64,000 bases of DNA from Rhodobacteraceae bacterium Alg231-04 (GTDB taxonomy: Bacteria; Pseudomonadota; Alphaproteobacteria; Rhodobacterales; Rhodobacteraceae), in assembly GCA_900143635.1 (NCBI GenBank), contig FREY01000001.1, positions 686,390 through 750,389 on the forward strand. The letters run 5' to 3'. Each line of letters begins with the position of its first letter. The stretch's first letter is position 1. The notes under the pieces are model-generated. The model had not been told where the DNA came from, did no database searches, and saw only the letters and a list, made by a program, of their open reading frames with translations. Shown piece after piece: positions 1 to 64,000 of this stretch. The translations under genes and the position numbers were made by a program.

Positions 1-67
1 CTCCGCCAAAGAGCGCGCCGCAGAGCATGGCAATATAATAGGCTTCGTTCATGGTGCAGTCCGGCAT
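1..67 (-). CDS. N-terminal fragment of an unidentified, probably membrane, protein (cut by window edge)
   Basis: Only about 22 codons are visible, starting MPDCTMNEAYYIAMLCGALF and running off the left edge. An alternative start at the second Met (position 52) is possible; the outer ATG has the better purine-rich upstream stretch. The fragment becomes hydrophobic and small-residue rich, as at the start of a membrane segment. It lies just downstream of an amino-acid ABC permease on the same strand, but does not resemble the start of the ABC ATPase one might expect there. No function can be assigned. Confidence 0.4.
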   Translation of the reverse strand, partial: MPDCTMNEAYYIAMLCGALFGG

Positions 68-114
68 TATTCAACCGTTACCTGCCCGTTAAACGGATCC
101 CAATCAACCCAAGG

Positions 115-912
115 TCAGCGTTCGAACTTCTGGTTCATCCGCTTTTCCAGTCGGCGCAAGGCCAGCGACAATCCAATGGTCATGCTGAGGTAGACCAGCG
201 CCACAACATTATAGGTCTCGAAATAGCGAAAATTGCTTGCCGCTGTCACCTTGCCCAGCTGCGTCACATCCAGAACCCCCAGCACCGACACCAGAGAGCT
301 GTCCTTGACCAGCGCCACGAAATCATTGCCAAGAGGCGGCAGAATGGTGCGGAACGCCTGCGGGAACACCACCAGCCGGAACCGCTGCCAGCCATTCAGC
401 CCCAGCGCCTTGGCGGCCTCAACCTGGCCTTCGTCCACTGCCTGCAAACCGGCCCGGAACACTTCGGAGATGAAGGCCGAATAGGCGATCATCAGCGCTA
501 TGATGGCCCGCCACAGAAGTGAGAAGCTGCGGGTGCGGATCGGCTCCAGCCCCAGATAGCTGCCCGCCCAGTTACGCAAGTCAACCAAGGCTGGCGCCAT
601 CACAAAGGCCACATAGAGCAGCAGCACGATGATCGGCACACCGCGCACCACCTCGACATAAAACCGGCAGGTCTGGCGCACCACGATCCATTTCGACCCG
701 GCCCCGAGCGCCAGCAGCAACCCCAGCGTCGAGGCGAGGAAAAAGCTGACGACGGTCACAAATATAGTGACCTGCACACCGCGCGAAAGCGTGGTCAGGA
801 TCTGCAGATAGAGGTCATCCGCCACCACCCGCCCGCCAAGGTACAGCCCCGTCAGGCCAACCACGACCAGCCACCAGGGGAAGTCCTCTTTCTTGTCTCT
901 CGGAGCTGCCAT
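115..912 (-). CDS. amino-acid ABC transporter permease, HisM/GlnP type
   Basis: 265-residue inner-membrane permease for polar amino acids. A short cytoplasmic leader is followed by several hydrophobic segments. The family's EAA loop is visible around residues 160-185 (EAAKALGLNGWQRFRLVVFP), the cytoplasmic contact site for the ATPase subunit. Length is normal for the family. It lies directly downstream of its periplasmic binding-protein gene on the same strand, separated by a stem-loop with a U-run that probably lowers its expression relative to the binding protein. No ATPase gene is visible, so it must lie outside the window or be shared with another transporter. The substrate cannot be told from sequence alone. 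Confidence 0.9.
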   Translation of the reverse strand: MAAPRDKKEDFPWWLVVVGLTGLYLGGRVVADDLYLQILTTLSRGVQVTIFVTVVSFFLASTLGLLLALGAGSKWIVVRQTCRFYVEVVRGVPIIVLLLYVAFVMAPALVDLRNWAGSYLGLEPIRTRSFSLLWRAIIALMIAYSAFISEVFRAGLQAVDEGQVEAAKALGLNGWQRFRLVVFPQAFRTILPPLGNDFVALVKDSSLVSVLGVLDVTQLGKVTAASNFRYFETYNVVALVYLSMTIGLSLALRRLEKRMNQKFER

Positions 913-926
913 GCCTGCGCCTCATG

Positions 927-953
927 AAAAAATCCCCGGCACAATGGCCGGGG
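927..953 (-). terminator. intercistronic stem-loop with U-run between binding protein and permease
   Basis: Inverted repeat CCCCGGC / GCCGGGG around a 6-nt loop, followed on the minus strand by a run of six T (positions 932-927). It has the form of a rho-independent terminator, but it lies inside an operon, 15 bases before the permease start codon. This suits partial termination giving more binding protein than permease. Confidence 0.75.
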
Positions 954-976
954 AGATCAATTCCGAAATCGAACCG

Positions 977-1765
977 TTACTGGCCCAGCTTATATTCGAG
1001 GAACCACTTGGTGTTCAGTGCCTCCAGAGTCCCGTCCGCCTCCATCGAGGCGATGGCCGCGTTGATCGGCGCCACCAGATCGCTGCCCTTGGGGAAGATA
1101 AAGCCAAAGTCTTCGGTACCCAGCGGCTCACCAATGATTTTCAGCCCGCCGTTGGACGCGGCAACATATCCATTGGCCGCCGTGCTGTCGGACAGCGCCA
1201 GATCCACATCACCGGTGCGCAGCGCCTGAATGGCGGCGCCAAAGGTCTCGAACAGTTTGATGCGCGGGTTGGCCTCATCACCGTCGAGGATGTCATAGAC
1301 TGTCACGTAAAAGGGCGTGGTGCCCGGCTGTGCAGCGGCCAGAAGGTCGGCATTGGCGGCAAACCCTTCGGCATCGTCAAACCGGTCCTCGTCGCCAGCG
1401 ACAATCATCCGCATCTGCGAGGTCAGGTATTTCTGGCTGAAGTCCACCTTCTCCATCCGGTCCTCGCGAATGGTAATGCCGGTCATGCCCATGTCGTACT
1501 GGGCTTCGCTGACAGCAGGGATCATCGCGTCCCAGCTGGTGTTTTCATAGACCACGGTGATGTTGATGCGCTGCGCGATCTCCGCCACGGCGTCATATTC
1601 CCAGCCAATGGCATCGCCGGATTTCGGATCCACGAACTGCAGCGGCGGATAGGCGTTTTCGGTGGCAATCACCACTTCCTTGCCACCCAGATCGGGCAGA
1701 TCAGCCGCCATCGCAGGGGCGGCCATAACAAGCGCTGCCGCCAAACTCATAACCGTTTTCATCAT
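977..1765 (-). CDS. transporter substrate-binding protein (periplasmic, amino-acid type)
   Basis: About 262 residues. The N-terminal signal peptide ([20 protein letters not shown]) ends in an Ala-x-Ala cleavage site. The mature part starts with the type-II binding-protein pattern: strand [14 protein letters not shown] near residue 30, then [18 protein letters not shown] near residue 95. This family captures polar amino acids or small organic acids for ABC import. The start has GTG ATG ATG in succession (1768, 1765, 1762); the AGGAG upstream best serves one of the two ATGs. The start overlaps the stop of the moeB-like gene, so translation is probably coupled. It is followed by its permease. 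The ligand is not determinable by eye. Confidence 0.88.
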
Positions 1766-2823
1766 CACTCTCCTGTTTTTTGTTCTTTTGTTCCGCAGAC
1801 CGGACAGTCTTCGCGCGGGGCCAGCCGGATCTTGCGGCTTTCGCCATATAGCGCGTCATAAATCAGCATCTCACCACGCAGCGGCGCGCCGGCGCCGGTG
1901 ATCAGCTTTACCGCTTCCACTGCCATCATCGACCCGATCACACCGGGCAGCGGCCCGATCACGCCCGCCTCGGAACAAGACGGCGCCAGCCCCTCGGCCG
2001 GTGCTTCAGGGAAGATGCACTGGTAACAGGGTGCGCCATTGGACGGATCAAAGACAGAGATCTGCCCCTCCCATTGCGACAGCGCGCCAGAAATCAACGG
2101 CTTGCCCAGCGCGGCTGCGGTGCGGTTGGTCAGATAGCGGCTCTCGAAATTATCGGTGCCATCAAGGATCAGATCGTAATCCGCGAACAACTCCGTCGCG
2201 ATGCCTTCATCCAGTCGTCGATGGTAGGGGCGCACCTTTACATAGGGGTTCTGCGCCTCCATCGCGGCCTGCGCCGAAAACACCTTGGGCGTTCCAATAT
2301 CCTGATCCCGGTGGATCACCTGTCGTTGCAGATTGGCATTTTCCACCGTGTCGTCATCAATGACGCCAATGGTGCCCACACCGGCGGCAGCCAGATACTG
2401 CAGAGCTGGCGCGCCGAGCCCCCCGGCACCGATCACCAGAACACGCGCTTTCTTCAACTTCTTCTGCCCCGGACCACCCAGCTCGCGCAGCACAATGTGG
2501 CGGGCATAGCGGTTCAATTCAGTCTCGTTAAATGTTCCGGGTTTCTGGGCCTTCGGGGTCTCCTGAGGCTGGGCGCGCGCTTTCAGCCCAGCGATAACCC
2601 GGCCATAAGCGGCCGCCAAGGCTCCCGCGCCTCCCAGCATCAGCCACAATGCCGCAGAGCCGCCCGTGGCAGCACGCAACCCATGTCCATCCGGCAAGGT
2701 CAGCTGGATCAGGATCACCATGCCAAACAAAACCGCCAGCAGCGACAGCCGCACGACCGAGGCCATGCCCATCAGCCGACCACCCCACCAGATCAGCCCG
2801 GCGAGCCCCAGAACCAGCAGCAT
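1765..2823 (-). CDS. moeB: membrane-anchored MoeB/HesA/ThiF family adenylyltransferase
   Basis: 352 residues. The C-terminal ~250 form an E1-like adenylation domain: nucleotide loop [19 protein letters not shown] near residue 132, the NLQRQVIH segment, and zinc pairs CYQC (after SNGAP) and CPVC near the C-terminus. MoeB adenylates the C-terminal glycine of MoaD in molybdopterin synthesis; ThiF does the same for ThiS. The first ~80 residues are extra, with two or three hydrophobic helices ([20 protein letters not shown]), so the enzyme should sit on the inner membrane. The gene abuts dut upstream and overlaps the ABC binding-protein gene downstream. MoeB is the likelier role because the cytoplasmic domain is full length, but ThiF-type use cannot be excluded. 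Confidence 0.85.
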
Positions 2824-3278
2824 CAGACCTGCCCCGTGGAGCCAAAACCACCATCGCCGCGCGCGGTCTCATCCAATGTGTCCGCCAGTTCAAACGCCGC
2901 CTGCAACACCGGCGCGACCACCATCTGTGCGATCCTGTCACCATGACGCACCGTAAAAGCCTCCTGGCCGGCGTTCATCACGATCACCCCCAGCGGCCCG
3001 CGATAGTCACTGTCGATTGTCCCCGGTGTGTTGGGCAGGGTAATCCCGTGCTTCAACGCCAGCCCTGACCGGGGCCGGATCTGCACCTCAAACCCGGCGG
3101 GAATGGCAATCCGCAGCCCCGTCGACACCAAAGCCCGCGCACCGGGTTCCAGCACGATCTCCCCACGATCCGGCAGGTTCGCCCGCACATCTGCGCCAGC
3201 CGCACCAGCCGTTTCGTAAGAGGGCAGCGCCACATCGCGATCTGCGCCCTCATCATAAATCACCCGGATCGCCACCAT
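2823..3278 (-). CDS. dut: deoxyuridine 5'-triphosphate nucleotidohydrolase (dUTPase)
   Basis: Trimeric dUTPase of 151 residues; hydrolyses dUTP to dUMP and pyrophosphate, preventing uracil incorporation and supplying dTMP synthesis. All five family motifs are present: AGADVRA (27-33), RPRSGLA (68-74), [13 protein letters not shown] (86-98) with the catalytic Asp, HGDRIAQMV (112-120) and the C-terminal GGFGSTG (143-149). The start is placed at MVAIRVIY. An ATG seven codons upstream falls inside the tail of a terminator-like element (AAAGATGAAA) and is unlikely to be used. The gene lies between coaBC and moeB, all on one strand. Confidence 0.95.
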
Positions 3279-3305
3279 GTGAGACGCCCCCCGTTTCATC
3301 TTTCC

Positions 3306-3328
3306 AAAAATACTCCCGCCGGAGGCGG
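3306..3328 (-). terminator. stem-loop plus T-run downstream of coaBC (recurring intergenic element, copy 1)
   Basis: On the minus strand CCGCC-TCC-GGCGG is followed by GAGTATTTTTGGAAAGATGAAA. The hairpin and T-run lie just after the coaBC stop. The same tail, (G)GAGTATTTTT...AAAG.TGAAA, occurs again after dgcN (52382-52404) and mcl1 (56592-56612). It is therefore a recurring terminator-like unit rather than a one-off. Confidence 0.65.
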
Positions 3329-3334
3329 AATTCC

Positions 3335-4528
3335 CTAGGCCAGCGCTGCGGCAACCCGCTCAGCTATCTGGCGCGCCACTGCATCCTTGCCCATGCGCGG
3401 CCATTCCTCGGCGCCATCATCCGAAATCAGCACAACCGCATTCTCAGACCCGCCCATGATGCCGGTAGACGGTGACACATCATTGGCGACGATCCAGTCA
3501 CAGCCCTTGCGCAGCCTTTTGGCTGTGGCGTTTTCCACCACGTCATCGGTTTCGGCGGCAAAGCCAACCACCAGCGCAGGCCGCCCTTTGGTCATATGCG
3601 CCACGCGCTTCAGGATGTCCGGGTTCTCGGCAAATTCCATCACCGGCAAGCCGTCTTTTGATTTCTTCAGCTTGCGGTCCGACGCGCTGGTCACCCGCCA
3701 GTCCGCCACGGCTGCTGCAAATACCGCCGCATCCGCCGGCAGGGCCGCATCCACTGCCTCTGACATTTCCTGCGCGGTCTCCACCGCCACCACTTCGACT
3801 CCGGCCGGAGGCGCCACGCTTGCCGGGCCCGTGATGAACACCACCTCAGCGCCCAATGCGGTCAGAGCACGGGCCAGCGCGGTGCCCTGCGCGCCAGAAG
3901 ACCGGTTGGCGATATAGCGCACCGGGTCGATCGGCTCATGGGTCGGACCTGATGTGACCAGCACGCGTTTGCCCCTCAATGGCCCATCGCTCAACCGGGC
4001 AGCAACGGCCGAGATAATCTCTGGCACCTCTGCCATCCGGCCGGGGCCATATTCACCGCAGGCCATGGCGCCCTCATTCGGGCCAACACATGAAACGCCG
4101 TCCTGCAGAAGCGTTGCCAGATTGCGCTGTGTCGCCGGGTGTTCCCACATGCGCACGTTCATCGCCGGCGCCAGCAGCACCGGCGTATCCGTGGCCAGCA
4201 ACAGGGTCGAGGCCAGATCATTGGCGTGACCATTGGCCATCTTCGCCATCAGATCGGCGGTGGCCGGCGCCACCACCAGCAGATCGGCACTGCGCGACAG
4301 CTGGATGTGGCCCATCTCAGCCTCTTTGGTCAGATCAAACAGATCCCGGTGCACCTCGGATCCGGCCAAGGCCGACACGGAAAGCGGCGTCACGAACTCT
4401 TCACCCGCCTTGGTCAGCACCGGCGTCACCCGCGCGCCCTGATCCTGAAGGCGGCGGATCAGGTCCAGCGATTTATAGGCCGCAATGCCGCCGCCGATGA
4501 TCAGAAGAATATGTTTGCCTGCCAGCAT
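3335..4528 (-). CDS. coaBC: bifunctional phosphopantothenoylcysteine decarboxylase / phosphopantothenate-cysteine ligase
   Basis: 397 residues, usual for the CoaBC fusion that carries out two consecutive steps of coenzyme A synthesis. The N-terminal CoaC flavodoxin-like half (1-185) shows the nucleotide start [16 protein letters not shown], the substrate motif APAMNVRMW near 118 and the catalytic-loop Cys in [15 protein letters not shown] near 155-168. The C-terminal CoaB half (190-397) has [24 protein letters not shown], the lysine-rich RKLKKSKDG and ANDVS. The gene begins a run of same-strand genes (coaBC, dut, moeB, ABC transporter). Confidence 0.96.
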
Positions 4529-4598
4529 TTGAACACCCCTGCAGCAATTTCAACGCAGCATACTGCGCCCTTCTCAAAGAGGGAATGGGTCGCTTGGC

Positions 4599-5438
4599 TT
4601 ACCCCTTGCGGAAAGCCTCACAAGGATCCGGGCGCTCCACGGGATCCGCGTCCAGCACCTGATCATAGCCGCCTTCGATCAGTCCACCCTCGGACTGGCC
4701 CAGCACAAAGACTGTCAGATCGGGATTCGCATAGGCCAGATAGACAGGAATACCGCGATCTTTTCGCGCATGACCATTGCCGGTAATGACCGCAACCGGC
4801 CCTCCGGTGTCAGCCAGCGCCTCGGTGACGGCGCGTGCCAGCACGGTATCGCGCAGCCGTTGTACGTCAACAAACAGAGGCAGCATCTCTTCCGGCAGAG
4901 CATCGCAATGGCTGGCCAATTGATCGGCCTCCCGCGCCGCCTGCGCATCAGCCGACAGGGGCTGATCCAGACCAAACCGCGCCGCGCCATCCCCAAAAGC
5001 TGCCGCCGCCCCGGTCTGCATCGCTGCGCCCGCCGCCGCGCGGGGCACATGCGCCCCATAGTGCGCAGCCCCGTCGGCAGCCGCAAAAACCGGCGCATAG
5101 AGGCTGAAGTCAGGCCAGCCCGAGGCCGCCCAGTCGAGCTGCGCCGCAACCGCAGCGCTATCGGCAAGGTCGACCCCGCCCAGCGCTTCGGCCTGTTCTG
5201 GTGAAATCATCTCCCAGATCACAGCCTTGGGATTGATCTGGTCAAGGGCCGCCGCCTGCACCTGGTGGTGGGCCGCATTGTCATGCACCTCGCCCAGGAT
5301 CACCACATCTGCCGCCAGCGCCACCCGGTTCAACGGCGGCTGCGCAACCGCCGCCCCTGCCAACTGGAAATTGGCCCACAGGAAAAAGGCGCCGACAAAC
5401 GCGGCGCCCCTTTCAGTCGTTTTGAATGCAATCCTCAT
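4599..5438 (-). CDS. ChaN-family (DUF399) iron/heme-associated secreted protein
   Basis: 279 residues with an N-terminal hydrophobic export signal (residues 12-32, ending AGAAVAQ, no clear lipobox). ChaN-fold motifs follow: VVILGEVHDNAAHHQVQ near 45-60, VIWEMISPEQ near 74, and VITGNGHARKDRGIPVYL near 218-235. ChaN proteins bind heme in the periplasm and are tied to iron uptake; the GEVHDN and GNGHARKD histidines are the likely ligands. The ATG overlaps the rpoH stop (ATGA) and no Shine-Dalgarno sequence is visible, so translation should be coupled to rpoH. That suggests expression during heat or oxidative stress. Role inferred from family only. Confidence 0.8.
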   Translation of the reverse strand: MRIAFKTTERGAAFVGAFFLWANFQLAGAAVAQPPLNRVALAADVVILGEVHDNAAHHQVQAAALDQINPKAVIWEMISPEQAEALGGVDLADSAAVAAQLDWAASGWPDFSLYAPVFAAADGAAHYGAHVPRAAAGAAMQTGAAAAFGDGAARFGLDQPLSADAQAAREADQLASHCDALPEEMLPLFVDVQRLRDTVLARAVTEALADTGGPVAVITGNGHARKDRGIPVYLAYANPDLTVFVLGQSEGGLIEGGYDQVLDADPVERPDPCEAFRKG

Positions 5439-6313
5439 AGGAGGAAGTTGTGCACCTCTCGCGATTGGCCTTCAAGGCTTTTGCGCATTTTCTGAAAGGC
5501 TGCTGCCTCCAGCTGGCGCACGCGTTCCTTGGACAAACCCAGCTCGGTGCCCAGGCTTTCCAGCGTCCTGGCCTGATCGCGCAGCTTACGTTCCTGCACG
5601 ATATAGCGTTCGCGGTCATTCAGCGCCTGCATGGCGGTGACCAGCCAGTTGCGCAGGCAACGGGTGTCGTGGCTGTCTTCTACCAGCTCTGCCGCCTGGG
5701 CGCTGTCATCCTCCAGCGCGTCGATCCATTCACGCCCGTCCTCATCGGCGGATTGCACCGCATTCAGCGAGAAGTCAGAGCCGGACAAACGGCCCTCCAT
5801 CATCTGCACGTCACGCAGCGGCACGCCAATCTCAGTCGAGATTTTCTGGTGCAGCTGGTGGCGGTCCAGACGTTCACCGCTGGCCGCAGCTTCGCGTTCC
5901 AGCTGCGCCTGAACCCGGCGCATGTTGAAGAACAGCGACTTCTGCGATGAGGTCGATCCGGTGCGCACCATCGACCAATTTCGCATGACATAGTCCTGAA
6001 TGGACGCTTTGATCCACCAGACCGCATATGTCGAGAAACGAACCCCCCGGTCCGGGTCAAACTTGTCTGCGGCTTTCATCAGCCCCAGACCCGCTTCCTG
6101 GATCAGATCATTCATCGGCGCGCCGTAACGTTTAAACCGCGCGGCCATCGAAATCGCCAGTCGCATATAGGCGTTGATCAACCGGTGTAAGGCTGCAACA
6201 TCACGCTCATCGCGCCAAGCATAGGCAAGTTTCAGTTCTGTTTCGGCGTCGAGCAATTCAGCCCGCATAGCCACTTTCGGTAATGGATTGTCGTTATAAG
6301 TATCGAGTGCCAT
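5435..6313 (-). CDS. rpoH: RNA polymerase heat-shock sigma factor RpoH (RpoHII-like)
   Basis: 292-residue sigma-70 family factor. Region 2 covers about 48-115 (NDLIQEAGLGLMKAADKFD, then GVRFSTYAVWWIKASIQDYV for core binding and -10 recognition/melting). The RpoH box follows as SSQKSLFFNMRR near 125-137, and region 4 near 225-280 has LGLSKERVRQLEAAAF as the -35 helix-turn-helix. It directs transcription of heat-shock or photo-oxidative stress genes. Overall sequence resembles what I recall of Rhodobacter RpoHII, but the paralogue assignment is inference. A TATAAT hexamer lies on the minus strand at 6377-6382, 64 bases upstream, without a convincing -35 partner. It overlaps chaN by four bases. 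Confidence 0.92.
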   Translation of the reverse strand: MALDTYNDNPLPKVAMRAELLDAETELKLAYAWRDERDVAALHRLINAYMRLAISMAARFKRYGAPMNDLIQEAGLGLMKAADKFDPDRGVRFSTYAVWWIKASIQDYVMRNWSMVRTGSTSSQKSLFFNMRRVQAQLEREAAASGERLDRHQLHQKISTEIGVPLRDVQMMEGRLSGSDFSLNAVQSADEDGREWIDALEDDSAQAAELVEDSHDTRCLRNWLVTAMQALNDRERYIVQERKLRDQARTLESLGTELGLSKERVRQLEAAAFQKMRKSLEGQSREVHNFLL

Positions 6314-6611
6314 AACAATTTCCCCCGGCTAGCACACAAAGTACAAACCGTGCAGTTATGGGAGGCGCTTCTTTTTATTATACGGGCCCTAAATAATCCT
6401 TTTTTTATACGCAGAAATGTCTGGTTCCCGCGAATTAATGCGGGGCAAGCGGGTTCCTGTCTTAGAGGCAAAAAATACGCCTCTTCCCGTTGCAGACTGC
6501 CCCAGCCTATACATTTACCTGAACTGGGCGCACTGCGTCTGACTTTACTTGTTTTGAGCGGGCCCTGCGGTTACCCACAGGCACGGCTTAAGTACTAAAA
6601 GGCTAATAAAA
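6314..6611. other. divergent intergenic region rpoH / cobU
   Basis: 298 bases with visibly more A+T than neighbouring DNA. It holds the presumed rpoH promoter area (TATAAT on the minus strand at 6377-6382) and two GGAAC pentamers on the minus strand that could be ECF-sigma -35 elements, but neither has a convincing partner at normal spacing. On the plus strand only the AAAAGG ribosome site of the next gene (6597-6602) is clear. No gene is seen. Confidence 0.4.
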
Positions 6612-7130
6612 TTGTCCCCGCGAGTCACATTTATTCTGGGAGGTGCTGCCTCCGGAAAATCCGCTTTCGCCGAGCAGATTTGCATTAAATCCACAAAACC
6701 AATGATTTACCTCGCGACTTCACAAGTATTTGATGACGAAATGCGTGCAAAAGTTAACAAGCATATCGTGCAACGCGGGGCCGGATGGACAACCTACGAG
6801 GAAGCATTCAACCCTGCGGAGATTCTTTCAAAGTTAACTTATCCACAGATATGCCTGCTCGATTGCGCGACCATGTGGATATCTAATCACCTTCTGGCTG
6901 AAAGTGACTTAGAATCAGTTCAGAATCAGCTCATCGAGGGAATCACCTCCTGCGAATCGGATCTGGTTATCGTGTCGAATGAGACCGGAATGGGCGTCGT
7001 TCCTGACAATGCACTCGCCCGGCGCTTTCGCGAGGTACAGGGTCGACTGAACATCGAACTGGCCAAAATCGCCGATTGCGTGGTGCAGGTCACGGCCGGT
7101 CTGCCGTTGGTTCTGAAGGGTAAGCTGTGA
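6612..7130 (+). CDS. cobU: bifunctional adenosylcobinamide kinase / adenosylcobinamide-phosphate guanylyltransferase
   Basis: 172 residues (CobU/CobP). Phosphorylates adenosylcobinamide and then transfers GMP, preparing the nucleotide loop of cobalamin. Motifs: P-loop GGAASGKS (10-17), the candidate guanylylated His51 in NKHIVQRGAGWTTYEE, and VSNETGMGVVP (121-131) near the nucleotide site. The start is TTG at 6612 with AAAAGG nine bases upstream; no ATG precedes the P-loop in this frame. The first two thirds are noticeably richer in A+T than the surrounding genes, and G+C rises again toward the 3' end. It overlaps the phosphatase gene. No other corrin-ring genes are nearby, so this is an isolated late-pathway pair. 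Confidence 0.9.
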   Translation: MSPRVTFILGGAASGKSAFAEQICIKSTKPMIYLATSQVFDDEMRAKVNKHIVQRGAGWTTYEEAFNPAEILSKLTYPQICLLDCATMWISNHLLAESDLESVQNQLIEGITSCESDLVIVSNETGMGVVPDNALARRFREVQGRLNIELAKIADCVVQVTAGLPLVLKGKL

Positions 7131-7708
7131 TCACCCGGCTGTTTCTGGTGCGCCACGGGCCGACCCATGCAAAGTCCATGGTCGGCTGGTCAGACATTCC
7201 CGCCGACCTGTCCGATACCGCTGCCATTTCCCGGCTGGAGCAATTTCTGCCCGCGCAGGCCTTGGTGATCTCCTCCGATCTGATCCGCGCCGTACATACC
7301 GCCGATGCCATTCAGGGACCCCGCCAGCGCCTGCCCCATCAGCCTGCCTTGCGGGAAATCCACTTTGGCGACTGGGAGCTGCGCACCTGGGCCGAGGTCG
7401 ACGCCGAAGACCCCGAAGGTATCCGCGCCTATTGGGAAAACCCCGGCGACACCGCCCCACCCGGCGGCGAAAGCTGGAACGCTGTGCGCAGACGTGTCGA
7501 CGCGGCCATGGATGCGCTGATTGCACGTCACAGGGGGCAGGACCTGATCGTTACCGGCCATTTTGGTCAGATCCTGACGCAGGTTCAGCGGGCCCTGAAC
7601 ATCACCGCAGACGAGGCCTTCGGCCATAAGATCGACAACCTCTCGGTCACCGAGGTTTCCCATGGGCCGGATGGCTGGCGCACGGGCCGGATCAATCACT
7701 GTCCGTGA
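7127..7708 (+). CDS. histidine phosphatase family protein, probable alpha-ribazole phosphatase (CobC-like)
   Basis: 193 residues of the phosphoglycerate-mutase/acid-phosphatase superfamily. The catalytic RHG motif is at residues 8-10 (LFLVRHGPTHAKS), with a second histidine in VTGHFGQIL near residue 143. The GTG start overlaps the cobU stop (GTGA), so the two genes are translationally coupled. That favours the CobC role, removing phosphate from alpha-ribazole 5'-phosphate in nucleotide-loop assembly. Members of this family are hard to separate by sequence, so the substrate is inferred from context. Confidence 0.82.
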   Translation: MITRLFLVRHGPTHAKSMVGWSDIPADLSDTAAISRLEQFLPAQALVISSDLIRAVHTADAIQGPRQRLPHQPALREIHFGDWELRTWAEVDAEDPEGIRAYWENPGDTAPPGGESWNAVRRRVDAAMDALIARHRGQDLIVTGHFGQILTQVQRALNITADEAFGHKIDNLSVTEVSHGPDGWRTGRINHCP

Positions 7709-7768
7709 AGACCCCACTCACAATCGATCATTTTACCAATTGCGCCGAAACGTCTTAGGCTCACCGCC

Positions 7769-8455
7769 ATGACATATGATCTTTATATTGGCGACAAAAT
7801 GTACTCCAGCTGGTCGCTGCGCGGCTGGCTTATGCTGGAGAAATTCAACCTTCCCCATCAGGCGCATATGATCGGGCTGTACTCCGGAACGATGGCCGCC
7901 GACATGGCGCATCTGGCCCCGGCCCGTCTGGTGCCGGCCCTGCGCACGCCCGAAGGCACGGTGGTGGGTGAAAGCCTCGCTATGGCCGAAACCCTTGCAG
8001 AACGCCATCCCGAGGCCGGCCTCTGGCCCGCAGATCCCGCCCAGCGCGCCACCGCCCGCTGGCTCTGTTCTGAAATGACGTCCGGCTTCTTTGCCCTGCG
8101 CGGCGACTGCGCCATGCAGCTCTCCCACATATGGGAGGATTTCTCGCCCACTGAAGCCGTGCTTGGCGACCTCGCCCGCATAGAGACACTATGGGATCAC
8201 GCCCGCGAAATCTCAGGCAACAAGGAGGGCTGGCTGTTCGGGGACTACTCATTGGCCGATGTCTTTTATGCACCTGCAGCGGCGCGGATCATTGGCTATG
8301 ATCTGCCCGTCTCGACTGCTGCGCGCGCCTATTGCAAGCGGGTCATTGCAGATCCGGCGTTCAAACGCTGGCGGGCCGACGCGCAGACCGTCACCTATGA
8401 TCCTGAACCCTATGCACTGGACCTCCCGCGCAAGCCCTGGTCGGAGGTTTCCTGA
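7769..8455 (+). CDS. glutathione S-transferase family protein
   Basis: 228 residues with a thioredoxin-like N-terminal GST domain and a helical C-terminal domain. The N-terminus (MTYDLYIGDKMYSSWSLRGW) resembles the YfcF-like class, in which a serine in the SSWSLR segment replaces tyrosine as the glutathione-activating residue. The cis-Pro turn is in LVPALRTPEGTVVGESLA near 56-72. No operon partner is evident. The substrate is unknown; a role in thiol or xenobiotic handling is only family-level inference. Confidence 0.85.
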   Translation: MTYDLYIGDKMYSSWSLRGWLMLEKFNLPHQAHMIGLYSGTMAADMAHLAPARLVPALRTPEGTVVGESLAMAETLAERHPEAGLWPADPAQRATARWLCSEMTSGFFALRGDCAMQLSHIWEDFSPTEAVLGDLARIETLWDHAREISGNKEGWLFGDYSLADVFYAPAAARIIGYDLPVSTAARAYCKRVIADPAFKRWRADAQTVTYDPEPYALDLPRKPWSEVS

Positions 8456-8544
8456 TCGAATTGATGGCGGCTTTACGGCGCCGTTAATCATTCGGAAACC
8501 ATAAATCCAAACCATCGGTGCGGCGCAAGCTGGAGCCCGCACCG

Positions 8545-10056
8545 ATGATCGCACGTGTCCACACAGTAGCCTTCCAAGGCGTCGAGGCTCGCCCGGTCGA
8601 AGTGCAATGCGCTGTCGCCCCCGGCCTGCCGGCCTTTTCCGTCGTAGGCCTGCCCGACAAAGCGGTGAGTGAAGCACGCGACAGGGTGCGTTCGGCATTT
8701 TCGTCGATGTCCATCGCCCTGCCCTCCAAACGCATCACCATCAATCTGTCACCTGCTGATCTGCCCAAGGAAGGCAGCCATTTCGATCTGCCCATCGCGC
8801 TGGCGCTGATGGCGGCGCTGGAAATCATACCGATGGACATGGCGGCAGAAACCATCGCCTTGGGCGAGCTTTCGCTGGATGGAACGCTTGTCCCGGTCCT
8901 TGGCGCCCTGCCCGCCGCAATGACAGCTGCTGAGCTGGGCAAGACCCTGATCTGTCCTGCCAGTTCCGGCGCCGAAGCAGCCTGGGTTGGTGCGGCGACA
9001 GTCTATGGTGCCGCCAGCCTGCACGCAGTAGTGCAACATTTCATCGGCCAGTCACCGATTGCCCCAGCCCTGCCCGGCGAGGCTGACTTTGATCCTGCCT
9101 CAAAGGATCTGCGCGATGTGAAGGGGCAGGAACGCGCCAAACGCGCATTGGAAATCGCCGCTGCTGGCCGCCATCACTTTCTGATGGTCGGCACGCCCGG
9201 TTCCGGAAAATCCATGTTGGCCGCAAGGCTGCCGTCCATCTTGCCGCCCCTCACTCCGGCCGAGGCGCTGGAGACCTCAATGGTTCATTCCCTTTGCGGG
9301 CTGATCAAGGAAGGCGGCATCAGCCGTGCGCGCCCTTTCCGTGAACCACATCACACAGCCTCCATGGCGGCTATCGTTGGCGGCGGCCGCCGGGCCCAAC
9401 CGGGCGAGATCAGCCTTGCCCATAATGGCGTTCTCTTTCTGGACGAGCTGCCGGAATTTGCCCGCGCCGTTTTGGAAACCCTGCGCCAACCGATCGAGGC
9501 GGGTGAGGTCATGGTGGCGCGCGCCAATGCCCATGTGAAATACCCCAGCCGCTTCCTGCTCGCCGCCGCTGCCAACCCCTGCAAATGCGGCTATCTGGCC
9601 GATCCCGGCCGCGCCTGTTCACGCGCGCCAGTTTGCGGCGAGGATTATCTGGGCCGCATTTCCGGCCCCCTGATGGACCGGTTCGATCTGCGCGTGGACG
9701 TGCCGCCGGTGGTTTTCACCGATCTTAATCTGCCGCCCAGCGCTGAAGGTTCGCATGAGGCGGAGATCCGTGTCGCGGCTGCGCGTGAAATACAGGCAGC
9801 CAGATACAAGGCCCACCCCGGCATCCGCCAGAACGCCGACGCCGAGGGAACCCTGCTAGAAGAAGCCGCCGCCCCCGACACCGAGAGCCGCGATCTGTTG
9901 TTGAAAGCCGCCGAACGCTTTGGACTGACGGCACGCGGCTATCACCGCGTGCTGCGGGTCGCGCGCACGATTGCCGATCTGGAAGGCGCAAGGAACATGC
10001 GCCGCCCCCATGTGGCCGAGGCGCTGAGCTACCGGCTGGCAGGCTGGAGCGCTTAA
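8545..10056 (+). CDS. comM: YifB/ComM family Mg-chelatase-like AAA+ ATPase
   Basis: About 503 residues. An N-terminal ChlI-like (Lon-protease-fold) domain ([20 protein letters not shown]...) is followed by an AAA+ core with Walker A GTPGSGKS, Walker B FLDELPEF and a C-terminal Mg-chelatase domain with a cysteine-rich insertion (NPCKCGY...[12 protein letters not shown]). ComM promotes branch migration during natural transformation in bacteria where it was studied; in others the function is untested. The start is set at MIARVH, with GGAG at 8532-8535 nine bases upstream. An in-frame GTG nine codons earlier has no ribosome site. Its 3' end overlaps that of gshB by four bases on the opposite strand. 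Confidence 0.93.
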
Positions 10057-10985
10057 AGCTTGGCCTCGATTGCTTCCCAGATCTTTGCGGCGATATTCAC
10101 GCCATCAAACCGCTCCAGCTCCTGAATACCGGTGGGCGAGGTCACGTTGATCTCGGTCAGGTAATCGCCGATCACGTCGATGCCCACAAAGACCTGTCCC
10201 TTTTCCTTCAGCAACGGGCCGATGGCGGCGCAGATTTCCAGATCACGCTCGGTCAGGCCGATCTTTTCCGGGCGTCCGCCCACATGCATGTTCGACCGGG
10301 TCTCACCTGCTGCAGGCACGCGGTTGATGGCACCAACCGGTTCGCCGTCGACCAGAATCACCCGCTTGTCGCCATTGCTGACATCCGGCAGGAACTTCTG
10401 CACGATCAGCGGCTCGCGGCTGAAACCGGTGAACAGCTCGTGCAGCGAGGTGAGGTTTCGATCATTGGCATCCAGCCGGAACACACCGGCACCACCATTG
10501 CCATACAACGGCTTCAAGATGATATCGCCGTGTTTGGCTTTGAATTCCTTGATCGTCTCAAGATCACGCGCCACGGTTGTCGGCGGCGTCAGGTCCTGAA
10601 AATCCAGCACCAGCAGTTTTTCGGGGTAGTTGCGCACCCAAAAGGGATCATTCACCACCAGTGTCTGACCGGCCAGCTTGTCCAGCAGATGGGTCGAGGT
10701 GATGTAATGCATATCAAACGGCGGGTCCTGACGCAGCCAGATCACGTCGTAATCCGCCAGATCCACCTTTTCCACCGGGCCGAGGTCCACATGGTTGCCC
10801 TGTTCGCGACGCACAACCATGGTCTGGCCGCGCGCGGTGATGCGACCTTCCTCAAAGGCGAGGTGGTCGGGCGTGTAATAGAACAGCTCGTGACCGCGCA
10901 GCTGGGCTTCTTCAGCGATGCGAAAGCTGCTGTCGGCGTTGATGTCGACCGATTGGATCGGATCCATCTGGAAGGCGATTTTCAT
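10053..10985 (-). CDS. gshB: glutathione synthetase
   Basis: 310 residues, ATP-grasp ligase joining gamma-glutamylcysteine to glycine. Prokaryotic GshB features: [20 protein letters not shown] at the start, [22 protein letters not shown] near 79-100, [14 protein letters not shown] near 150, the [17 protein letters not shown] strand near 205, and [22 protein letters not shown] near 263, carrying the metal-binding Glu and Asn. The start was chosen at MKIAFQM, which has GAAGGAA eight bases upstream; earlier in-frame ATGs lack this. It is the last gene of a minus-strand group rsmI-yraN-gshB and converges on comM with overlapping stop codons. Confidence 0.95.
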
Positions 10986-11047
10986 GGGGCGTAATTCCTT
11001 CATCTTTGTCGGCATACATGGCGCAGCATTGCGGCCTGTTCAATGGG

Positions 11048-11419
11048 TCAGCCCTGACCAAAGGCATTTTCAAGGATCTGCACCGCGCCGGTGCCATCCA
11101 CGAGCACCGCGTCAAAGCGGCATTCCGTCAGGCTGCCACCCGGCTCACCCTCCAGAAACTCCGCAGCGGCCGTCATGATCCGACCTATCTGCGCGGCCCC
11201 GAGACTGGCCGCAGCGGCGTCAAAGGTGGCGCTCTGTTTGACTTCGGCAAAAACCACCAACCCGTGGCCGCGCAGGATCAGGTCGATTTCTCCGCCCCGC
11301 CCGCGCCAGCGGTATTCTGCAACCACATAGCCCTGTTCGTCATACGCCCTTGCGGCAATGCCTTCGGCAGCGGCTCCGGCTTGATGGGCGGCTGCACCGC
11401 GTTCAGAGCGCCCCGTCAC
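11048..11419 (-). CDS. YraN family protein (UPF0102), nuclease-fold
   Basis: 123 residues. Family features: GAAAEGIAARAYDEQGYVV, then the restriction-endonuclease-like core YRWRGRGGEIDLILRGHGLVVFAEVKQS near 37-65, with an Asp and a Glu-x-Lys triad typical of PD-(D/E)xK enzymes. Its biochemical role is not established. It starts four bases after the rsmI stop, an arrangement common in proteobacteria, and is followed by gshB. Confidence 0.88.
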   Translation of the reverse strand: MTGRSERGAAAHQAGAAAEGIAARAYDEQGYVVAEYRWRGRGGEIDLILRGHGLVVFAEVKQSATFDAAAASLGAAQIGRIMTAAAEFLEGEPGGSLTECRFDAVLVDGTGAVQILENAFGQG

Positions 11420-11423
11420 CGGC

Positions 11424-12281
11424 TCAGTCCTCTTTCGCCAGATTCAGCGCCAGCTGGTATACTTTGCGGCGCGGTAGGTCATGCAGTTTGGCGACGATGT
11501 CGGCAGCATCCTTGACCCGGTTGTTCTTGAGCGCGGCACGCAGGTCGCTTTCCAGATCACTTTCATTCACCGCCTCGGCGCGGTTGCGGTCGATCAGGAT
11601 CACGATCTCGCCCTTCACGCTAGCCTCGGCCAGCTGGGCGGCCAGTTCCGGCAGGGTATCGCGGCGCACTTCTTCGAATTTCTTGGTCAGCTCGCGGCAC
11701 ATCGCCGCCTGCCGGTCACCCAGCACCGTTGCCATATCCGCCAGTGATGCCGCCACGCGCTTTGGAGATTCGTAAAAGATCAGCGTGGCGGGGATCTCTT
11801 TCAGCTCCTCCAGCCGTTTGCAGCGCGCCACGGTCGCATTGGGCAGGAAGCCGCCGAAGAAAAACGCATCTGTCGGCAGGCCTGCCAGCGTCAGCGCAGT
11901 GATGCCCGCGGTGGCGCCGGGCGCGCAGGTCACCGTGTGGCCCGCCTCGGCTGCGGCCTTGCTGAGCTCATAACCCGGATCGGCAATCAGCGGCATCCCC
12001 GCTTCCGAGGCATAGGCGACCGATTTGCCTTCAGCCAAGGCTGCAAGAAGCTTGGCGCGCGCGTTTTCGCCGGAATGATCGTGATAGGCAAAGACGCGGC
12101 GGCCCTCCAGCGGCACGCCGTGAATTTCCATCAGACGGCGCAAGGAGCGGGTGTCTTCTGCCGCTATCACATCGGCCGAGGCCAGCACGTCCAGTGCGCG
12201 CAGCGTAATGTCGCGCGCCGTGCCGATCGGTGTGGCCACGAAGTAAAGCCCCGCGGACAATCTGACTTTCTGGTGATTCAA
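11424..12281 (-). CDS. rsmI: 16S rRNA (cytidine(1402)-2'-O)-methyltransferase
   Basis: 285 residues with the tetrapyrrole-methylase fold. RsmI 2'-O-methylates C1402 in the decoding centre of 16S rRNA using S-adenosylmethionine. Motifs: LYFVATPIGTARDITLRALDVL near 12-33, AAEDTRSLRRLMEIHGV near 40-55, EAGMPLIADPGYELSKAA near 92-110 and FFFGGFLPN near 138. It leads a minus-strand cluster (rsmI-yraN-gshB) diverging from the LpoA-like lipoprotein gene. Confidence 0.95.
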   Translation of the reverse strand: MNHQKVRLSAGLYFVATPIGTARDITLRALDVLASADVIAAEDTRSLRRLMEIHGVPLEGRRVFAYHDHSGENARAKLLAALAEGKSVAYASEAGMPLIADPGYELSKAAAEAGHTVTCAPGATAGITALTLAGLPTDAFFFGGFLPNATVARCKRLEELKEIPATLIFYESPKRVAASLADMATVLGDRQAAMCRELTKKFEEVRRDTLPELAAQLAEASVKGEIVILIDRNRAEAVNESDLESDLRAALKNNRVKDAADIVAKLHDLPRRKVYQLALNLAKED

Positions 12282-12368
12282 CGCTGGACCCGCCCTTGAC
12301 GAAGGTTATTATCGCACCCCAACACCAACACGGCGCATCATCGCCGGATCAGGGAGTTACAGTCCATT

Positions 12369-13544
12369 ATGTTCGCCGTTTTCAAGCCCGCCCGCAAGGT
12401 GGCATTGGCCGCCGTTACCGCCGTTGCAACTCTGGCCCTGACCGCATGTGATCCGATTTCGGTCGGCGGTGGTGGCCCAAGCATCAACACCTCCAAACCG
12501 GTTCCGGTGGCGCTGCTGGTGCCGCGCGGGTCTGCCTCTTCGGGGGATCAGGCCCTTGCACAGAGCCTGGAGAACGCCGCGCGACTGGCGATGGGGGATC
12601 TGAACGGCGTGAAAATTGACCTGCGCATCTACGACACTGCTGGCAACGCCGAGGTTGCAGCCGCAGCTGCCACACAAGCCGTCAGCGAAGGCGCGCGCAT
12701 TTTGCTGGGCCCGGTCTATGCCGAAGCGGCCAATGCCGCCGGCATCGCCGCCGCCAAGCGCAACGTGAACATTCTTGCCTTTTCCAACAACCCGGCGATT
12801 GCCGGCGGCAATGTCTTCATTCTGGGCAATACCTTTGACAATAAGGCCACCCGATTGACCAGCTTTGCCGCCCGTCAGGGCAAGGGCAACATGCTGGTGG
12901 TCAGCGGCAATAATGCTGCCGGTCAGGCCGGCCAGCAGGCGATCTCCTCTGCGGCGTCACGCACTGGCGCAAATGTCGCCGGTATTGTGTCTTATGAGCA
13001 GTCCCAAAATGGGGTGATCAGCGCCATCAGCGACATCCGGAACCAGGCCTCGGCCAGCGGCGCCACCTCGCTGATGATGACAGCCACCACAGCCGGCGCG
13101 CTGCCGCTGCTGACACAGCTGCTGCCTGAAGCCGGGGTGAAACCCGAAGACATCCAGTACATCGGCCTGACCCGCTGGGACATCCCGGCGCAAACTCTGG
13201 CACTGCCCGGCGTTCAGGGGGGCTGGTTCGCCCTGCCTGACCCGGTGAAATCGCAAGGGTTCAAATCCCGCTACACCGCCGCCTACGGCAGCTCCCCGCA
13301 TCCTATCGGTGGTCTGGCCTATGACGGTATCGCCGCCATCGGCGCACTGGTCGGTCAAGGCAAGTCCGACGCGCTGACCGGTGCGGCGCTGACCCAGGGA
13401 TCCGGCTTCCAGGGCGTCAACGGCATCTTCCGCCTGCGCGCAGATGGCACCAATGAACGCGGCCTCGCGGTCGCCACGATCCAAGAACAGAAGGTGGTCG
13501 TCATTGACCCAGCTCCAACAAGCTTCGCAGGCGCCGGATTCTGA
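12369..13544 (+). CDS. penicillin-binding protein activator (LpoA/YraM-like lipoprotein)
   Basis: 391 residues. The N-terminal signal ends in a lipobox (LALTAC, Cys near 27), so the protein is lipid-anchored, probably in the outer membrane facing the periplasm. The rest is a type-I periplasmic-binding fold (VALLVPRGSASSGDQALAQS, ARILLGPVYAEAANAAGIAA, GLAYDGIAAIGALVG) as in the C-terminal domain of LpoA, which stimulates PBP1A peptidoglycan synthesis. The TPR-like N-terminal half of enterobacterial LpoA is absent, as is usual in alphaproteobacteria. It sits next to rsmI, mirroring the yraM-yraL(rsmI)-yraN order in E. coli. Its 3' end overlaps the probable glnD start. Confidence 0.88.
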   Translation: MFAVFKPARKVALAAVTAVATLALTACDPISVGGGGPSINTSKPVPVALLVPRGSASSGDQALAQSLENAARLAMGDLNGVKIDLRIYDTAGNAEVAAAAATQAVSEGARILLGPVYAEAANAAGIAAAKRNVNILAFSNNPAIAGGNVFILGNTFDNKATRLTSFAARQGKGNMLVVSGNNAAGQAGQQAISSAASRTGANVAGIVSYEQSQNGVISAISDIRNQASASGATSLMMTATTAGALPLLTQLLPEAGVKPEDIQYIGLTRWDIPAQTLALPGVQGGWFALPDPVKSQGFKSRYTAAYGSSPHPIGGLAYDGIAAIGALVGQGKSDALTGAALTQGSGFQGVNGIFRLRADGTNERGLAVATIQEQKVVVIDPAPTSFAGAGF

Positions 13545-16320
13545 TCCGAACGCCCGATCCGTCACCCGCCTGCCGCAGCCACTGGGCGATCTGATCTGTC
13601 CAGCCGACGACATCTTTGATGCCGCCGCGATCCGGGCGCAGATAGCGGCAATTGTCGAAGAAAACGGCACCACTTCGCTGCGCGGCGAAGTGGTGAGCCT
13701 GTTGCGCGAGGTCCAGAAATCCGGCCGCGCCGCCATTGCCGAAGCCTTCGCCGCAGAGCCTTTCGAGGCGCGCCGCCTGACCCGGTCTTATACCTTCCTG
13801 ACCGATGGGCTGGTCACCACCGCCATGCATGTGGCCTGCGATTACCTGCACCCCTCAGGTGCACCGACCGAGGGCGAGCGCATCGCGGTTATGGCCGTGG
13901 GCGGCTATGGGCGGGGCGAAATGGCCCCCTCTTCGGATGTCGATCTGCTGTTCCTGACACCCTATAAGATCACCGCCTGGGCCGAGAGCGTCATCGAATC
14001 GATGCTCTATATCCTGTGGGACCTGCGTCTCAAGGTCGGCCACGCCAGCCGCACCATCCGCGACTGCCTGCGCCTTGGCACCGAGGATTTCACCATCCGC
14101 ACCGCCATGCTGGAGCACCGCTTTCTGGCCGGCCACGAACCCCTATCCGAGGAGCTGGCAGAAAAGCTGCGCAACGAGCTGTTCAGCGGCACCAGCCGTG
14201 AATTCGTCGAAGCCAAGCTGGCAGAACGCGACGCCCGGCACCTGAAACAGGGTGAGCGCTACGTCGTTGAACCCAATGTGAAAGAGGGCAAGGGCGGTTT
14301 GCGCGACCTGCAATCGCTCTACTGGATCGCCAAGTATATTTACGGCGTGCAGTACGCCGAGGAGCTGGTCGATCTTGGCCTGTTTCATGCTGAGGAATAC
14401 GCCGCCTTCCGCGCCGCTGAAAGCTTCCTCTGGGCGGTGCGCTCCCATCTGCATCTGGTCACCCGCCGGGCCTCGGAACAGCTGAATTTCGACCTACAGG
14501 TCGAGGTCGCGGACCGTTTGGGATACAAAGACGTGGCTGGGCGGCGCGGTGTGGAACTGTTCATGCAGGACTACTTCCGCCACGCCACCACCGTTGGGGA
14601 TCTGACGCGGATTTTCCTGACCAAACTGGAGGCTGATCAGCAAAAAAGCGCGCCGCTTCTGGACCGTATCTTCCGTCGTCGCCCTCGCACCAAACCCGGC
14701 TATAATGTGGTTCACAACCGCCTTGCTGTCGCCGACCCCGACACATTTCTCGACAACAAACTGAACATCCTGCGCCTGTTCGAAGAGGGCCTGCGTACCG
14801 GCATGCTGATTCACCCGGACGCCATGCGTCTGGTGACCGCCAATTTGGATCTGATCGACGACGACATGCGCAACAGCCCGGAGGCCCGGCGCATCTTCCT
14901 TGATCTGCTGCTGAAACACGGCAACCCGGAACGCGCTCTGCGCCGGATGAACGAGCTGGGCGTGCTGGCGGCCTTCATTCCCGAGTTTGAGCCCATTGTG
15001 GCGATGATGCAGTTCAACATGTATCACTCCTACACGGTGGACGAACACACCATTCAGGTGATCTCTAACTTTACCCAGATCGAAAAACTGGAGCTGGAGG
15101 AAGAGCTACCGCTGTCCTCGGACATCCTCAAGACCGGTGTGAACCGCAAGGTGCTGATGGTCGCCATGCTGTTGCATGACATCGGCAAGGGCCGCGAGAT
15201 GGACCACTCCATCCTCGGCGCGCGCATCGCCAAAGAGGTGGCGCCGCGGCTTGGCCTCAACAAATCCGAATGCGAACATGTGGAATGGCTGGTGCGCTAT
15301 CATCTGCTGATGTCCGATGTGGCGCAGAAACGCGATCTGTCAGACCCGCGCACCGTGCGTGATTTCGCCAAGGCAGTGAAAACCGTGGCGCGGCTGAACC
15401 TGCTTACCGTGTTGACCGTCTGTGACATTCGCGGCGTCGGCCCCGATGTCTGGAACAACTGGAAGGCCACGCTGCTGCGCGATCTGCATTCGCAGACCCT
15501 GGCAGCGCTGGAAAACGGGCATCAGGCGCTCAATGCTGACAACCGCGGCGTCGAAGCCCGCAAAGCCCTGCGCGCCACGCTCGCAGACTGGACGCCCAAG
15601 GCCCTGAAACACGAGACAGGCCGCCACTATCGGCCCTATTGGCAAGGCCTGCCAAAAGAAACCCATGTGGTGTTTGCCACCCTGCTGCGCGATATCGACG
15701 ACGACGAGATTCGCATCGATCTGCATCCGGACGAAGACCGCGACGCCACCCGCATCTGTTTTGCGCTGGCCGATCATCCGGGCATCTTTTCCCGCCTTGC
15801 CGGCGCGCTGGCCCTAGTCGGCGCCAATGTGGTCGACGCGCGCACCTATACCTCCAAGGACGGCTATGCCACCGCCGCCTTCTGGGTGCAGGACGCCGAT
15901 GGCCATCCCTACGAGGCCAGCAAGCTCAAACGCCTCAACCAGATGATCCACAAGACCCTGCGCGGCGAGGTGATCCCAACCGAGGCAATCCGCGACCGCG
16001 ACAAGATCAAAAAGCGCGAGCGCGCCTTCAAGGTGCCCACCACCATCACCTTCGACAACACCGGATCCGAGCTTTACACCATCATCGAGGTCGACACCCG
16101 CGACCGCCCCGGCCTGCTGTTTGATCTGACCCGCGCGCTGGCCAACAACAACGTCTATATCGCCTCCGCCGTCATCGCCACTTACGGCGAACAGGTGGTC
16201 GACACCTTCTACGTCAAGGATATGTTCGGGTTGAAATACCACTCCGAGGCCAAGCAAAACGCGCTGGAAGTCAAGCTGCGCGCCGCCCTCACCAAGGGTG
16301 TGGAGCGCGCCGCCTCATGA
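13504..16320 (+). CDS. glnD: [protein-PII] uridylyltransferase / uridylyl-removing enzyme
   Basis: About 938 residues. Senses glutamine and uridylylates or deuridylylates PII, setting nitrogen assimilation. Domains in order: nucleotidyltransferase with GGYGRGEMAPSSDVDLLFL, a helical linker, an HD phosphohydrolase domain with MLLHDIGKGREMDHS, and two C-terminal ACT domains (HPGIFSRLAGALALVGANVV and RPGLLFDLTRALANNNVYIA) for glutamine sensing. The start is put at TTG 13504, preceded by AAGGTGG, which overlaps the end of the lipoprotein gene. An in-frame ATG at 13444 lacks a ribosome site and would add 20 residues of unlikely sequence. The stop overlaps the murJ ATG. Confidence 0.94.
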   Translation: MTQLQQASQAPDSDPNARSVTRLPQPLGDLICPADDIFDAAAIRAQIAAIVEENGTTSLRGEVVSLLREVQKSGRAAIAEAFAAEPFEARRLTRSYTFLTDGLVTTAMHVACDYLHPSGAPTEGERIAVMAVGGYGRGEMAPSSDVDLLFLTPYKITAWAESVIESMLYILWDLRLKVGHASRTIRDCLRLGTEDFTIRTAMLEHRFLAGHEPLSEELAEKLRNELFSGTSREFVEAKLAERDARHLKQGERYVVEPNVKEGKGGLRDLQSLYWIAKYIYGVQYAEELVDLGLFHAEEYAAFRAAESFLWAVRSHLHLVTRRASEQLNFDLQVEVADRLGYKDVAGRRGVELFMQDYFRHATTVGDLTRIFLTKLEADQQKSAPLLDRIFRRRPRTKPGYNVVHNRLAVADPDTFLDNKLNILRLFEEGLRTGMLIHPDAMRLVTANLDLIDDDMRNSPEARRIFLDLLLKHGNPERALRRMNELGVLAAFIPEFEPIVAMMQFNMYHSYTVDEHTIQVISNFTQIEKLELEEELPLSSDILKTGVNRKVLMVAMLLHDIGKGREMDHSILGARIAKEVAPRLGLNKSECEHVEWLVRYHLLMSDVAQKRDLSDPRTVRDFAKAVKTVARLNLLTVLTVCDIRGVGPDVWNNWKATLLRDLHSQTLAALENGHQALNADNRGVEARKALRATLADWTPKALKHETGRHYRPYWQGLPKETHVVFATLLRDIDDDEIRIDLHPDEDRDATRICFALADHPGIFSRLAGALALVGANVVDARTYTSKDGYATAAFWVQDADGHPYEASKLKRLNQMIHKTLRGEVIPTEAIRDRDKIKKRERAFKVPTTITFDNTGSELYTIIEVDTRDRPGLLFDLTRALANNNVYIASAVIATYGEQVVDTFYVKDMFGLKYHSEAKQNALEVKLRAALTKGVERAAS

Positions 16321-17867
16321 AGCCCATCCGCCTGATGTCGGGCTTCATGACCGTAGGCTTCTGGACGCTGGCCAGCCGCATCCTTGGCTTTGCGCGCGAG
16401 ATCCTGATCACAGCCTATATCGGCCCCGGCCCGCTGATGGATGCCTTTGTCGCCGCCTTCCGCCTGCCCAACATGTTCCGCCGCTTCTTTGCCGAGGGCG
16501 CCTTTAACGCGGCCTTTGTGCCGATGTTTTCCAAAAAACTGGAAGGACGCGAAGGCGCGCAGGGCTTTGCCCAATCCGCCTTCAGCCTGCTGCTATCGGC
16601 GGTTCTGGTGCTGACCGCACTTGGCATGATCTTCATGCCGGGGCTAGTCTGGGCCACCGCCAAGGGCTTTGCTGGTGATCCGCGCTTTGACCTCACGGTT
16701 GGTTACGGGCGCATTGCCTTTCCTTATATCCTGTTCATGTCGCTGGCCGCATTGTTCTCTGGTGTGCTGAACGCCACCGGGCGCTTTGCCGCCGCAGCTG
16801 CCGCGCCGGTGCTGCTGAATATTTTCACCTGCTCTGCCATGGTCACAGGCGCGCTGGTCGGCGGCGCGGTCATCGACTGGCTGATCTGGACCATCCCGGT
16901 GGCCGGTGCCGCGCAGCTGGCGCTGGTCTGGTATGCGGCCGAACGTGCCGGTATCCGCCTGCGTCCCGGCCTGCCGCGTCTCAGCCCTGAAATGCGCCGC
17001 CTTGTCAGCGTTGCCCTGCCCGCCGGCCTTGCCATGGGGGTGACGCAGGTGAACCTCGTGGTCGGCCAGCTGGTTGCCTCGGATATCGAAAACGCGGTCA
17101 GTTGGCTTTTTGTTGCCGACCGGCTTTATCAATTGCCGCTTGGTGTGATCGGCATCGCCATTGGCATCGTGCTGCTGCCGGATCTGTCGCGCCGCCTGCG
17201 GGCAGGCGATGACACGGGCGCGCAGGCGGCCCTCTCCCGCGCAGGCGAATTTGCCCTGCTGCTCACCATTCCTTCTGCCGTGGCCTTCATGGTGATCCCG
17301 GCGCCGCTGGTCACGGTGCTCTACGAACGCGGCGCCACCGGCCCCGAGGACGTGGCCGCCATTGCCCTCGCTGTGGCGATCTATGGCGCGGGCCTGCCGT
17401 CCTTCGTGCTGCACAAGCTGCTGCAACCGCTGTATTTCGCCCGCGAAGACACCCGCAGCCCTTTCCGCTATGCGCTGGTCTGTATGGTGATAAATGCTGG
17501 GCTCGCCATCGGTCTGAAATCTGTGTTTGGCTGGCTCTCCCCCGCTATCGCCGCCACAGCCGCGGGCTGGGCCATGGTGGCGCTTTTGTGGTTCGGCGCC
17601 CGTCAGATGGGCGAGGCCGCCCGCTTTGACAGCCGTTTTTACAGCCGCAGCTGGCGCATCGTCGCGGCCTCTGCCCTGATGGGTGTCTCGGTATATTTCG
17701 CGGTCCTCACCCTCGGCTGGACGCTCTACCTTCCCAGCTGGCGCTACCTCGCCCTGCTCGCCCTTATCCTCATTGGCGGCCTCACATATTTTATCGCGGC
17801 CCAACTCACCGGCGCCGCCTCTCTGCGAGAGATCAAACAAAGCCTGCGCCGCGGGCGGCAGGCATGA
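16317..17867 (+). CDS. murJ: lipid II flippase MurJ
   Basis: 516 residues, polytopic membrane protein of the MVF/MATE-like family with about 14 hydrophobic segments. Flips lipid II across the inner membrane for peptidoglycan synthesis. The family signature near the N-terminus is clear: LASRILGFAREILITAYIGPGPLMDAFVAAFRLPNMFRRFFAEGAFNAAFVP (residues 19-72), including conserved Arg residues. The ATG overlaps the glnD stop (ATGA), and its own stop overlaps the next ATG, so glnD, murJ and the Crp-like gene are probably co-translated. Confidence 0.96.
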   Translation: MKPIRLMSGFMTVGFWTLASRILGFAREILITAYIGPGPLMDAFVAAFRLPNMFRRFFAEGAFNAAFVPMFSKKLEGREGAQGFAQSAFSLLLSAVLVLTALGMIFMPGLVWATAKGFAGDPRFDLTVGYGRIAFPYILFMSLAALFSGVLNATGRFAAAAAAPVLLNIFTCSAMVTGALVGGAVIDWLIWTIPVAGAAQLALVWYAAERAGIRLRPGLPRLSPEMRRLVSVALPAGLAMGVTQVNLVVGQLVASDIENAVSWLFVADRLYQLPLGVIGIAIGIVLLPDLSRRLRAGDDTGAQAALSRAGEFALLLTIPSAVAFMVIPAPLVTVLYERGATGPEDVAAIALAVAIYGAGLPSFVLHKLLQPLYFAREDTRSPFRYALVCMVINAGLAIGLKSVFGWLSPAIAATAAGWAMVALLWFGARQMGEAARFDSRFYSRSWRIVAASALMGVSVYFAVLTLGWTLYLPSWRYLALLALILIGGLTYFIAAQLTGAASLREIKQSLRRGRQA

Positions 17868-18451
17868 GCCGCCTCGCCTGCCCCGCCGGCACGGTGCTGT
17901 TTCGCCCCGGACAGGACTGCCCCGGCTACGTGAAACTCACGCGGGGCAGCATCAAGGTCACGCTGACATCTGCCAGCGGGCGCGAGGTCGTGCTCTACCG
18001 GGTCGGGCCTGGCGACATCTGCCTGCAGACCTTCGCCTGCCTGACCGAGGCCCGCAGCTACTCCGCCGAAGGCATCGCCGAAACCGAGCTGGAAGGCGAG
18101 GTCATCCCGCACGCGGAGTTTGCCCGCGCCATGGCCGATGACAGCGCTTTCCGGGCCGAAGTGCTGAGCGCCGTTGCCCGCCGCTTCGGCGACTACGAGC
18201 AGCTGGTCGAGAATGTCGCCCTCACCGGTTTCGACGCTCGGCTGGCACGGGTGCTTTTGAAGCTGGGCGCGGCAGACGGCATTGTCACAATGACCCATGA
18301 CGGGCTGGCCGCGGAAACCGCTTCGGGCCGCGCCTTTGTCACCCGGCGGCTGCGCGTCTTTGCCGGAATGGGGTTGATCAGCCAGGCGCGCGGGCAATTG
18401 ACACTGCTGGACCGCGCCGGCCTGGAACAGATTGCCGCAGAGGAAGTGTGA
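17864..18451 (+). CDS. Crp/Fnr family transcriptional regulator
   Basis: 195 residues, slightly shorter than classical Crp. An N-terminal cyclic-nucleotide-binding-like beta-barrel (LFRPGQDCPGYVKLTRGSIKVT, then GREVVLYRVGPGDICLQTFACL) precedes a C-terminal winged helix with DGLAAETASGRAFVTRRLRVF as recognition region. Cysteines occur at 6, 24, 50 and 57, but not in the four-Cys Fnr [4Fe-4S] pattern, and the cAMP-binding RxS motif is not obvious; the signal is unknown. It overlaps murJ by four bases and is followed by a small DUF2892 membrane protein. A GTGAC-N3-GTCAC repeat sits at its stop codon. Confidence 0.85.
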   Translation: MSRLACPAGTVLFRPGQDCPGYVKLTRGSIKVTLTSASGREVVLYRVGPGDICLQTFACLTEARSYSAEGIAETELEGEVIPHAEFARAMADDSAFRAEVLSAVARRFGDYEQLVENVALTGFDARLARVLLKLGAADGIVTMTHDGLAAETASGRAFVTRRLRVFAGMGLISQARGQLTLLDRAGLEQIAAEEV

Positions 18452-18460
18452 CACTGTCAC
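18448..18460. promoter_or_regulatory. inverted repeat, possible operator upstream of the DUF2892 gene
   Basis: Perfect arms GTGAC / GTCAC around ACT, overlapping the stop codon of the Crp-like gene and about 63 bases before the DUF2892 start. The half-site is Crp-like (TGTGA) but the spacer is shorter than the classical site. It may be where the adjacent regulator acts; this is inference from position. Confidence 0.35.
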
Positions 18461-18522
18461 CGACCGCAGCGCGCGCAGATGGCAGAACCGTATCATCCCT
18501 TATGTTACGGAAAGGAAATACC

Positions 18523-18717
18523 ATGCCACGCAACGAAGGAACCCTGGACCGCGCGCTGCGCATCATCCTGGGCCTGGGGCTGCTGTCGCTGACGGTGACC
18601 GGGCCGCAGACCCTCTGGGGGCTGATCGGCATCGTGCCGCTGGCCACCGGGCTTGCTGGCTTCTGCCCGCTCTACCGGATCATCGGCCTCAGCACCTGCC
18701 CGCTGAAAAAAGAGTGA
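18523..18717 (+). CDS. DUF2892 small inner-membrane protein
   Basis: 64 residues. Starts MPRNEGTLDRALRIILGLGL, the usual N-terminal signature of this family (N-x-G-x-x-D-R-x-x-R-x-x-x-G), then two hydrophobic segments and a C-terminal GFCPLYRIIGLSTCPLKKE with two cysteines. The family is often fused or linked to rhodanese (YgaP) or sulfur and heavy-metal handling genes; here it stands alone after a Crp/Fnr regulator. The start has GGAAAGG just upstream; earlier in-frame codons are non-homologous. Probably controlled by the neighbouring regulator. Confidence 0.85.
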   Translation: MPRNEGTLDRALRIILGLGLLSLTVTGPQTLWGLIGIVPLATGLAGFCPLYRIIGLSTCPLKKE

Positions 18718-18753
18718 TGCGCCACGGTGCCGCGCCGCCGGGGCGGCACCTGT

Positions 18754-19440
18754 TCAATCGTGACGGATCTTGTCGCGCATCCGTGCCCAGCCACCGGGTG
18801 CCAAAAAGAAACTTAGCCCGAAACCCGTGGCAAACCCGCATAGGTCCGCCACCCAGTCTTTTTGGCCGCCAAACAGCAGCCCAAACAACAGCTGGATGCC
18901 CATCAGAAAGGCAATCAGCGAGAACGCCCGGCTCTGCTGCGCACCAACCAGCGACAGCGACCGCCACAGCAGATATGTGAAGGCGCCGATCAACCCGTAG
19001 ACGGCCGGAAACCCGCCCACCAGCGGGTATTGCGAGGACACAAGCACCCCGTAGCCCAGCGCGCCGCCAATGCCGGACAGCACGAAAATCAGCACCATCG
19101 CCACATCACCCATCACCTCGCCCACCATTTTTCCCATGGCCAGCACAAAGACGCAGACAAACAGCGCCTGAGTGAACGCAACATGCACAAAGGCATAAGA
19201 GATAAAGCGGATCAGGTGTTCGGCCGGCCATTGCCCGGTCTCCCACATCCACCAGAAGATATCGCCGGAAAACGCATAAGACTGAACCGCATTCATCCGC
19301 CAGCCGATTGCCTCAGGCCCACCAAGAATACCGCGCGCACCTAAGGAGAACACCGCCTCGATGCCGATGATGATCAGCACCAGCGCCACCACGGCAGGCG
19401 GCAGGGGGTTCACGGGGCTGGGATCGGGGTTGCTGCTCAT
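18754..19440 (-). CDS. rhomboid-like membrane protein lacking catalytic residues (probable pseudoprotease)
   Basis: 228 residues with six or more hydrophobic segments in the rhomboid layout. The usual active-site GxSG is GGFPAVYGLIGAF (142-154): Phe144 stands where the nucleophilic Ser should be. In the last helix the usual A-His-x-G-G is ADLCGF, with Asp199 for His. The HxxxxHxxxN segment of helix 2 reads HVAFTQALFV, losing the second His and the oxyanion Asn. The fold is thus kept but the dyad is gone, as in derlins and iRhoms. The start is at MSSNPDPS with AAGGAGAG upstream; upstream in-frame codons lack homology. Divergent from trpS. Function unknown; chaperone- or scaffold-like roles are conceivable. 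Confidence 0.8.
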   Translation of the reverse strand: MSSNPDPSPVNPLPPAVVALVLIIIGIEAVFSLGARGILGGPEAIGWRMNAVQSYAFSGDIFWWMWETGQWPAEHLIRFISYAFVHVAFTQALFVCVFVLAMGKMVGEVMGDVAMVLIFVLSGIGGALGYGVLVSSQYPLVGGFPAVYGLIGAFTYLLWRSLSLVGAQQSRAFSLIAFLMGIQLLFGLLFGGQKDWVADLCGFATGFGLSFFLAPGGWARMRDKIRHD

Positions 19441-19564
19441 ATTTGTCTCTCCTTGGGGGCTGACCAAAACATGGGCCGGGCCCCAAAGCCCGGCACCTGT
19501 TGACGATGCCCGGTCCCATGGGTAAGCGACAGGGAGCGCTTTTTCCAGACGGGAGTTTTCCGCA

Positions 19565-20593
19565 ATGACTGAAACCAGCTTCACCCCGCGTGTCTTTTCG
19601 GGGATCCAGCCCTCGGGCAACCTGCACCTGGGCAATTACCTCGGTGCCGTGAAGCGGTTCGTCGACTGGCAAGCCAAAGATGTCGAGACCGTCTACTGCA
19701 TGGTGGATCTGCACGCGATCACCGTCTGGCAGAACCCTGCCGACCTGACGAAATCCACCCGCGAGCTTTGCGCCGGCTTCATCGCCTCTGGCATCGACCC
19801 GGAACAATCCATCCTGATCAACCAGTCCCAGGTGCCTGAACATGCGCAGCTGGCCTGGATCTTCAACTGCGTTGCCCGCATGGGCTGGATGCAGCGGATG
19901 ACCCAGTGGAAGGACAAGGCCGGCAAGAACACCCAGAACGCCTCTCTTGGGCTGTTCGCCTATCCGGCACTAATGGCGGCTGACATTCTGGTCTACCACG
20001 CCACCCACGTGCCGGTGGGTGAGGATCAGAAACAGCATCTGGAGCTCACACGCGACATCGCCGCCAAGTTCAACAACGACTACGGCGTTGATTTCTTCCC
20101 AATGACCGAACCGGTGATCGAGGGCGCGGCGACCCGCGTCATGAGCTTGCGCGACGGCACCAAGAAGATGTCGAAGTCCGACCCCTCCGATGCCAGCCGC
20201 ATCAACATGACCGATGATGCGGACGCCATCGCCAAGAAGATCCGCAAGGCCAAGACCGACCCCGAGGCGCTGCCCTCCGAGGCCGAGGGCCTGAAAGAAC
20301 GCCCCGAGGCACGCAACCTGATCGAGATCTTCGCCGCGCTGAACGAACAGAGCGTCGATCAGGTGCTGGCAGATGTGGGCGGCAAGCAGTTTTCGGAATT
20401 CAAACCGATGATGGCCGAACTGGCGGTCGAAAAACTGGCCCCCATCGGCATGGAGATGTCGCGGCTGATGAATCATCAGGATGAGATCGACAAGATCCTG
20501 ACCCGCGGCGCCGAACGCGCCCGCGCCATCACTGCACCGATCCTCAAACAAACCTATGAGATCGTCGGCATGGTGCCCCCTGTCAGCCTCTGA
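19565..20593 (+). CDS. trpS: tryptophanyl-tRNA synthetase
   Basis: 342-residue class-I aminoacyl-tRNA synthetase that charges tRNA-Trp. The HIGH-like motif is NLHLGNYLG (20-28) after FSGIQPSG; the KMSKS motif is [10 protein letters not shown] near 200. [19 protein letters not shown] near 150 binds ATP/Trp. Length is typical. The gene has a strong terminator immediately after its stop and diverges from the rhomboid-like gene. Confidence 0.97.
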
Positions 20594-20594
20594 G

Positions 20595-20646
20595 GCAACG
20601 AAGATCCAGACTGCAAAGGCCGCCTTTAGGCGGTCTTTTTCGTTGC
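20595..20646 (+). terminator. rho-independent terminator of trpS
   Basis: Inner stem GGCCGCC-TTTA-GGCGGTC followed by TTTTT, enclosed by a second pair of arms GCAACGAA (20595-20602) and TTCGTTGC (20639-20646). It begins directly after the trpS stop. Confidence 0.85.
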
Positions 20647-20700
20647 AACAGACAACCCCTTCCCCGAGCCTAACCAGGGCAGTCAGAGAGGAGTCAACGG

Positions 20701-21345
20701 ATGCTGAAAGTCTGGGGCAGGAAAACGTCGTCCAATGTTCAGGCGCTGATGTGGTGCATCGGCGAATTGCGGCTGGAGTATAACCGGGTCGATGCCGGGC
20801 ACCATTTTGGCGGCCTCGATACAGCAGAATTTGCAGCGCTGAACCCCAACCGGACCATTCCGGTGCTCCAGGATGGGAACAACCCACCGCTTTGGGAAAC
20901 TGGTGCCATCTTGCGTTACCTCGCCGCCCGCTATGGAAATGCGGGGTTCTGGCCCGAAGACCTGATGCAACGGACCGAAATCGACCGATGGGCAGAATGG
21001 GCGAAACTCAACGTTGCGATGAATTTCACAGTGCCCGTTTTCTGGCGTGTGGTGCGCACCCCTGCTGAAGACCGCGACCCCGCCGTGATCCGGGCTGCAG
21101 TGGAAACTCTGACGGAAAAACTGCAGATCGCCGACCAGCAGCTGCAACAACACCCCTTCCTGGCCGGCAGCACATTCTCTCTGGCAGACATCCAGCTTGG
21201 GCACATCCTGTTCCGCTACTGCGACATAGACATCGAACGGCCTGCCCTGCCCGCGCTCGGCTCCTACCGCAAACGGCTGGAAACCCGTCCCGCATACCGG
21301 GAGCATGTCATGATCTCCTACGAGGAGCTCCGTGCCGGGAGTTAG
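20701..21345 (+). CDS. glutathione S-transferase family protein
   Basis: 214 residues. The N-terminal thioredoxin-like domain has MLKVWGRKTSSNVQALMWC (possible Ser/Asn catalytic region at SSN), the cis-Pro and G-site signature NPNRTIPVLQDGNNPPLWETGAILRYLA (48-75), and an all-helical C-terminal domain with FSLADIQLGHILFRY near 158. The ribosome site AGAGGAG precedes the ATG. It stands alone between the trpS terminator and a broken hydrolase gene. Substrate unknown. Confidence 0.87.
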   Translation: MLKVWGRKTSSNVQALMWCIGELRLEYNRVDAGHHFGGLDTAEFAALNPNRTIPVLQDGNNPPLWETGAILRYLAARYGNAGFWPEDLMQRTEIDRWAEWAKLNVAMNFTVPVFWRVVRTPAEDRDPAVIRAAVETLTEKLQIADQQLQQHPFLAGSTFSLADIQLGHILFRYCDIDIERPALPALGSYRKRLETRPAYREHVMISYEELRAGS

Positions 21346-21409
21346 GGAATTCTTGACTTGAAATGTGCCCCTGCTTTCCCGAACCCTGCGGTCGGAACGG
21401 GAGGATCAG

Positions 21410-21697
21410 ATGCAGGCAATCGGCTACCGAACGGGGTGTATAGACGAGCCCAAACGCTCCAACTGGCAGAACAGCGGCCCCCGGCCCATTGCCTGGTCGG
21501 CCTGGTATCCGGCAGGCGAAGACTCCGCGCAGCCACTGCCCACGGACCTCTTCTTCGCCCCCGGCGAGATTCTGCCCGGCGCGGCGCTGGCAGAAGGCGG
21601 GCCTCAGCATTTCACACTGGGGCCCTTTGATATTCTGACATCCTTCCCGCAACCCGGTTCAGGTCATCGGTTACCTCTGCAGTGTGCCCCGGCATAG
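21410..21697 (+). pseudogene. 5' remnant of an alpha/beta hydrolase (dienelactone-hydrolase-like) gene
   Basis: The ATG at 21410 with GGGAGG upstream begins MQAIGYRTGCIDEPKRSNW, continuing GPRPIAWSAWYPAGE and DLFFAPG. This is the pattern of the N-terminus of predicted dienelactone hydrolases (COG4188 type: GYR...NW...GPRP..WSAWYPA). Similarity stops after about 70 residues, before any strand leading to the nucleophile G-x-S-x-G, and the frame ends in unrelated sequence at 21697, inside the 3' end of the opposite-strand gene. Full-length relatives are several hundred residues. It looks like a gene cut by deletion rather than a real small protein. Assignment is from memory of the family. Confidence 0.5.
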
Positions 21698-22033
21698 TTC
21701 GTAATTTGGGCCGTCAGAACTGGTGTCCCAGCGGTAAACGACAATCGTGTTTCCAAAGCTGGGGTCCACAACGCGCTTCATGGAATCCAATGTCATGAAA
21801 ACATCCGCATTTGGCGCGCCGCAATCCTGAAACGCCTTTTCACAGCCGCCGCCGTCGTGCGGGTGCTCTGCCGCACAGACCGCATAGGATGAATATCCTT
21901 TGCTGTATCCGCCGCCGCCGGTGTTCTTGACGCCCATTTCCCACGGGCTGGCTGCAAAAGCCGCTGGTGCAAACACCAGCCCGGCGATCATGGCGCTGAT
22001 CAGGCCCAGTGGCCTGCCATCAATATTCATCAT
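21671..22033 (-). CDS. small secreted cysteine-containing protein of unknown function
   Basis: 120 residues. A signal peptide (LISAMIAGLVFAPAAFA, ending near residue 28) is followed by a Gly/Ser-rich stretch (GVKNTGGGGYSKGYSS) and a mature domain with four cysteines (AVCAAEH, GGCEKAF, QDCGAP, ELCRGT) that could form two disulfides in the periplasm. A GGGGG run precedes the double ATG start. I do not recognise the family. Its 3' end overlaps the broken hydrolase gene on the other strand. Confidence 0.65.
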   Translation of the reverse strand: MMNIDGRPLGLISAMIAGLVFAPAAFAASPWEMGVKNTGGGGYSKGYSSYAVCAAEHPHDGGGCEKAFQDCGAPNADVFMTLDSMKRVVDPSFGNTIVVYRWDTSSDGPNYELCRGTLQR

Positions 22034-22325
22034 TCAACTACCCCCAAATTTCAGTTTCTCTTGTTCGCAGTAGATCTGCGCAAATATGGCCGGTGAGACA
22101 AAACATCTCCGGATCATCGCCAAAAACGATGCCACTATTCCCGACACCATAGATTGCTGCAGATCAAATAAGTCTTGCGCTGCTTCGCCCGTATTGCAGG
22201 CGGCGGCTCACGGCCCGGACCTGTACGCCCCAAAATGGTCACATCCGCATTAATCCATTCCTCACGGTTTTCCGGGACATTTGGCGCCAGCAGAATGCTC
22301 TCAGCACCGACCAGTAAGGCGAGAT
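22034..22325. other. divergent intergenic region, no gene seen
   Basis: 292 bases between the secreted protein (minus) and the methyltransferase (plus). Only the ribosome site AAGGCGAG before 22326 is clear. No convincing paired -35/-10 elements, RNA gene or long inverted repeat were found. Confidence 0.3.
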
Positions 22326-23939
22326 ATGACCGATTGGACCTCCGGCTACGTGGCCGAAATTGACTATCCTCACGAATTCACCAAGGAACTGGCCCCCTCC
22401 AGCCTCGCCTTTTGCGCCGCGGCCAAAGGCCAGCACCACGGGCTTGGCGGCCAGCGGCTCGTGTATTGCGAGCTGGGCTGCGGACAGGGATTTTCGACCA
22501 ACCTGCTGGCTGCCGCGAACCCGCATATCGAATTCCACGCGATGGATTTCAACCCGGCACAGATCTCTGGCGCCAGCGATCTGGCCCAGGAGGCCGGTCT
22601 GGAAAACACCCATTTCTACGAGCGCAGCTTTGAGGATTTTGGTGAGACAGCAGGCCTGCCGCAGCAATTCGATGTGATCGCTCTGCACGGGGTCTACAGC
22701 TGGGTTTCGGCTGAGAACCGTCAGCATATTCTGGATTTCATCACCGCCCGGCTGCGTCCCGGTGGCATGGTCTATGTCAGCTATAACGCATTGCCCGGCT
22801 GGGCCGCCGCCACGCCGATGCGCCGCATTCTGGCCGATCACGGCGCCCAGGGGACCGGCCCGCTGCAGGACCGGATCACTGCTGCAATGGACTACGCCCG
22901 CCAGCTGGAAGAAAGCGGCGCCGGCTATTTCAATGCCAACCCGGCACTGTCCAAACGCCTGGAAAAGATGCAATCGCAATCGCGCAACTATCTGGCGCAT
23001 GAGTTTTTCAACAAGGACTGGACCCCCTTTCATTTTGGCGATGTCGCCGATGACATGTCCAAGGCAAAGCTGAACCATATCGCGCCTGCCGATCTGCTGG
23101 ACCACATTCCGGGTTTCGGCCTGACCGACGCACAACAGGCGCTGCTGCAGGCAGAGCAGGACCCCATACGCCGCGAAGCACTGCGTGACATTCTGATCAA
23201 CGAACAGTTCCGCGCCGATATTTTCATCAAGGGTGCGCGCCCTCAGACCACCCGCGGCGCGGTTGGGGGCTGGCTCACCACCTCTTTTGCGCTCAGCCGT
23301 CGCTACACCGGTGCGCCGGTCAAGCTGACCAGCCGAACAGGTGAGACGGTGATTGATCCGCAGATCTGCGCGCCTGTTCTGGAGCTGCTCGCCGCAGGGC
23401 AGGCCACGGTGCGTGAGATGCTGGAAAAGGGTGTCTTTGGCGAAACCGACTGGGGCGGGATCACCCGGCTTTTGACGCTGCTGGCCGGATCCGGCTACAT
23501 CACACCCTGCCTGCCGCTGGAGGGCCTCGCCGAACGCGCGGCAAGCTGCCTCGCCTTTAACACTGCCGTTTGCAAGCGCGCCGAAGACAGCGGCAACCTC
23601 GGCTTTCTCGCCTCGCCAGTGACCGGCAGTGGCATCATGCTGGACCGGTTCGAACAACTGTTCCTGCTGGCCCGCGGCGAAGGGCTCGAAACCCCAGGTG
23701 AATGGGCCGATCTGGCCTGGCAAATTCTGGCGCCGCAAGGCCAGCGGCTGGAACAGGACGGGCGGGTCTTGGAAACCCCCGAAGAAAACCTCGCGGTGCT
23801 GCGCGCCCGTGCGCATGCTTTTGCGGCCCGCAAACTGGCAATTCTGGAAAGCCTCGGCGTTACTCTGGATGCGGTGCAGGAAAAATCGGCCATGCCGTCC
23901 CTGCCGGATGCCAAACCCGCCTCTCGATCGGTGGCCTGA
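22326..23939 (+). CDS. class I SAM-dependent methyltransferase with C-terminal methyltransferase regulatory domain
   Basis: 537 residues. The N-terminal Rossmann methyltransferase domain has motif I VYCELGCGQGFSTNLLAAANP near 41-61, the acidic HAMDFNPAQI near 66-76 and YSWVSAENRQHILDFITARLRPGGMVYVSYNALPGW near 120-155. A central/C-terminal region of the type found with PF10119 follows (DDMSKAKLNHIAPADLLDHIPGF, then ALRDILINEQFRADIFIKGAR). Such proteins are annotated as methyltransferase plus regulatory domain; the substrate is unknown. The start at MTDWTSGYVAEIDYPHEFT has AAGGCGAG upstream; an in-frame ATG 15 codons earlier is less likely. Confidence 0.85.
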   Translation: MTDWTSGYVAEIDYPHEFTKELAPSSLAFCAAAKGQHHGLGGQRLVYCELGCGQGFSTNLLAAANPHIEFHAMDFNPAQISGASDLAQEAGLENTHFYERSFEDFGETAGLPQQFDVIALHGVYSWVSAENRQHILDFITARLRPGGMVYVSYNALPGWAAATPMRRILADHGAQGTGPLQDRITAAMDYARQLEESGAGYFNANPALSKRLEKMQSQSRNYLAHEFFNKDWTPFHFGDVADDMSKAKLNHIAPADLLDHIPGFGLTDAQQALLQAEQDPIRREALRDILINEQFRADIFIKGARPQTTRGAVGGWLTTSFALSRRYTGAPVKLTSRTGETVIDPQICAPVLELLAAGQATVREMLEKGVFGETDWGGITRLLTLLAGSGYITPCLPLEGLAERAASCLAFNTAVCKRAEDSGNLGFLASPVTGSGIMLDRFEQLFLLARGEGLETPGEWADLAWQILAPQGQRLEQDGRVLETPEENLAVLRARAHAFAARKLAILESLGVTLDAVQEKSAMPSLPDAKPASRSVA

Positions 23940-23970
23940 ACAGCCACAAGCATCACCATGATCAAAAGAA

Positions 23971-23996
23971 AAAGGCCGTCCAACCGGGCGGCCTTT
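23971..23996. terminator. bidirectional terminator between methyltransferase and paaR
   Basis: AAAGGCCGTCC-AACC-GGGCGGCCTTT, with A-rich DNA to the left and T to the right, serving the plus-strand methyltransferase and the minus-strand paa operon. Confidence 0.75.
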
Positions 23997-24020
23997 GGCG
24001 ATCTGACTGACGCTGTTACC

Positions 24021-24617
24021 CTATAGGGCCTTCAATCCGCCCAGCGTAAGGTCTGTCACCATGCTGGCATAGTCCTCGCGCGCCTTACTGCCTGCACCGG
24101 TGTTCCACATGTAATACCAGTTCAGCATGCCAAAGATCGACATGGTGGCGGCGCGCAGCTTGGCGGCATCATCATTGAACACCTCTGGCGAAATCGCTTT
24201 CACCGTGTCGCTCATGAAATTGACCATCTCGCGCTGATAGCCGCGCAGCTGCGCCTGCTGTTCTTCGGGCAGAGCCGCCATGGCACCGATCTGCAACTGG
24301 TGCTCGTGATCAGCACCCTGATAGGCGCGCAGCGTTTCTGACACCACCTGACGCAACCTGTCGCCCGGATCCGCGCCCTCATCAACATTGGCGCAAATCC
24401 GGTCGCGCAGATCGCGCAGGTAAGTTTCAAGGATGTCAAAGAGAATGGCATCCTTGCTGTCGTAGTAATGATAGATATTTGCCTTGGAGATCCCGCACTC
24501 GCGCGCAAGCTGGGTCATGGAAGCGCGGTCAAACCCTTGTTCCGAAAACACTTTGGCTGCGGACTTCAGGATCTGAGCACGCTTCTGATCATGGTCTTTT
24601 GCGATCGTGCGGGCCAA
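24021..24617 (-). CDS. paaR: TetR/AcrR family regulator, probable PaaR repressor of phenylacetate genes
   Basis: 198 residues. The N-terminal helix-turn-helix is KVFSEQGFDRASMTQLARECGISKANIYHYYDSKDAI (residues 22-58), in the canonical TetR position; the C-terminal helices form the ligand pocket. It is the last gene of paaG-paaI-paaK-paaR, three bases after the paaK stop. In other proteobacteria a TetR-type PaaR responds to phenylacetyl-CoA. A TetR-style palindrome in the paaG/paaZ divergent promoter (27258-27275) is its likely target. Effector and target are inference from context. Confidence 0.85.
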   Translation of the reverse strand: MARTIAKDHDQKRAQILKSAAKVFSEQGFDRASMTQLARECGISKANIYHYYDSKDAILFDILETYLRDLRDRICANVDEGADPGDRLRQVVSETLRAYQGADHEHQLQIGAMAALPEEQQAQLRGYQREMVNFMSDTVKAISPEVFNDDAAKLRAATMSIFGMLNWYYMWNTGAGSKAREDYASMVTDLTLGGLKAL

Positions 24618-24620
24618 GTT

Positions 24621-25931
24621 TTACTCCTTATCGCGGTTGTCGACGACGCGTTTTGCCTTACCCTGGCTGCGTTCCACCGATCCGGGCTCACCAACAATAA
24701 CTTCTGTCGATACCCCTACCATATCCTTGATATGTTTGGTCAACATCCGCGCGGCAGCTTTCTTGCTCAGCTCATCCGATGCACCAACATCTGCCTCAAC
24801 AAACACCCGCATGCCATCCATACGGCCCGCTTTGTAGAGTTCGATCTGGAAATGCGGGGCCAGACCACCAGTGGCCATCACCTGCTCTTCGATCTGCGTC
24901 GGGAAGACGTTGACGCCGCGCAGGATCATCATGTCATCACTGCGGCCGGTAATCTTCTCCATCCGGCGCATCGAGCGCGCGGTGCCCGGCAACAGGCGGG
25001 TCAGATCGCGGGTCCGGTAACGGATCATCGGCAGGCCTTCTTTGGTGATCGTGGTGAACACCAGCTCGCCCATCTCACCGTCCGGCAACACCTCGCCCGT
25101 TACGGGATCAATGATTTCCGGCAAGAAGTGGTCTTCCCAGATGACCGGGCCATCCTTGGTTTCCACACATTCGTTGGCCACACCGGGGCCCATGATTTCG
25201 CTGAGGCCGTAGATATCCACCGCGTGCATGTCAAAGGCGGCCTCGACCTCTTTGCGCATCGCATCGGTCCAGGGTTCGGCACCAAAGACACCAACCGACA
25301 GAGAGCTTTCGCGCGGGTCCATGCCCTTTTTGTGATACTGCTCAAGGATGTTGAGCATGTAGGACGGCGTCACCATGATGCCGTCGGGTTTGAAGTCGGT
25401 GATCAGGCCTACCTGCTTCTCGGTCTGGCCGCCGCCCATCGGCACAACGGTCGCGCCCAGACGTTCAATACCGTAATGCGCGCCAAGACCGCCGGTGAAC
25501 AAACCATAGCCATAGGCGTTGTGGATCATGTCACCCTTGCGCAGACCAGCAGCACGCAGGGAGCGCGCGGTCAGGTCAGCCCAGTTATTGATGTCGCCGG
25601 CGGTATAGCCAACAACGGTCGCCTTGCCGGTGGTGCCAGAGGAGGCATGGATACGCATGATCTGTTCGCGCGGGACAGCGAACAGGCCAAAGGGATAATT
25701 GTCGCGCAGGTCGTTCTTATAGGTGAAGGGGAACTTCGCGAGATCCGACAGCTGCTGCAGATCGTCGGGGTGCACACCGGCCTCGTCAAAGCGCTTTTTA
25801 TACATCGGCACATTGTCATAGGCGTGGCGCAGGGACCATTTCAGCCGCTCCAGCTGGAGACTGCGGATCTCGTCAATGGATGCAATCTCGATCGGGTCCA
25901 GATCGGCCTTGTTGGGGGTCAGGTCTTTCAT
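24621..25931 (-). CDS. paaK: phenylacetate-CoA ligase
   Basis: 436 residues; activates phenylacetate with ATP and CoA to phenylacetyl-CoA, first step of aerobic degradation. Adenylate-forming family motifs: P-loop-like IHASSGTTGKATVVGYT near 94-110, YGLSEIMGPGVANECVETKDGPVIWEDHFLPEIIDP near 244-280 and the hinge/C-terminal TRDLTRLLPGTARSMRRMEKITGRSDDMMILRGVNVFP near 305-345. A C-terminal lysine-rich end (SQGKAKRVVDNRDKE) supplies the catalytic Lys region. Third gene of the operon after paaG and paaI. Confidence 0.96.
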   Translation of the reverse strand: MKDLTPNKADLDPIEIASIDEIRSLQLERLKWSLRHAYDNVPMYKKRFDEAGVHPDDLQQLSDLAKFPFTYKNDLRDNYPFGLFAVPREQIMRIHASSGTTGKATVVGYTAGDINNWADLTARSLRAAGLRKGDMIHNAYGYGLFTGGLGAHYGIERLGATVVPMGGGQTEKQVGLITDFKPDGIMVTPSYMLNILEQYHKKGMDPRESSLSVGVFGAEPWTDAMRKEVEAAFDMHAVDIYGLSEIMGPGVANECVETKDGPVIWEDHFLPEIIDPVTGEVLPDGEMGELVFTTITKEGLPMIRYRTRDLTRLLPGTARSMRRMEKITGRSDDMMILRGVNVFPTQIEEQVMATGGLAPHFQIELYKAGRMDGMRVFVEADVGASDELSKKAAARMLTKHIKDMVGVSTEVIVGEPGSVERSQGKAKRVVDNRDKE

Positions 25932-25946
25932 AATATCCTCCTCGCC

Positions 25947-26378
25947 TTATTCTTCGAACAGCTGGCCTTTGATCGCGCGGGACAGACCCCGAAATTCTGC
26001 GATCTTCAGGCCGGCCTGATTTGTAACTGTCACGTCGTAGATGCCGCTGCGCCCGGTCAGTGCGACCTCGCGGGCAGTGGCAATCAACCGGTCGCCCTTG
26101 CGGCCCGGTGCGGTGAAACTGATGTTGTTGTGCTGCGCCACGGTGGATTGATTGCGGCTGTTGCAGGCAAAGGCAAAGGCGCTGTCGGCCAGCATGAAGG
26201 TCACACCGCCGTGGCAGATGCCATGGCCATTGCAATGATGGTCCGCGACGGTCATTTCCAGCACCGCCGCGCCTTCGTCCACATGGGTGATTTCCATACC
26301 TGCCCATTTGGAGGCCTGATCACCGGCCCACATGGCAGCGGCGGATTTCTCTGCGCGTTCTTTGGGGGTCATGGTCAT
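25947..26378 (-). CDS. paaI: hydroxyphenylacetyl-CoA thioesterase PaaI
   Basis: 143-residue hot-dog-fold thioesterase. Motifs: NGHGICHGGVTFMLADSAFAFACNS near 50-74, with the conserved HGG and the catalytic Asp in ADSAF; GDRLIATAREVALTGRSGIYDV near 97-118. PaaI hydrolyses stalled or dead-end hydroxyphenylacetyl-CoA esters, freeing CoA. The ATG overlaps the paaG stop (ATGA), so it is co-translated with paaG. Confidence 0.94.
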   Translation of the reverse strand: MTMTPKERAEKSAAAMWAGDQASKWAGMEITHVDEGAAVLEMTVADHHCNGHGICHGGVTFMLADSAFAFACNSRNQSTVAQHNNISFTAPGRKGDRLIATAREVALTGRSGIYDVTVTNQAGLKIAEFRGLSRAIKGQLFEE

Positions 26379-27160
26379 TTGCCTGTGAAATTCGGCGCGC
26401 GTTTCTCAAGGAAGGAGGACACCCCTTCCGCGTAATCCGCGCTCTCGCCGCAGGTTTTCATGGCGTCGGCTTCCAGCTCCAGATGATCCTCCAGCGTGTC
26501 CACGGCTGCGGCCTGAATGCACTGTTTGGTCAGCCCCAGACCCAGCGTCGGGCCATTGGCGAAGCCTTCTGCCATGGCGCGGGCCTCACTCATCAGGTCT
26601 TCGTCCGGCAGCGCCTTCCAGATCAACCCCCAGTCCTCGGCCTGTTTGGCCTTCAACGGCTGGGCGGTGAACGCCAGACCTTTGGCACGCGCTTCACCCA
26701 ACAGGCGCGGCAGATGCCAGCTGCCGCCGGTGTCCGGGATCAGGCCAACTTTGGAAAAGGACTGGATGAACTTGGCGCTTTCACCGGCCAGAACCACATC
26801 GCAGGCCAGCGCCAGGTTGGCGCCAGCACCCGCCGCCACGCCGTTCACGGCACAGATGACCGGGAAGTTCAGCGAGCGGATCAAATTGACCAGCGGTGCA
26901 TAGAAGGTGCGCACCGTGACGCTCAGATCAGGCGGGCCGTCCATCTTGGAAGGATCGCGGTCGCCCAGATCCTGGCCAGCGCAAAATCCACGTCCCGACC
27001 CGGTCAGCAAAACCGCACGTGCACCGCCGTCACGGGCACCTTCTAGCGCGGCACGCAGGGCAAGGTGCATTTCCTCGTTGAAGCTATTCAACTTATCCGG
27101 GCGGTTCAGTGTAATTTCCACCCAATTGCCGTGATCCGCGACCAGAATCGATTCCGTCAT
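26375..27160 (-). CDS. paaG: 2-(1,2-epoxy-1,2-dihydrophenyl)acetyl-CoA isomerase
   Basis: 261-residue crotonase-family enzyme that converts the ring epoxide of phenylacetyl-CoA to oxepin-CoA and shifts double bonds later in the pathway. Motifs: WVEITLNRPDKLNSFNEEMHLAL near 11-33, GSGRGFCAGQDLGDRDPSKMDG near 56-77, the oxyanion-hole segment VICAVNGVAAGAGANLALACDVVLA near 99-123, and SFSKVGLIPDTGGSWHLPRLLG near 133-154 with the active Asp. The start is at MTESILVADHG; the open frame extends farther upstream but that DNA is the paaG/paaZ promoter. First gene of the minus-strand operon. Confidence 0.94.
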   Translation of the reverse strand: MTESILVADHGNWVEITLNRPDKLNSFNEEMHLALRAALEGARDGGARAVLLTGSGRGFCAGQDLGDRDPSKMDGPPDLSVTVRTFYAPLVNLIRSLNFPVICAVNGVAAGAGANLALACDVVLAGESAKFIQSFSKVGLIPDTGGSWHLPRLLGEARAKGLAFTAQPLKAKQAEDWGLIWKALPDEDLMSEARAMAEGFANGPTLGLGLTKQCIQAAAVDTLEDHLELEADAMKTCGESADYAEGVSSFLEKRAPNFTGK

Positions 27161-27257
27161 GTCGTTCGCCCATTTTTCAGTGTCAGCATGACAAGAGCCG
27201 CTCCCAACTCTTGTCAGCAAGGGGCAAATCCCCCCGTTGGACAAATTTCTTGCATAA

Positions 27258-27275
27258 ACCGACCGGACGGTCAAT
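27258..27275. promoter_or_regulatory. TetR-type operator in the paaG/paaZ divergent promoter region
   Basis: ACCGACCGGACGGTCAAT, a near-perfect palindrome (GACCG-GA-CGGTC core), in the 220-base gap between paaG and paaZ. On the plus strand it lies between a TTGCAT hexamer (27250-27255) and an AATATA hexamer 17 bases on, the place for a repressor to block polymerase. The adjacent TetR-family PaaR is the obvious candidate binder. Confidence 0.65.
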
Positions 27276-27380
27276 ATATTCCTCAGACCGCGGCACGGGA
27301 TCTCGTTCCGCACAGATTTCCGGCCTGCGCGCGCCCCGGTTGCGAAGCGCAGGCCCCTGATCAGATGAGAGGACAGAAGC

Positions 27381-29411
27381 ATGAGCCTTCTTGAGATTTC
27401 CAGCTTTGCCGCCGGCCAGTGGGTCGCTCCGGGTGCCGGTGCACGCAACATTTCCAGCGCCATCACCGGCGAGGTCATCGCCACCGCAGGCAATGACGCG
27501 CTGGATGTGCAATCCATGCTGGACTATGCGCGCAATGTTGGCGGCCCCAACTTGCGCAAGCTGACCTTCCACGACCGCGCCCGGATGCTGAAGGCGCTGG
27601 CGTCGCATCTCGGCAAGAATAAACAGGCGCTTTATGACCTGTCGTTCGACACCGGTGCCACCCAAGCCGACACGATGATCGACGTCGACGGCGGCATTGG
27701 CACGGTATTTGTCTTCGCCTCCAAGGGACGGCGCGAAATGCCGGACGCCCATGTCTACCTCGACGGTGAGGTCGAACAGCTGAGCCGCAACGGCACCTTC
27801 CTTGGCCAGCACATCTGCACGCCCCTGCAAGGCGTTGCGATCCATATCAACGCCTTCAACTTCCCGGTCTGGGGCATGCTGGAAAAACTGGCGCCCACCC
27901 TGCTGGCCGGCGTTCCGGCGATTGTGAAACCGGCAACCAACACCTGCTACGTGACCGAACTGGCCGTGCGGCTGATGCTGGAGTCTGGCATTTTGCCCGA
28001 CGGCGCGCTGCAGCTGGTATCGGGTGGTCTGGGCGACATGCTGGACCATGTGACCATGCAGGACGTGGTTGGATTTACCGGCTCTGCCGACACCGCGATG
28101 AAGCTGCGCACCAACCCGGTGATCGTCGAAAACTCGGTCCGTTTTGTGGCCGAACAGGACAGTCTCAACTGCTCCATCCTCGGCCCCGACGCGGTGCCCG
28201 GCACACCGGAATTCGACCTCTTCATCAAGGAAGTCAGCCGCGAGATGACCACCAAAGCGGGTCAGAAATGTACCGCCGTGCGCCGCATCATCACGCCTGA
28301 GGCCCAGACCGAAGCGGTGATCGAAGCCCTGTCAGCGCGCTTTGACAAGACCACCATCGGTGATCCCCGCAATGAGTCCACCCGCATGGGCGCGCTGGTC
28401 TCTAACGGGCAGAAACGCGATGTGCTGGAAAAGGCCGCGATCATCGCCACCGAGGCCACCCGCGTCTACGGCGACCCGGAGACCTTCACCGTGGAAGGCG
28501 CCGACAAGGACAAGGGCGCCTTTGTGCCGCCGATGCTGTTCCACTGCGAAAACCCCGACGCCGCCCAGCGCATCCACGACACCGAGGCCTTTGGCCCCGT
28601 CTCCACCGTCATGGGCTACCGCGATCTGGGCCACGCGGTTGAGCTGGCCAACCGTGGCATGGGCTCGCTGGTTGCCTCCTGCATCACCAATGACCCGTCC
28701 GTGGCGCGCGATGTTGCGATTGGGGCCGGCGCCTACCATGGCCGCCTCTACTTCAACAACCGCGACTCGATGAAGGAGTCGACCGGCCACGGTTCACCCC
28801 TGCCCCATATGGTCCACGGCGGCCCCGGCCGCGCTGGCGGCGGCGAGGAACTGGGCGGCGTGCGCGGTGTGAAACACTATATGCAGCGCACCGCAATTCA
28901 GGGCTCCCCCGCAATCCTGTCAGCCATCGGTGACAAGTGGGTCCCCGGCGCGACCGAGGTCAAAGGCCCGGCGCACCCCTTCACCCGCACCTTCCACGAG
29001 CTCAGCATCGGTGAGACGCTGAACACCGATCCGCGCATCGTCACCCTGGATGATATCGAACATTTCGCCAATTTCACCGGCGATACATTCTATGCCCACA
29101 TGGATGAGGACGCCGCCCAGCGGAACCCCTTCTTCCCCGGCCGCGTGGCGCATGGCTACCTGCTGTTGTCCTTTGCAGCCGGCATGTTCGTTGAACCCAA
29201 TGAAGGCCCGGTTCTGGCCAATACCGGTCTGGACTCTTTGCGCTTCATGAAGCCGGTCTCGGCTGGGGACAGCATCAAGGTGCGCCTGACGGTGAAGAAA
29301 AAGACGCCCCGCAACGAGGAATACGGCGAGGTCCGCTGGCACGTGACCCTGACCAATCAGGACGACGAATTGGTCGCGGAATACGAGCTGCTGACCATGA
29401 ATGCCTACTAA
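27381..29411 (+). CDS. paaZ: bifunctional oxepin-CoA hydrolase / 3-oxo-5,6-dehydrosuberyl-CoA semialdehyde dehydrogenase
   Basis: 676 residues. The N-terminal aldehyde dehydrogenase (1-~510) has the catalytic Glu in [12 protein letters not shown] (near 256) and the Cys in [11 protein letters not shown] (near 296). The C-terminal MaoC/R-hydratase domain (~530-676) has [31 protein letters not shown] with the Asp/His active site. Together they open the oxepin-CoA ring by hydrolysis and oxidise the reactive semialdehyde. Both active sites look intact, so this is the catabolic enzyme rather than an ALDH-dead PaaZ2-like variant linked to tropone synthesis in some roseobacters. It diverges from paaG across a shared operator and is followed by a terminator. 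Confidence 0.96.
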
Positions 29412-29435
29412 GGCCAATTGCCCGCTCTGCAACAG

Positions 29436-29466
29436 GTGCTGCCCCTCGGGGCGGCACTTTTCTTTT
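29436..29466 (+). terminator. rho-independent terminator of paaZ
   Basis: GTGCTGCCCC-TC-GGGGCGGCAC followed by TTTTCTTTT, 24 bases after the paaZ stop. It separates paaZ from the PaaX-like gene. Confidence 0.85.
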
Positions 29467-29507
29467 GCACACTGGCCTCTTAGCGGGCCGCGCCCTACAT
29501 TGGTTAC

Positions 29508-30335
29508 ATGACCCAGAATATTGACAGCTGGTTTGAAACCAGTGTGACCCAATTATCCGATCCGCAGCACCAGCGTGTCTGGTCGATCATCGTGTCGCTG
29601 TTCGGCGATATGGCACAGGCCGAGGGCGATCAGATCAGCGGCAGCGCGCTGACCCGCGTCATCACCCCGATGGGCATCAAGCCCGAGGCCATCCGTGTGG
29701 CCCTACACCGGCTGCGCAAAGACGGCTGGATCGAAAGTGAAAGAGCCGGTCGCGCCAGTGTGCATTTCCTGACCGATTATGGCCGCAGCCAGTCCGCCGC
29801 CGTCACCCCGCGGATCTATGACCGTGCCCCCGATATTGCCCAGGACTGGCATGTGCTGATCGCCGATGACAGTTCCGGCCAGGCCACGCTGGAAGATCTG
29901 CTGCTATTGCCCAATTACATCGCCATCAACCGCCAGACAGCGCTGGGGCATGGCCCGATGCCGCAGCATCTGGGTGGGCTGCTGTCGCTGGAGGTCAGCG
30001 GCTTTGGCGTGCCTGTCTGGCTGAAGACCCGGTTCTTCCCCGCAGACCTTGCCCAAGCCTATGCGTCGCTGCTGGGCGATCTCAACACTGTCGGCCAGCC
30101 CCCCGCCGGACTGAACCCGCTGCAGATCGCTGCCTTGCGCACGCTGGTTGTCCACCGCTGGCGCCGTGTGGTGTTGCGCCACCCCGATCTGGCACCCAGT
30201 TTTCATCCAGCGCATTGGCCGGGAGAAGCCTGCCGCAGCCAAGTCTTCACCTTTCTCGACGCGCTGTCGCGCCCCGCGGCCGCAACGCTGAACGCTGCAC
30301 CGGACGGGGCACAAGACAGCGCCCGGTCAGCGTGA
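29508..30335 (+). CDS. paaX: PaaX family transcriptional regulator
   Basis: 275 residues. The N-terminal winged-helix domain has SGSALTRVITPMGIKPEAIRVALHRLRKDGWIESERAGRASVHFLTDYGR (residues 45-95), the PaaX pattern, followed by the central and C-terminal domains (LGDLNTVGQPPAGLNPLQIAALRTLVVHRWRRVVLRHPDLAPSFHPAHWPG). PaaX represses paa operons and is released by phenylacetyl-CoA in E. coli. The paa genes here therefore neighbour two regulators of different families, PaaX and a TetR-type PaaR. Whether both control the same promoters cannot be told from sequence. Confidence 0.88.
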   Translation: MTQNIDSWFETSVTQLSDPQHQRVWSIIVSLFGDMAQAEGDQISGSALTRVITPMGIKPEAIRVALHRLRKDGWIESERAGRASVHFLTDYGRSQSAAVTPRIYDRAPDIAQDWHVLIADDSSGQATLEDLLLLPNYIAINRQTALGHGPMPQHLGGLLSLEVSGFGVPVWLKTRFFPADLAQAYASLLGDLNTVGQPPAGLNPLQIAALRTLVVHRWRRVVLRHPDLAPSFHPAHWPGEACRSQVFTFLDALSRPAAATLNAAPDGAQDSARSA

Positions 30336-30399
30336 ACTCCGCCAGATAGAAGGCCCGGAAAAAATCTTGGCCGAAAGCGCATTTCCGGTTGTTTCTCTC

Positions 30400-30428
30400 T
30401 TGACCCGCCCCCGTGCATTCCGTAAATC
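30400..30428 (+). promoter_or_regulatory. sigma-70 type promoter of tRNA-Met
   Basis: -35 TTGACC (30400-30405), 17-base spacer, -10 TAAATC (30423-30428), 15 bases before the mature tRNA 5' end. The same -10 hexamer and spacer length are seen at the tRNA-Ala promoter (61963-61991). Confidence 0.65.
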
Positions 30429-30443
30429 GCCCACACACAGAGC

Positions 30444-30520
30444 GGCGGAGTAGCTCAGTTGGTTAGAGCAGCGGAATCATAATCCGCGTGTCGGGGGTTC
30501 AAGTCCCTCCTCCGCTACCA
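30444..30520 (+). tRNA. tRNA-Met(CAT), elongator type
   Basis: 77-nt cloverleaf. Acceptor GGCGGAG pairs with CTCCGCT (one G-T), D arm GCTC...GAGC, anticodon stem GCGGA/TCCGC around ATCATAA (anticodon CAT), T arm GGGGG-TTCAAGT-CCCTC (one G-T), encoded ACCA end. It lacks the initiator's unpaired C1-A72 and GGG/CCC anticodon stem. A lysidine-type Ile tRNA also carries CAT, but the body matches the elongator Met tRNA of alphaproteobacteria as I recall it. Confidence 0.93.
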
Positions 30521-30735
30521 TCCCTTCCCGGATAGATGCACAGACAGAAAACCATTGGCAGTCCAGCCATGGGTCTTTCTGCGTGCCGCGCCCGTTTTTA
30601 TACATCGCTTTAAAGAGCGCAGGCTGCGCTCAGAAGCTGACGCCACACCCGACGTAGCGATCACGGGCACCCAAGCTCTGCACGCGTAGCGCACGCAACA
30701 CGCGCCCGTTTTAAAGGCCTGCCGACGGTTGCCGC

Positions 30736-31194
30736 TCAGACAGGCAGCGCTGTGGTCTTGAACACGGTGCGCAGCGCAAAGGAACTCTGCATCTGCGCCA
30801 CACCGGGCAACCGTGCCAGATACTGGCGGTGGATGCGGGCGAAATCCTCAGTGTTTTCTGCCACCACTTTCAGCAGATAATCCGCCGTGCCCGCCATCAG
30901 ATGACATTCCAGCACGTCCGGAATACGGGCCACAGCCTTCTCAAAGGCCTCCAGAACCTCATCGGCCTGCCCCTGCAGGGTGATTTCGACAAACACCGTG
31001 GTCGGCACATTCATCTTGCGGGCATCCAGCAGCGCCACGTAATCGCGGATATACCCGTCCGTTTCCAGCCGCTGAACCCGCCGGTGACAGGCCGAAGCGG
31101 ATAGATTCACCTGTTCGCTCAGCTCCGCATTGGAAATCCGCCCTTTCCGCTGCAACACCTGCAGTATCCGACGATCCGTCTGGTCTAAACTCAT
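30736..31194 (-). CDS. Lrp/AsnC family transcriptional regulator of alanine dehydrogenase
   Basis: 152 residues. N-terminal helix-turn-helix MSLDQTDRRILQVLQRKGRISNAELSEQVNLSASACHRRVQRLE (1-44), then the RAM ligand domain (TTVFVEITLQGQADEVLEAFEKAVARIPDVLECHLMAGTADYLLKVVAEN). The start was chosen at MSLDQTD, with AGAAGGATC upstream; earlier ATGs fall in the divergent promoter. It is divergent from ald, the classic arrangement in which the Lrp-type regulator activates alanine dehydrogenase in response to alanine. Two phased palindromes lie in the shared promoter. Confidence 0.9.
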   Translation of the reverse strand: MSLDQTDRRILQVLQRKGRISNAELSEQVNLSASACHRRVQRLETDGYIRDYVALLDARKMNVPTTVFVEITLQGQADEVLEAFEKAVARIPDVLECHLMAGTADYLLKVVAENTEDFARIHRQYLARLPGVAQMQSSFALRTVFKTTALPV

Positions 31195-31198
31195 ATTG

Positions 31199-31245
31199 TC
31201 GAAGATCCTTCTAACTTGCTTGCTATATAGTCGAAGATTCTTCGA
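31199..31245. promoter_or_regulatory. twin Lrp-type operator between lrp-like gene and ald
   Basis: TCGAAGATTCTTCGA (31231-31245) is a perfect palindrome around one central base. TCGAAGATCCTTCTA (31199-31213) is an imperfect copy. Centres are 32 bases apart, about three DNA turns, so both would be bound on one face by an octameric Lrp-family protein. Both lie in the 143-base divergent gap. Confidence 0.65.
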
Positions 31246-31337
31246 ATGAAAGGTTTTCATTTTGCGTAAAAAGGCAGCATCTTTTTCCAGCCTTCGCACA
31301 ACATATGGGCAGAATGAAAATTTGGAGGAGACGCGCC

Positions 31338-32456
31338 ATGAAGATCGGTTGCCCCACAGAGATCAAACCCCAGGAATTCCGCGTTGGCATGACACCCGAC
31401 GCCGCCCGCGAAGCGGTGAACCACGGCCACGAGGTCATCATCCAGATGGGCGCAGGCAAAGGCGCAGGCTTCACCGACGAAGACTATGCAGATGCTGGCG
31501 CATTGATTCTGGACACTGCCGCAGAAATCTTTGCCGCTGCAGACATGATCGTCAAAGTGAAAGAGCCGCAGGCAGTTGAGCGCAAGATGCTGCGCAAAGA
31601 CCAGCTGCTGTTCACCTACCTGCACCTGGCACCCGATCCCGAGCAGACCCACGACCTGCTCGAAAGCGGCTGTACCGCAATCGCTTACGAGACCGTGACC
31701 GATTCCCGCGGTGGCCTGCCGCTGCTGGCACCGATGTCCGAAGTGGCCGGTCGTCTGGCACCGCAGGTTGGTAGCTGGACCCTTCAGAAGGCCAATGGCG
31801 GCCGTGGCGTGCTGATGGGCGGCGTACCGGGCGTGGCCCCGGCCAAGGTTGTTGTGATCGGCGGCGGTGTTGTTGGCACCCATGCCGCCAAGATCGCCGC
31901 AGGCATGGGCGCGGATGTAACCGTTCTGGACCGGTCGCTGACCCGCCTGCGGTATCTGGATGACGTCTATGGCGGCACCTTCAAGAACCAGTATTCCACC
32001 GCCGGCGCCACCGCCGAGTTGATCCGCGAGGCCGACATGGTGATCGGTGCGGTTCTGATCCCCGGTGCCGCAGCACCGAAACTGATCAGCCGTGAACAGC
32101 TGAGCGAGATGAAGCCCGGCGCGGTTCTGGTCGACGTGGCCATCGATCAGGGCGGCTGCTTTGAAACCTCCAAGGCAACCACCCACGCCGACCCGATCTA
32201 CGAGGTCGATGGCATCATGCACTACTGTGTGGCCAACATGCCGGGTGCGGTTGCCCGCACCTCGACGCAGGCTCTGGGTAACGCGACCCTGCCGTTCCTG
32301 CTGAACCTGGCCAACAAGGGCTGGAAGAAGGCCTGTGCAGACGATCCGCATCTGCTGAACGGTCTGAACGTACATGCCGGTCAGCTGACCTATGCAGCCG
32401 TCGGCGAGGCACTGGGCCTGGACGTTGTCGACCCGCAGGACCTGATCAAGGGCTGA
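31338..32456 (+). CDS. ald: alanine dehydrogenase
   Basis: 372 residues; NAD-dependent interconversion of L-alanine with pyruvate and ammonium. Motifs: [20 protein letters not shown] at the N-terminus with the substrate Arg, KVKEPQ near 73 with catalytic Lys, the His near 95 in [11 protein letters not shown], and the Rossmann [26 protein letters not shown] near 174-199. The start has GGAGGAG eight bases upstream. Divergent from its Lrp-type regulator and followed by a terminator. Confidence 0.97.
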
Positions 32457-32522
32457 ACCCCTCTCGGGGTTGGCAGGCTCCTCCCTGCTGCCAGCCCCTA
32501 GTGAATGCTTGGTTCGCCCTGC

Positions 32523-32553
32523 GCGGCATCCCTATCCGGGGTGCCGCGTTTTT
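32523..32553 (+). terminator. rho-independent terminator downstream of ald
   Basis: GCGGCATCCC...GGGGTGCCGC followed by GTTTTT, with one T-G pair. A further short hairpin AACCCC-TCTC-GGGGTT directly follows the ald stop. Confidence 0.75.
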
Positions 32554-32696
32554 CGTTCCTGCCGCTGGGTAAAGTGCAGGAAAGACACATGAATTCCACC
32601 ACGGACGCGCTTTTACATTTACCCAAAGCGCGGGCCGCCCTACCCTCTTCGTGGTTTGGGCCGTTTCCCGGCCCGTTTTCCGGAAGGGAATTTCGT

Positions 32697-33134
32697 ATGA
32701 TTAAAGAGTTCAAAGATTTCATCGCCAAGGGCAATGTCATGGACATGGCTGTTGGCATCATCATCGGCGCCGCCTTCACCGCAATTGTGAAATCGATGGT
32801 CGGCGACCTGATCAACCCCATCATCGGCCTGTTCATGGGCGGTGTGGATTTCACCAACTCCTACCTTGTTCTGTCAGGCGAAGTCGCCGCTGGTGCCAGC
32901 CTCGAAGCCGCGCGCGAATCCGGTGCTGCGGTCTTTGCCCATGGCGCCTTTCTGATGGCCGTGATAAATTTCCTGATCATCGCCTGGGTGGTCTTCATGC
33001 TGGTGCGCTACGTCAACAAGGTGAAGGATGCCGCCGAGAAGACCGAAGAAGAGGCGCCCGCCGAAGAAGCCCCCGCAGGGCCGAGCGAGCTGGACGTTCT
33101 CATCGAAATCCGCGACACGCTGAACAAGGGCTAG
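32697..33134 (+). CDS. mscL: large-conductance mechanosensitive channel MscL
   Basis: 145 residues. The N-terminal amphipathic helix [20 protein letters not shown] leads into TM1 ([26 protein letters not shown]), a periplasmic loop and TM2 ([27 protein letters not shown]), with an acidic, Ala/Glu-rich cytoplasmic tail ending in a coiled helix ([15 protein letters not shown]). It releases solutes on hypo-osmotic shock. The start at MIKEF has GGAAGGGA upstream; the open frame extends farther but without homology. It is next to mscS, an osmotic safety-valve pair. Confidence 0.96.
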
Positions 33135-33206
33135 CCCCGCCAAACACCGCGCGGGGCCACCCGGCCTCGCGTTGAAGAATAAAGACCAAGACACAGGAAT
33201 ACCTCT

Positions 33207-34013
33207 ATGGAGCAACTGCTCGAACAAGGCAGCGCCTATATGCCGCTGGCCATCAATGGTGCCAAGGCACTGGTGGTTCTCATTCTCGGCTGGATGGCTT
33301 CCGGGCTGATCAGCCGGGCGATCCGCCGAAAGGTGAACAAGACACCCGAAATCGACCCGACACTGGGCAATTTCGCCGCCAGCATTGTGCGTTGGGTCGT
33401 ACTTGCCATGGTGATCATCGCCGTACTGGGCCTGTTCGGTATCGAGGCCACCAGCCTTGTCGCCATGATGGGCGCTGCAACCCTCGCCATTGGTCTGGCC
33501 CTACAAGGCACCCTGTCGGATCTGGCGGCGGGCTTCATGCTGATCCTGTTCCGCCCCTATAAGATTGGCCAATATGTCGATGTTGGCGGCACCGCCGGCA
33601 CAGTGAAGGATCTGAACCTGTTCGTGACCGAACTGGCGACGCCGGACAATGTGCAGATCATCATCCCCAACGGTCAGGCCTGGGGCGCGATCATCACCAA
33701 CTTCTCGCATCACGAAACCCGGCGTGTCGATATGGTGTTTGGCATCGACTACGGTGATGACATCGAAAAGGCGAAGGAGATCATTCTGGCGCAAGCTAAG
33801 GCCGATGCCCGTGTTCTGACCGATCCTGAGCCATGGGTGCGCGTTACCAATCTCGGTGACAGTTCCGTCGATCTGACCACCCGGGTCTGGTGCAAGGCAG
33901 AGGATTATTGGGAGCTGAAGTTCACCATGACCCAAAACGTGAAAGAAGCCTTCGACAAGGGCGGCATTTCCATCCCCTATCCGCACAGCGTGGAAATCCA
34001 CCGCGAGGCCTAA
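33207..34013 (+). CDS. mscS: small-conductance mechanosensitive channel, MscS family
   Basis: 268 residues, the compact MscS form. Three N-terminal membrane helices; TM3 pore helix near 80-110 (SLVAMMGAATLAIGLALQGTLSDLAAGFMLILFRPYKIGQYV), with the Ala/Gly pattern of the gate. The soluble cage follows (VKDLNLFVTELATPDNVQIIIPNGQAWGAIITNFSHHETRRVDMVFGIDYGDDIEKAKE) and ends PYPHSVEIHRE. Lies 72 bases after mscL on the same strand. Confidence 0.95.
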   Translation: MEQLLEQGSAYMPLAINGAKALVVLILGWMASGLISRAIRRKVNKTPEIDPTLGNFAASIVRWVVLAMVIIAVLGLFGIEATSLVAMMGAATLAIGLALQGTLSDLAAGFMLILFRPYKIGQYVDVGGTAGTVKDLNLFVTELATPDNVQIIIPNGQAWGAIITNFSHHETRRVDMVFGIDYGDDIEKAKEIILAQAKADARVLTDPEPWVRVTNLGDSSVDLTTRVWCKAEDYWELKFTMTQNVKEAFDKGGISIPYPHSVEIHREA

Positions 34014-34043
34014 GCCTCTCTGACGCCCTGCCTTGGTGGGGCG

Positions 34044-34496
34044 TCACGTCACCGGCGGGTTGCCACCAAGGTTGGTCATCCCGTCGTGATCAACAAAGGC
34101 CCAGCGTGCGGCAAGCAGCTGAAAACTCTTCCGGTCCCAGCCAGAGGCATCCCTTGTGAAACGAGGCCTCCAGGCCCCTTCGATACGGATCGGCAGACGA
34201 ATTCTGTCACGGTTCGGTTCCGGCAGTTCGGCAGCGGCGGCCTTGCGGTTGGCCCGCAGCAACAGCGCCTTCAGGCGTCGCTCCACCGCCACGGCCTCGC
34301 GCGCGCGGCGTCCTGGAAAAACAACCGATATTTCGACGCCCTTGTTCATGAACCCCTTTACCACCACGTCCTGACGGCTGTTCCGGCTCACTTCGGGCAC
34401 CAATTCGACGGCAAATTCGCCGGTTCCCTTTTTATACAGCCCCATGTCTTCCCATTCGGGAGAGACTTCGCGGGGCGGACGGCGGCGGTTTTGCAT
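34044..34496 (-). CDS. conserved-looking protein of unknown function
   Basis: 150 residues, no signal peptide or membrane helix. Begins MQNRRRPPREVSPEWEDMGLYKKGTGEFAVELVPEVSRN, basic and soluble, with a central KGVEISVVFPGRRAREAVAVERRLKALLLRANRKAAA. Ends with the segment DRIRLPIRIEGAWRPRFTRDASGWDRKSFQLLAARWAFVD. The start has GGAAG upstream; a longer reading would add 21 residues. I do not recognise the family; the basic composition could suit nucleic-acid binding, but that is only a guess. It converges on mscS across a hairpin (TGACGCC...GGCGTCA, 34021-34046). Confidence 0.6.
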   Translation of the reverse strand: MQNRRRPPREVSPEWEDMGLYKKGTGEFAVELVPEVSRNSRQDVVVKGFMNKGVEISVVFPGRRAREAVAVERRLKALLLRANRKAAAAELPEPNRDRIRLPIRIEGAWRPRFTRDASGWDRKSFQLLAARWAFVDHDGMTNLGGNPPVT

Positions 34497-34642
34497 GCGG
34501 AACTTCCGGTTTGTGAGCCTGCAGGTGGTCCCGCCCCTCCCATCACAGGCACGGGGCAAGAAGTCGCAGTTTAGCCGCGCCGCGATTAACGAAGGGTTGA
34601 ATTCAAGGCCATTCTCAGTGCCTCACCCCCTGAAATACCAAC

Positions 34643-34670
34643 AAAAAACCCCGCCTTTTCAAGCGGGGTT
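34643..34670 (-). terminator. rho-independent terminator of the ytoQ-like gene
   Basis: On the minus strand AACCCCGC-TTGAAAAG-GCGGGGTT followed by TTTTTTG, 28 bases after the stop. Confidence 0.88.
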
Positions 34671-34698
34671 GTCTTCACCTTATCCGGGTTCTGCCAGC

Positions 34699-35148
34699 TC
34701 AGCCTGGCAGTTTTCCGGTCAGGACATAATTCAGCACTTCGACCACCTGGCGGGGTTCTTCGGCCACGGCCAGTGCCGCCGCATGCACCTCTTTCAGCGC
34801 GTGCTGATGTTCCGGCGGGTTCAGCACGATGATCGATTTACCCAAAGCTGCGGCATAGCCCGCGTCAAAGGCCGCGTTCCATTGTTTGTATTTCTCGCCA
34901 AAGCGCACCACCACCACATCGGCGTCAGCAATCCCCTTACGGGTGCGGATGGCATTTACCATCGCGCCCTTGTGGTCGTGCCAGTATTTGTTCGGCTCGG
35001 CCCCCAGAACGGCCACGCCGCAGTCATCGCTGGCGTCGTGATCGGTGACGGGACTGTGGAACGCCACGTCCAGATCCTTGGCGCCTTCGGTGATCTGTTC
35101 GCGCCAATCCGAATGGATTTCGCCCGAGAGGTAAACTTGCAAGGTCAT
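34699..35148 (-). CDS. YtoQ family protein
   Basis: 149 residues related to nucleoside 2-deoxyribosyltransferase-like proteins. Family features: MTLQVYLSGEIHSDWREQI at the start, FHSPVTDHDASDDCGV near 37-52, NKYWHDHKGAMVNAIRTRKGIADADVVVVRFGEKYKQWNAAFDAGYAAALGKSII near 60-115. The biochemical function of YtoQ is not established. The start at MTLQVYL has AAGGAAC upstream; in-frame codons before it are unlike the family. Confidence 0.85.
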   Translation of the reverse strand: MTLQVYLSGEIHSDWREQITEGAKDLDVAFHSPVTDHDASDDCGVAVLGAEPNKYWHDHKGAMVNAIRTRKGIADADVVVVRFGEKYKQWNAAFDAGYAAALGKSIIVLNPPEHQHALKEVHAAALAVAEEPRQVVEVLNYVLTGKLPG

Positions 35149-35292
35149 CGGTTCTGTTCCTTCTGTGCGGCACACGGCCTTGAACACCGCGCACGATCCA
35201 ATTTGGGCGAACTATCTGCGATCACGCCGCTTTCGTCCACCACCTGAACCCCGAAGACAGTTTCTCGCTTTCACCAAAAGACCGATCAGCCC

Positions 35293-35925
35293 CTAGTCGA
35301 CCCGGCGCGCCACCAGATAGCGGCGTGCGTCCTTTTTCGGATAGCTTTCCCGCTCGACCAATGTGAACCCGGCCGCTTCCACTTGCCGGTCTAGATCGGC
35401 GGCGGTGATGAAACGCACATAGGGCACCTTGCCCAGCCATTGCATCACCGGCAGGGCCATCCGCATCGCCCGAAACTTGAGGCTGGCCCCCTGTTCCGGT
35501 TTGCAAAAGGTCTTGGAGATCAGCAAACCGCCCGGTTTCAAAACCGCCCGCGCCGCCGCCAGCGCATCGTCGAGGTCATCGACCAGATGCAGCAGGTTGA
35601 AAGCCATCACCACGTCAAAAGGGCCTTCTGGCGGCGCATGGGCTCCGGCTTGGATGAAGCTGACGTTCTGCACACCCTCAGCAGCCGCCTTTCGACGCCC
35701 CTCTTCCAGCATTGCCTCAGAAAAATCACTGGCGGTGATATGGTCGGCATGGCCTGCCAGCTGCAAAGCGGTGGAGCCGGTGCCGCAGCCCAGCTCCAGC
35801 ACGTGATCCGACGCCTTCAGGTAGCTCGCCGTGCGTTCCAACGTATAGGCATAGGACTCCTGATCGCTGATCGGGGTCTTGGCGTATTTCGGGGCGATAC
35901 CGTCCCAGAACTTCACTGCATCCAT
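35293..35925 (-). CDS. class I SAM-dependent methyltransferase
   Basis: 210 residues. Begins MDAVKFWDGIAPKYAKTPISD, then motif I VLELGCGTGSTALQLAGHADHITASDFSEAML (43-74), motif IV-like FDVVMAFNLLHLVDDLDDALAAARAVLKPGGLLISKTF (103-140). This is the Methyltransf_11/UbiE-like layout; the substrate is unknown. AAGGAGG precedes the start. Divergent from a LysR regulator across 96 bases containing a LysR-style inverted repeat, so it is likely that regulator's target. Confidence 0.87.
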   Translation of the reverse strand: MDAVKFWDGIAPKYAKTPISDQESYAYTLERTASYLKASDHVLELGCGTGSTALQLAGHADHITASDFSEAMLEEGRRKAAAEGVQNVSFIQAGAHAPPEGPFDVVMAFNLLHLVDDLDDALAAARAVLKPGGLLISKTFCKPEQGASLKFRAMRMALPVMQWLGKVPYVRFITAADLDRQVEAAGFTLVERESYPKKDARRYLVARRVD

Positions 35926-35983
35926 AACTGCGGCCTCCTTCACTCTTTGCTGTGGCCACCATAGGGGTACAGCCGACATGCAT

Positions 35984-35998
35984 GAATTGCCGAAATTC
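35984..35998. promoter_or_regulatory. LysR-type inverted repeat between methyltransferase and LysR genes
   Basis: GAATT-GCCGA-AATTC, perfect five-base arms, 23 bases upstream of the LysR start and 58 from the methyltransferase start. Shape and position suit a LysR autoregulatory site. Confidence 0.5.
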
Positions 35999-36021
35999 GC
36001 AGATTGGTTATACATATCCGT

Positions 36022-36912
36022 ATGGATAAGCAGGATGGAACCTTCGACTGGACGCAGCTGCGCGCCTTTCTTGTCACCGCCGAAGAGGGCACGCTTTCGG
36101 CCGCGGCCCGCAAGCTGGGGCTGACACAGCCCACGCTCAGCCGTCAGGTGGCGGCGCTCGAGGCGGATCTGGGGCTGATGCTGTTTGAACGCATCGGCCG
36201 CACGCTGGAATTGACCCAAGGCGGGCTGGAGCTGCTGGAGCACGCCCGCGCCATGGGCGATGCCGCAAACCGGGTGTCGCTGGCGGCAACCGGGCAGTCA
36301 CAATCCGTGTCGGGATTGGTGCGGATCACCGCGAGCGATGTGTATTCCGCCCAACTGCTGCCGCTGGTTCTGCACCATCTGCGTGAAATCGCGCCGGGAC
36401 TGCGGATCGAGATCATCGCCGACAATGGCATCCGTGATCTGATGCGGCGCGAAGCAGACATCGCAATCCGCCATGTGCGCCCGGACCAGCCCGAGTTGAT
36501 TGCAAAACTGCTGGGACAGGCATCCGGGTATTTCTATGCCTCGACCGAATATCTGGACGCGCGCGGGCGACCCGAAACCACCGAGGACCTCGCCCAGCAT
36601 GACTTTGTCGGCACCGGCGAGCCGAGCCGGATGATCGCCTACCTGAAACCTCTGGGCATCCACCTGAGCGAAGCACAGTTTCGCACCGGATCACAAAGCG
36701 GCATGGTCGCTTGGGAGCTTGCCCGGCAAGGATTTGGCATTGCACCGATGTCTGCCCAGGTTGGCGACGCCACGCCCGGTGTCGAGCGGGTGCCATCGAT
36801 CATGGAGCCGATCACCTTTCCGGTCTGGCTCGCCACCCACCGCGAATTGCACACCAGCCGCAAGATCCGGCTTGTATTTGACGTGCTGGCAGAGGCTCTT
36901 TCGCAGGATTAA
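36022..36912 (+). CDS. LysR family transcriptional regulator
   Basis: 296 residues. N-terminal winged helix DWTQLRAFLVTAEEGTLSAAARKLGLTQPTLSRQVAALEADLGLMLFERIGRTLELTQGG (8-66) followed by the periplasmic-binding-like effector domain (VRITASDVYSAQLLPLVLHHLREIAPGLRIEII). No clear ribosome site precedes the ATG at 36022; a TTG six codons earlier is an alternative. Divergent from a methyltransferase gene. The ligand is unknown. Confidence 0.88.
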   Translation: MDKQDGTFDWTQLRAFLVTAEEGTLSAAARKLGLTQPTLSRQVAALEADLGLMLFERIGRTLELTQGGLELLEHARAMGDAANRVSLAATGQSQSVSGLVRITASDVYSAQLLPLVLHHLREIAPGLRIEIIADNGIRDLMRREADIAIRHVRPDQPELIAKLLGQASGYFYASTEYLDARGRPETTEDLAQHDFVGTGEPSRMIAYLKPLGIHLSEAQFRTGSQSGMVAWELARQGFGIAPMSAQVGDATPGVERVPSIMEPITFPVWLATHRELHTSRKIRLVFDVLAEALSQD

Positions 36913-36971
36913 GGCAAGGCCACGTCTGCCGGTCGCGCGGGCAGCCCCCACAATTTCGCAGGCCGGAACGA

Positions 36972-37001
36972 AAAACGCGCCCCGGCGACGGAGCGCGTTT
37001 T
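36972..37001. terminator. bidirectional terminator between LysR gene and pheT
   Basis: AAAACGCGCCCC-GGCGAC-GGAGCGCGTTTT, twelve-base arms with one mismatch-type G-T pair, with A and T runs on either side. Serves the convergent LysR gene and pheT. Confidence 0.85.
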
Positions 37002-37022
37002 AAACTTTCAAAGCGTCGTGGC

Positions 37023-39419
37023 TCAGCCCCGCAGGGTGCCGCCGGTGGCCTTGGTCACCTTGGCGATGATCTTCTCGCTCACCGCTTCGATGTCCTTTTC
37101 CTTCAACGTCTTGTCGCTGGGCTGCAGGCGCACGGTGATGGCGAGGGATTTCTTGCCTTCGCCCAGCGAGCCGCCGATAAATTCATCAAAGACACGGACA
37201 TTTTCGATCAGCGCCTTGTCGGCACCACCTGCGGCATTGATCAGGGTCAGCGCCTCAACACTGTCATCCACCACAAATGCAAAGTCCCGTTCGACCGCCT
37301 GCAGATCACTTTGGACCAGCGCCGACCGGGTGGCCTTGGTTTTGCGCGGCAGCGGAATTTCTTCCGGCCAGATCACAAAGCCCACGGCGGGGCCTTTCAC
37401 GCCCAGCGTGTCCAGCACCTTGGGGTGCAGCTCACCAAAGACGCCCAGTTCCTTTTTGGGGCCAAGGCAGATGCGGCCATGGCGGCCCGGATGCCATGCG
37501 GAATCTTCGCCGCGCAGAATTTGCACCTTGGCAGGCGCGCCAATGGCAGACAGCACCGCTTCGATGTCAGCCTTGGCGTCGAACACATCAACGCCGCGCG
37601 ATGCGCCATGCACATCCTTGGGACCATTGCGACCCACCAGTATGCCGGAGATCTGCAGGCGCTCCTCGCCCGGCTCACCACCGTGGAACACGGGGCCTGC
37701 CTCAAACAGGGCCAGATCCATGAAGCCACGCGCCTGATTGCGGGCCGCGGCCTGCAGCAGACCTGCCAGCAGCGACGGGCGCATATGCGACATTTCCGAA
37801 GAGATCGGGTTGGCCAGCATGGTGGCATCATCCCCACCGCCAAACAGGGTCGCAGCACCCTTGTCGATGAAACTGTAGGTGACGGCCTCGTTATAGCCAA
37901 GCGAGGCACAGGTGCGACGCGCCATCTGCAGACGGCGCTGCATCGGGGTCATCACCGGCTTGGGAATGCCCGGCGTCAGACGCGGCAGCGGTTTGCCTTC
38001 CAGTTTGGTCAGCGAGGCAATACGGGCAACCTCTTCGACCAGATCAGCCTCACCCATGACGTCGGGACGCCAGCTGGGCACATGGGCCATATTGCCTTCG
38101 AGACGGAAGCCAAGGCGGGTCAGCGTCTGGCGCTGCTCGCTCTCGGGGATGTCCATGCCAACCAGCGACTGCACGCGGGCCGCGTCCAGCTTATAGGCGC
38201 GGGCATAATCCGGCACCGCACCGGCAGTGACAACGCTCGACGGCTCACCACCGCAGATATCGAGGATCATCTGCGTTGCGCGCTCCAACCCTTCGAGGGT
38301 GAATTCAGGATCCACACCGCGTTCAAAGCGATAACGCGCATCCGAGTTGATCTTCAGCGCACGGCCGGTCAGCGCGATCTGCACGTGGTCCCAGTAAGCA
38401 CTTTCGAGGAAGACATCGACAGTTTCCTCGGTGCACCCGGTCGCGTCGCCGCCCATGATGCCGGCAATGCTTTCGGCGCCATTGTCATCCGAAATCACCA
38501 TCTGACCTGCGGCCAGCGTGTATTCTTTTTCGTCCAGCGCCGTGATCTTTTCGCCGCCAGCCGCGCGGTGAACCCGCAGGTTGCCGCTGACCTTGGCCGC
38601 GTCAAAGACATGCAACGGACGGTTTTGGTCGAAGGTGAAATAGTTGGTGATATCCACCAGCGCCGAAATCGGACGCAGACCAATGGCAGTCAGCTGGTCC
38701 TGCAGCCACTGCGGGCTGGGGCCGTTCTTCACGCCTTTGATCAGACGGCCGGTGAACTGCGGACAGCCATCAGCTGTGTCATCGTCGATGCTGACACTAA
38801 TCGGGCAAGGAAAATCGCCGGCCACAGGCGCGTGGTCATGGGTTTTCAACTTGCCGATGCCGCGCGCCGCCAGATCGCGGGCAATACCATAGACGCCCAG
38901 CGCGTCGGGACGGTTCGGGGTGATGGCAATCTCGATCACCGGGTCGACCTTGGCGGGGTCGTTCTCGGCCAGCCAGTCCACGAAACGGTCGCCCACTTCG
39001 CCCGACGGCAGCTCGATGATGCCATCATGTTCTTCCGACAGCTCCAGCTCGCGCTCGGAGGCCATCATGCCAAAGCTTTCGACACCGCGGATCTTGCCAA
39101 CGCTGATGGTAATATCCAGACCGGGGATATACATGCCCGGTTTGCAGACCACCACGGTGATGCCCTCACGGGCATTGGGCGCGCCGCAGATGATCTGGCT
39201 TTCGCCCTCATCTGTCAGTACGGTGCAAACCCGCAGCTTGTCCGCATCGGGGTGTTTTTCGGCGTGCAGAACCTTACCAATGGTAAAGTCCTTCAGCTTC
39301 TCGGCCGGGTCAAAAACCTCTTCCACCTCAAGTCCCAGATCGGTCAGGACATCAGTGATTTCCGCCACCGAAGCATCGGTGTCGAGGTGGTCTTTCAGCC
39401 AGGAAAGAGTGAATTTCAT
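37023..39419 (-). CDS. pheT: phenylalanyl-tRNA synthetase beta subunit
   Basis: 798 residues, full length. Domains in order: MKFTLSWLKDHLDTDASVAEI (B1), the tRNA-binding EMAP/B2 domain (FTIGKVLHAEKHPDADKLRVCTV near 45-68, CGAPNARE), B3/B4 editing region (RIGKL...SVDDDTADGCPQFTGR...), B5 (RVQSLVGMDIPESEQRQTLTRLGF), catalytic-like core and the C-terminal B8 anticodon-recognition domain (DFAFVVDDSVEALTLINAAGGADKALIENVRVFDEF). Works as an (alpha-beta)2 enzyme with PheS. It is 336 bases downstream of pheS with several hairpins between, unlike the tight pheST operon in many bacteria. Confidence 0.97.
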   Translation of the reverse strand: MKFTLSWLKDHLDTDASVAEITDVLTDLGLEVEEVFDPAEKLKDFTIGKVLHAEKHPDADKLRVCTVLTDEGESQIICGAPNAREGITVVVCKPGMYIPGLDITISVGKIRGVESFGMMASERELELSEEHDGIIELPSGEVGDRFVDWLAENDPAKVDPVIEIAITPNRPDALGVYGIARDLAARGIGKLKTHDHAPVAGDFPCPISVSIDDDTADGCPQFTGRLIKGVKNGPSPQWLQDQLTAIGLRPISALVDITNYFTFDQNRPLHVFDAAKVSGNLRVHRAAGGEKITALDEKEYTLAAGQMVISDDNGAESIAGIMGGDATGCTEETVDVFLESAYWDHVQIALTGRALKINSDARYRFERGVDPEFTLEGLERATQMILDICGGEPSSVVTAGAVPDYARAYKLDAARVQSLVGMDIPESEQRQTLTRLGFRLEGNMAHVPSWRPDVMGEADLVEEVARIASLTKLEGKPLPRLTPGIPKPVMTPMQRRLQMARRTCASLGYNEAVTYSFIDKGAATLFGGGDDATMLANPISSEMSHMRPSLLAGLLQAAARNQARGFMDLALFEAGPVFHGGEPGEERLQISGILVGRNGPKDVHGASRGVDVFDAKADIEAVLSAIGAPAKVQILRGEDSAWHPGRHGRICLGPKKELGVFGELHPKVLDTLGVKGPAVGFVIWPEEIPLPRKTKATRSALVQSDLQAVERDFAFVVDDSVEALTLINAAGGADKALIENVRVFDEFIGGSLGEGKKSLAITVRLQPSDKTLKEKDIEAVSEKIIAKVTKATGGTLRG

Positions 39420-39581
39420 CGGTCAGGGACCCCTTGGCAGACATGCATGTTTGCCAGAGGCAATGACAAAGATTGCGTCGGGGTTCAAGGGTTCTACGGC
39501 TATCCTCTCAAGGATAGGGCGATGTGCGCCCTAAATGCGCGATCCCGTGCCGCCTTGACCGGAGTAACCGGACCTCTCAAA

Positions 39582-39674
39582 GGGCAGCGCCCTCCCGTGG
39601 GGAGTGAGCGTCGACCTGGAGGTGATCCGGGGGATCATTTCAGCCGTGAACGGGAGGAGCCCAGAGCGCTGCCC
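39582..39674. ncRNA. candidate structured RNA: long compound hairpin between pheS and pheT
   Basis: Outer arms GGGCAGCGC (39582-39590) and GCGCTGCCC (39666-39674); next arms CCTCCCGT (39591-39598) and ACGGGAGG (39650-39657), leaving an 8-base bulge on one side. The apical stem GAGGTGATCC / GGATCATTTC (39619-39641) closes a GGG triloop. Pairing of 27 base pairs in three coaxial blocks is far beyond chance. It does not match SRP RNA, RNase P or tmRNA core motifs. Strand and function are unknown; a repetitive intergenic element is an alternative. Confidence 0.4.
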
Positions 39675-39704
39675 GGCCTATCGGCCAGGCGGGAGATCCA
39701 AATG

Positions 39705-39728
39705 AAAAGGCCCGCCACACGGCGAGCC
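39705..39728 (-). terminator. terminator downstream of pheS
   Basis: On the minus strand GGCTCGCC-GTGT-GGCGGGCC followed by TTTTC, 28 bases after the pheS stop, so pheT may not depend entirely on read-through from pheS. Confidence 0.7.
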
Positions 39729-39755
39729 CAGTCAAATCATTTCCAGTTCTGAAAC

Positions 39756-40835
39756 TTAGCGGCTCAACCCGCCATGCAGCGCGGGCATGTCCAGCGAGCG
39801 GAAGCCATAGTGGCGCAGCCAGCGCAGGTCGCTGTCAAAGAAGGCGCGCAGATCGGGGATGCCGTATTTCAGCATTGCCAGACGGTCGATGCCGATGCCG
39901 AAGGCAAAGCCCTGATAGACATCCGGGTCGATGCCGCCTGCGGCAATCACCTTGGGGTGCACCATGCCGGAGCCGAGGATCTCCATCCAGTCGTCGCCCT
40001 CGCCGATCTTCAGCGTGCCGTCCTGCCAGCTGCAGCGGATATCCACCTCGGCGGATGGTTCTGTGAAGGGGAAGTGCGAGGCGCGGAAGCGCAGTTCCAC
40101 GTCGTCCACCTCGAAGAAGGATTTGACGAATTCCTCCAGCACCCATTTCAGGTTCGCCATCGAGATGTTCTTGTCCAGCGCCAGGCCTTCGACCTGGTGG
40201 AACATCGGCGTATGGGTCTGGTCATAGTCGGCGCGATAGACACCGCCCGGACAGATGATGCGGATCGGTGCGCCCATCTTCTCCATCGAGCGGATCTGCA
40301 CTGGCGAGGTATGGGTGCGCAGCACATGCGGCGGGCGCTCGTCACCTTCGGCGCGGTGCATGTAGAACGTGTCCATCTCGGCCCGCGCGGGGTGGTGGCC
40401 GGGGATGTTCAGCGCATCAAAGTTGTACCAGTCGGTGTCGATGCGCGGCCCTTCAGCGACGGAAAAGCCCAGCTCGGCAAAGATCGCGGTGATTTCTTCC
40501 TGAACCTGGCTGATCGGGTGCAGGCTGCCCTCGCGGGTGGGGCGCACCGGCAGGGTGACATCCAGCCATTCGTCGCGCAGGCGCGCGTCGAGTGCGGCAT
40601 CGGCCAGCCCGGCCTTTTTGGCAGCGAGAGCCGAGTTGATCTCGTCCTTGAGGGCGTTCAGTGCCGGGCCCGCCACCTGGCGTTCCTCGGGCGTCATCTT
40701 GCCCAGCTCGCGCATTTTCAGGCTGACTTCGCCTTTTTTTCCGACAGCGGCGACACGAATCGCCTCCAGCGCGGACTCGTCGCCTGCGCCTGCAATCTGT
40801 TCGAGATACTTTGCCTTCAGATCGTCCATCGCCAT
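39756..40835 (-). CDS. pheS: phenylalanyl-tRNA synthetase alpha subunit
   Basis: 359-residue class-II synthetase subunit. An N-terminal coiled coil (to about 95) contacts tRNA; class-II motif 2 is [15 protein letters not shown] (near 170) and [23 protein letters not shown] (near 199); motif 3 is [18 protein letters not shown] near 318. [10 protein letters not shown] (near 288) carries the Phe-pocket residues. First gene of pheS...pheT on the minus strand. Confidence 0.97.
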
Positions 40836-40994
40836 TCCCCGGGGAAAATTATCTGTGCCCTGCTACCACATCCGCAGCGGCGCGCAAGTAGCAGCGGCAG
40901 CGGAGCGACACAGGCATAGGGTAATCCTGCCCCTGTGATACCCATTTTCCACAGGCGCACAGCGACGGTGACATGGGCGGCGCCCCAAGCCTGT

Positions 40995-42056
40995 TCAGCA
41001 GAGCACCCGCGCCTCGCGAACCGGGCGGATCTGACGGGCCGGCAAACCATAGGAAGCCGGACAGTCGCGCAGCTGCGGAAAGAGGCTGTAAATCTCTTCT
41101 TCGGCGTCCATGCTGATGCTGCTCATTGCTTCACTGCCGGGCAGGAAGCTTTCCGAGACAAGGCCGGATGCCGTGACCAGCTGATGGCGGACAAACATGA
41201 AATGCACATAGGTAACGCTGTCGCGGGGCGCCCGGCTGACGCCATCGTGGCCCAGCAGGCCTGCCGCAGGCACCAGCACCTCGTCGTCACCAAAATACAG
41301 CTCTGCCTGCCAGCCCGAGATCAGAACCCGGTGCTGCGGCGATACCGTCACCGGCTGCTCGGCGCCGAACGCCCCTTTGGCGATCCGCACCGGCGCAAAC
41401 CGGTCGCGTCCGCAGACTGTTTGCGCGCCGACCCATTGTACCGGCTGCGGCCCCTCATCCAACGTCATCACCATATCGCCCACCGATAGCGAAGCCGCAG
41501 GCCGTGGCCCGTCCGGCGTATCGATCAGGGTATCGGCGGTGAAACAGGTGACCCCAGTGTCACCGGAGGAGACCGTCTCATAGGTCAGATTATCCGGATC
41601 GGGTTGGTTGAATTGCAGCGTCGTTGTGGTTTGCCCGGGCGTGACAAGCACCGGCAGGTTGACCGAGGTTTCCCCCGCTGCAGCCCCATCCTGCGCCAGG
41701 ATGTTCTGGGTGCCGCCGCCAATATCGTAGAAATCAATGACATCGCCGCTGTCCGTGTTGGTCAGCGCGTAGGCCTCGTAATTGGTACTGCCGCTGCCAT
41801 TTGGGTCGGTCAACAGGATCGGGAAGTGATCCGCAGAAATTACATAGACAATTTCGCCGTCGTCCGGATCAATGGTGACCTGCACATCCGGATGGTCCAG
41901 CGTGATCTCGATCCCAACCGACCCGTTCGACTGGTAGAATGAGACGACAAAGTCGCCCGGATCCTCGGACGGATCGAGCGCCACCTCCAGAAACTCCGAG
42001 ACCCCGGAGCTGCTGGCATAGGCATTGGAATAATGCAGTTCGCTGATACGAGCCAC
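40995..42056 (-). CDS. LTD-like plus Hint-domain protein (probable secreted, self-processing)
   Basis: 353 residues from a GTG start at 42056, seven bases after AAAGGGG. The N-terminal ~110 residues (ISELHYSNAYASSSGVSEFLEVAL) look like a lamin-tail domain, an Ig-like extracellular fold in bacteria. A Hint (hedgehog/intein) domain follows from Cys171: CFTADTLIDTPDGPRPAASLSVGDMVMTLDEGPQPVQWVG, with the block-B TxxH-like TVSPQH (237-242). Cys at the first position and the His allow autoproteolysis at the Gly-Val-Thr-Cys junction. No classical signal peptide is visible, so type-I export is possible. An in-frame ATG 28 codons earlier lacks support. Common in Rhodobacterales, but its role is unknown. 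Confidence 0.8.
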   Translation of the reverse strand: MARISELHYSNAYASSSGVSEFLEVALDPSEDPGDFVVSFYQSNGSVGIEITLDHPDVQVTIDPDDGEIVYVISADHFPILLTDPNGSGSTNYEAYALTNTDSGDVIDFYDIGGGTQNILAQDGAAAGETSVNLPVLVTPGQTTTTLQFNQPDPDNLTYETVSSGDTGVTCFTADTLIDTPDGPRPAASLSVGDMVMTLDEGPQPVQWVGAQTVCGRDRFAPVRIAKGAFGAEQPVTVSPQHRVLISGWQAELYFGDDEVLVPAAGLLGHDGVSRAPRDSVTYVHFMFVRHQLVTASGLVSESFLPGSEAMSSISMDAEEEIYSLFPQLRDCPASYGLPARQIRPVREARVLC

Positions 42057-42222
42057 GTCAGCGCCCCTTTGTTCACCATTAACACTTCGACAATGAATAG
42101 GCGTGCAATCCGGCAGCTGAGAGGCGGGATTAAGGCACAAACCGGACCAGCCCCCTGTCGGCAGGGCGGCCCATCTTATCCCGAAACACGCGATGGCCGG
42201 TCAAACCAGCACCCAGCCCGCG

Positions 42223-42262
42223 CAAAAAAAGAAACCCCGCCGGACAGGCATCCGGCGGGGTT
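42223..42262 (-). terminator. rho-independent terminator of rpmI-rplT
   Basis: On the minus strand AACCCCGCCGGA...TCCGGCGGGGTT with a short loop followed by TCTTTTTTT, 27 bases after the rplT stop. Strong stem. Confidence 0.92.
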
Positions 42263-42289
42263 CCAAAATTTCAGAGCTTCGGGTGAAGC

Positions 42290-42655
42290 TTAGGCGGCCA
42301 GAGCGGCCTGCGCTTTTTCAACGATCGCACCGAAAGCATCGGGCTCGTGTACGGCCAGATCGGCCAGAACCTTACGGTCCACTTCGATACCGGCCAGGGT
42401 CAGGCCGTTGATGAAGCGCGAATATGTCAGGGCTTCGTCATGCGAACGCACAGCTGCGTTGATCCGCTGGATCCACAGTGCGCGGAAATTCCGCTTACGA
42501 TTCTTACGGTCGCGAGTAGCGTATTGGTTCGCTTTATCGACGGCCTGACGGGCAACTTTGAAGGTGCTCTTGCGGCGGCCATAGTAACCTTTGGCTGCCT
42601 TGATGACCTTCTTGTGACGGGCGTGGGTTGTGGTACCACCTTTTACGCGGGACAT
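42290..42655 (-). CDS. rplT: 50S ribosomal protein L20
   Basis: 121 residues, highly basic. Starts [70 protein letters not shown], the hallmark of L20, which nucleates 50S assembly on 23S rRNA. It lies 12 bases after rpmI in the usual rpmI-rplT pair; no infC is next to them here. Followed by a strong terminator. Confidence 0.98.
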
Positions 42656-42667
42656 ATCTCGATCTCC

Positions 42668-42868
42668 TTAGCGGTCGTAGGGCATGAAGCCCTTGACGAT
42701 TTTCGCGTCGGGGGCAGAGAGAGTTGTGTTGCCGCGTGCGTCACGAATGAATTTGCGGGTACGTTTGATCATGCCGTGGCGTTTGCCGGCCTGACCTGCC
42801 AGGACCTTACCGGTCGCTGTCACTTTAAAGCGCTTCTTAGCGCTCGACTTTGTCTTCATCTTGGGCAT
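42668..42868 (-). CDS. rpmI: 50S ribosomal protein L35
   Basis: 66 residues: [46 protein letters not shown], matching L35 from end to end. The start is at MPKMKTK, preceded by GAAGGAGA; an in-frame ATG 15 codons earlier adds non-homologous residues. First gene of the rpmI-rplT pair. Confidence 0.98.
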
Positions 42869-42985
42869 TTCCGTCTCCTTCAATGCGGGTTCGCTACACG
42901 CACGACTCGGCATGCCACTTCGGGCCGGCCGTACGATGAAGCCCGGGCAATACTAAGGGCCGGGGCAAAGGGCAAGAGGATTCGG

Positions 42986-43207
42986 TTAGAAAAGCCCGGA
43001 CAGAACGCTGAAAAATACATCCGGGATCTGGCCCAGGGTGTAACCACCGGGCTTATTGACCAAGGCATAGCCCAAAAGCCCAAAAGCGATGAGAAGCGAC
43101 AGCATCGAAACCCGCGGCGGGCGCCCTTCGCTGATCGAGGTCAGCAAAGCGGGAATCGCCAAGACACCCAAGGCGAGTCCCGAAATCAGGGCCAAATCCG
43201 AATGCAT
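42986..43207 (-). CDS. small inner-membrane protein of unknown function
   Basis: 73 residues with two hydrophobic helices (LALISGLALGVLAIPALLTSI, then VSMLSLLIAFGLLGYALV) joined by a basic loop (SEGRPPR), and a C-terminal LGQIPDVFFSVLSGLF. It lies 32 bases downstream of pyk on the same strand, and is probably co-transcribed with it. I recognise it only as a type of small protein found beside pyk in Rhodobacteraceae; no function is known. Confidence 0.7.
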   Translation of the reverse strand: MHSDLALISGLALGVLAIPALLTSISEGRPPRVSMLSLLIAFGLLGYALVNKPGGYTLGQIPDVFFSVLSGLF

Positions 43208-43239
43208 AAAACCGCCCCCATTACTTGACTGGGTACAGC

Positions 43240-44685
43240 TTACTCCGGGTCGGTGCTGTAGATCAAACGTTCATCACAGGGTGCCACACGCAGGATATTG
43301 GTGGTGCCAGGCACGTTGAACGGCACACCCGCTGTCACTGCGATCTGGTCGGTCACCGTCGCGAAGCCACCGGATCGGGCAGCACGGGCGGCATTCACAA
43401 CCGCGCCTTTGAACCGGTCCTGATCCTTGGTCACCACGCAGTTGCAGCCCCAGCTCAGCGCCAGACGGCGGGCAGTGGAGGAGCGCGGCGTCAGCGCGAT
43501 GATCGGCACCCGCGGGCGTTCACGCGCGGTCAGCAGCGCCGTGGTGCCGGACTGGGTGAAACAGCAGATTGCCTTGATCTCGGTCTTTTCCGCAATCTCG
43601 CGCGCAGCCGCCACGATAGCGTCCGCAACCGTGTCACCCCTGGCCTTGCGTGAGGATTCGACGATCTGGGTGTAGGTGGGATCGGCCTCTACCTCTTTGG
43701 CAACATTGTCCATCGTGGTCACCGCCTCGATCGGGTAGCTGCCTGCCGCCGATTCCGCGCTCAGCATGATGGCATCAGTGCCCTCATAGATGGCCGTTGC
43801 CACATCCGACACTTCGGCGCGGGTCGGCACCGGGCTCTCAATCATGCTCTCCAGCATCTGCGTGGCGACGATCACCGGCTTGGCAGCGGCACGGCACTTG
43901 CGCACCAAACGTTTCTGGATCGGCGGCACCGCGGCGACCGGCAGTTCAACACCCAGATCCCCCCGCGCAACCATGATCCCGTCCGACGCATCGAGGATTT
44001 CCTCGAACTGCTCTACCGCCTGGGGCTTTTCTATCTTCGACAGAACCGAGGCGCGGCCATCGGCCAGATCCTTGGCTTCAAAGACGTCCTTGGCGCGCTG
44101 CACAAAGGACAGTGCCAGCCAGTCGACGCCCAGGTCGCAGACAAATTCCAGATCGGCACGGTCTTTTTCCGACAGCGCCGCCAGCGGCAGCAGCACGTCC
44201 GGTACGTTTACGCCTTTGCGGTTGGAAATGGTGCCACCGATGATCACCGTGCAGTTGGCGAAATTCTCACCACAGTCTTCAACCTTAAGACGGATCTTAC
44301 CATCATTGACCAGCAGGCTCGCACCAGCTTTCAGCGCCTGAAAGATCTCAGGGTGCGGCAGGCAGACACGGGTCAGGTCGCCTTCGGCCTCGTCCAGATC
44401 CAGACGGAAGGACGCGCCCTCGACCAGATCCTCTGATCCATTGGCAAACACGCCGACGCGCAGCTTGGGGCCCTGCAGATCAGCGAGGATCGCAATCGGG
44501 CTGTCCAGATCCTGCTCCACCTGACGGATGATCTTGTGTTTCTCGGCGATCTCCGGATGGGAGCCGTGCGACATGTTCAAACGAAACACATCCGCACCCG
44601 CTTCATGCAGCGCCCGAATGGTCTCGTAAGTCTCGGACGCTGGTCCGAGTGTCGCTACGATCTTGACGTTGCGCTGGCGTTTCAT
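43240..44685 (-). CDS. pyk: pyruvate kinase
   Basis: 481 residues; transfers phosphate from phosphoenolpyruvate to ADP. Motifs: KIVATLGPASETYETIRALHEAGADVFRLNMSHG (8-41), ILADLQGPKLRVG near 75, the active-site IEKPQAVEQFEEILDASDGIMVARGDLGVELP near 217-250 with catalytic Lys and metal ligands, and the C-terminal allosteric domain (RPRVPIIALTPRSSTARRLALSWG). The start is at MKRQRNVKIVATLGP with GAAGGAG upstream; upstream in-frame codons lie in the divergent promoter. Confidence 0.97.
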   Translation of the reverse strand: MKRQRNVKIVATLGPASETYETIRALHEAGADVFRLNMSHGSHPEIAEKHKIIRQVEQDLDSPIAILADLQGPKLRVGVFANGSEDLVEGASFRLDLDEAEGDLTRVCLPHPEIFQALKAGASLLVNDGKIRLKVEDCGENFANCTVIIGGTISNRKGVNVPDVLLPLAALSEKDRADLEFVCDLGVDWLALSFVQRAKDVFEAKDLADGRASVLSKIEKPQAVEQFEEILDASDGIMVARGDLGVELPVAAVPPIQKRLVRKCRAAAKPVIVATQMLESMIESPVPTRAEVSDVATAIYEGTDAIMLSAESAAGSYPIEAVTTMDNVAKEVEADPTYTQIVESSRKARGDTVADAIVAAAREIAEKTEIKAICCFTQSGTTALLTARERPRVPIIALTPRSSTARRLALSWGCNCVVTKDQDRFKGAVVNAARAARSGGFATVTDQIAVTAGVPFNVPGTTNILRVAPCDERLIYSTDPE

Positions 44686-44803
44686 GGGGTGGGCTCCTTC
44701 GGATTTCGAAAATGTTATCGCAAACATTGCTGCGGGCCTTATGGCGCAATTCCCATTTTTCTTCAACTCCCCTAAAGCTGTCACCAAAAGGAATGACAGG
44801 CTG

Positions 44804-45544
44804 ATGACATATTCTCCGTTTTTTGTGCATGGTGCAGACCGCCCCGGCAAATGGCTGATCACCTGCGATCACGCCACCAATATGGTGCCCCCCTTTGTCG
44901 GCGGCGGCGACCTCGGGCTGCCGCGCGAAGACATGGAGCGCCACATCGCCTATGACCCCGGTGCCTATGAGGTTGCGCAGCTTCTCGGCCAACTTTTGAA
45001 CGCGCCGGTTATTGGGGCGAATTTCTCAAGGCTCGTGATTGATCCCAACCGGGGCGAGGATGACCCAACCCTGCTGATGCGGCTTTATGACGGCACCATC
45101 ATCCCCGCCAACCGCCACGCTGATGACGCCGAACGAGAGCGGCGCCTGGCTGCTTGCCACCGGCCTTATCACGTCGCACTGGCCGAACTGGCCGCCGCCC
45201 GCGACGGTGCCGTAATTGTCTCCGTTCATTCCTTCACCCGCCAGCTGCGCGGCCGCGCGCCTCGTCCCTGGGAGATCGGCATTCTCTTTCCCGAAGGCGA
45301 ACGTTACTCCCCCGCTTTGGTCAACCGCCTGCAAAGAGAGGCGGACCTCAGCGTCGGGGTCAATGAACCCTATACAGGCTACCTGCCCGGCGATGCGATA
45401 GACCGGCATGGCACCCAGATGAACCGTCCCAACACTCTGATCGAGCTGCGCAACGACCTGATTGCGGATCACCCGGCCCGACATGCCTGGGCAGACCGGC
45501 TTGCGCCTCTGTTGCAATCCGCACGCGACGACGCAGGTCTATAG
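44804..45544 (+). CDS. N-formylglutamate amidohydrolase family protein
   Basis: 246 residues. Family features: LITCDHATNMVPPFVGGGDLGLP near 19-41 with the metal-binding Asp-His, RLVIDPNRGEDDPTLLMRLYDGTIIPANRHAD near 75-110, VSVHSFTRQLRGRAPRPWEIGIL near 142-165, and IELRNDLIA near 220. Members release formate from N-formylglutamate (last step of one histidine pathway) or act on related amides; no hut genes are nearby, so the substrate is open. The start is at MTYSPFF; earlier ATGs in this frame lack support. The 3' end overlaps the glycosyltransferase gene tail. Confidence 0.85.
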   Translation: MTYSPFFVHGADRPGKWLITCDHATNMVPPFVGGGDLGLPREDMERHIAYDPGAYEVAQLLGQLLNAPVIGANFSRLVIDPNRGEDDPTLLMRLYDGTIIPANRHADDAERERRLAACHRPYHVALAELAAARDGAVIVSVHSFTRQLRGRAPRPWEIGILFPEGERYSPALVNRLQREADLSVGVNEPYTGYLPGDAIDRHGTQMNRPNTLIELRNDLIADHPARHAWADRLAPLLQSARDDAGL

Positions 45545-46795
45545 AGGAACCGCGCTGACAGCAGCCACGGCTATTCCCCGGCGGAACTCTCCGGAGGAAT
45601 ACCGCTTATCCAGATGTTCGATTGTGAGGATCGACGCGCGGTCCGTCCGCAAATCTCCGCTCAGCACAACCTGTGCGAAATTCTGCCCTTCGCACTCCGT
45701 CAAACACTCGATCCGGTGAGGAACCGGCTGACCGTTGAGCCACAACCGCAACTGCCGGATCAGAGGGCGACGGCCAGCACGAACAAACAAGCGGAGTTCC
45801 ACTTTCTCATCGGACAATAGCGGCAGCAGCATCTTGGGGCGGGGGTTTGGCCCGGTGAATCGATAGGCTTGGCCGTCCTGCAGCCGTTGCCAGTCAGGTG
45901 TGCGCGGCTCCGGGCTTTGCAGCAATGAAATTCCACCACCAACCTGCAGGTTCTCCGGCAGCCCGGAAATTCCGCGCACCTGTTTCAGCCGGGCAAGCCG
46001 GTCGCGGTTCACGTCTTTGCCAGCCTGCCGGGTTTCCTCCGCCATATAGTCGCCGGTGGCTTTTGCTTTGGCGACGATCACTTCCCTTCGGGAAGGCCAG
46101 CTGTCCGATCGCACCAGTTCCAGCATTACTTCCTGTTCAACAGACGAAATGTCGAAATAGGACAGATAGCGCCCCGCGGCGGTAAACTTGTGCACCGTAA
46201 TTTCACCAGTGGACGCAAAGACAGTCCCGGCCTGTACCAGCTCCAGCTGAAGGTGCAGGTCGACTGGGTGATCGACGTTCTCAGCCCGCGGCCAGGGATG
46301 TTGGCGTATACGCGTCAACCTGTGGGCGGTTGCGCTTGGCTGGACAAAACAACGTTCAGCGTGACCGGGGTCATCACGGTTCAGCAAACCACAAACGGCA
46401 AAGGGTCGCGCCGTGTTCAGCCGGTGCACAATCAAACCGGAAACAACCGCATCCGCCTCAGGGTTGGCACGAGCGGCCTTGGCCAGAGCTGCTAGATGGC
46501 CAGGATCCCAGATATCATCATGACCGATATAGGCCACGTATGCGCCGCGCGCTTCGCTGATGCCGCGATTGTTTGGGCCGGATTGCGTCCCCCAGCGCGG
46601 AGCATTGTTGATCCAGCGGAGCCGCTCGTTTTCCAGCCCATCAAGAATAACCGCCGTATCATCGGTCACGTCGTCGCCGACAACTAGAAGCTCAAAACTT
46701 CGGTGGGATTGGGCCAGCACCGACCGGACCGAGGGAAGGATATGCCTTCCCCGGTTCCAGGTCGCCATGACGACTGTGAAATCAGGACTGGCCAT
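45539..46795 (-). CDS. glycosyltransferase family 2 protein
   Basis: 418 residues. N-terminal GT-A fold: FTVVMATWNRGRHILPSVRSVLAQSHRSFELLVVGDDVTDDT (6-47), then GPNNRGISEARGAYVAYIGHDDIWDPGHLAAL near 72-104 with the acidic pair. The C-terminal half (about 250-418) is not a known GT2 part and contains beta-rich sequence (KVELRLFVRAGRRPLIRQLRLWLNGQPVPHRIECL), perhaps a carbohydrate- or surface-binding domain. The ATG overlaps the stop of the cupin-type gene (TGATG), so the two are coupled. Probably decorates a surface polysaccharide; the sugar is unknown. Confidence 0.8.
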   Translation of the reverse strand: MASPDFTVVMATWNRGRHILPSVRSVLAQSHRSFELLVVGDDVTDDTAVILDGLENERLRWINNAPRWGTQSGPNNRGISEARGAYVAYIGHDDIWDPGHLAALAKAARANPEADAVVSGLIVHRLNTARPFAVCGLLNRDDPGHAERCFVQPSATAHRLTRIRQHPWPRAENVDHPVDLHLQLELVQAGTVFASTGEITVHKFTAAGRYLSYFDISSVEQEVMLELVRSDSWPSRREVIVAKAKATGDYMAEETRQAGKDVNRDRLARLKQVRGISGLPENLQVGGGISLLQSPEPRTPDWQRLQDGQAYRFTGPNPRPKMLLPLLSDEKVELRLFVRAGRRPLIRQLRLWLNGQPVPHRIECLTECEGQNFAQVVLSGDLRTDRASILTIEHLDKRYSSGEFRRGIAVAAVSAVPL

Positions 46796-47322
46796 CAGTC
46801 GAAAGAATACGGAATCCGACTATCTGGGTAAGGCAACCTGCATTTGTCCGGATTCGCAGGGTCATAGACATTGGTCGGCAGGTTCACAAAATGCGCAAGT
46901 TCCTGCCCGAGATTGGCCAGCCCGTGAACGACAAACGGCGGAATTCTGACCCGGCAGGGGTTAACGGCTCCCACGTCCAGAACGTTCAGTTTGCCTTGCG
47001 TCGGACTGCCCTCCCGGATGTCAAACAAAACCAGACGCATGTGGCCGTTGGTGTAAGAGAGCCGGTCTACCTGCCATTGGTGGTAGACCCAGGCCCGCAC
47101 CGAACCGGGCTCCGCGAAAACCTGATAAACATGCGGGATTTTAAGGTTCAGATCTTCGCGAGTTGTCAGTAGCTCTACTAGGGCACCGCGCCCGTCCTTG
47201 CGCAGGATCAAAGGCTCAACAGTTACGCCGTCAATCAGGTCCGCAGGCACATCCACCGTCCCGGAGCAGCGGTCCTGCCACGGCTTATCCTGGGTAAACT
47301 CTTCCGGGCTGGGGGTTTTCAT
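46795..47322 (-). CDS. RmlC-like cupin protein (dTDP-4-dehydrorhamnose 3,5-epimerase-related)
   Basis: 175 residues. Features: GVTVEPLILRKDGRGALVELLTTRED near 32-57, PHVYQVFAEPGSVRAWVYHQWQVDRLSYTNGHMRLVLFDIR near 63-103 and PPFVVHGLANLGQELAHFVNLPTNVYDPANPDKCRLPYPD near 127-166, the RmlC epimerase layout with the usual His and the Tyr near the C-terminal segment. Members epimerise or bind nucleotide-activated sugars. CAGGAGAG precedes the start. It is translated just before the glycosyltransferase, suggesting a two-gene surface-sugar unit. True RmlC activity is uncertain because the rest of the rml set is absent. Confidence 0.75.
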   Translation of the reverse strand: MKTPSPEEFTQDKPWQDRCSGTVDVPADLIDGVTVEPLILRKDGRGALVELLTTREDLNLKIPHVYQVFAEPGSVRAWVYHQWQVDRLSYTNGHMRLVLFDIREGSPTQGKLNVLDVGAVNPCRVRIPPFVVHGLANLGQELAHFVNLPTNVYDPANPDKCRLPYPDSRIPYSFD

Positions 47323-47532
47323 CTGTCTCTCCTGGTTGATGGGCAAATTGTCAGCGCCACAGCGCGCTAGATAGAATTGGCACCAAAGACAAGACTGTAG
47401 ACCGGGAAAATGCACGCGGCTACCCCTAAGCCGGAACTGCAGACCTTGCGATAAAGTGCAACAATTCCCATGTATTGAGTAACGGGTTATGCGCTCAATC
47501 TGTTATTCTGCACCCGACTACGGAGGTCTGTG

Positions 47533-47775
47533 ATGACTATTGAAACCCTAACAACCGTCTTTGGCTGGATGAGCGTCATCAATATTGCTTTCCTGCTCAT
47601 CTCCACCGTTTTGATACTTGCACTCAAGGATTGGGCCACCACCCTGCATGCACGGCTTTTCGAAATAGACCCCGCGGCCGCGCGGCTGGAATGGTACCGC
47701 TGGCTGGGCAACTACAAGATCTTCATGCTGATCTTTGCCCTAGTCCCCTATTTCGCCCTGCGCATGGCCGGATGA
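47533..47775 (+). CDS. DUF6868 small membrane protein
   Basis: 80 residues with two hydrophobic helices: TLTTVFGWMSVINIAFLLISTVLILAL near 4-30 and YKIFMLIFALVPYFALRMAG near the end, joined by a polar loop LHARLFEIDPAAARLEWYRWLGN. Matches the pattern of DUF6868 as I recall it; no function is known. GGAGG lies upstream; GTG directly before the ATG is an alternative start. Confidence 0.75.
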   Translation: MTIETLTTVFGWMSVINIAFLLISTVLILALKDWATTLHARLFEIDPAAARLEWYRWLGNYKIFMLIFALVPYFALRMAG

Positions 47776-47843
47776 GCCCGATTGCCGCCGCCCGGCGCAG
47801 TTGCTAGCAAGGGGTCAACGCATTCACGACAGGGAGATCCACC

Positions 47844-48158
47844 ATGGATCCGCAAACCGAGATTGAACTTCAGGCCGCCGCTTTCCGCCGCTTGCAAAAA
47901 CACCTGATGGAAGACCGCACTGACGCGCAGAACATCGATATGATGAACCTGGCCGGTTTCTGCCGCAACTGCCTGTCGCGCTGGTATCAGGAAGCGGCCA
48001 ATGAAAAGGGCATCGAGATGAGCAAGGACGAAGCCCGCGAGATTTTCTACGGCATGACCATGGCAGAGTGGAAAGCCAATTATCAAACCGATGCCAGCCC
48101 GGAAAAGCAGGCTGAGTTTGAGGTCGCCTTCAAAGAAAACGTGACCGACAAGGGCTGA
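47844..48158 (+). CDS. DUF1244 domain-containing protein
   Basis: 104 residues, small acidic helical protein. The conserved core is AAAFRRLQKHLMEDRTDAQNIDMMNLAGFCRNCLSRWYQEAANEKG (10-55), with the family's paired Cys in FCRNC, followed by MSKDEAREIFYGMTMAEWKANYQ. Widespread in alphaproteobacteria; a single-domain protein of unknown role. AGGGAGA lies upstream. Convergent with patB. Confidence 0.9.
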   Translation: MDPQTEIELQAAAFRRLQKHLMEDRTDAQNIDMMNLAGFCRNCLSRWYQEAANEKGIEMSKDEAREIFYGMTMAEWKANYQTDASPEKQAEFEVAFKENVTDKG

Positions 48159-48163
48159 CCCCG

Positions 48164-49348
48164 TCAAAGGCCGCCCAGCGCGGCCTCCAGCCTGTCTAAC
48201 GCGGCTTCAAGCACAGCACGACGGCAGGCGATATTGACCCGCGCAAAACCGCGCCCGGCCTCGCCAAAGGCAATGCCGCGGGTCACACCCCAGCCCGCCC
48301 TCTGACGCAAAAACGCGGTCAGCTCGGCTGGTTCCAGCCCCAATCCGCGAAAATCCACCCACATCAAGAATGTGCCTTCGGGCGGGGTCATCTCGACACC
48401 TGGCATCTGCGCCAACCGGTCAGAGAACAGGGCCGCGTTGCCCTGAATGTAGGAAAGCGCCGCTTTCTGCCAGGCCTCTCCGCCGGTGTAGGCCGCCTCC
48501 ATCGCCACATTGGCAAAGGCGTTGTTCTTGTTGACGGTCAGTCGGCTGTTGGCCTCCAGAAAGGCAGCCCTTCGCCCCTCATCCGGGATCACCGTGAAAG
48601 CCCCGCAGCAGGCCGCAATATTGAAGCCTTTGGCGGGCGACAGGCAGGTTAGCGAATTCGCCGCATGGGCTGGCCCAAGCGAGGTGAAGGGCACATAGCG
48701 GTGGCCCTCAAAGGCCAGATCGCCGTGAATCTCATCGGATATCACCAGGACCCCATGGGCCAGACAGATCTCAGCCAGCTGACGCAATTCCTCTTCCTGC
48801 CAGACCCGTCCAACCGGGTTATGGGGATTACACAGCAACAGCGCCTGCGTGGCGGGGTCCGCCGCTTTGCGCTCAAGATCGTCAAAATCCATCTCATAGC
48901 GCCCGTCGCGCAGCACCAACGGGTTCAGGGCTGCATCGCGGTTGTTTTCCTTCAGGACGTTGAGGAAATCAAAAAAGACTGGCGGCTGCAGGATGACCTT
49001 GCCGCCTGGGCCGGAAAACAGGTTCACCGCCATCGCCAGCGCGTTGAGCACATTGGGCGCTCGCAGAATATGGTTGCGGTCGATCTGCCAGCCGTGGCGG
49101 CGCTCCATCCATCCGGTGAGCGATGGGATCAGGCCGGGCTGGATCGTCTCATAGCCAAAAACCCCATGATCCAGCCGCGCCTGCATCGCCTCACGCACGC
49201 AAGGCGGGGCACGAAAGTCCATGTCGGCAATACCGGCCGCAAACAGCCCCTCGCCATCAGCGCCCAGAACCATAGGATGCACCTTTAGCGTCGGCACTGC
49301 GCGTCGGTCGTTGGGGGTGTTGAACCCGAAGGGATCACTCTGCGTCAT
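48164..49348 (-). CDS. patB: MalY/PatB family aminotransferase / cystathionine beta-lyase
   Basis: 394 residues, PLP fold type I. Motifs: GIADMDFRAPPCVREAM near 38-55, the cofactor-binding LLCNPHNPVGRVWQEEELRQLAEICLAHGVLVISDEIHGDLAFEGH near 170-218, and the Schiff-base Lys in SPAKGFNIAACCGAF near 233. PatB/MalY enzymes cleave C-S bonds of cystathionine and other beta-substituted amino acids. It overlaps the aspartoacylase-type gene by 14 bases and is last in the D-amino-acid cluster, so it may act on a product or substrate of that pathway. That link is inference from position. Confidence 0.88.
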   Translation of the reverse strand: MTQSDPFGFNTPNDRRAVPTLKVHPMVLGADGEGLFAAGIADMDFRAPPCVREAMQARLDHGVFGYETIQPGLIPSLTGWMERRHGWQIDRNHILRAPNVLNALAMAVNLFSGPGGKVILQPPVFFDFLNVLKENNRDAALNPLVLRDGRYEMDFDDLERKAADPATQALLLCNPHNPVGRVWQEEELRQLAEICLAHGVLVISDEIHGDLAFEGHRYVPFTSLGPAHAANSLTCLSPAKGFNIAACCGAFTVIPDEGRRAAFLEANSRLTVNKNNAFANVAMEAAYTGGEAWQKAALSYIQGNAALFSDRLAQMPGVEMTPPEGTFLMWVDFRGLGLEPAELTAFLRQRAGWGVTRGIAFGEAGRGFARVNIACRRAVLEAALDRLEAALGGL

Positions 49349-50336
49349 CAGCCACCTGCACCACCGCATCGCCGCGCCGCACTGGCCCCGGCACCCGTTT
49401 CGCCAGCACAATGCCCGAATAGGGCGAGGTCACGGGCACAGGATCCGCCCACGGCGCGTCCAGCCGGTGCACAAAGCCCAGTACCTCCCCCTCGGCCACC
49501 GCATCGCAAATGTCCTTTTGCGGCTCATAGACCCCGTCCTCATAGGCGTAGACCGAGCCCTGAACATGCAGCTCCCGCGTGCCCTTCGCCGCATCCGGTC
49601 GGTAGGCAGGCAGCATGCCCGCGCAATGCAGCGCCCGTTTCAATCCGCGCAGCGTCAGTGCCAGAATGCCAGGGTCCACCGCACCGCCGCCGCCCAGCTC
49701 TGCCATAATGGGGATCACGCCCTTGCGGTTTGCCCCGCCCATCAGAGTGCGCGCCTTGGACCCCGGCCCGCCGCCTCCGGTGAAGACCCAGGCGAAAGGG
49801 GCATCAAAGGCCTTCTGAAGGTGCTTCAGCTCTGCCGCCGCGTCCGGCGTATGCCCCTGCCCGCGCAGCAGGGTTGGCGGGTAAAACAGCGATGTGCCGC
49901 CGGAATGGAGATCCACCGAATAGCCGCAGCGCGGCAGCAGCTCCGCCTCGATGTAATGGGCGATCACCTCGCTGGGCGTGCCGCGCGGATCACCGGGGAA
50001 CAGACGGTTCATATTGCCATCATCAATGGGCGACGTCCGCATCCCGGCCCCGCAGGCCGGCGCATTGGCCTGCGGCAGCAGGATCAGCTGGCCGCGGATG
50101 TCTTCGGGCTGCAGATCGCGAATCAGCGCGGCAAGAGCAATCTGCCCCTCGTATTCATCACCGTGTACGCCTGCCGACATCAGCATCACCGGCCCGGCCC
50201 CGTTGCGGATGGAGACTATCGGCACCCCGATCCAGCCATAGGCGCTGCGATGCACCGAATGCGGCACCCTCAGGTAGCCCTGATGCTTGCCGTCAGCCTC
50301 CAGATCAATTTCACAGGTTACCGGACTATCACTCAA
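49335..50336 (-). CDS. succinylglutamate desuccinylase / aspartoacylase family deacylase
   Basis: About 333 residues, zinc carboxypeptidase-like (M14) fold. Metal ligands are seen in SAGVHGDEYEGQ (His58, Glu61) and VDLHSGGT (His144); NMNRLFPGDPRG near 108-119 is a family hallmark. The start is TTG at 50336, within the T-run of the upstream terminator; no ATG precedes conserved sequence. It lies between dat and patB in a run with dgcA and dgcN. Its best-supported role there is hydrolysis of N-acetyl-L-glutamate to L-glutamate and acetate. DoeB-type deacetylation of N-acetyl-diaminobutyrate is the main alternative, but no ectoine genes are present. Confidence 0.82.
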   Translation of the reverse strand: MSDSPVTCEIDLEADGKHQGYLRVPHSVHRSAYGWIGVPIVSIRNGAGPVMLMSAGVHGDEYEGQIALAALIRDLQPEDIRGQLILLPQANAPACGAGMRTSPIDDGNMNRLFPGDPRGTPSEVIAHYIEAELLPRCGYSVDLHSGGTSLFYPPTLLRGQGHTPDAAAELKHLQKAFDAPFAWVFTGGGGPGSKARTLMGGANRKGVIPIMAELGGGGAVDPGILALTLRGLKRALHCAGMLPAYRPDAAKGTRELHVQGSVYAYEDGVYEPQKDICDAVAEGEVLGFVHRLDAPWADPVPVTSPYSGIVLAKRVPGPVRRGDAVVQVADDAE

Positions 50337-50368
50337 AACAAGACCCCGCCGCAGGTTGCGCCGGGGTC
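50334..50368 (-). terminator. stem-loop downstream of dat, overlapping the next start codon
   Basis: GACCCC (50342-50347) and GGGGTC (50363-50368) form a stem, followed on the minus strand by TTGTTTTG. It sits 38 bases past the dat stop, and its T-run contains the TTG start of the deacylase gene. It could tune expression between upstream and downstream halves of the cluster. Confidence 0.65.
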
Positions 50369-50405
50369 CAGTCTAAGTCAGCTTGCAGCTTTTGCAATCT
50401 GCGGA

Positions 50406-51266
50406 TCAGATCGCCTTTTTGCGGCTTTCTTCCAGGTAGATCTCGCGCAGGCGTTTCGCAATCGGGCCCGGCGTGCCGTCACCCAGCGTGGCGCCGTCAA
50501 TCTCAACCACGGGCATCACAAAGGCAGAGGCAGAGGTGGTGAAGGCCTCATCGGCTTCTTTGGCTTCATCGATGGTGAACAGGCGCTCTTCGATTTCCAT
50601 CTGCGCTTCTTCGGCCAGACGCAGCACAGCAGCGCGGGTGATGCCGTGCAGGATGTCGTTGGACAGCGGGCGGGTCACGATCTTGCCGTTCTTGACGTAA
50701 TAGGCGTTGTTCGAGGTGCCCTCGGTCACATAACCGTCCTCAATCAGCCAGGCATCGTCACAACCGGCCTTCTTGGCCATCATCTTGCCCATCGACGGGT
50801 ACAAGAGCTGTACGGTCTTGATGTCGCGGCGGCCCCAGCGGATATCCTCGATAGAGATAACCTTGGCGCCTTTTTGCGCCGCCGGGCTATCGGCCAGGCC
50901 GGGCTTGTCCTGAGTGAACAACACCAGCGACGGCGGCGTGTCCTCAGACGGGAAAACGAAATCCCGGTCGCCGTCAGAGCCGCGGGAAACCTGCAGGTAA
51001 ACCAGCCCCTCAACGATGCCATTGTCCTCGACCAGCTTGCGGTGGATCGCCAGCAGCTCTTCTTTGGTGCAGGGGCTGGGCATGTCCAGCTCGTTCAGCG
51101 AGCGGTTCAGGCGCACGGCGTGGCCTTCAAAGTCGATCAGCTTGCCATCCAGAACCGATGTTACCTCGTAAACCGCATCGGCAAACAGGAAGCCACGGTC
51201 AAAGATCGAGACCTTGGCCTCATTTTCCGGCAGGTATTCGCCATTCACATAAACAATACGGGTCAT
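50406..51266 (-). CDS. dat: D-amino-acid transaminase
   Basis: 286 residues, PLP fold type IV. Features: MTRIVYVNGEYLPENEAKVSIFDRGFLFADAVYEV (1-35), the Schiff-base Lys in LLYPSMGKMMAKKAG near 140-155, and WLIEDGYVTEGTSNNAYYVKNGKI near 167-188 carrying the conserved Glu. It exchanges amino groups between D-amino acids, chiefly D-Ala and D-Glu, with 2-oxoglutarate or pyruvate. It follows dgcA in a run with dgcN, consistent with feeding D-glutamate to that pathway. Distinguishing Dat from branched-chain transaminase rests on the FDRGFLFADAVYEV and TEGTSNNAYYV patterns. The start at MTRIVYV has GAAAGT upstream, a weak site. Confidence 0.9.
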   Translation of the reverse strand: MTRIVYVNGEYLPENEAKVSIFDRGFLFADAVYEVTSVLDGKLIDFEGHAVRLNRSLNELDMPSPCTKEELLAIHRKLVEDNGIVEGLVYLQVSRGSDGDRDFVFPSEDTPPSLVLFTQDKPGLADSPAAQKGAKVISIEDIRWGRRDIKTVQLLYPSMGKMMAKKAGCDDAWLIEDGYVTEGTSNNAYYVKNGKIVTRPLSNDILHGITRAAVLRLAEEAQMEIEERLFTIDEAKEADEAFTTSASAFVMPVVEIDGATLGDGTPGPIAKRLREIYLEESRKKAI

Positions 51267-51343
51267 GTTACTTTCCTTATTCTCACCGGGCTCCGCCCGT
51301 TCCTCACTGAAAACGGTCCCCCGGACCGTTTTCCGGGCGTTCG

Positions 51344-52309
51344 TCACCCCCAAAGCGCCGCAACAGGCGGGTGCACGCCGTCGGCATCAAATTTCAGCGG
51401 TTCATCGCGGTCTTCGGCCAACAGAAGCGGCCCGTCAAGGTCTGTTACCAGCGCACCCTGTGCAACAAGCGTGGCCGGTGCCATCGCCAGCGACGATCCA
51501 ACCATACAGCCCACCATCACCTGATAGCCCGCCTCCAGTGCCTCGTCGCGCAGTTTGAGCGCTTCGGTCAGACCGCCGGTCTTATCCAGTTTGATGTTCA
51601 CAACGTCGTATTTTCCGACCAGCTTGGGCAGGCTGGTGCGGTCATGGCAGCTCTCGTCGGCGCAAACGGGCACCGGGCGCTCCATGCCAATCAGCGCGTC
51701 ATCTTCACCAGCTGGCAGCGGCTGTTCGACCAGCTCCACGCCCAGACGCACCAGATGCGGGGCCAGTTCCGCATAAACTTCGGCGCTCCAACCCTCATTG
51801 GCATCAACAATGATTGAGGCATCCGGCGCACCGGCACGCACTGCTTCAAGGCGCGGCATGTCGTCAGCGGTGCCCAGTTTGATCTTCAAGAGCGGGCGAT
51901 GGGCATTCTCTGCCGCCTGTGCCTGCATCTTTTCGGGTGTGTCCAGCGACAGGGTATAGGCGGTGATCTCCGGCCCCGGAGCTTCCAGCCCGGCCAACTC
52001 CCAGACCGACTTGCCTGCCGTCTTGGCTTCCAGATCCCACAGCGCACAATCAACAGCATTGCGCGCCGCACCGGCCGGCAGCAGATCCATCAGATCTTCG
52101 CGGCTGAAGTCTGCGGGCAGACCTTCGATCTCAGCCGTGACACTCTCCAGTGTTTCATTGTAGCGGGCATAGGGCACGCATTCGCCCCAGCCGGTTACCC
52201 CGTCTTTTTCCACCTTTACGGTCAGCACCTTGGCCTCGGTGCGCGATCCGCGCGAGATGGTGAACACCTGCGCCAGTTTGAACACATCGCGGGTAACGGT
52301 GATCTTCAT
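51344..52309 (-). CDS. dgcA: N-acetyl-D-glutamate racemase (enolase superfamily, dipeptide-epimerase type)
   Basis: 321 residues, MR/MLE subgroup of the enolase superfamily. Catalytic set: Lys142-x-Lys144 (LLKIKLG), metal ligands Asp169 (IIVDANEGW), Glu195 (ELVEQPLP) and Asp218 (VCADESCH), and Lys240 (VVNIKLDKTGG). The same signature occurs in L-Ala-D/L-Glu epimerases, but immediate linkage to dgcN and dat favours the N-acetyl-D-Glu racemase role. It would convert N-acetyl-D-glutamate from DgcN to N-acetyl-L-glutamate. Distinguishing the two needs structure-guided comparison. It follows dgcN by 134 bases containing a recurring T-run element, so transcription may be partly reduced. Start MKITVTRD. 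Confidence 0.85.
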   Translation of the reverse strand: MKITVTRDVFKLAQVFTISRGSRTEAKVLTVKVEKDGVTGWGECVPYARYNETLESVTAEIEGLPADFSREDLMDLLPAGAARNAVDCALWDLEAKTAGKSVWELAGLEAPGPEITAYTLSLDTPEKMQAQAAENAHRPLLKIKLGTADDMPRLEAVRAGAPDASIIVDANEGWSAEVYAELAPHLVRLGVELVEQPLPAGEDDALIGMERPVPVCADESCHDRTSLPKLVGKYDVVNIKLDKTGGLTEALKLRDEALEAGYQVMVGCMVGSSLAMAPATLVAQGALVTDLDGPLLLAEDRDEPLKFDADGVHPPVAALWG

Positions 52310-52381
52310 GCCCTGCTCCCAGTCTTCCATAGCAACCAAAGGCGCTGCCCGCATAAGGCGCGCCTCTGGTTTTATCTTTTC

Positions 52382-52404
52382 AAAAAATACACCCGCCGGA
52401 GGCT
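52382..52404 (-). repeat. recurring terminator-like element, copy 2 (after dgcN)
   Basis: On the minus strand AGCCTCCGGCGGGTGTATTTTTTGAAAAGATAAA, close to the copies after coaBC and mcl1. Its hairpin is weaker (only GCC/GGC pairs), so it may be a decayed terminator. It lies between dgcN and dgcA. Confidence 0.55.
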
Positions 52405-52443
52405 TCTGCAATCTCAACAGCCCCCTCCGGCAGAGAGGTTAGA

Positions 52444-53445
52444 TCAGATCGCGGCCAGCGCGTCCACCAGGCGGCCCGCGCCGTGGCGGTATGGGTCTAC
52501 TGCGGGCAGGCCCATCTTCTCTTCGACCTGCGCCAGATAGGTGACGGCCTCATCTTCGCTCAGGTGCTGCGTGTTGACCGAGATACCGACGACCTTACAG
52601 GCCGGGTTCGATTTCTGCGCCAGTGGCAGGGCGGTGTCGCGCAGCTGCTCGAGAGACGGCAGGGTGAAGCCCGGCAGACCACGCATATGTTCGCGGGTCG
52701 GCTCGTGGCAAAGGATCAGCGCGTCGGGCTGGCCGCCGTGGACCAGCGCCATCGTGACACCGGAATAGGAGATGTGGAACAGCGAGCCCTGCCCCTCGAT
52801 CATGTCCCAGTGGTCGTCGTCATTGTTCGGGGTCAGATACTCGACGGCACCAGCCATGAAGTCAGCGACAACCGCGTCCAGCGGCACGCCGTGGCCGGTG
52901 ATCAGGATGCCGGTCTGGCCGGTAGCACGGAAGGTCGATTTCAGCCCGCGCTGCTGCATCTCGGCATCCATTGCCAGGGCCGTATACATCTTGCCAACCG
53001 AACAGTCGGTGCCAACAGCCAGGCAACGCTTGCCGGTGCGGTTCACACCATTTGCAATCGGGTAGCCAACAGTGGGAACGCGCACATCGTGCAGGGTGCC
53101 GCCATGGGTTTGCGCCGCGGCCACCAGATCGCCTTCGTCGCGCAGCAGGTTGTGCAGGCCAGAGGCAATATCATAGCCCATTTCCAGCGCCTGAACCAAA
53201 ACCTCTTTCCAGGCCGCAGAGATCACACCGCCACGGTTGGCAACGCCGATCACCAGCGTCTTGGCGCCGGCTTCCTTGGCCTCGGCCAGGGTCATGTCGG
53301 TCAGCCCGAGGTCAGCGCCGCAGCCCTCCAGACGGATCTGGCCAACGGCGTGATCCGGACGCCAGTCACGGATGCCAATAGCAACTTTGGCGGCCAGCAT
53401 GTCGGGCGCGTCGCCCAGGAACAACAGATACGGGGTCTCGATCAT
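52444..53445 (-). CDS. dgcN: N-acetyltransferase DgcN (DUF1611), D-glutamate pathway
   Basis: 333 residues. An N-terminal Rossmann-like domain (LFLGDAPDMLAAKVAIGIRDWRPDHAVGQIR) is followed by a P-loop NTPase-like domain with CLAVGTDCSVGKMYTALAMDAEMQ (Walker-A-like GTDCSVGK near 147-154) and VEYLTPNNDDDHWDMIEGQGSLFH, the DUF1611 signature. In marine bacteria DgcN acetylates D-glutamate and DgcA racemises the product. It leads the dgcN-dgcA-dat-deacylase-patB run and follows an MFS carrier gene on the same strand. The start is at MIETPYLLF with GAAGGACG upstream. Assignment relies on the characteristic dgcN-dgcA pairing as I recall it. Confidence 0.85.
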   Translation of the reverse strand: MIETPYLLFLGDAPDMLAAKVAIGIRDWRPDHAVGQIRLEGCGADLGLTDMTLAEAKEAGAKTLVIGVANRGGVISAAWKEVLVQALEMGYDIASGLHNLLRDEGDLVAAAQTHGGTLHDVRVPTVGYPIANGVNRTGKRCLAVGTDCSVGKMYTALAMDAEMQQRGLKSTFRATGQTGILITGHGVPLDAVVADFMAGAVEYLTPNNDDDHWDMIEGQGSLFHISYSGVTMALVHGGQPDALILCHEPTREHMRGLPGFTLPSLEQLRDTALPLAQKSNPACKVVGISVNTQHLSEDEAVTYLAQVEEKMGLPAVDPYRHGAGRLVDALAAI

Positions 53446-53598
53446 TACGCGCGTCCTTCTCTCATATTTCGCAGTTGCCGCATCCTGTCGCGAAGCTCCT
53501 GCAAAATCCTCTCGAATTCACCGGGAATACAAACGTATACAGGAACAACGTGCGTTATTTCTTGAAAATCTCGAAGAATCTCCCAAAAAGCTGACGCT

Positions 53599-54849
53599 TT
53601 AGAGCGGTTCCTCCTGTTTCGGGGAATCTTCGGAGGCCCAGGTTTCCGCCTGCAACACCCCCTGTTGGGCCAACCCGATAATACCCACCGCCTGCACTTC
53701 GCCGGTGTCCTCGGGCGCGGCTTCGCGCACCCGCCGGGCGATCGCTATCAGCACCACCAGACCGCCGCAGACAGCAAGCAACAGCTGCAAGCCGCGCCCA
53801 TCCGCCAACGCGATGGAGTTCGGGCCCAGAAGTGTCCCGCCAAACAGGCCCACATTCAGCAGAAACACCATGGCGCCGCTAGCGGGCACGATCTGCGAGG
53901 GGCGCAGCTGGTCATTGGCGTGGGCCACTAGGATCGAATAAACAGGCAGGGTTGCTGCCGCGATCAATGAAAAGCCCACAATGATCCGCGAGGGCGAGGT
54001 ATCCGCCGCCATCCACAGGGCCGTGGCCAAAGTCAGCCCACCTAGTGCGATCACCACGTAGCGGCGGTCCATCTGATCTGACAGCCAGCCAACCGGATAT
54101 TGCACCACCGCCCCTGCGATCAGCGCGATCACCAGCGCGCCCGAGGCCTGGGCCGGTGAAAACCCCTGCTGCAACGCGTAGAGCGGCAACGATATATACC
54201 AGGCCGCGACGGCGATGCTCATCACCACAATCCCTGTCACCGCCATGGGGGAAACGGTTGCCAGCCGAGTGACCGGCATGTGCTCAGGCACAGTGTAGTC
54301 CGGCGCCTTGTTCCCCGATAGCAGCAACGGTACGATAGACAGCGAAATCAAGATGGAGACCACACCGAACAGCAGGTTGCCGCTGGGATCAGGGAAACCC
54401 ACCAGCGCCGTTCCCATGGCCGGTCCCGCCAACTGGATCACGAAATAGATCGACAGTACCTGTGCCCGGATCCGGTTCTCCGCCTTGGCGTTGAGCCAAC
54501 TTTCTGTGATCACATAGAGGCCTGGATAACAGAAACCCGCAAGGAAACGCATGGCGCTCCAACTGCCGGGATCACCGGTCAGCAGATGGATGATTGCGGC
54601 GATAGAGACCAATGAGGCCAGCGCCGAAAATACCCGGATATGGCCCACCTTTTCGACCATGCGCGGGGCCATGACTGTGCCCGCCAAGGCCCCGAACGGG
54701 TAACAGGCCTGCATCACCGAAATGGTGAAATCCGAAAACCCCAACCCGCTACCGCGGATTGTCAGCAGGGTCGCCAGCAGCCCATTGGCTACCATCAACA
54801 TCAGCATGCCCAAGAACAGGGCCCAATTGTCGTACAAAGCGCGTTTCAT
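53599..54849 (-). CDS. MFS transporter
   Basis: 416 residues with about 12 hydrophobic helices. The MFS A-motif-like loops are MVEKVGHIRVFSAL near 64-78 and GWLSDQMDRRYVVIALGG near 255-272. It belongs to the Rhodobacterales MFS set related to YcaD; the substrate is unknown. It is transcribed toward dgcN, 153 bases upstream, so it could import or export substrates of the D-amino-acid pathway. The gap contains a possible promoter, so operon membership is uncertain. Confidence 0.87.
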   Translation of the reverse strand: MKRALYDNWALFLGMLMLMVANGLLATLLTIRGSGLGFSDFTISVMQACYPFGALAGTVMAPRMVEKVGHIRVFSALASLVSIAAIIHLLTGDPGSWSAMRFLAGFCYPGLYVITESWLNAKAENRIRAQVLSIYFVIQLAGPAMGTALVGFPDPSGNLLFGVVSILISLSIVPLLLSGNKAPDYTVPEHMPVTRLATVSPMAVTGIVVMSIAVAAWYISLPLYALQQGFSPAQASGALVIALIAGAVVQYPVGWLSDQMDRRYVVIALGGLTLATALWMAADTSPSRIIVGFSLIAAATLPVYSILVAHANDQLRPSQIVPASGAMVFLLNVGLFGGTLLGPNSIALADGRGLQLLLAVCGGLVVLIAIARRVREAAPEDTGEVQAVGIIGLAQQGVLQAETWASEDSPKQEEPL

Positions 54850-54925
54850 TCCAGCTGGATGGACTTGAAACCGCCCCCGCTCTATTCAGAATGCGACTTT
54901 GTTTAGTCGGTAGAAGAGTCCGGGC

Positions 54926-55300
54926 CTATTTCACTTTCCCTTCAAACCGGCCCCCGTTGGCATTGACCAGAATCAGCTTGCCACCGTTGACCACATAGAG
55001 ATCAAATCGCGGCTGATTATAGCCGATGCAGCGGACGCCGCTGTTGTAAAAGCTGTAAGCAGGTGCATCATATTTTTGACCGCCAGCACTGTATCGATAT
55101 TTCCCACCACTCCGGTAGTGCTCCACCCCGCCTTCAAACTGGACCTTCTTTTTCGTCAGCAGCTTTTCAAGGTAGGCGCTGTCGACCCGCTGATCTCCGG
55201 ATTGCAGATTCCAATTAATTTTCGGCGCACTTGCCGGGCATCCGGCGATGGCACTGGTTGCAAACATAATGACACCAATTGCCGTTGAAATGAGTTTCAT
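54926..55300 (-). CDS. small secreted protein of unknown function
   Basis: 124 residues. Signal peptide MKLISTAIGVIMFATSAIAG, mature start near CPASAPKINW; two cysteines (CPAS and RCIGYN) could form one disulfide. A tyrosine- and glycine-rich centre (EHYRSGGKYRYSAGGQKYDAPAYSFYNSGVRCIGY) leads to a beta-rich tail LYVVNGGKLILVNANGGRFEG. I do not recognise the family. GAGGG precedes the start. Confidence 0.65.
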   Translation of the reverse strand: MKLISTAIGVIMFATSAIAGCPASAPKINWNLQSGDQRVDSAYLEKLLTKKKVQFEGGVEHYRSGGKYRYSAGGQKYDAPAYSFYNSGVRCIGYNQPRFDLYVVNGGKLILVNANGGRFEGKVK

Positions 55301-55518
55301 ACCGTTGTTTCCCTCGTTGATTTGACCATCATCTAGATTGAGCGCCTCCTCGGTCAAGCTGCCCTAAGTTGCCGTTTCCACCCCTAAAATAGGCAGCGCA
55401 TCGCCGCGATGCAGCGGAATGCGCGCTGCAGGTGCAAAATTATCTTGCAGTAAGTCGCGCAACTTCCTAACAATCCACGCAGTGTTATTGAAACTTCCTT
55501 ACTCGAAGGATTGCCCCC

Positions 55519-56478
55519 ATGAGCTTCCGCCTCCAGCCTGTCGCCCCTGCCCGCCCCAACCGCTGTCAGCTTTTTGGCCCCGGCTCTCGCCCGGCGATTT
55601 TTGAAAAGATGGCCGCCAGCGCGGCGGATGTGATCAATTTGGACCTGGAAGATTCAGTTGCGCCGTCTGACAAAGACAGTGCGCGCGCAAATATCATTCA
55701 GGCGATTTCAGACATCGACTGGGGCGACAAGGTTCTGTCCGTGCGCATCAACGGACTCGACACGCCTTACTGGTACCGCGACGTGGTGGATCTGCTGGAA
55801 CAGGCTGGCGACCGGCTGGATCAGATCATGATCCCCAAGGTTGGCTGCGCCGGTGATCTCTACGCGGTGGACGCGCTTGTCACCTCGATCGAGGCCGCCA
55901 AGGGGCGCTCCAAACGCATCGATTTCGAGGTGATCATCGAAAGTGCTGCGGGCATCGCCCATGTGGAGGAAATCGCCGCCGCCTCACCGCGGCTTGTTGC
56001 GATGAGCCTTGGCGCGGCGGATTTCGCGGCCTCCATGGGCATGCAAACCACCGGCATCGGCGGCACGCAGGAGAACTACTATATGCTGCGCGAAGGCCAG
56101 AAGCACTGGTCCGACCCTTGGCACTGGGCTCAGGCTGCCATTGTCGCCGCTTGCCGTACCCATGGGGTGCTGCCGGTGGACGGGCCCTTTGGTGACTTTT
56201 CAGATGACGAAGGGTTCCGCGCACAGGCGCTGCGGTCGGCCACATTGGGCATGGTCGGCAAATGGGCCATTCACCCCAAGCAGATTGCCATTGCAAACGA
56301 GGTTTTCACCCCCTCCGAGGCCGCAGTGACCGAAGCGCGCGAGATCCTTGCTGCAATGGAAGAGGCCAAGGCCAATGGCGAGGGTGCCACGGTTTACAAA
56401 GGCCGGCTGGTCGACATCGCATCGATCAAACAGGCCGAAGTGATTGTCGCCCAGGCCGAGCTGATCTCAGGCAGCTGA
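55519..56478 (+). CDS. mcl1: L-malyl-CoA / beta-methylmalyl-CoA lyase
   Basis: 319 residues, HpcH/HpaI-citrate lyase superfamily. Begins MSFRLQPVAPARPNRCQLFGPGSRPAIFEKMAASAADVINLDLEDSVAP, almost identical to Rhodobacter Mcl1 as I recall it. Other motifs: MIPKVGCAGDLYAVDAL near 94-110, IESAAGIAHVEEIAA near 140-154, MSLGAADFAASMG near 160-172 and DGPFGDFSDDEGFRAQA near 215. It cleaves L-malyl-CoA to glyoxylate and acetyl-CoA and beta-methylmalyl-CoA to glyoxylate and propionyl-CoA, as in the ethylmalonyl-CoA route for acetate growth. No other ethylmalonyl-CoA genes are in the window. Confidence 0.95.
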   Translation: MSFRLQPVAPARPNRCQLFGPGSRPAIFEKMAASAADVINLDLEDSVAPSDKDSARANIIQAISDIDWGDKVLSVRINGLDTPYWYRDVVDLLEQAGDRLDQIMIPKVGCAGDLYAVDALVTSIEAAKGRSKRIDFEVIIESAAGIAHVEEIAAASPRLVAMSLGAADFAASMGMQTTGIGGTQENYYMLREGQKHWSDPWHWAQAAIVAACRTHGVLPVDGPFGDFSDDEGFRAQALRSATLGMVGKWAIHPKQIAIANEVFTPSEAAVTEAREILAAMEEAKANGEGATVYKGRLVDIASIKQAEVIVAQAELISGS

Positions 56479-56530
56479 CTCCGGCAGCTTGTCCCTGGCA
56501 GCTGACGTCTGGGCAATGAAATGTGACCGG

Positions 56531-56612
56531 GCGCCGCGCTTTCGCGCGGCGCAGGGGCGCTGCCCCTCTGGGCCTGCGGCCCATTCACCCCGGAGTATTT
56601 TTCAAAGGTGAA
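56531..56612 (+). terminator. triple hairpin plus GGAGTATTTTT tail downstream of mcl1 (recurring element, copy 3)
   Basis: Three consecutive perfect hairpins: GCGCCGCGC/GCGCGGCGC (56531-56552), GGGGC/GCCCC (56554-56566), GGGCC/GGCCC (56570-56582). They are followed by CCCCGGAGTATTTTTCAAAG and GTGAAA. The tail matches the elements after coaBC and dgcN. Confidence 0.7.
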
Positions 56613-56638
56613 ATATGGCGGATCATTGGCCAAGCCTC

Positions 56639-57091
56639 TCAGGCGCGCATGTCCTTTGACGAGTCCATCACAACATAAGTGGTGATCGCCGTCACATGCG
56701 GCGCAGTCCCGAGTACATCGGCATGGAAGCGCTTGTAACGGGGCAGATCCGCGCATTCGACGCGCAGAAGATATTCAATCGTGCCGGTGATATTATGGCA
56801 TTCCACCACTTCAGGTGCCTGATCCATTGCCTGCTCAAACGCCAATTGGGCCGCTTTGCTGTGATCCGCGAGACCGACGCCGATATAAGTCACGAAACCG
56901 GTCCCCATCGCCTGCCGGTCCAGTACCGCCCGGTATCCAGAGATGACTTTTGCCCGCTCAAGTTCCTGCACCCGGCGCAAACAGGCCGAGGGTGACAGGC
57001 CTACCCGCTCGGCCAGTTCCAGATTGGAAATACGCCCATCGCGGGAAAGCTCCTGCAATATGTGTTCGTTTATTCGGTCAACTTTCGCCAT
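56639..57091 (-). CDS. Lrp/AsnC family transcriptional regulator
   Basis: 150 residues. Helix-turn-helix MAKVDRINEHILQELSRDGRISNLELAERVGLSPSACLRRVQELERA (1-47), then the RAM domain (GTGFVTYIGVGLADHSKAAQLAFEQAMDQAPEVVECHNITGTIEYLLRVE). Divergent from a LysE-type exporter across 72 bases, the arrangement of Lrp-controlled amino-acid exporters. The start at MAKVDRI was chosen over in-frame ATGs in the promoter. The ligand is unknown. Confidence 0.9.
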   Translation of the reverse strand: MAKVDRINEHILQELSRDGRISNLELAERVGLSPSACLRRVQELERAKVISGYRAVLDRQAMGTGFVTYIGVGLADHSKAAQLAFEQAMDQAPEVVECHNITGTIEYLLRVECADLPRYKRFHADVLGTAPHVTAITTYVVMDSSKDMRA

Positions 57092-57163
57092 AGATTGTGA
57101 GAATGCCCCCCAGACGCACAAAAACGCAATTTCATTCGCTGAATATAGAGCAATTATTCGGCT

Positions 57164-57760
57164 ATGACACATGAAACCCTGGCCGCACTGGTCCTATTTG
57201 CATTCGTATCCTCGATCACGCCGGGGCCGAACAATCTGATGCTGATGGCATCCGGCGCCAACTTCGGCTTTTGGCGCTCTGTGCCGCATATGCTGGGGAT
57301 CGGATTGGGCTTCACTTTCATGATTGTAATGGTAGGCGCAGGGCTGATGCGCCTCTTTGATGCATTTCCGGCGAGCTATACTGCGTTGAAGACCGGCTCT
57401 GTGGTCTATCTGCTGTGGCTAGCGTGGAAAATCGCCCACGCGGCCCCGGTGGCAGAGGGAGACGCCAAAGGCCAGCCGATGCGCTTTTTGCAGGCCGCAG
57501 CCTTTCAATGGGTCAACCCAAAGGCATGGGCGATGGCGCTGACTGCGGTCAGCGCCTATGCGCCGGGCCAGACCGGAGCGGCCATCCTTGTCACCGCAGC
57601 AATATTCGGGGCCATCAACCTGCCCGCCGTCAGCTCCTGGACGATACTGGGTCAGCAGATGGCACGTTTTCTAACCAATCCGCGTCGTTTGCGCCTGTTC
57701 AATCGCACCATGGCTGGGCTTTTGCTGCTTTCGCTCTTTCCGGTTGTGACCGCTGGCTGA
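57164..57760 (+). CDS. LysE family translocator
   Basis: 198 residues with about six hydrophobic helices. The family signature SSITPGPNNLMLMASGANFGFWRSVPHMLGIGLGFTF lies at residues 16-52; FQWVNPKAWAMALTAVSAY near 112-130 is the second conserved block. Members export amino acids or related metabolites. It is divergent from an Lrp/AsnC regulator, probably its inducer-sensing partner. Substrate unknown. Confidence 0.9.
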   Translation: MTHETLAALVLFAFVSSITPGPNNLMLMASGANFGFWRSVPHMLGIGLGFTFMIVMVGAGLMRLFDAFPASYTALKTGSVVYLLWLAWKIAHAAPVAEGDAKGQPMRFLQAAAFQWVNPKAWAMALTAVSAYAPGQTGAAILVTAAIFGAINLPAVSSWTILGQQMARFLTNPRRLRLFNRTMAGLLLLSLFPVVTAG

Positions 57761-57860
57761 TCCCCGTCGGGCGCGCGCCAAAGATCTCCTGTCTTGCTGA
57801 GTTGCATCCGCGCGCCCGGCAGGCCATATAGTCAGGCAAACCTGCGTATTCAGAGGCACC

Positions 57861-58823
57861 ATGACCCAGTATCTGGACTTCGAAAAACCCCTTGCCGAAA
57901 TCGAAGGCAAAGCCGAAGAGCTGCGCGCACTTGCGCGTGCAAATGAGGAAATGGACGTGGCGGATGAAGCCGCGGCGCTGGATGCCAAGGCAGCACAGCT
58001 GCTGACGGATCTTTATAAAGATCTGACACCCTGGCGGAAATGCCAGGTGGCCCGCCACCCGGAGCGGCCCCATTGCCAGGACTATATCAAGGCCTTGTTT
58101 GACGAATATACGCCTTTGGCCGGTGACCGGAACTTTGCCGACGACCATGCGGTCATGGGTGGACTGGCGCGGTTTGAAGGCCGTCCGGTTATGGTGATCG
58201 GCCACGAGAAGGGATCGGACACCAAGTCGCGTATCGAGCGCAACTTTGGCATGGCGCGCCCCGAAGGATACCGCAAGGCAATCCGCCTGATGGAAATGGC
58301 TGGCAAGTTTGGCCTGCCCGTCATCACCCTGGTGGACACACCGGGCGCCTATCCCGGCAAAGGCGCCGAAGAACGCGGCCAGTCCGAAGCCATTGCCCGC
58401 GCCACCGAAGCCTGCCTGCAAATCGGCGTGCCGCTGGTCTCTGTGGTGATCGGTGAAGGTGGCTCTGGCGGGGCGGTTGCCTTTGCAACGGCCAACCGCG
58501 TGGCCATGCTGGAGCATTCGATTTATTCGGTGATCAGCCCTGAAGGCTGCGCCTCCATCCTATGGAAGGATGCAGAGAAAATGCGCGAGGCGGCTGAGGC
58601 ACTGCGCATCACCGCACAAAACCTGAATGAACTCGGGGTGATTGATACAATCATTACCGAACCCACAGGTGGCGCCCACCGTGACAGCCCGGCGGCGATC
58701 CAGGCGGTCAAGGTCGCGATCCAAGAGATGCTGGAAGATCTGGATGGCCTGAAGCCGGCAGAGCTGGTCAAGGACCGCCGTCAGAAATTCCTGGACATGG
58801 GAGCCAAGGGCCTCGCTGCCTGA
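57861..58823 (+). CDS. accA: acetyl-CoA carboxylase carboxyltransferase subunit alpha
   Basis: 320 residues; with AccD transfers CO2 from carboxybiotin to acetyl-CoA, the committed step of fatty-acid synthesis. The N-terminal helix starts [21 protein letters not shown]; the crotonase-fold core has [38 protein letters not shown] near 108-145, [22 protein letters not shown] near 158-180 and [41 protein letters not shown] near 194-235. Full length; followed by a strong terminator. Confidence 0.97.
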
Positions 58824-58846
58824 CCGCGCTTACCCCAGTAGATAAG

Positions 58847-58873
58847 AAGCCCGGCAAATTGCCGGGCTTTTTT
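58847..58873 (+). terminator. rho-independent terminator of accA
   Basis: AAGCCCGGCAA-A-TTGCCGGGCTTTTTT: perfect stem with T-run, 24 bases after the accA stop. Confidence 0.93.
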
Positions 58874-58935
58874 GTTTGTCTGACATCGGTCGCAATCGCA
58901 TCCCGCCGTCGGCAAAACACCGGCGGCGGGATCCA

Positions 58936-61182
58936 TTATGCGAAATTGGCCAGCATATCATCCGGATCTTCATCAAAGCTCTGCCAGCCGTCATCCACCC
59001 CAAAATCAGGCATCGGATCTGCCATGGGAACCGGCGTAGGCGCCGGAGCCTCCGGATGGGCCGACGGAACCGATACATGCATGTCACCGTCCTGTGAGAA
59101 CCCGCTGACGGCAGACATCAGCGTTCCGGCTTCTTCTCGCAGCATCTGACCTGCTGCTGCCGTCTCTTCAAGCGTGGCTGCATTTTTCTGAGCATCAGTA
59201 TCCAGACTTTGAATGGCAATGCTGACCTCACTCAGCCCATTGGCCTGCTCTGTCGCGGCATCCGCGATACTGTTGACCCGGTCGGCGACCTTTTCCACTT
59301 TGTCCTGAATCTCGGCCAAGGAATTGCTGGTTTCATTGACCAATCGAACGCCGTCGGCAACCTCCTGGGTACTGCTCTTGATCAGCGTGTTGATCTCCTG
59401 AACCGCATCAGCGGACCGCTGCGCCAGGGACCGAACCTCCGAGGCGACGACGGCAAAGCCACGCCCCGCCTCACCGGCCCGTGCCGCTTCGACGCCAGCA
59501 TTCAGCGCCAGCAAGTTGGTTTGGAAGGCAACATCCTCGATCATATCGGTGATCTTGGAGATCTCACTCGAGGAGGCTTCGATGCGTTTCATGGCATCTG
59601 TTGTCTGCTCGGCAACCTCGCGGGTCTGTGTCGTACCTTGCTGCGCGCTGACAACATGATCCCGCGCCTGTTCGGCACTGGACGCTGTTTTCTGGACGGT
59701 GTCGTTCAGGATCCGAACGGCGGCCGATGTTTCTTCCAGAGCCGCAGCAGAACTCTCCACCCGGCGGGATGCATCTTCAGCGGCCGAAGCAATTTCCTGC
59801 GACGCGCTGTTCAAGGTACCGCTACTGCTGGACAGCTGACCGACCATGCTATTGAGATTGTCCGCCAACCGGTTCACCGAGTTGGAAATATCCTGGAAAA
59901 TCCCCTTCTGACCCTCAGGCATCCGCTGGTTGAGGTCGCCTGCGGCAAGCCCATCCAAGGCCACACGCACAGCGCCCAGGCCACCTTCGGCTGCCTCACC
60001 AATGGCATTCATGCCGCGACCCAGATCCGCAAAGGCGCCTGTGGCATCCGCGATCTCCAATCGTTGCGTGAAGTCCCCTTCGGCACAGGCAGAAATCACT
60101 GTCGCGATCTCACCCGTCAGTCGATCGCGCACTTCCTGATCCGCCTGCGCGTCAAAGACGGCCGCATTGATCGCAGCAACCTCTGTCAGGCCGGAGGGAC
60201 GCAGGCTGACGCTACAGTCCCCCTCGGACATGCCTTTCAACGCCTGGGCCAACTGGCGCAGCGGAGAGGAAATCATAAAGGCAAGACGCAGAGAGATCAG
60301 CACAAAGACAGCCATGCCACCAAAGCCTGCAATCAGCGACTGGCGGCTGGCCTTATCGGCGCTGGCACTTGCCACTTCTTCGATTTCAAAGAGTTCTTCC
60401 AGCCACAGGTCGCGCAGGCCCTCAAGAACCGGCACCACTTGCGAGAATTTCTCTGAAAGCTCGGCACGCAACCCTGCCTCCACCATCGCTTCTTTTGAGT
60501 AATCCGCAAAGGACGACTGATAGCTGTCCAACTGGGCCAGAATGGATTTCTGTTGCGCAGCATCTTTATAGTAGCTGTCCGAGAAGGCGCGGAATTCGGC
60601 CACGCGATCATTCAGGCGGCCAATATACTTTTCGTCACCACGCAGCAGGAAGTCTTTCTCATGACGCCGCATCATCAGCATCTTCACCTGCATCTCAGGC
60701 TGATCCAGCTCTGCAAGGCTCTCTTCGATCGCGTGCACGGCCGCCCGCAGCTGACCCTGAAGCCCGCTGTTCTCGTCCATTCCAAGTTTCTGATGGCTGC
60801 TCACCAGCGAGGAAAAGGCAACAGCATAGCCTTCCAAGGCTTCTTCGAAGGTGTCTAATCCATCTGCACCGTGACGCGTGAGAGCCCGCGCCTCGATCAG
60901 GTCTGCGGCCATTTCTTCCATGACCTCAGCATGTCGAGACACATATTTCTGATCCCTACGCAGAAGAAAGTCCTTTTCGGCGCGCCGTGCTTGCAGAAAC
61001 TCGACCTCTATCCGGTCAATAGTAAATACAAGCCGCTCGCCGTGGCGAACCTCTTCCTGCAAAGCCTTTTGCGTGAGGCCAGAGTAATGGCCGATGCCAA
61101 TAAGCGCACCCATGACGATTGCAGCCAGTACCACGATCGACAGGACAGCTGTTTTGACAGTGAAACGGGATCTTTGTTTCAT
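58936..61182 (-). CDS. methyl-accepting chemotaxis protein with HBM-type sensor
   Basis: 748 residues. A first membrane helix at about 12-32 and a second near 285-308 enclose a periplasmic helical bimodular (HBM-like) sensor with two matching modules: [19 protein letters not shown] and [25 protein letters not shown] segments follow ([20 protein letters not shown] and [17 protein letters not shown]), then the signalling hairpin, whose tip is [39 protein letters not shown]. The C-terminus (DDMLANFA) lacks the CheR/CheB-binding pentapeptide and has an acidic PxP-rich tail. The start at MKQRSRF has AAGGA upstream. HBM sensors in pseudomonads bind organic acids; the ligand here is unknown. It stands alone, without che genes nearby. 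Confidence 0.9.
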
Positions 61183-61842
61183 GAGTACCAGTCCTTGAAT
61201 AAATCTACCGCAAAAACCAGCCGCCACAGATTAAGAAAGCGTACATACGAAGGCGGGTTCATTTTTGTAATTCTTCAAGTCACTTACCACGGCGAGATCA
61301 GCAAACTTCGGCCGCGCGCTTCAGGCTTTTGAGCCAACTTCACCTATCCGCAACGGGCGATTTTCCTTGGCCGGATTTCGGACATCGAATCGTCTCATCA
61401 TCAGTCTCACCCCTTCAGCTTTGGCGGGCGCGCTCAGCGATAATCCCCTTACCCAGAAGGGCGTTTCCCCGACATATGACTTTGAAAAGAAACGGGGAGG
61501 CGCATCACTCACCCAACGGTATCGCGCCACGCTTGCGTTGCATCCCTTCCGGGAGTGGGCGCATGTCTGCGCATCAGAACACGTCGTCGACACTCTGCGC
61601 ATGTTTTGTTTGGGGCAATTCTTCGCGTCACCGGAAAAGCGGGTACATTCAATATCTCAAATTAGACTTCGCCGACCCTGGCGCCGAAACGACCGGTTGC
61701 AGGTCTGAACACTCAATAGGCGAACGCAGCTGCGAGGCGGAAAGAACGCGACGTCAAAGCAGCCTATCGCCGCAAAAGACCTGCCCTTGCATATCTGACC
61801 GATACGCCGGATCACGCGTCAAATCGTACAATGTGGAGGATT
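61183..61842. other. 660-base region without a recognised gene, next to tRNA-Ala
   Basis: Contains the MCP gene leader and about 600 bases of moderate G+C. Open frames on both strands have no family resemblance, and the longest plus-strand frame runs into the tRNA, giving the tell-tale spurious peptide PSGIEPLTSCM. It lies immediately 3' of tRNA-Ala, the usual attachment side for integrative elements, but no second tRNA 3' end or integrase is visible. Confidence 0.35.
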
Positions 61843-61918
61843 TGGTGGAGCCTAGCGGGATCGAACCGCTGACCTCCTGCATGCCATGCAGGCGCTCTCC
61901 CAGCTGAGCTAAGGCCCC
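61843..61918 (-). tRNA. tRNA-Ala(GGC)
   Basis: 76-nt cloverleaf on the minus strand. Acceptor GGGGCCT pairs with AGGCTCC (one T-G), carrying the G3-T70 pair that identifies alanine tRNAs. D arm GCTC...GAGC, anticodon stem CCTGC/GCAGG around ATGGCAT (anticodon GGC), T arm AGCGG-TTCGATC-CCGCT, ACCA encoded. Confidence 0.96.
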
Positions 61919-61962
61919 TAAAGGGTGTCCCGCGTGGCGTCTCCGTCTCGCGGTGTGTGGCT

Positions 61963-61991
61963 GATTTAAGCGAGGCGGCAGGGGTGCGCAA
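61963..61991 (-). promoter_or_regulatory. sigma-70 type promoter of tRNA-Ala
   Basis: On the minus strand TTGCGC (61991-61986), 17-base spacer, TAAATC (61968-61963), about 45 bases before the tRNA. The -10 hexamer and spacer equal those of the tRNA-Met promoter in this window. Confidence 0.6.
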
Positions 61992-62053
61992 GAGGAAAAT
62001 GCACCGCAGTGGTGAGAATTTTGCGGCATCAAAATTTTCGACTGCCCAAAGCA

Positions 62054-62081
62054 AAAACGGGGCCCCGCGGGGCCCCGTTTT
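62054..62081. terminator. bidirectional palindromic terminator after the TIGR02300 gene
   Basis: AAAACGGGGCCCC-GC-GGGGCCCCGTTTT, two bases past the stop of the minus-strand TIGR02300 gene. Very strong stem, short T-run on either strand. Confidence 0.8.
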
Positions 62082-62082
62082 A

Positions 62083-62412
62083 TCAGGAGTCATCTTCCGG
62101 GGAAGCGACGTCTGCGATTTCTTCCAGAGGAACGCTATCCTCGTCTTCATCGTCATCGAGCACGTCATCGCCCAGGTCCACATCAACCGTGTCGTCGTCA
62201 TCTTCCAGGACGACTTCTTCGGTATCTGTGCTTTCCTTGGCCTTCAGCGTCGCGGCGTCTTCTCTGTCGGCTGCGATCATACGGCTCTTGCCGGTTGCCA
62301 GTTCGACCACCTCACCCGTATAGGGGCTGACGATCGGGTCTTTGTTCAGGTCATAAAAGCGTTTGCCGGTGACTGGGCAGACACGCTTTACACCCCATTC
62401 TTCTTTGGGCAT
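62083..62412 (-). CDS. TIGR02300 family (FYDLN acid) protein
   Basis: 109 residues. The N-terminal conserved motif is WGVKRVCPVTGKRFYDLNKDPIVSPYTGEV (6-35), with a CP.TGKRFYDLN core; a basic linker follows, then a long acidic tail (VVLEDDDDTVDVDLGDDVLDDDEDEDSVPLEE). The family is widespread in alphaproteobacteria and has no established function; the N-terminus may be a degenerate zinc ribbon with only one Cys here. A strong palindromic terminator follows directly. Confidence 0.92.
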   Translation of the reverse strand: MPKEEWGVKRVCPVTGKRFYDLNKDPIVSPYTGEVVELATGKSRMIAADREDAATLKAKESTDTEEVVLEDDDDTVDVDLGDDVLDDDEDEDSVPLEEIADVASPEDDS

Positions 62413-62512
62413 GTGGATCCCCTTGAATAATTGCTGAGTCGGTTCGACGATTCAGGTGCCTTGCCATATGCACAGGGTGCTGTCAAAGCCTTTGGCGGAA
62501 AGGGGCGCTTGC

Positions 62513-63199
62513 ATGGCTGATCATCATCTCTCCGGAAAGCCGCCGGTGCCGCTGACCCTGCGCCGATCTGCCCGCGCACGGCGGATCAGTCTGCGTGTCT
62601 CGTCGCTGGACGGCCGGGTGACGCTGACCCTGCCAAAACAGGTTTCCGACCGCGAAGCGCTGGCCTTTGCCGAAGAAAAGTCCGATTGGATTCGCAGCCA
62701 TCTGGCCCGCCAGCCTGAGGTGATTTGCGCCGACCTCGGTGCGACCCTGCCAGTGGATGGCACCAACCGGCTGGTGGTGGCCTCTCCCCTGCGCCGGGTG
62801 TCCCTTGAAGCCGACAGGGTGCTGGTGCCAGCCGCCACTGCTCAGCGCAGCCTGCAGCGCTTCCTGCGCGAGCTGGCGCGCGACCGGCTGGCCGAGGCCT
62901 GCGATCACTATGCCGGTCGTCTGGGGCGCAACTACAGCCGGATCACCCTCAGGGACACGAGGTCACGCTGGGGCTCCTGCTCCTGGGAGGGGGCGCTGAT
63001 GTTTTCCTGGCGCCTGATCCTCGCACCGCCCGACGTGCTGCGCTATGTGGCCGCCCATGAGGTGGCTCATCTTACCGAGATGAACCATTCCCCCGCCTTC
63101 TGGTCATTGGTGCGCGATCTTTATGGCAGTTACGAGCCGCAACGCCGCTGGCTGCGCGACAATGGTGGGCTGCTGCATCGCTATTCTTTCGACGGCTGA
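62513..63199 (+). CDS. YgjP-like metallopeptidase domain protein (SprT/M48-related)
   Basis: 228 residues. The zinc site is AAHEVAHLTEMNHSPAFWSLV near 178-198, with HExxH (HEVAH) and a third ligand His in NHSPAFW. Upstream family strands are SARARRISLRVSSLDGRVTLTLP and the RDTRSRWGSCSWEGALMFSWRLILAP segment. YgjP-type proteins are putative metal-dependent peptidases, often near restriction or tRNA genes, with no proven substrate. The start is at MADHHLSGK with AAAGGGG seven bases upstream. Confidence 0.88.
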   Translation: MADHHLSGKPPVPLTLRRSARARRISLRVSSLDGRVTLTLPKQVSDREALAFAEEKSDWIRSHLARQPEVICADLGATLPVDGTNRLVVASPLRRVSLEADRVLVPAATAQRSLQRFLRELARDRLAEACDHYAGRLGRNYSRITLRDTRSRWGSCSWEGALMFSWRLILAPPDVLRYVAAHEVAHLTEMNHSPAFWSLVRDLYGSYEPQRRWLRDNGGLLHRYSFDG

Positions 63200-63259
63200 G
63201 TCCCAATTAGGGCGGACACAGCCGTTGACCTCGATTGCTGATGTGATCACAAAGGATCC

Positions 63260-63910
63260 ATGATGCTGTCACAGAAGACCTCTGATGCCGCCCCGTCCGC
63301 CCATGATCGCGTCTACCGCGCGCTGCGGTCCCGAATCATGCACGGGCAAATGTCTCCCGGCGAAGCGCTGACCCTGCGGGGCATCGGCAAGGAATTTGGC
63401 GTCTCAATGACACCGGCCCGCGAATCGGTGCGACGGCTGGTTGCAGAGGGCGCATTGACTCTATCCGCCTCGGGACGTGTATCAGCCCCCGAACTCAGCA
63501 ATGAGCGCATCGAAGAGCTCGCCGCCCTCAGGGCATTGCTGGAGGTGGAGCTGGCCAGCCGCGCGCTGCCGCGCGCCCATATGGCCCTGATCGACCGGTT
63601 GCAGACCATAAACATGAATGTCGCTGAAATGGTCTCCAAACGCGATGCGGTGGGCTATATACGGACAAATCTGGAATTTCACCGCACGCTCTATCTGCGC
63701 GCACAGGCCCCGGCGATGCTCGCCATCGCTGAGACGGTTTGGTTGCAGCTTGGGCCAACCATGCGGGCGCTCTATGGGCGGCTTGGGCGCACCGAACCGC
63801 CGCATAATCACAAGCTGATCATCGCAGCACTGAAAGCCGGGGACGAACCGGGGCTGCGGCTTGCGGTGCGATCAGATGTCACGCACGGGCTGCGTCTTTT
63901 GGCGGGCTGA
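63260..63910 (+). CDS. GntR family transcriptional regulator, FCD type
   Basis: 216 residues. Winged helix RVYRALRSRIMHGQMSPGEALTLRGIGKEFGVSMTPARESVRRLVAEGALTL (18-69), then an FCD ligand-binding helical bundle (ELAALRALLEVELASRALPRAHMALIDRL), with metal or ligand-binding histidine at EFHRTL near 138 and others toward the C-terminus. Two ATGs in tandem (63260, 63263) follow AAAGGATCC. Members respond to organic or sugar acids; the target is unknown and may lie beyond the window. Confidence 0.88.
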   Translation: MMLSQKTSDAAPSAHDRVYRALRSRIMHGQMSPGEALTLRGIGKEFGVSMTPARESVRRLVAEGALTLSASGRVSAPELSNERIEELAALRALLEVELASRALPRAHMALIDRLQTINMNVAEMVSKRDAVGYIRTNLEFHRTLYLRAQAPAMLAIAETVWLQLGPTMRALYGRLGRTEPPHNHKLIIAALKAGDEPGLRLAVRSDVTHGLRLLAG

Positions 63911-64000
63911 TCCCTGCCCTCGCATTCCGCATTCCGGCAGGCACAGTCCTGGCGACCTCGTGGCTTTTAAGGCAACGTGAATGGGCGCAACCTTGTTGCC

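Follow-up and report, generated by a model that had tools for sequence, protein, structure and literature searches.

The six consecutive minus-strand genes examined in Rhodobacteraceae bacterium Alg231-04 are best described as a conserved dgcN-dgcA-dat core and an adjoining deacylase-patB pair that, on balance, we place outside the route served by the core (Table 1). As an earlier note on this DNA had reported, all six genes are present in the window (the whole stretch of 64,000 nucleotides that was analysed), and their open reading frames are unbroken. The genes are thus real and intact, but they likely do not form one shared pathway: the deacylase, PatB and the MFS transporter are local additions beside the core. 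This division is drawn from observed gene families, conservation, linkage, clades and purifying selection.

Table 1. Genes of the Alg231-04 locus and its flanks (positions in the window; profile scores in bits).
Feature	Position	Strand	Remarks
MFS transporter	53599-54849	-	Between HpcH-like gene and dgcN; passes Pfam MFS_1 (PF07690), 103 bits
dgcN, predicted D-glutamate N-acetyltransferase	52444-53445	-	Conserved core; NF041892, 551 bits (curated cut-off 480)
dgcA, predicted N-acetyl-D-Glu racemase	51344-52309	-	Conserved core; NF042940, 511 bits (curated cut-off 400)
dat, D-amino-acid transaminase, fold type IV	50406-51266	-	Conserved core; subfamily model NF005209, 387 bits (cut-off 320)
AstE/AspA-family deacylase	49335-50336	-	TTG start; added cassette gene 1; Pfam AstE_AspA_cat (PF24827), 112 bits (cut-off 25)
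patB, PatB-family C-S beta-lyase	48164-49348	-	Added cassette gene 2; TIGR04350, 409 bits (cut-off 340)
DUF1244-like small gene	47844-48158	+	Convergent with patB; marks conserved block downstream of dat; from translation
HpcH/HpaI (malyl-CoA-lyase-like) gene	55519-56478	+	PF03328, 139 bits; usually divergent from dgcN

The DgcN-DgcA pathway is a D-glutamate pathway of marine bacteria whose enzymes are classified as EC 2.3.1.312 and 5.1.1.25. Its original description, in the ISME J in 2023, reportedly included a regulator, DgcR. As in that pathway, the two Alg231-04 enzymes are adjacent and in order, and both exceed their curated cut-offs; DgcN has a solved relative (7xrj, 634 bits). The locus differs in that a D-amino-acid transaminase gene follows, as is the rule across the family, where 104 of 112 other genera conserve the order and strand of dgcN-dgcA-dat (the eight misses include two contig ends, L119 and L133). 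The trio is also found on a Ruegeria megaplasmid and on a Vibrio tritonius plasmid, where it adjoins alr (alanine racemase) and a Na+:alanine symporter gene, and the proposal that the transaminase belongs with dgcN-dgcA is therefore supported. DgcN is present in 113 of 149 genera, and the dgcA-dat gap does not exceed 300 bp in 81 of the 101 loci with strict colinearity. The transaminase passes its subfamily model but falls below the equivalog model TIGR01121 (243 bits versus a cut-off of 277.45). All motifs that had been named were located, namely KIK at 142, VDANEG at 168, VEQP at 194, CADES at 216 and IKLDK at 239 in dgcA, DIK at 148 in dat, and HGDE and DLHSG in the deacylase; the roles of such catalytic residues in these enzymes are family knowledge.

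This three-gene core likely turns D-amino acids into L-glutamate, by a flow that is predicted from sequence. With D-Ala or another D-amino acid as amino donor, Dat would convert 2-oxoglutarate to D-Glu; DgcN would acetylate the D-Glu, and DgcA would then racemise the product to N-acetyl-L-Glu. Both the conservation across genera and the recurrence on the Vibrio plasmid support the predicted funnel, and growth on D-Glu and D-Ala has been described for a Rhodobacteraceae strain carrying genes for DgcN, DgcA and D-amino-acid transaminase (PMC11747546). Since the deacylase is absent from all 112 other dgcN loci, N-acetyl-L-Glu from the core probably enters the general arginine/acetylglutamate pool.

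On the other side of dgcN, an HpcH/HpaI gene is divergent from it in 83 of the 112 loci, and in 79 of these 83 the intervening gap is 133-543 bp; at the Alg231-04 locus it is about 2.07 kb. A DUF1244-like gene occurs in 64 of the 101 colinear loci, on the opposite strand in 63 of them. The MFS protein reached no NCBIfam cut-off in the profile search. A promoter and terminator scan returned two promoter-like sites versus 2.1 expected, and nine terminator-like sites versus 6.4 expected.

Of the six-gene order, the survey of the family found dgcN-dgcA-dat kept and the other three genes not kept, a result that the earlier note had itself regarded as speaking against their membership in the route. 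At the 112 other dgcN loci the deacylase occurs in none, PatB in one (33% identity) and the MFS gene in two (52% and 30%), and the deacylase was accordingly rejected as a member of the dgc operon. Its orthologues are present in 7 of 149 genera, versus 113 for DgcN.

The deacylase retains the HxxE...H zinc motif (H58, E61, H144), within HGDE at 58 and DLHSG at 142, and also carries NMNR at 108 and AELGGGG at 212; H58, E61, N110, R111, H144 and E213 are each at least 97% conserved among 54 deacylase homologues. Its closest solved chains are 3cdx and the DoeB structure 6twl. With DoeB/EutE, the N-acetyl-L-2,4-diaminobutyrate deacetylase of ectoine degradation, it shares the sequence family and the zinc-site motifs, and EutB, a dehydratase of hydroxyectoine use, is related to the dehydratase that partners the deacylase in other genomes (which scores below the EutB cut-off). 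The Alg231-04 protein differs in its neighbours, dat and a C-S lyase, and its identification as DoeB was rejected at 219 bits versus the TIGR02994 cut-off of 402.7. PatB carries SPAKGFN at 236 (393-residue reading). The patB and deacylase genes overlap by 14 bp, so they are probably translationally coupled. A gap of 69 bp separates the pair from dat, which precedes it on the same strand; the pair could therefore be co-transcribed with the core and have been recruited there, which counts against reading it as a separate unit. Both genes are under purifying selection: the deacylase has a dN of about 0.09 versus a dS of 0.6-1.0 against the sister genome of the genus. A cassette of dead genes was rejected, since the reading frames of the pair are unbroken in each of the two genomes of the genus, with dN of about 0.09-0.12 versus dS of 0.6-1.1. 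In that second genome the gene preceding the pair is CoA-transferase-like and not dat.

The two genes often occur together elsewhere. Among 149 genomes the deacylase is present in 7, this type of PatB in 8 and both in 5 (p=2.0e-6), and the co-occurrence stays above chance when the Alg231-04 genome is left out (148 other genera, p=2.6e-5). Thirteen orthologous deacylase loci were counted outside the genus, after removal of L146 (on a contig shared with L196) and of L144 and L174 (same as L145). A related PatB lies at eight of them (one a 40-aa remnant, L158), a dehydratase-like gene at six, ars genes at five and dgcN at none; five have neither PatB nor ars genes (L147, L162, L195, L196 and L197). 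Outside the genus, 12 PatB loci were counted; an ars gene accompanies seven of them, and the other five show none (L159, L194, G003, an SC52 plasmid and a Salipiger plasmid). The deacylase sits in a clade of 14 rows (support 100/99), and its partner in a PatB clade of 12 rows (support 100/100) that is separate from the family's ordinary PatB; each clade holds ars-linked copies and also copies without ars neighbours. L197, which has an internal TGA, was omitted from the deacylase tree and retained among the 13 loci, while the SC52 PatB (L260) and the L158 remnant were counted in the 12 PatB loci and are absent from the tree. Ars baits matched at 5 of 13 deacylase loci versus 1 of 112 dgcN loci; the baits were taken from loci inside the set (L158, L163 and L179), and with the bait source L179 left out the count is 4 of 12 (p=2.5e-4). 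A wider alphaproteobacterial module was rejected, since none of these partners lies in the 1.5-kb flanks, some cut by contig ends, of 25 deacylase homologues of 43-49% identity from other families. Two deacylase homologues on Burkholderiales plasmids have no such neighbours either, except for a 25% PatB-like match 7.6 kb away.

Because the relatives' copies lie in arsenic-resistance operons in several genera, the pair likely does something other than serve the D-amino-acid route. All reactions given here for the pair are predicted. The zinc deacylase would act on an N-acyl cysteine S-conjugate, or on a thiol-bound arsenical adduct, and remove its N-acyl group; PatB would next cleave the deacylated conjugate, releasing pyruvate and ammonia along with a thiol (or thio-arsenical). 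A comparable succession of an AspA-family deacylase and a C-S beta-lyase operates in animal mercapturate processing, through aminoacylase III and cysteine-conjugate beta-lyase; the Alg231-04 pair differs in being bacterial, and its substrates are predicted ones.

As to the substrate, one tentative possibility is that a deacylase-dehydratase-PatB module detoxifies organoarsenicals or thiol-arsenicals by stripping N-acylated amino-acid arsenic adducts, the Alg231-04 copy being a relocated remnant that would still be active without an ars pump. In relatives, ArsR and the deacylase are encoded divergently, and the same clusters contain ArsH, ArsC, ACR3 or ArsD-ArsA, with ArsH, ACR3, ArsD, ArsA and ArsC exceeding curated cut-offs; on one plasmid the order is ArsR–deacylase–dehydratase–aquaporin–PatB–ArsH. 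The Sinorhizobium type of ars operon has the order arsR-aqpS-arsC-arsH. The relatives' clusters resemble it in having ArsR, an aquaporin, ArsC and ArsH, and differ in adding the deacylase, the dehydratase-like enzyme and PatB, of which the window has only the deacylase and PatB. AqpS is an aquaporin of that operon (PMC4435449), and the transporters known from ars operons include MIP/aquaporin proteins (PMC4435449, PMC6205960). This possibility is weakened, though, by the presence of ars genes at only 5 of the 13 deacylase loci, and an arsenic role in Alg231-04 itself is doubtful since no protein of its genome passes the ArsH cut-off and the window has no match to an ars bait (ArsR, ArsH, ACR3, ArsD, ArsA). 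It is conceivable, with no greater confidence, that arsenic resistance in marine Rhodobacterales has an amino-acid branch not yet described. In that case ArsR would control the zinc deacylase, the threonine-dehydratase-like enzyme and the C-S (possibly C-As or As-S) lyase; these three would dismantle N-acylated adducts of arsenic with amino acids or with cysteine, and either an aquaporin or ACR3, together with ArsC and ArsH, would dispose of the freed arsenical. Alg231-04 would then hold a two-gene descendant relocated beside the D-amino-acid recycling core. No description of an ars-linked deacylase-dehydratase-PatB module was found in titles and abstract openings among the literature matches listed.

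It might equally be that the pair serves general sulfur and nitrogen scavenging from N-acetyl cysteine S-conjugates (mercapturates), unlinked to arsenic or D-amino acids, and that ars operons merely acquired it. The PatB family is one of C-S lyases, L159 and L194 are stand-alone adjacent pairs, and the Salipiger copy has trxB, thioredoxin, OsmC and glutaredoxin genes at a distance of 2-4 kb. Yet no recurring sulfur gene or transporter was noticed beside the pair, the aquaporin excepted, and the repeated ars linkage is left without explanation; titles and abstract openings on bacterial mercapturate use, among the matches listed, held nothing on a deacylase-PatB pair. It is improbable that, as first proposed, the deacylase hydrolyses the N-acetyl-L-Glu made by DgcN and DgcA and closes a route from D-amino acid to L-Glu within one operon, assisted by PatB and the MFS carrier: its position behind dat, its retained catalytic residues and a family that handles N-acyl amino acids would suit this, but its orthologues lie away from dgcN, alone or with PatB and ars genes, its rarity beside DgcN and the second genome of the genus speak against it, and within the 6 kb examined at dgcN-dgcA in one Pantoea and one Klebsiella, a peptide ABC transporter is present and a deacylase absent.

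Assigning the pair to a role outside the core route replaces a guilt-by-position reading of the deacylase and PatB that is tempting but weak. The recurrence of the deacylase-dehydratase-PatB module in arsenic operons is a hint of some chemistry involving arsenic or thiols, one not found among the described ars functions. As far as Rhodobacteraceae are concerned, the marine D-Glu pathway appears to receive its substrate from the D-amino-acid transaminase encoded beside it, and would thereby serve as a general outlet for the D-amino acids of peptidoglycan.

The six minus-strand genes that the earlier note had claimed, encoding an MFS carrier, DgcN, DgcA, a D-amino-acid transaminase (dat), a deacylase and PatB, are present and fill their span in the window. 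In a profile search, DgcN, DgcA, the transaminase (NF005209) and PatB score above their curated NCBIfam cut-offs, and the deacylase contains an AstE/AspA catalytic domain; its identification as the N-acetyl-diaminobutyrate deacetylase DoeB was rejected (219 bits vs 402.7 required). In the window sequence, dgcN follows the MFS gene after a gap of 153 bp, the deacylase gene and dat are 69 bp apart, and patB and the deacylase gene overlap by 14 bp. That note had read the genes as one set for a route from D-amino acids to L-glutamate, with the deacylase as closing step and the carrier and PatB as possible extensions; the grouping of the transaminase with dgcN-dgcA stands, while a part for the deacylase, PatB and MFS carrier in the route is not supported by the comparison of genomes.

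The family sample comprised 149 genomes, one per genus, that of the window included, and DgcN was over its cut-off in 113. In the 112 other genomes, the regions around dgcN, reaching at most 6 kb upstream and 12 kb downstream of the gene, were searched with the six window proteins. These loci hold dgcA in 108 cases and dat in 105, and the three genes have a common order and strand at 104 (101 pass a strict gap rule; at the other three, L074, L107 and L123, dgcN abuts dgcA). At L104 dat is upstream on the opposite strand, at L098, L122 and L140 it was not found, at L077 and L079 neither dgcA nor dat was found, and L119 and L133 are contig ends. The MFS carrier was matched at two of the 112 loci (52% and 30%), PatB at one (33%) and the deacylase at none. 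At L077 (genome G062), a related MFS gene (52%) lies upstream of dgcN, and the 19 kb covered there give no match to dgcA or dat.

The predicted flow would run from a D-amino acid through D-glutamate, N-acetyl-D-glutamate and N-acetyl-L-glutamate to L-glutamate; N-acetyl-L-glutamate would probably be disposed of via the arginine pathway. In the excerpts available of three papers, DgcN, DgcA and D-glutamate are treated together (PMC10845958), dgcN is a key gene for D-glutamate use (PMC12363236), and a Rhodobacteraceae strain with DgcN, DgcA and a D-amino-acid transaminase grows on D-glutamate and D-alanine, with no operon claim in that part of the text (PMC11747546). Beyond the family the trio is less frequent: among 87 genomes of other families of the class with DgcN over the cut-off, comparison of match positions, among the dat matches listed (the weakest not included), places dat within 3 kb of dgcN in two (G457, G647) and at a distance of roughly 7 kb in two more (G555, G652). 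The trio is also present on a Ruegeria TM1040 plasmid and on plasmid pMA35 of Vibrio tritonius, where it is divergent from genes for alanine racemase and a sodium:alanine symporter, making this island a candidate for D-alanine utilisation. Plasmid records with a dgcN match number 20 for Klebsiella and 12 for Pantoea; in the one of each that was examined, dgcN-dgcA is followed directly by a peptide/glutathione-type ABC transporter, with no dat or deacylase within 6 kb on each side. Occurrence of the trio in the family and on plasmids fits the predicted flow.

Coordinates of the features described
Feature	Sequence	Position
Six genes (MFS, dgcN, dgcA, dat, deacylase, patB), minus strand	Window	48164-54849
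Deacylase region, G+C 0.65-0.66 vs ~0.60 around	Window	49000-50500
Deacylase-dehydratase-PatB locus (L178)	Salipiger plasmid	4892-12183
dgcN-dgcA-dat island (L262)	Vibrio tritonius plasmid pMA35	3473-9842
dgcN-dgcA locus (L263)	Pantoea ananatis plasmid	5998-12987
dgcN-dgcA locus (L264)	Klebsiella pneumoniae plasmid	5998-12987

The synteny block gives the places of the added genes. At 83 of the 112 loci an HpcH-like gene is oriented divergently to dgcN, with a spacing of 133-543 bp in 79 of those; in the window it is about 2.07 kb from dgcN, with the MFS gene in between. A DUF1244-like gene was found in 64 of the 101 colinear loci; in 63 it lies downstream of dat, and in 18 the distance to dat is within 150 bp. 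In the window the two are 2.25 kb apart, and deacylase and patB occupy the interval. In a second genome of the genus (G149, 3.85-kb contig), the same pair runs into the same DUF1244 gene and is preceded by a CoA-transferase-like gene, not by dat. Between the two genomes dN (~0.09 for the deacylase, ~0.11 for patB) is below dS (0.6-1.1), which indicates that the pair is kept by selection. The raised G+C of the deacylase region is in line with later acquisition, weakly by itself.

Of 394 family genomes, 12 encode a deacylase orthologue (E <=1e-90): two belong to the genus of the window and ten to others. In the 149-genus sample seven deacylases reach 59% identity and the next best has 42%. The 13 loci outside the genus (those ten genomes, Pacificoceanicola and two plasmids) have no dgcN in the cluster. 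Eight clusters contain a related PatB, in one case as a 40-aa remnant; six have a Thr/Ser-dehydratase-like gene and five an arsenic resistance (ars) gene. The fullest cluster (Ruegeria YS9 plasmid; G009) comprises ArsR, deacylase, dehydratase, aquaporin, PatB and ArsH; G064 has the same set minus ArsH, in G044 ACR3 takes the place of aquaporin, and in G036 ArsR sits between deacylase and dehydratase, and ArsD-ArsA follow PatB. ArsH, ACR3, ArsD, ArsA and ArsC of the clusters exceed their cut-offs. Against a general ArsR/SmtB model (cut-off 55 bits), four ArsR proteins scored 59, 58.6, 55.1 and 54.5, the first three reaching the cut-off and the last falling short. Two loci (L159, L194) have deacylase-PatB and nothing else of the module, and five (L147, L162, L195, L196, L197) the deacylase by itself. 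In G044 (L158), the 40-aa PatB piece adjoins a 56-aa ArsH piece, with the ACR3 gene on one side of them and a second ArsR gene on the other; the pieces resemble what a deletion within the ars cluster would leave behind. On the Salipiger plasmid, a DUF2938 gene and an integrase gene separate deacylase-dehydratase-PatB from genes for trxB, thioredoxin, OsmC and glutaredoxin, which are 2-4 kb away.

PatB relatives of any kind (E <=1e-60) are present in 138 of the 149 genomes, including a second copy (36%) in the genome of the window. The pair type (61-66% to the window PatB) is restricted to eight genera, own included, beyond which identity is <=40%. In five of these genera the deacylase is present too, linked to PatB each time (co-occurrence p=2.0e-6; p=2.6e-5 with the own genome left out). 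Where the deacylase is missing, PatB lies in an aquaporin-PatB-ArsC-ArsH arrangement on a contig that ends in a dehydratase piece (G098), or beside ArsR, a dehydratase remnant and aquaporin (G095); at the G003 locus no ars, dehydratase or aquaporin neighbours were seen. A further PatB, on the SC52 plasmid (75% to that of Ruegeria), stands alone. With it included, 12 loci outside the genus carry this PatB type, and 7 of them have an ars gene.

With baits drawn from L158, L163 and L179 of the locus set itself, ars matches were obtained at 5 of the 13 orthologous deacylase loci, at 1 of the 112 dgcN loci of similar length, and at none of 13 loci that encode more distantly related deacylases; with L179 removed, the counts are 4/12 vs 1/112 (p=2.5e-4). 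In trees, the 14 deacylases of the group are set apart by a single branch (support 100/99), and so are the 12 PatBs (100/100). A wider range of the module was rejected, 25 deacylase homologues of other families (43-49%) being without partners in 1.5-kb flanks. The window copy of the pair has neither dehydratase nor ars neighbours, the window gave no ars bait match, and its genome contains neither an orthologue of the dehydratase (best 42%) nor an ArsH over the cut-off.

Among the papers listed by literature searches, with most subscription journals outside their scope, none was found to describe the ars-linked module. The coupling of a deacylase to a C-S beta-lyase suggests deacylation and then beta-elimination of a cysteine S-conjugate: an N-acyl-amino-acid deacylase would remove the N-acyl group, and the lyase would then release a thiol together with pyruvate and ammonia. 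Where the genes sit in ars operons, arsenic may be part of the conjugate. The pair is related to this ars-linked module, and that is the more interesting result.
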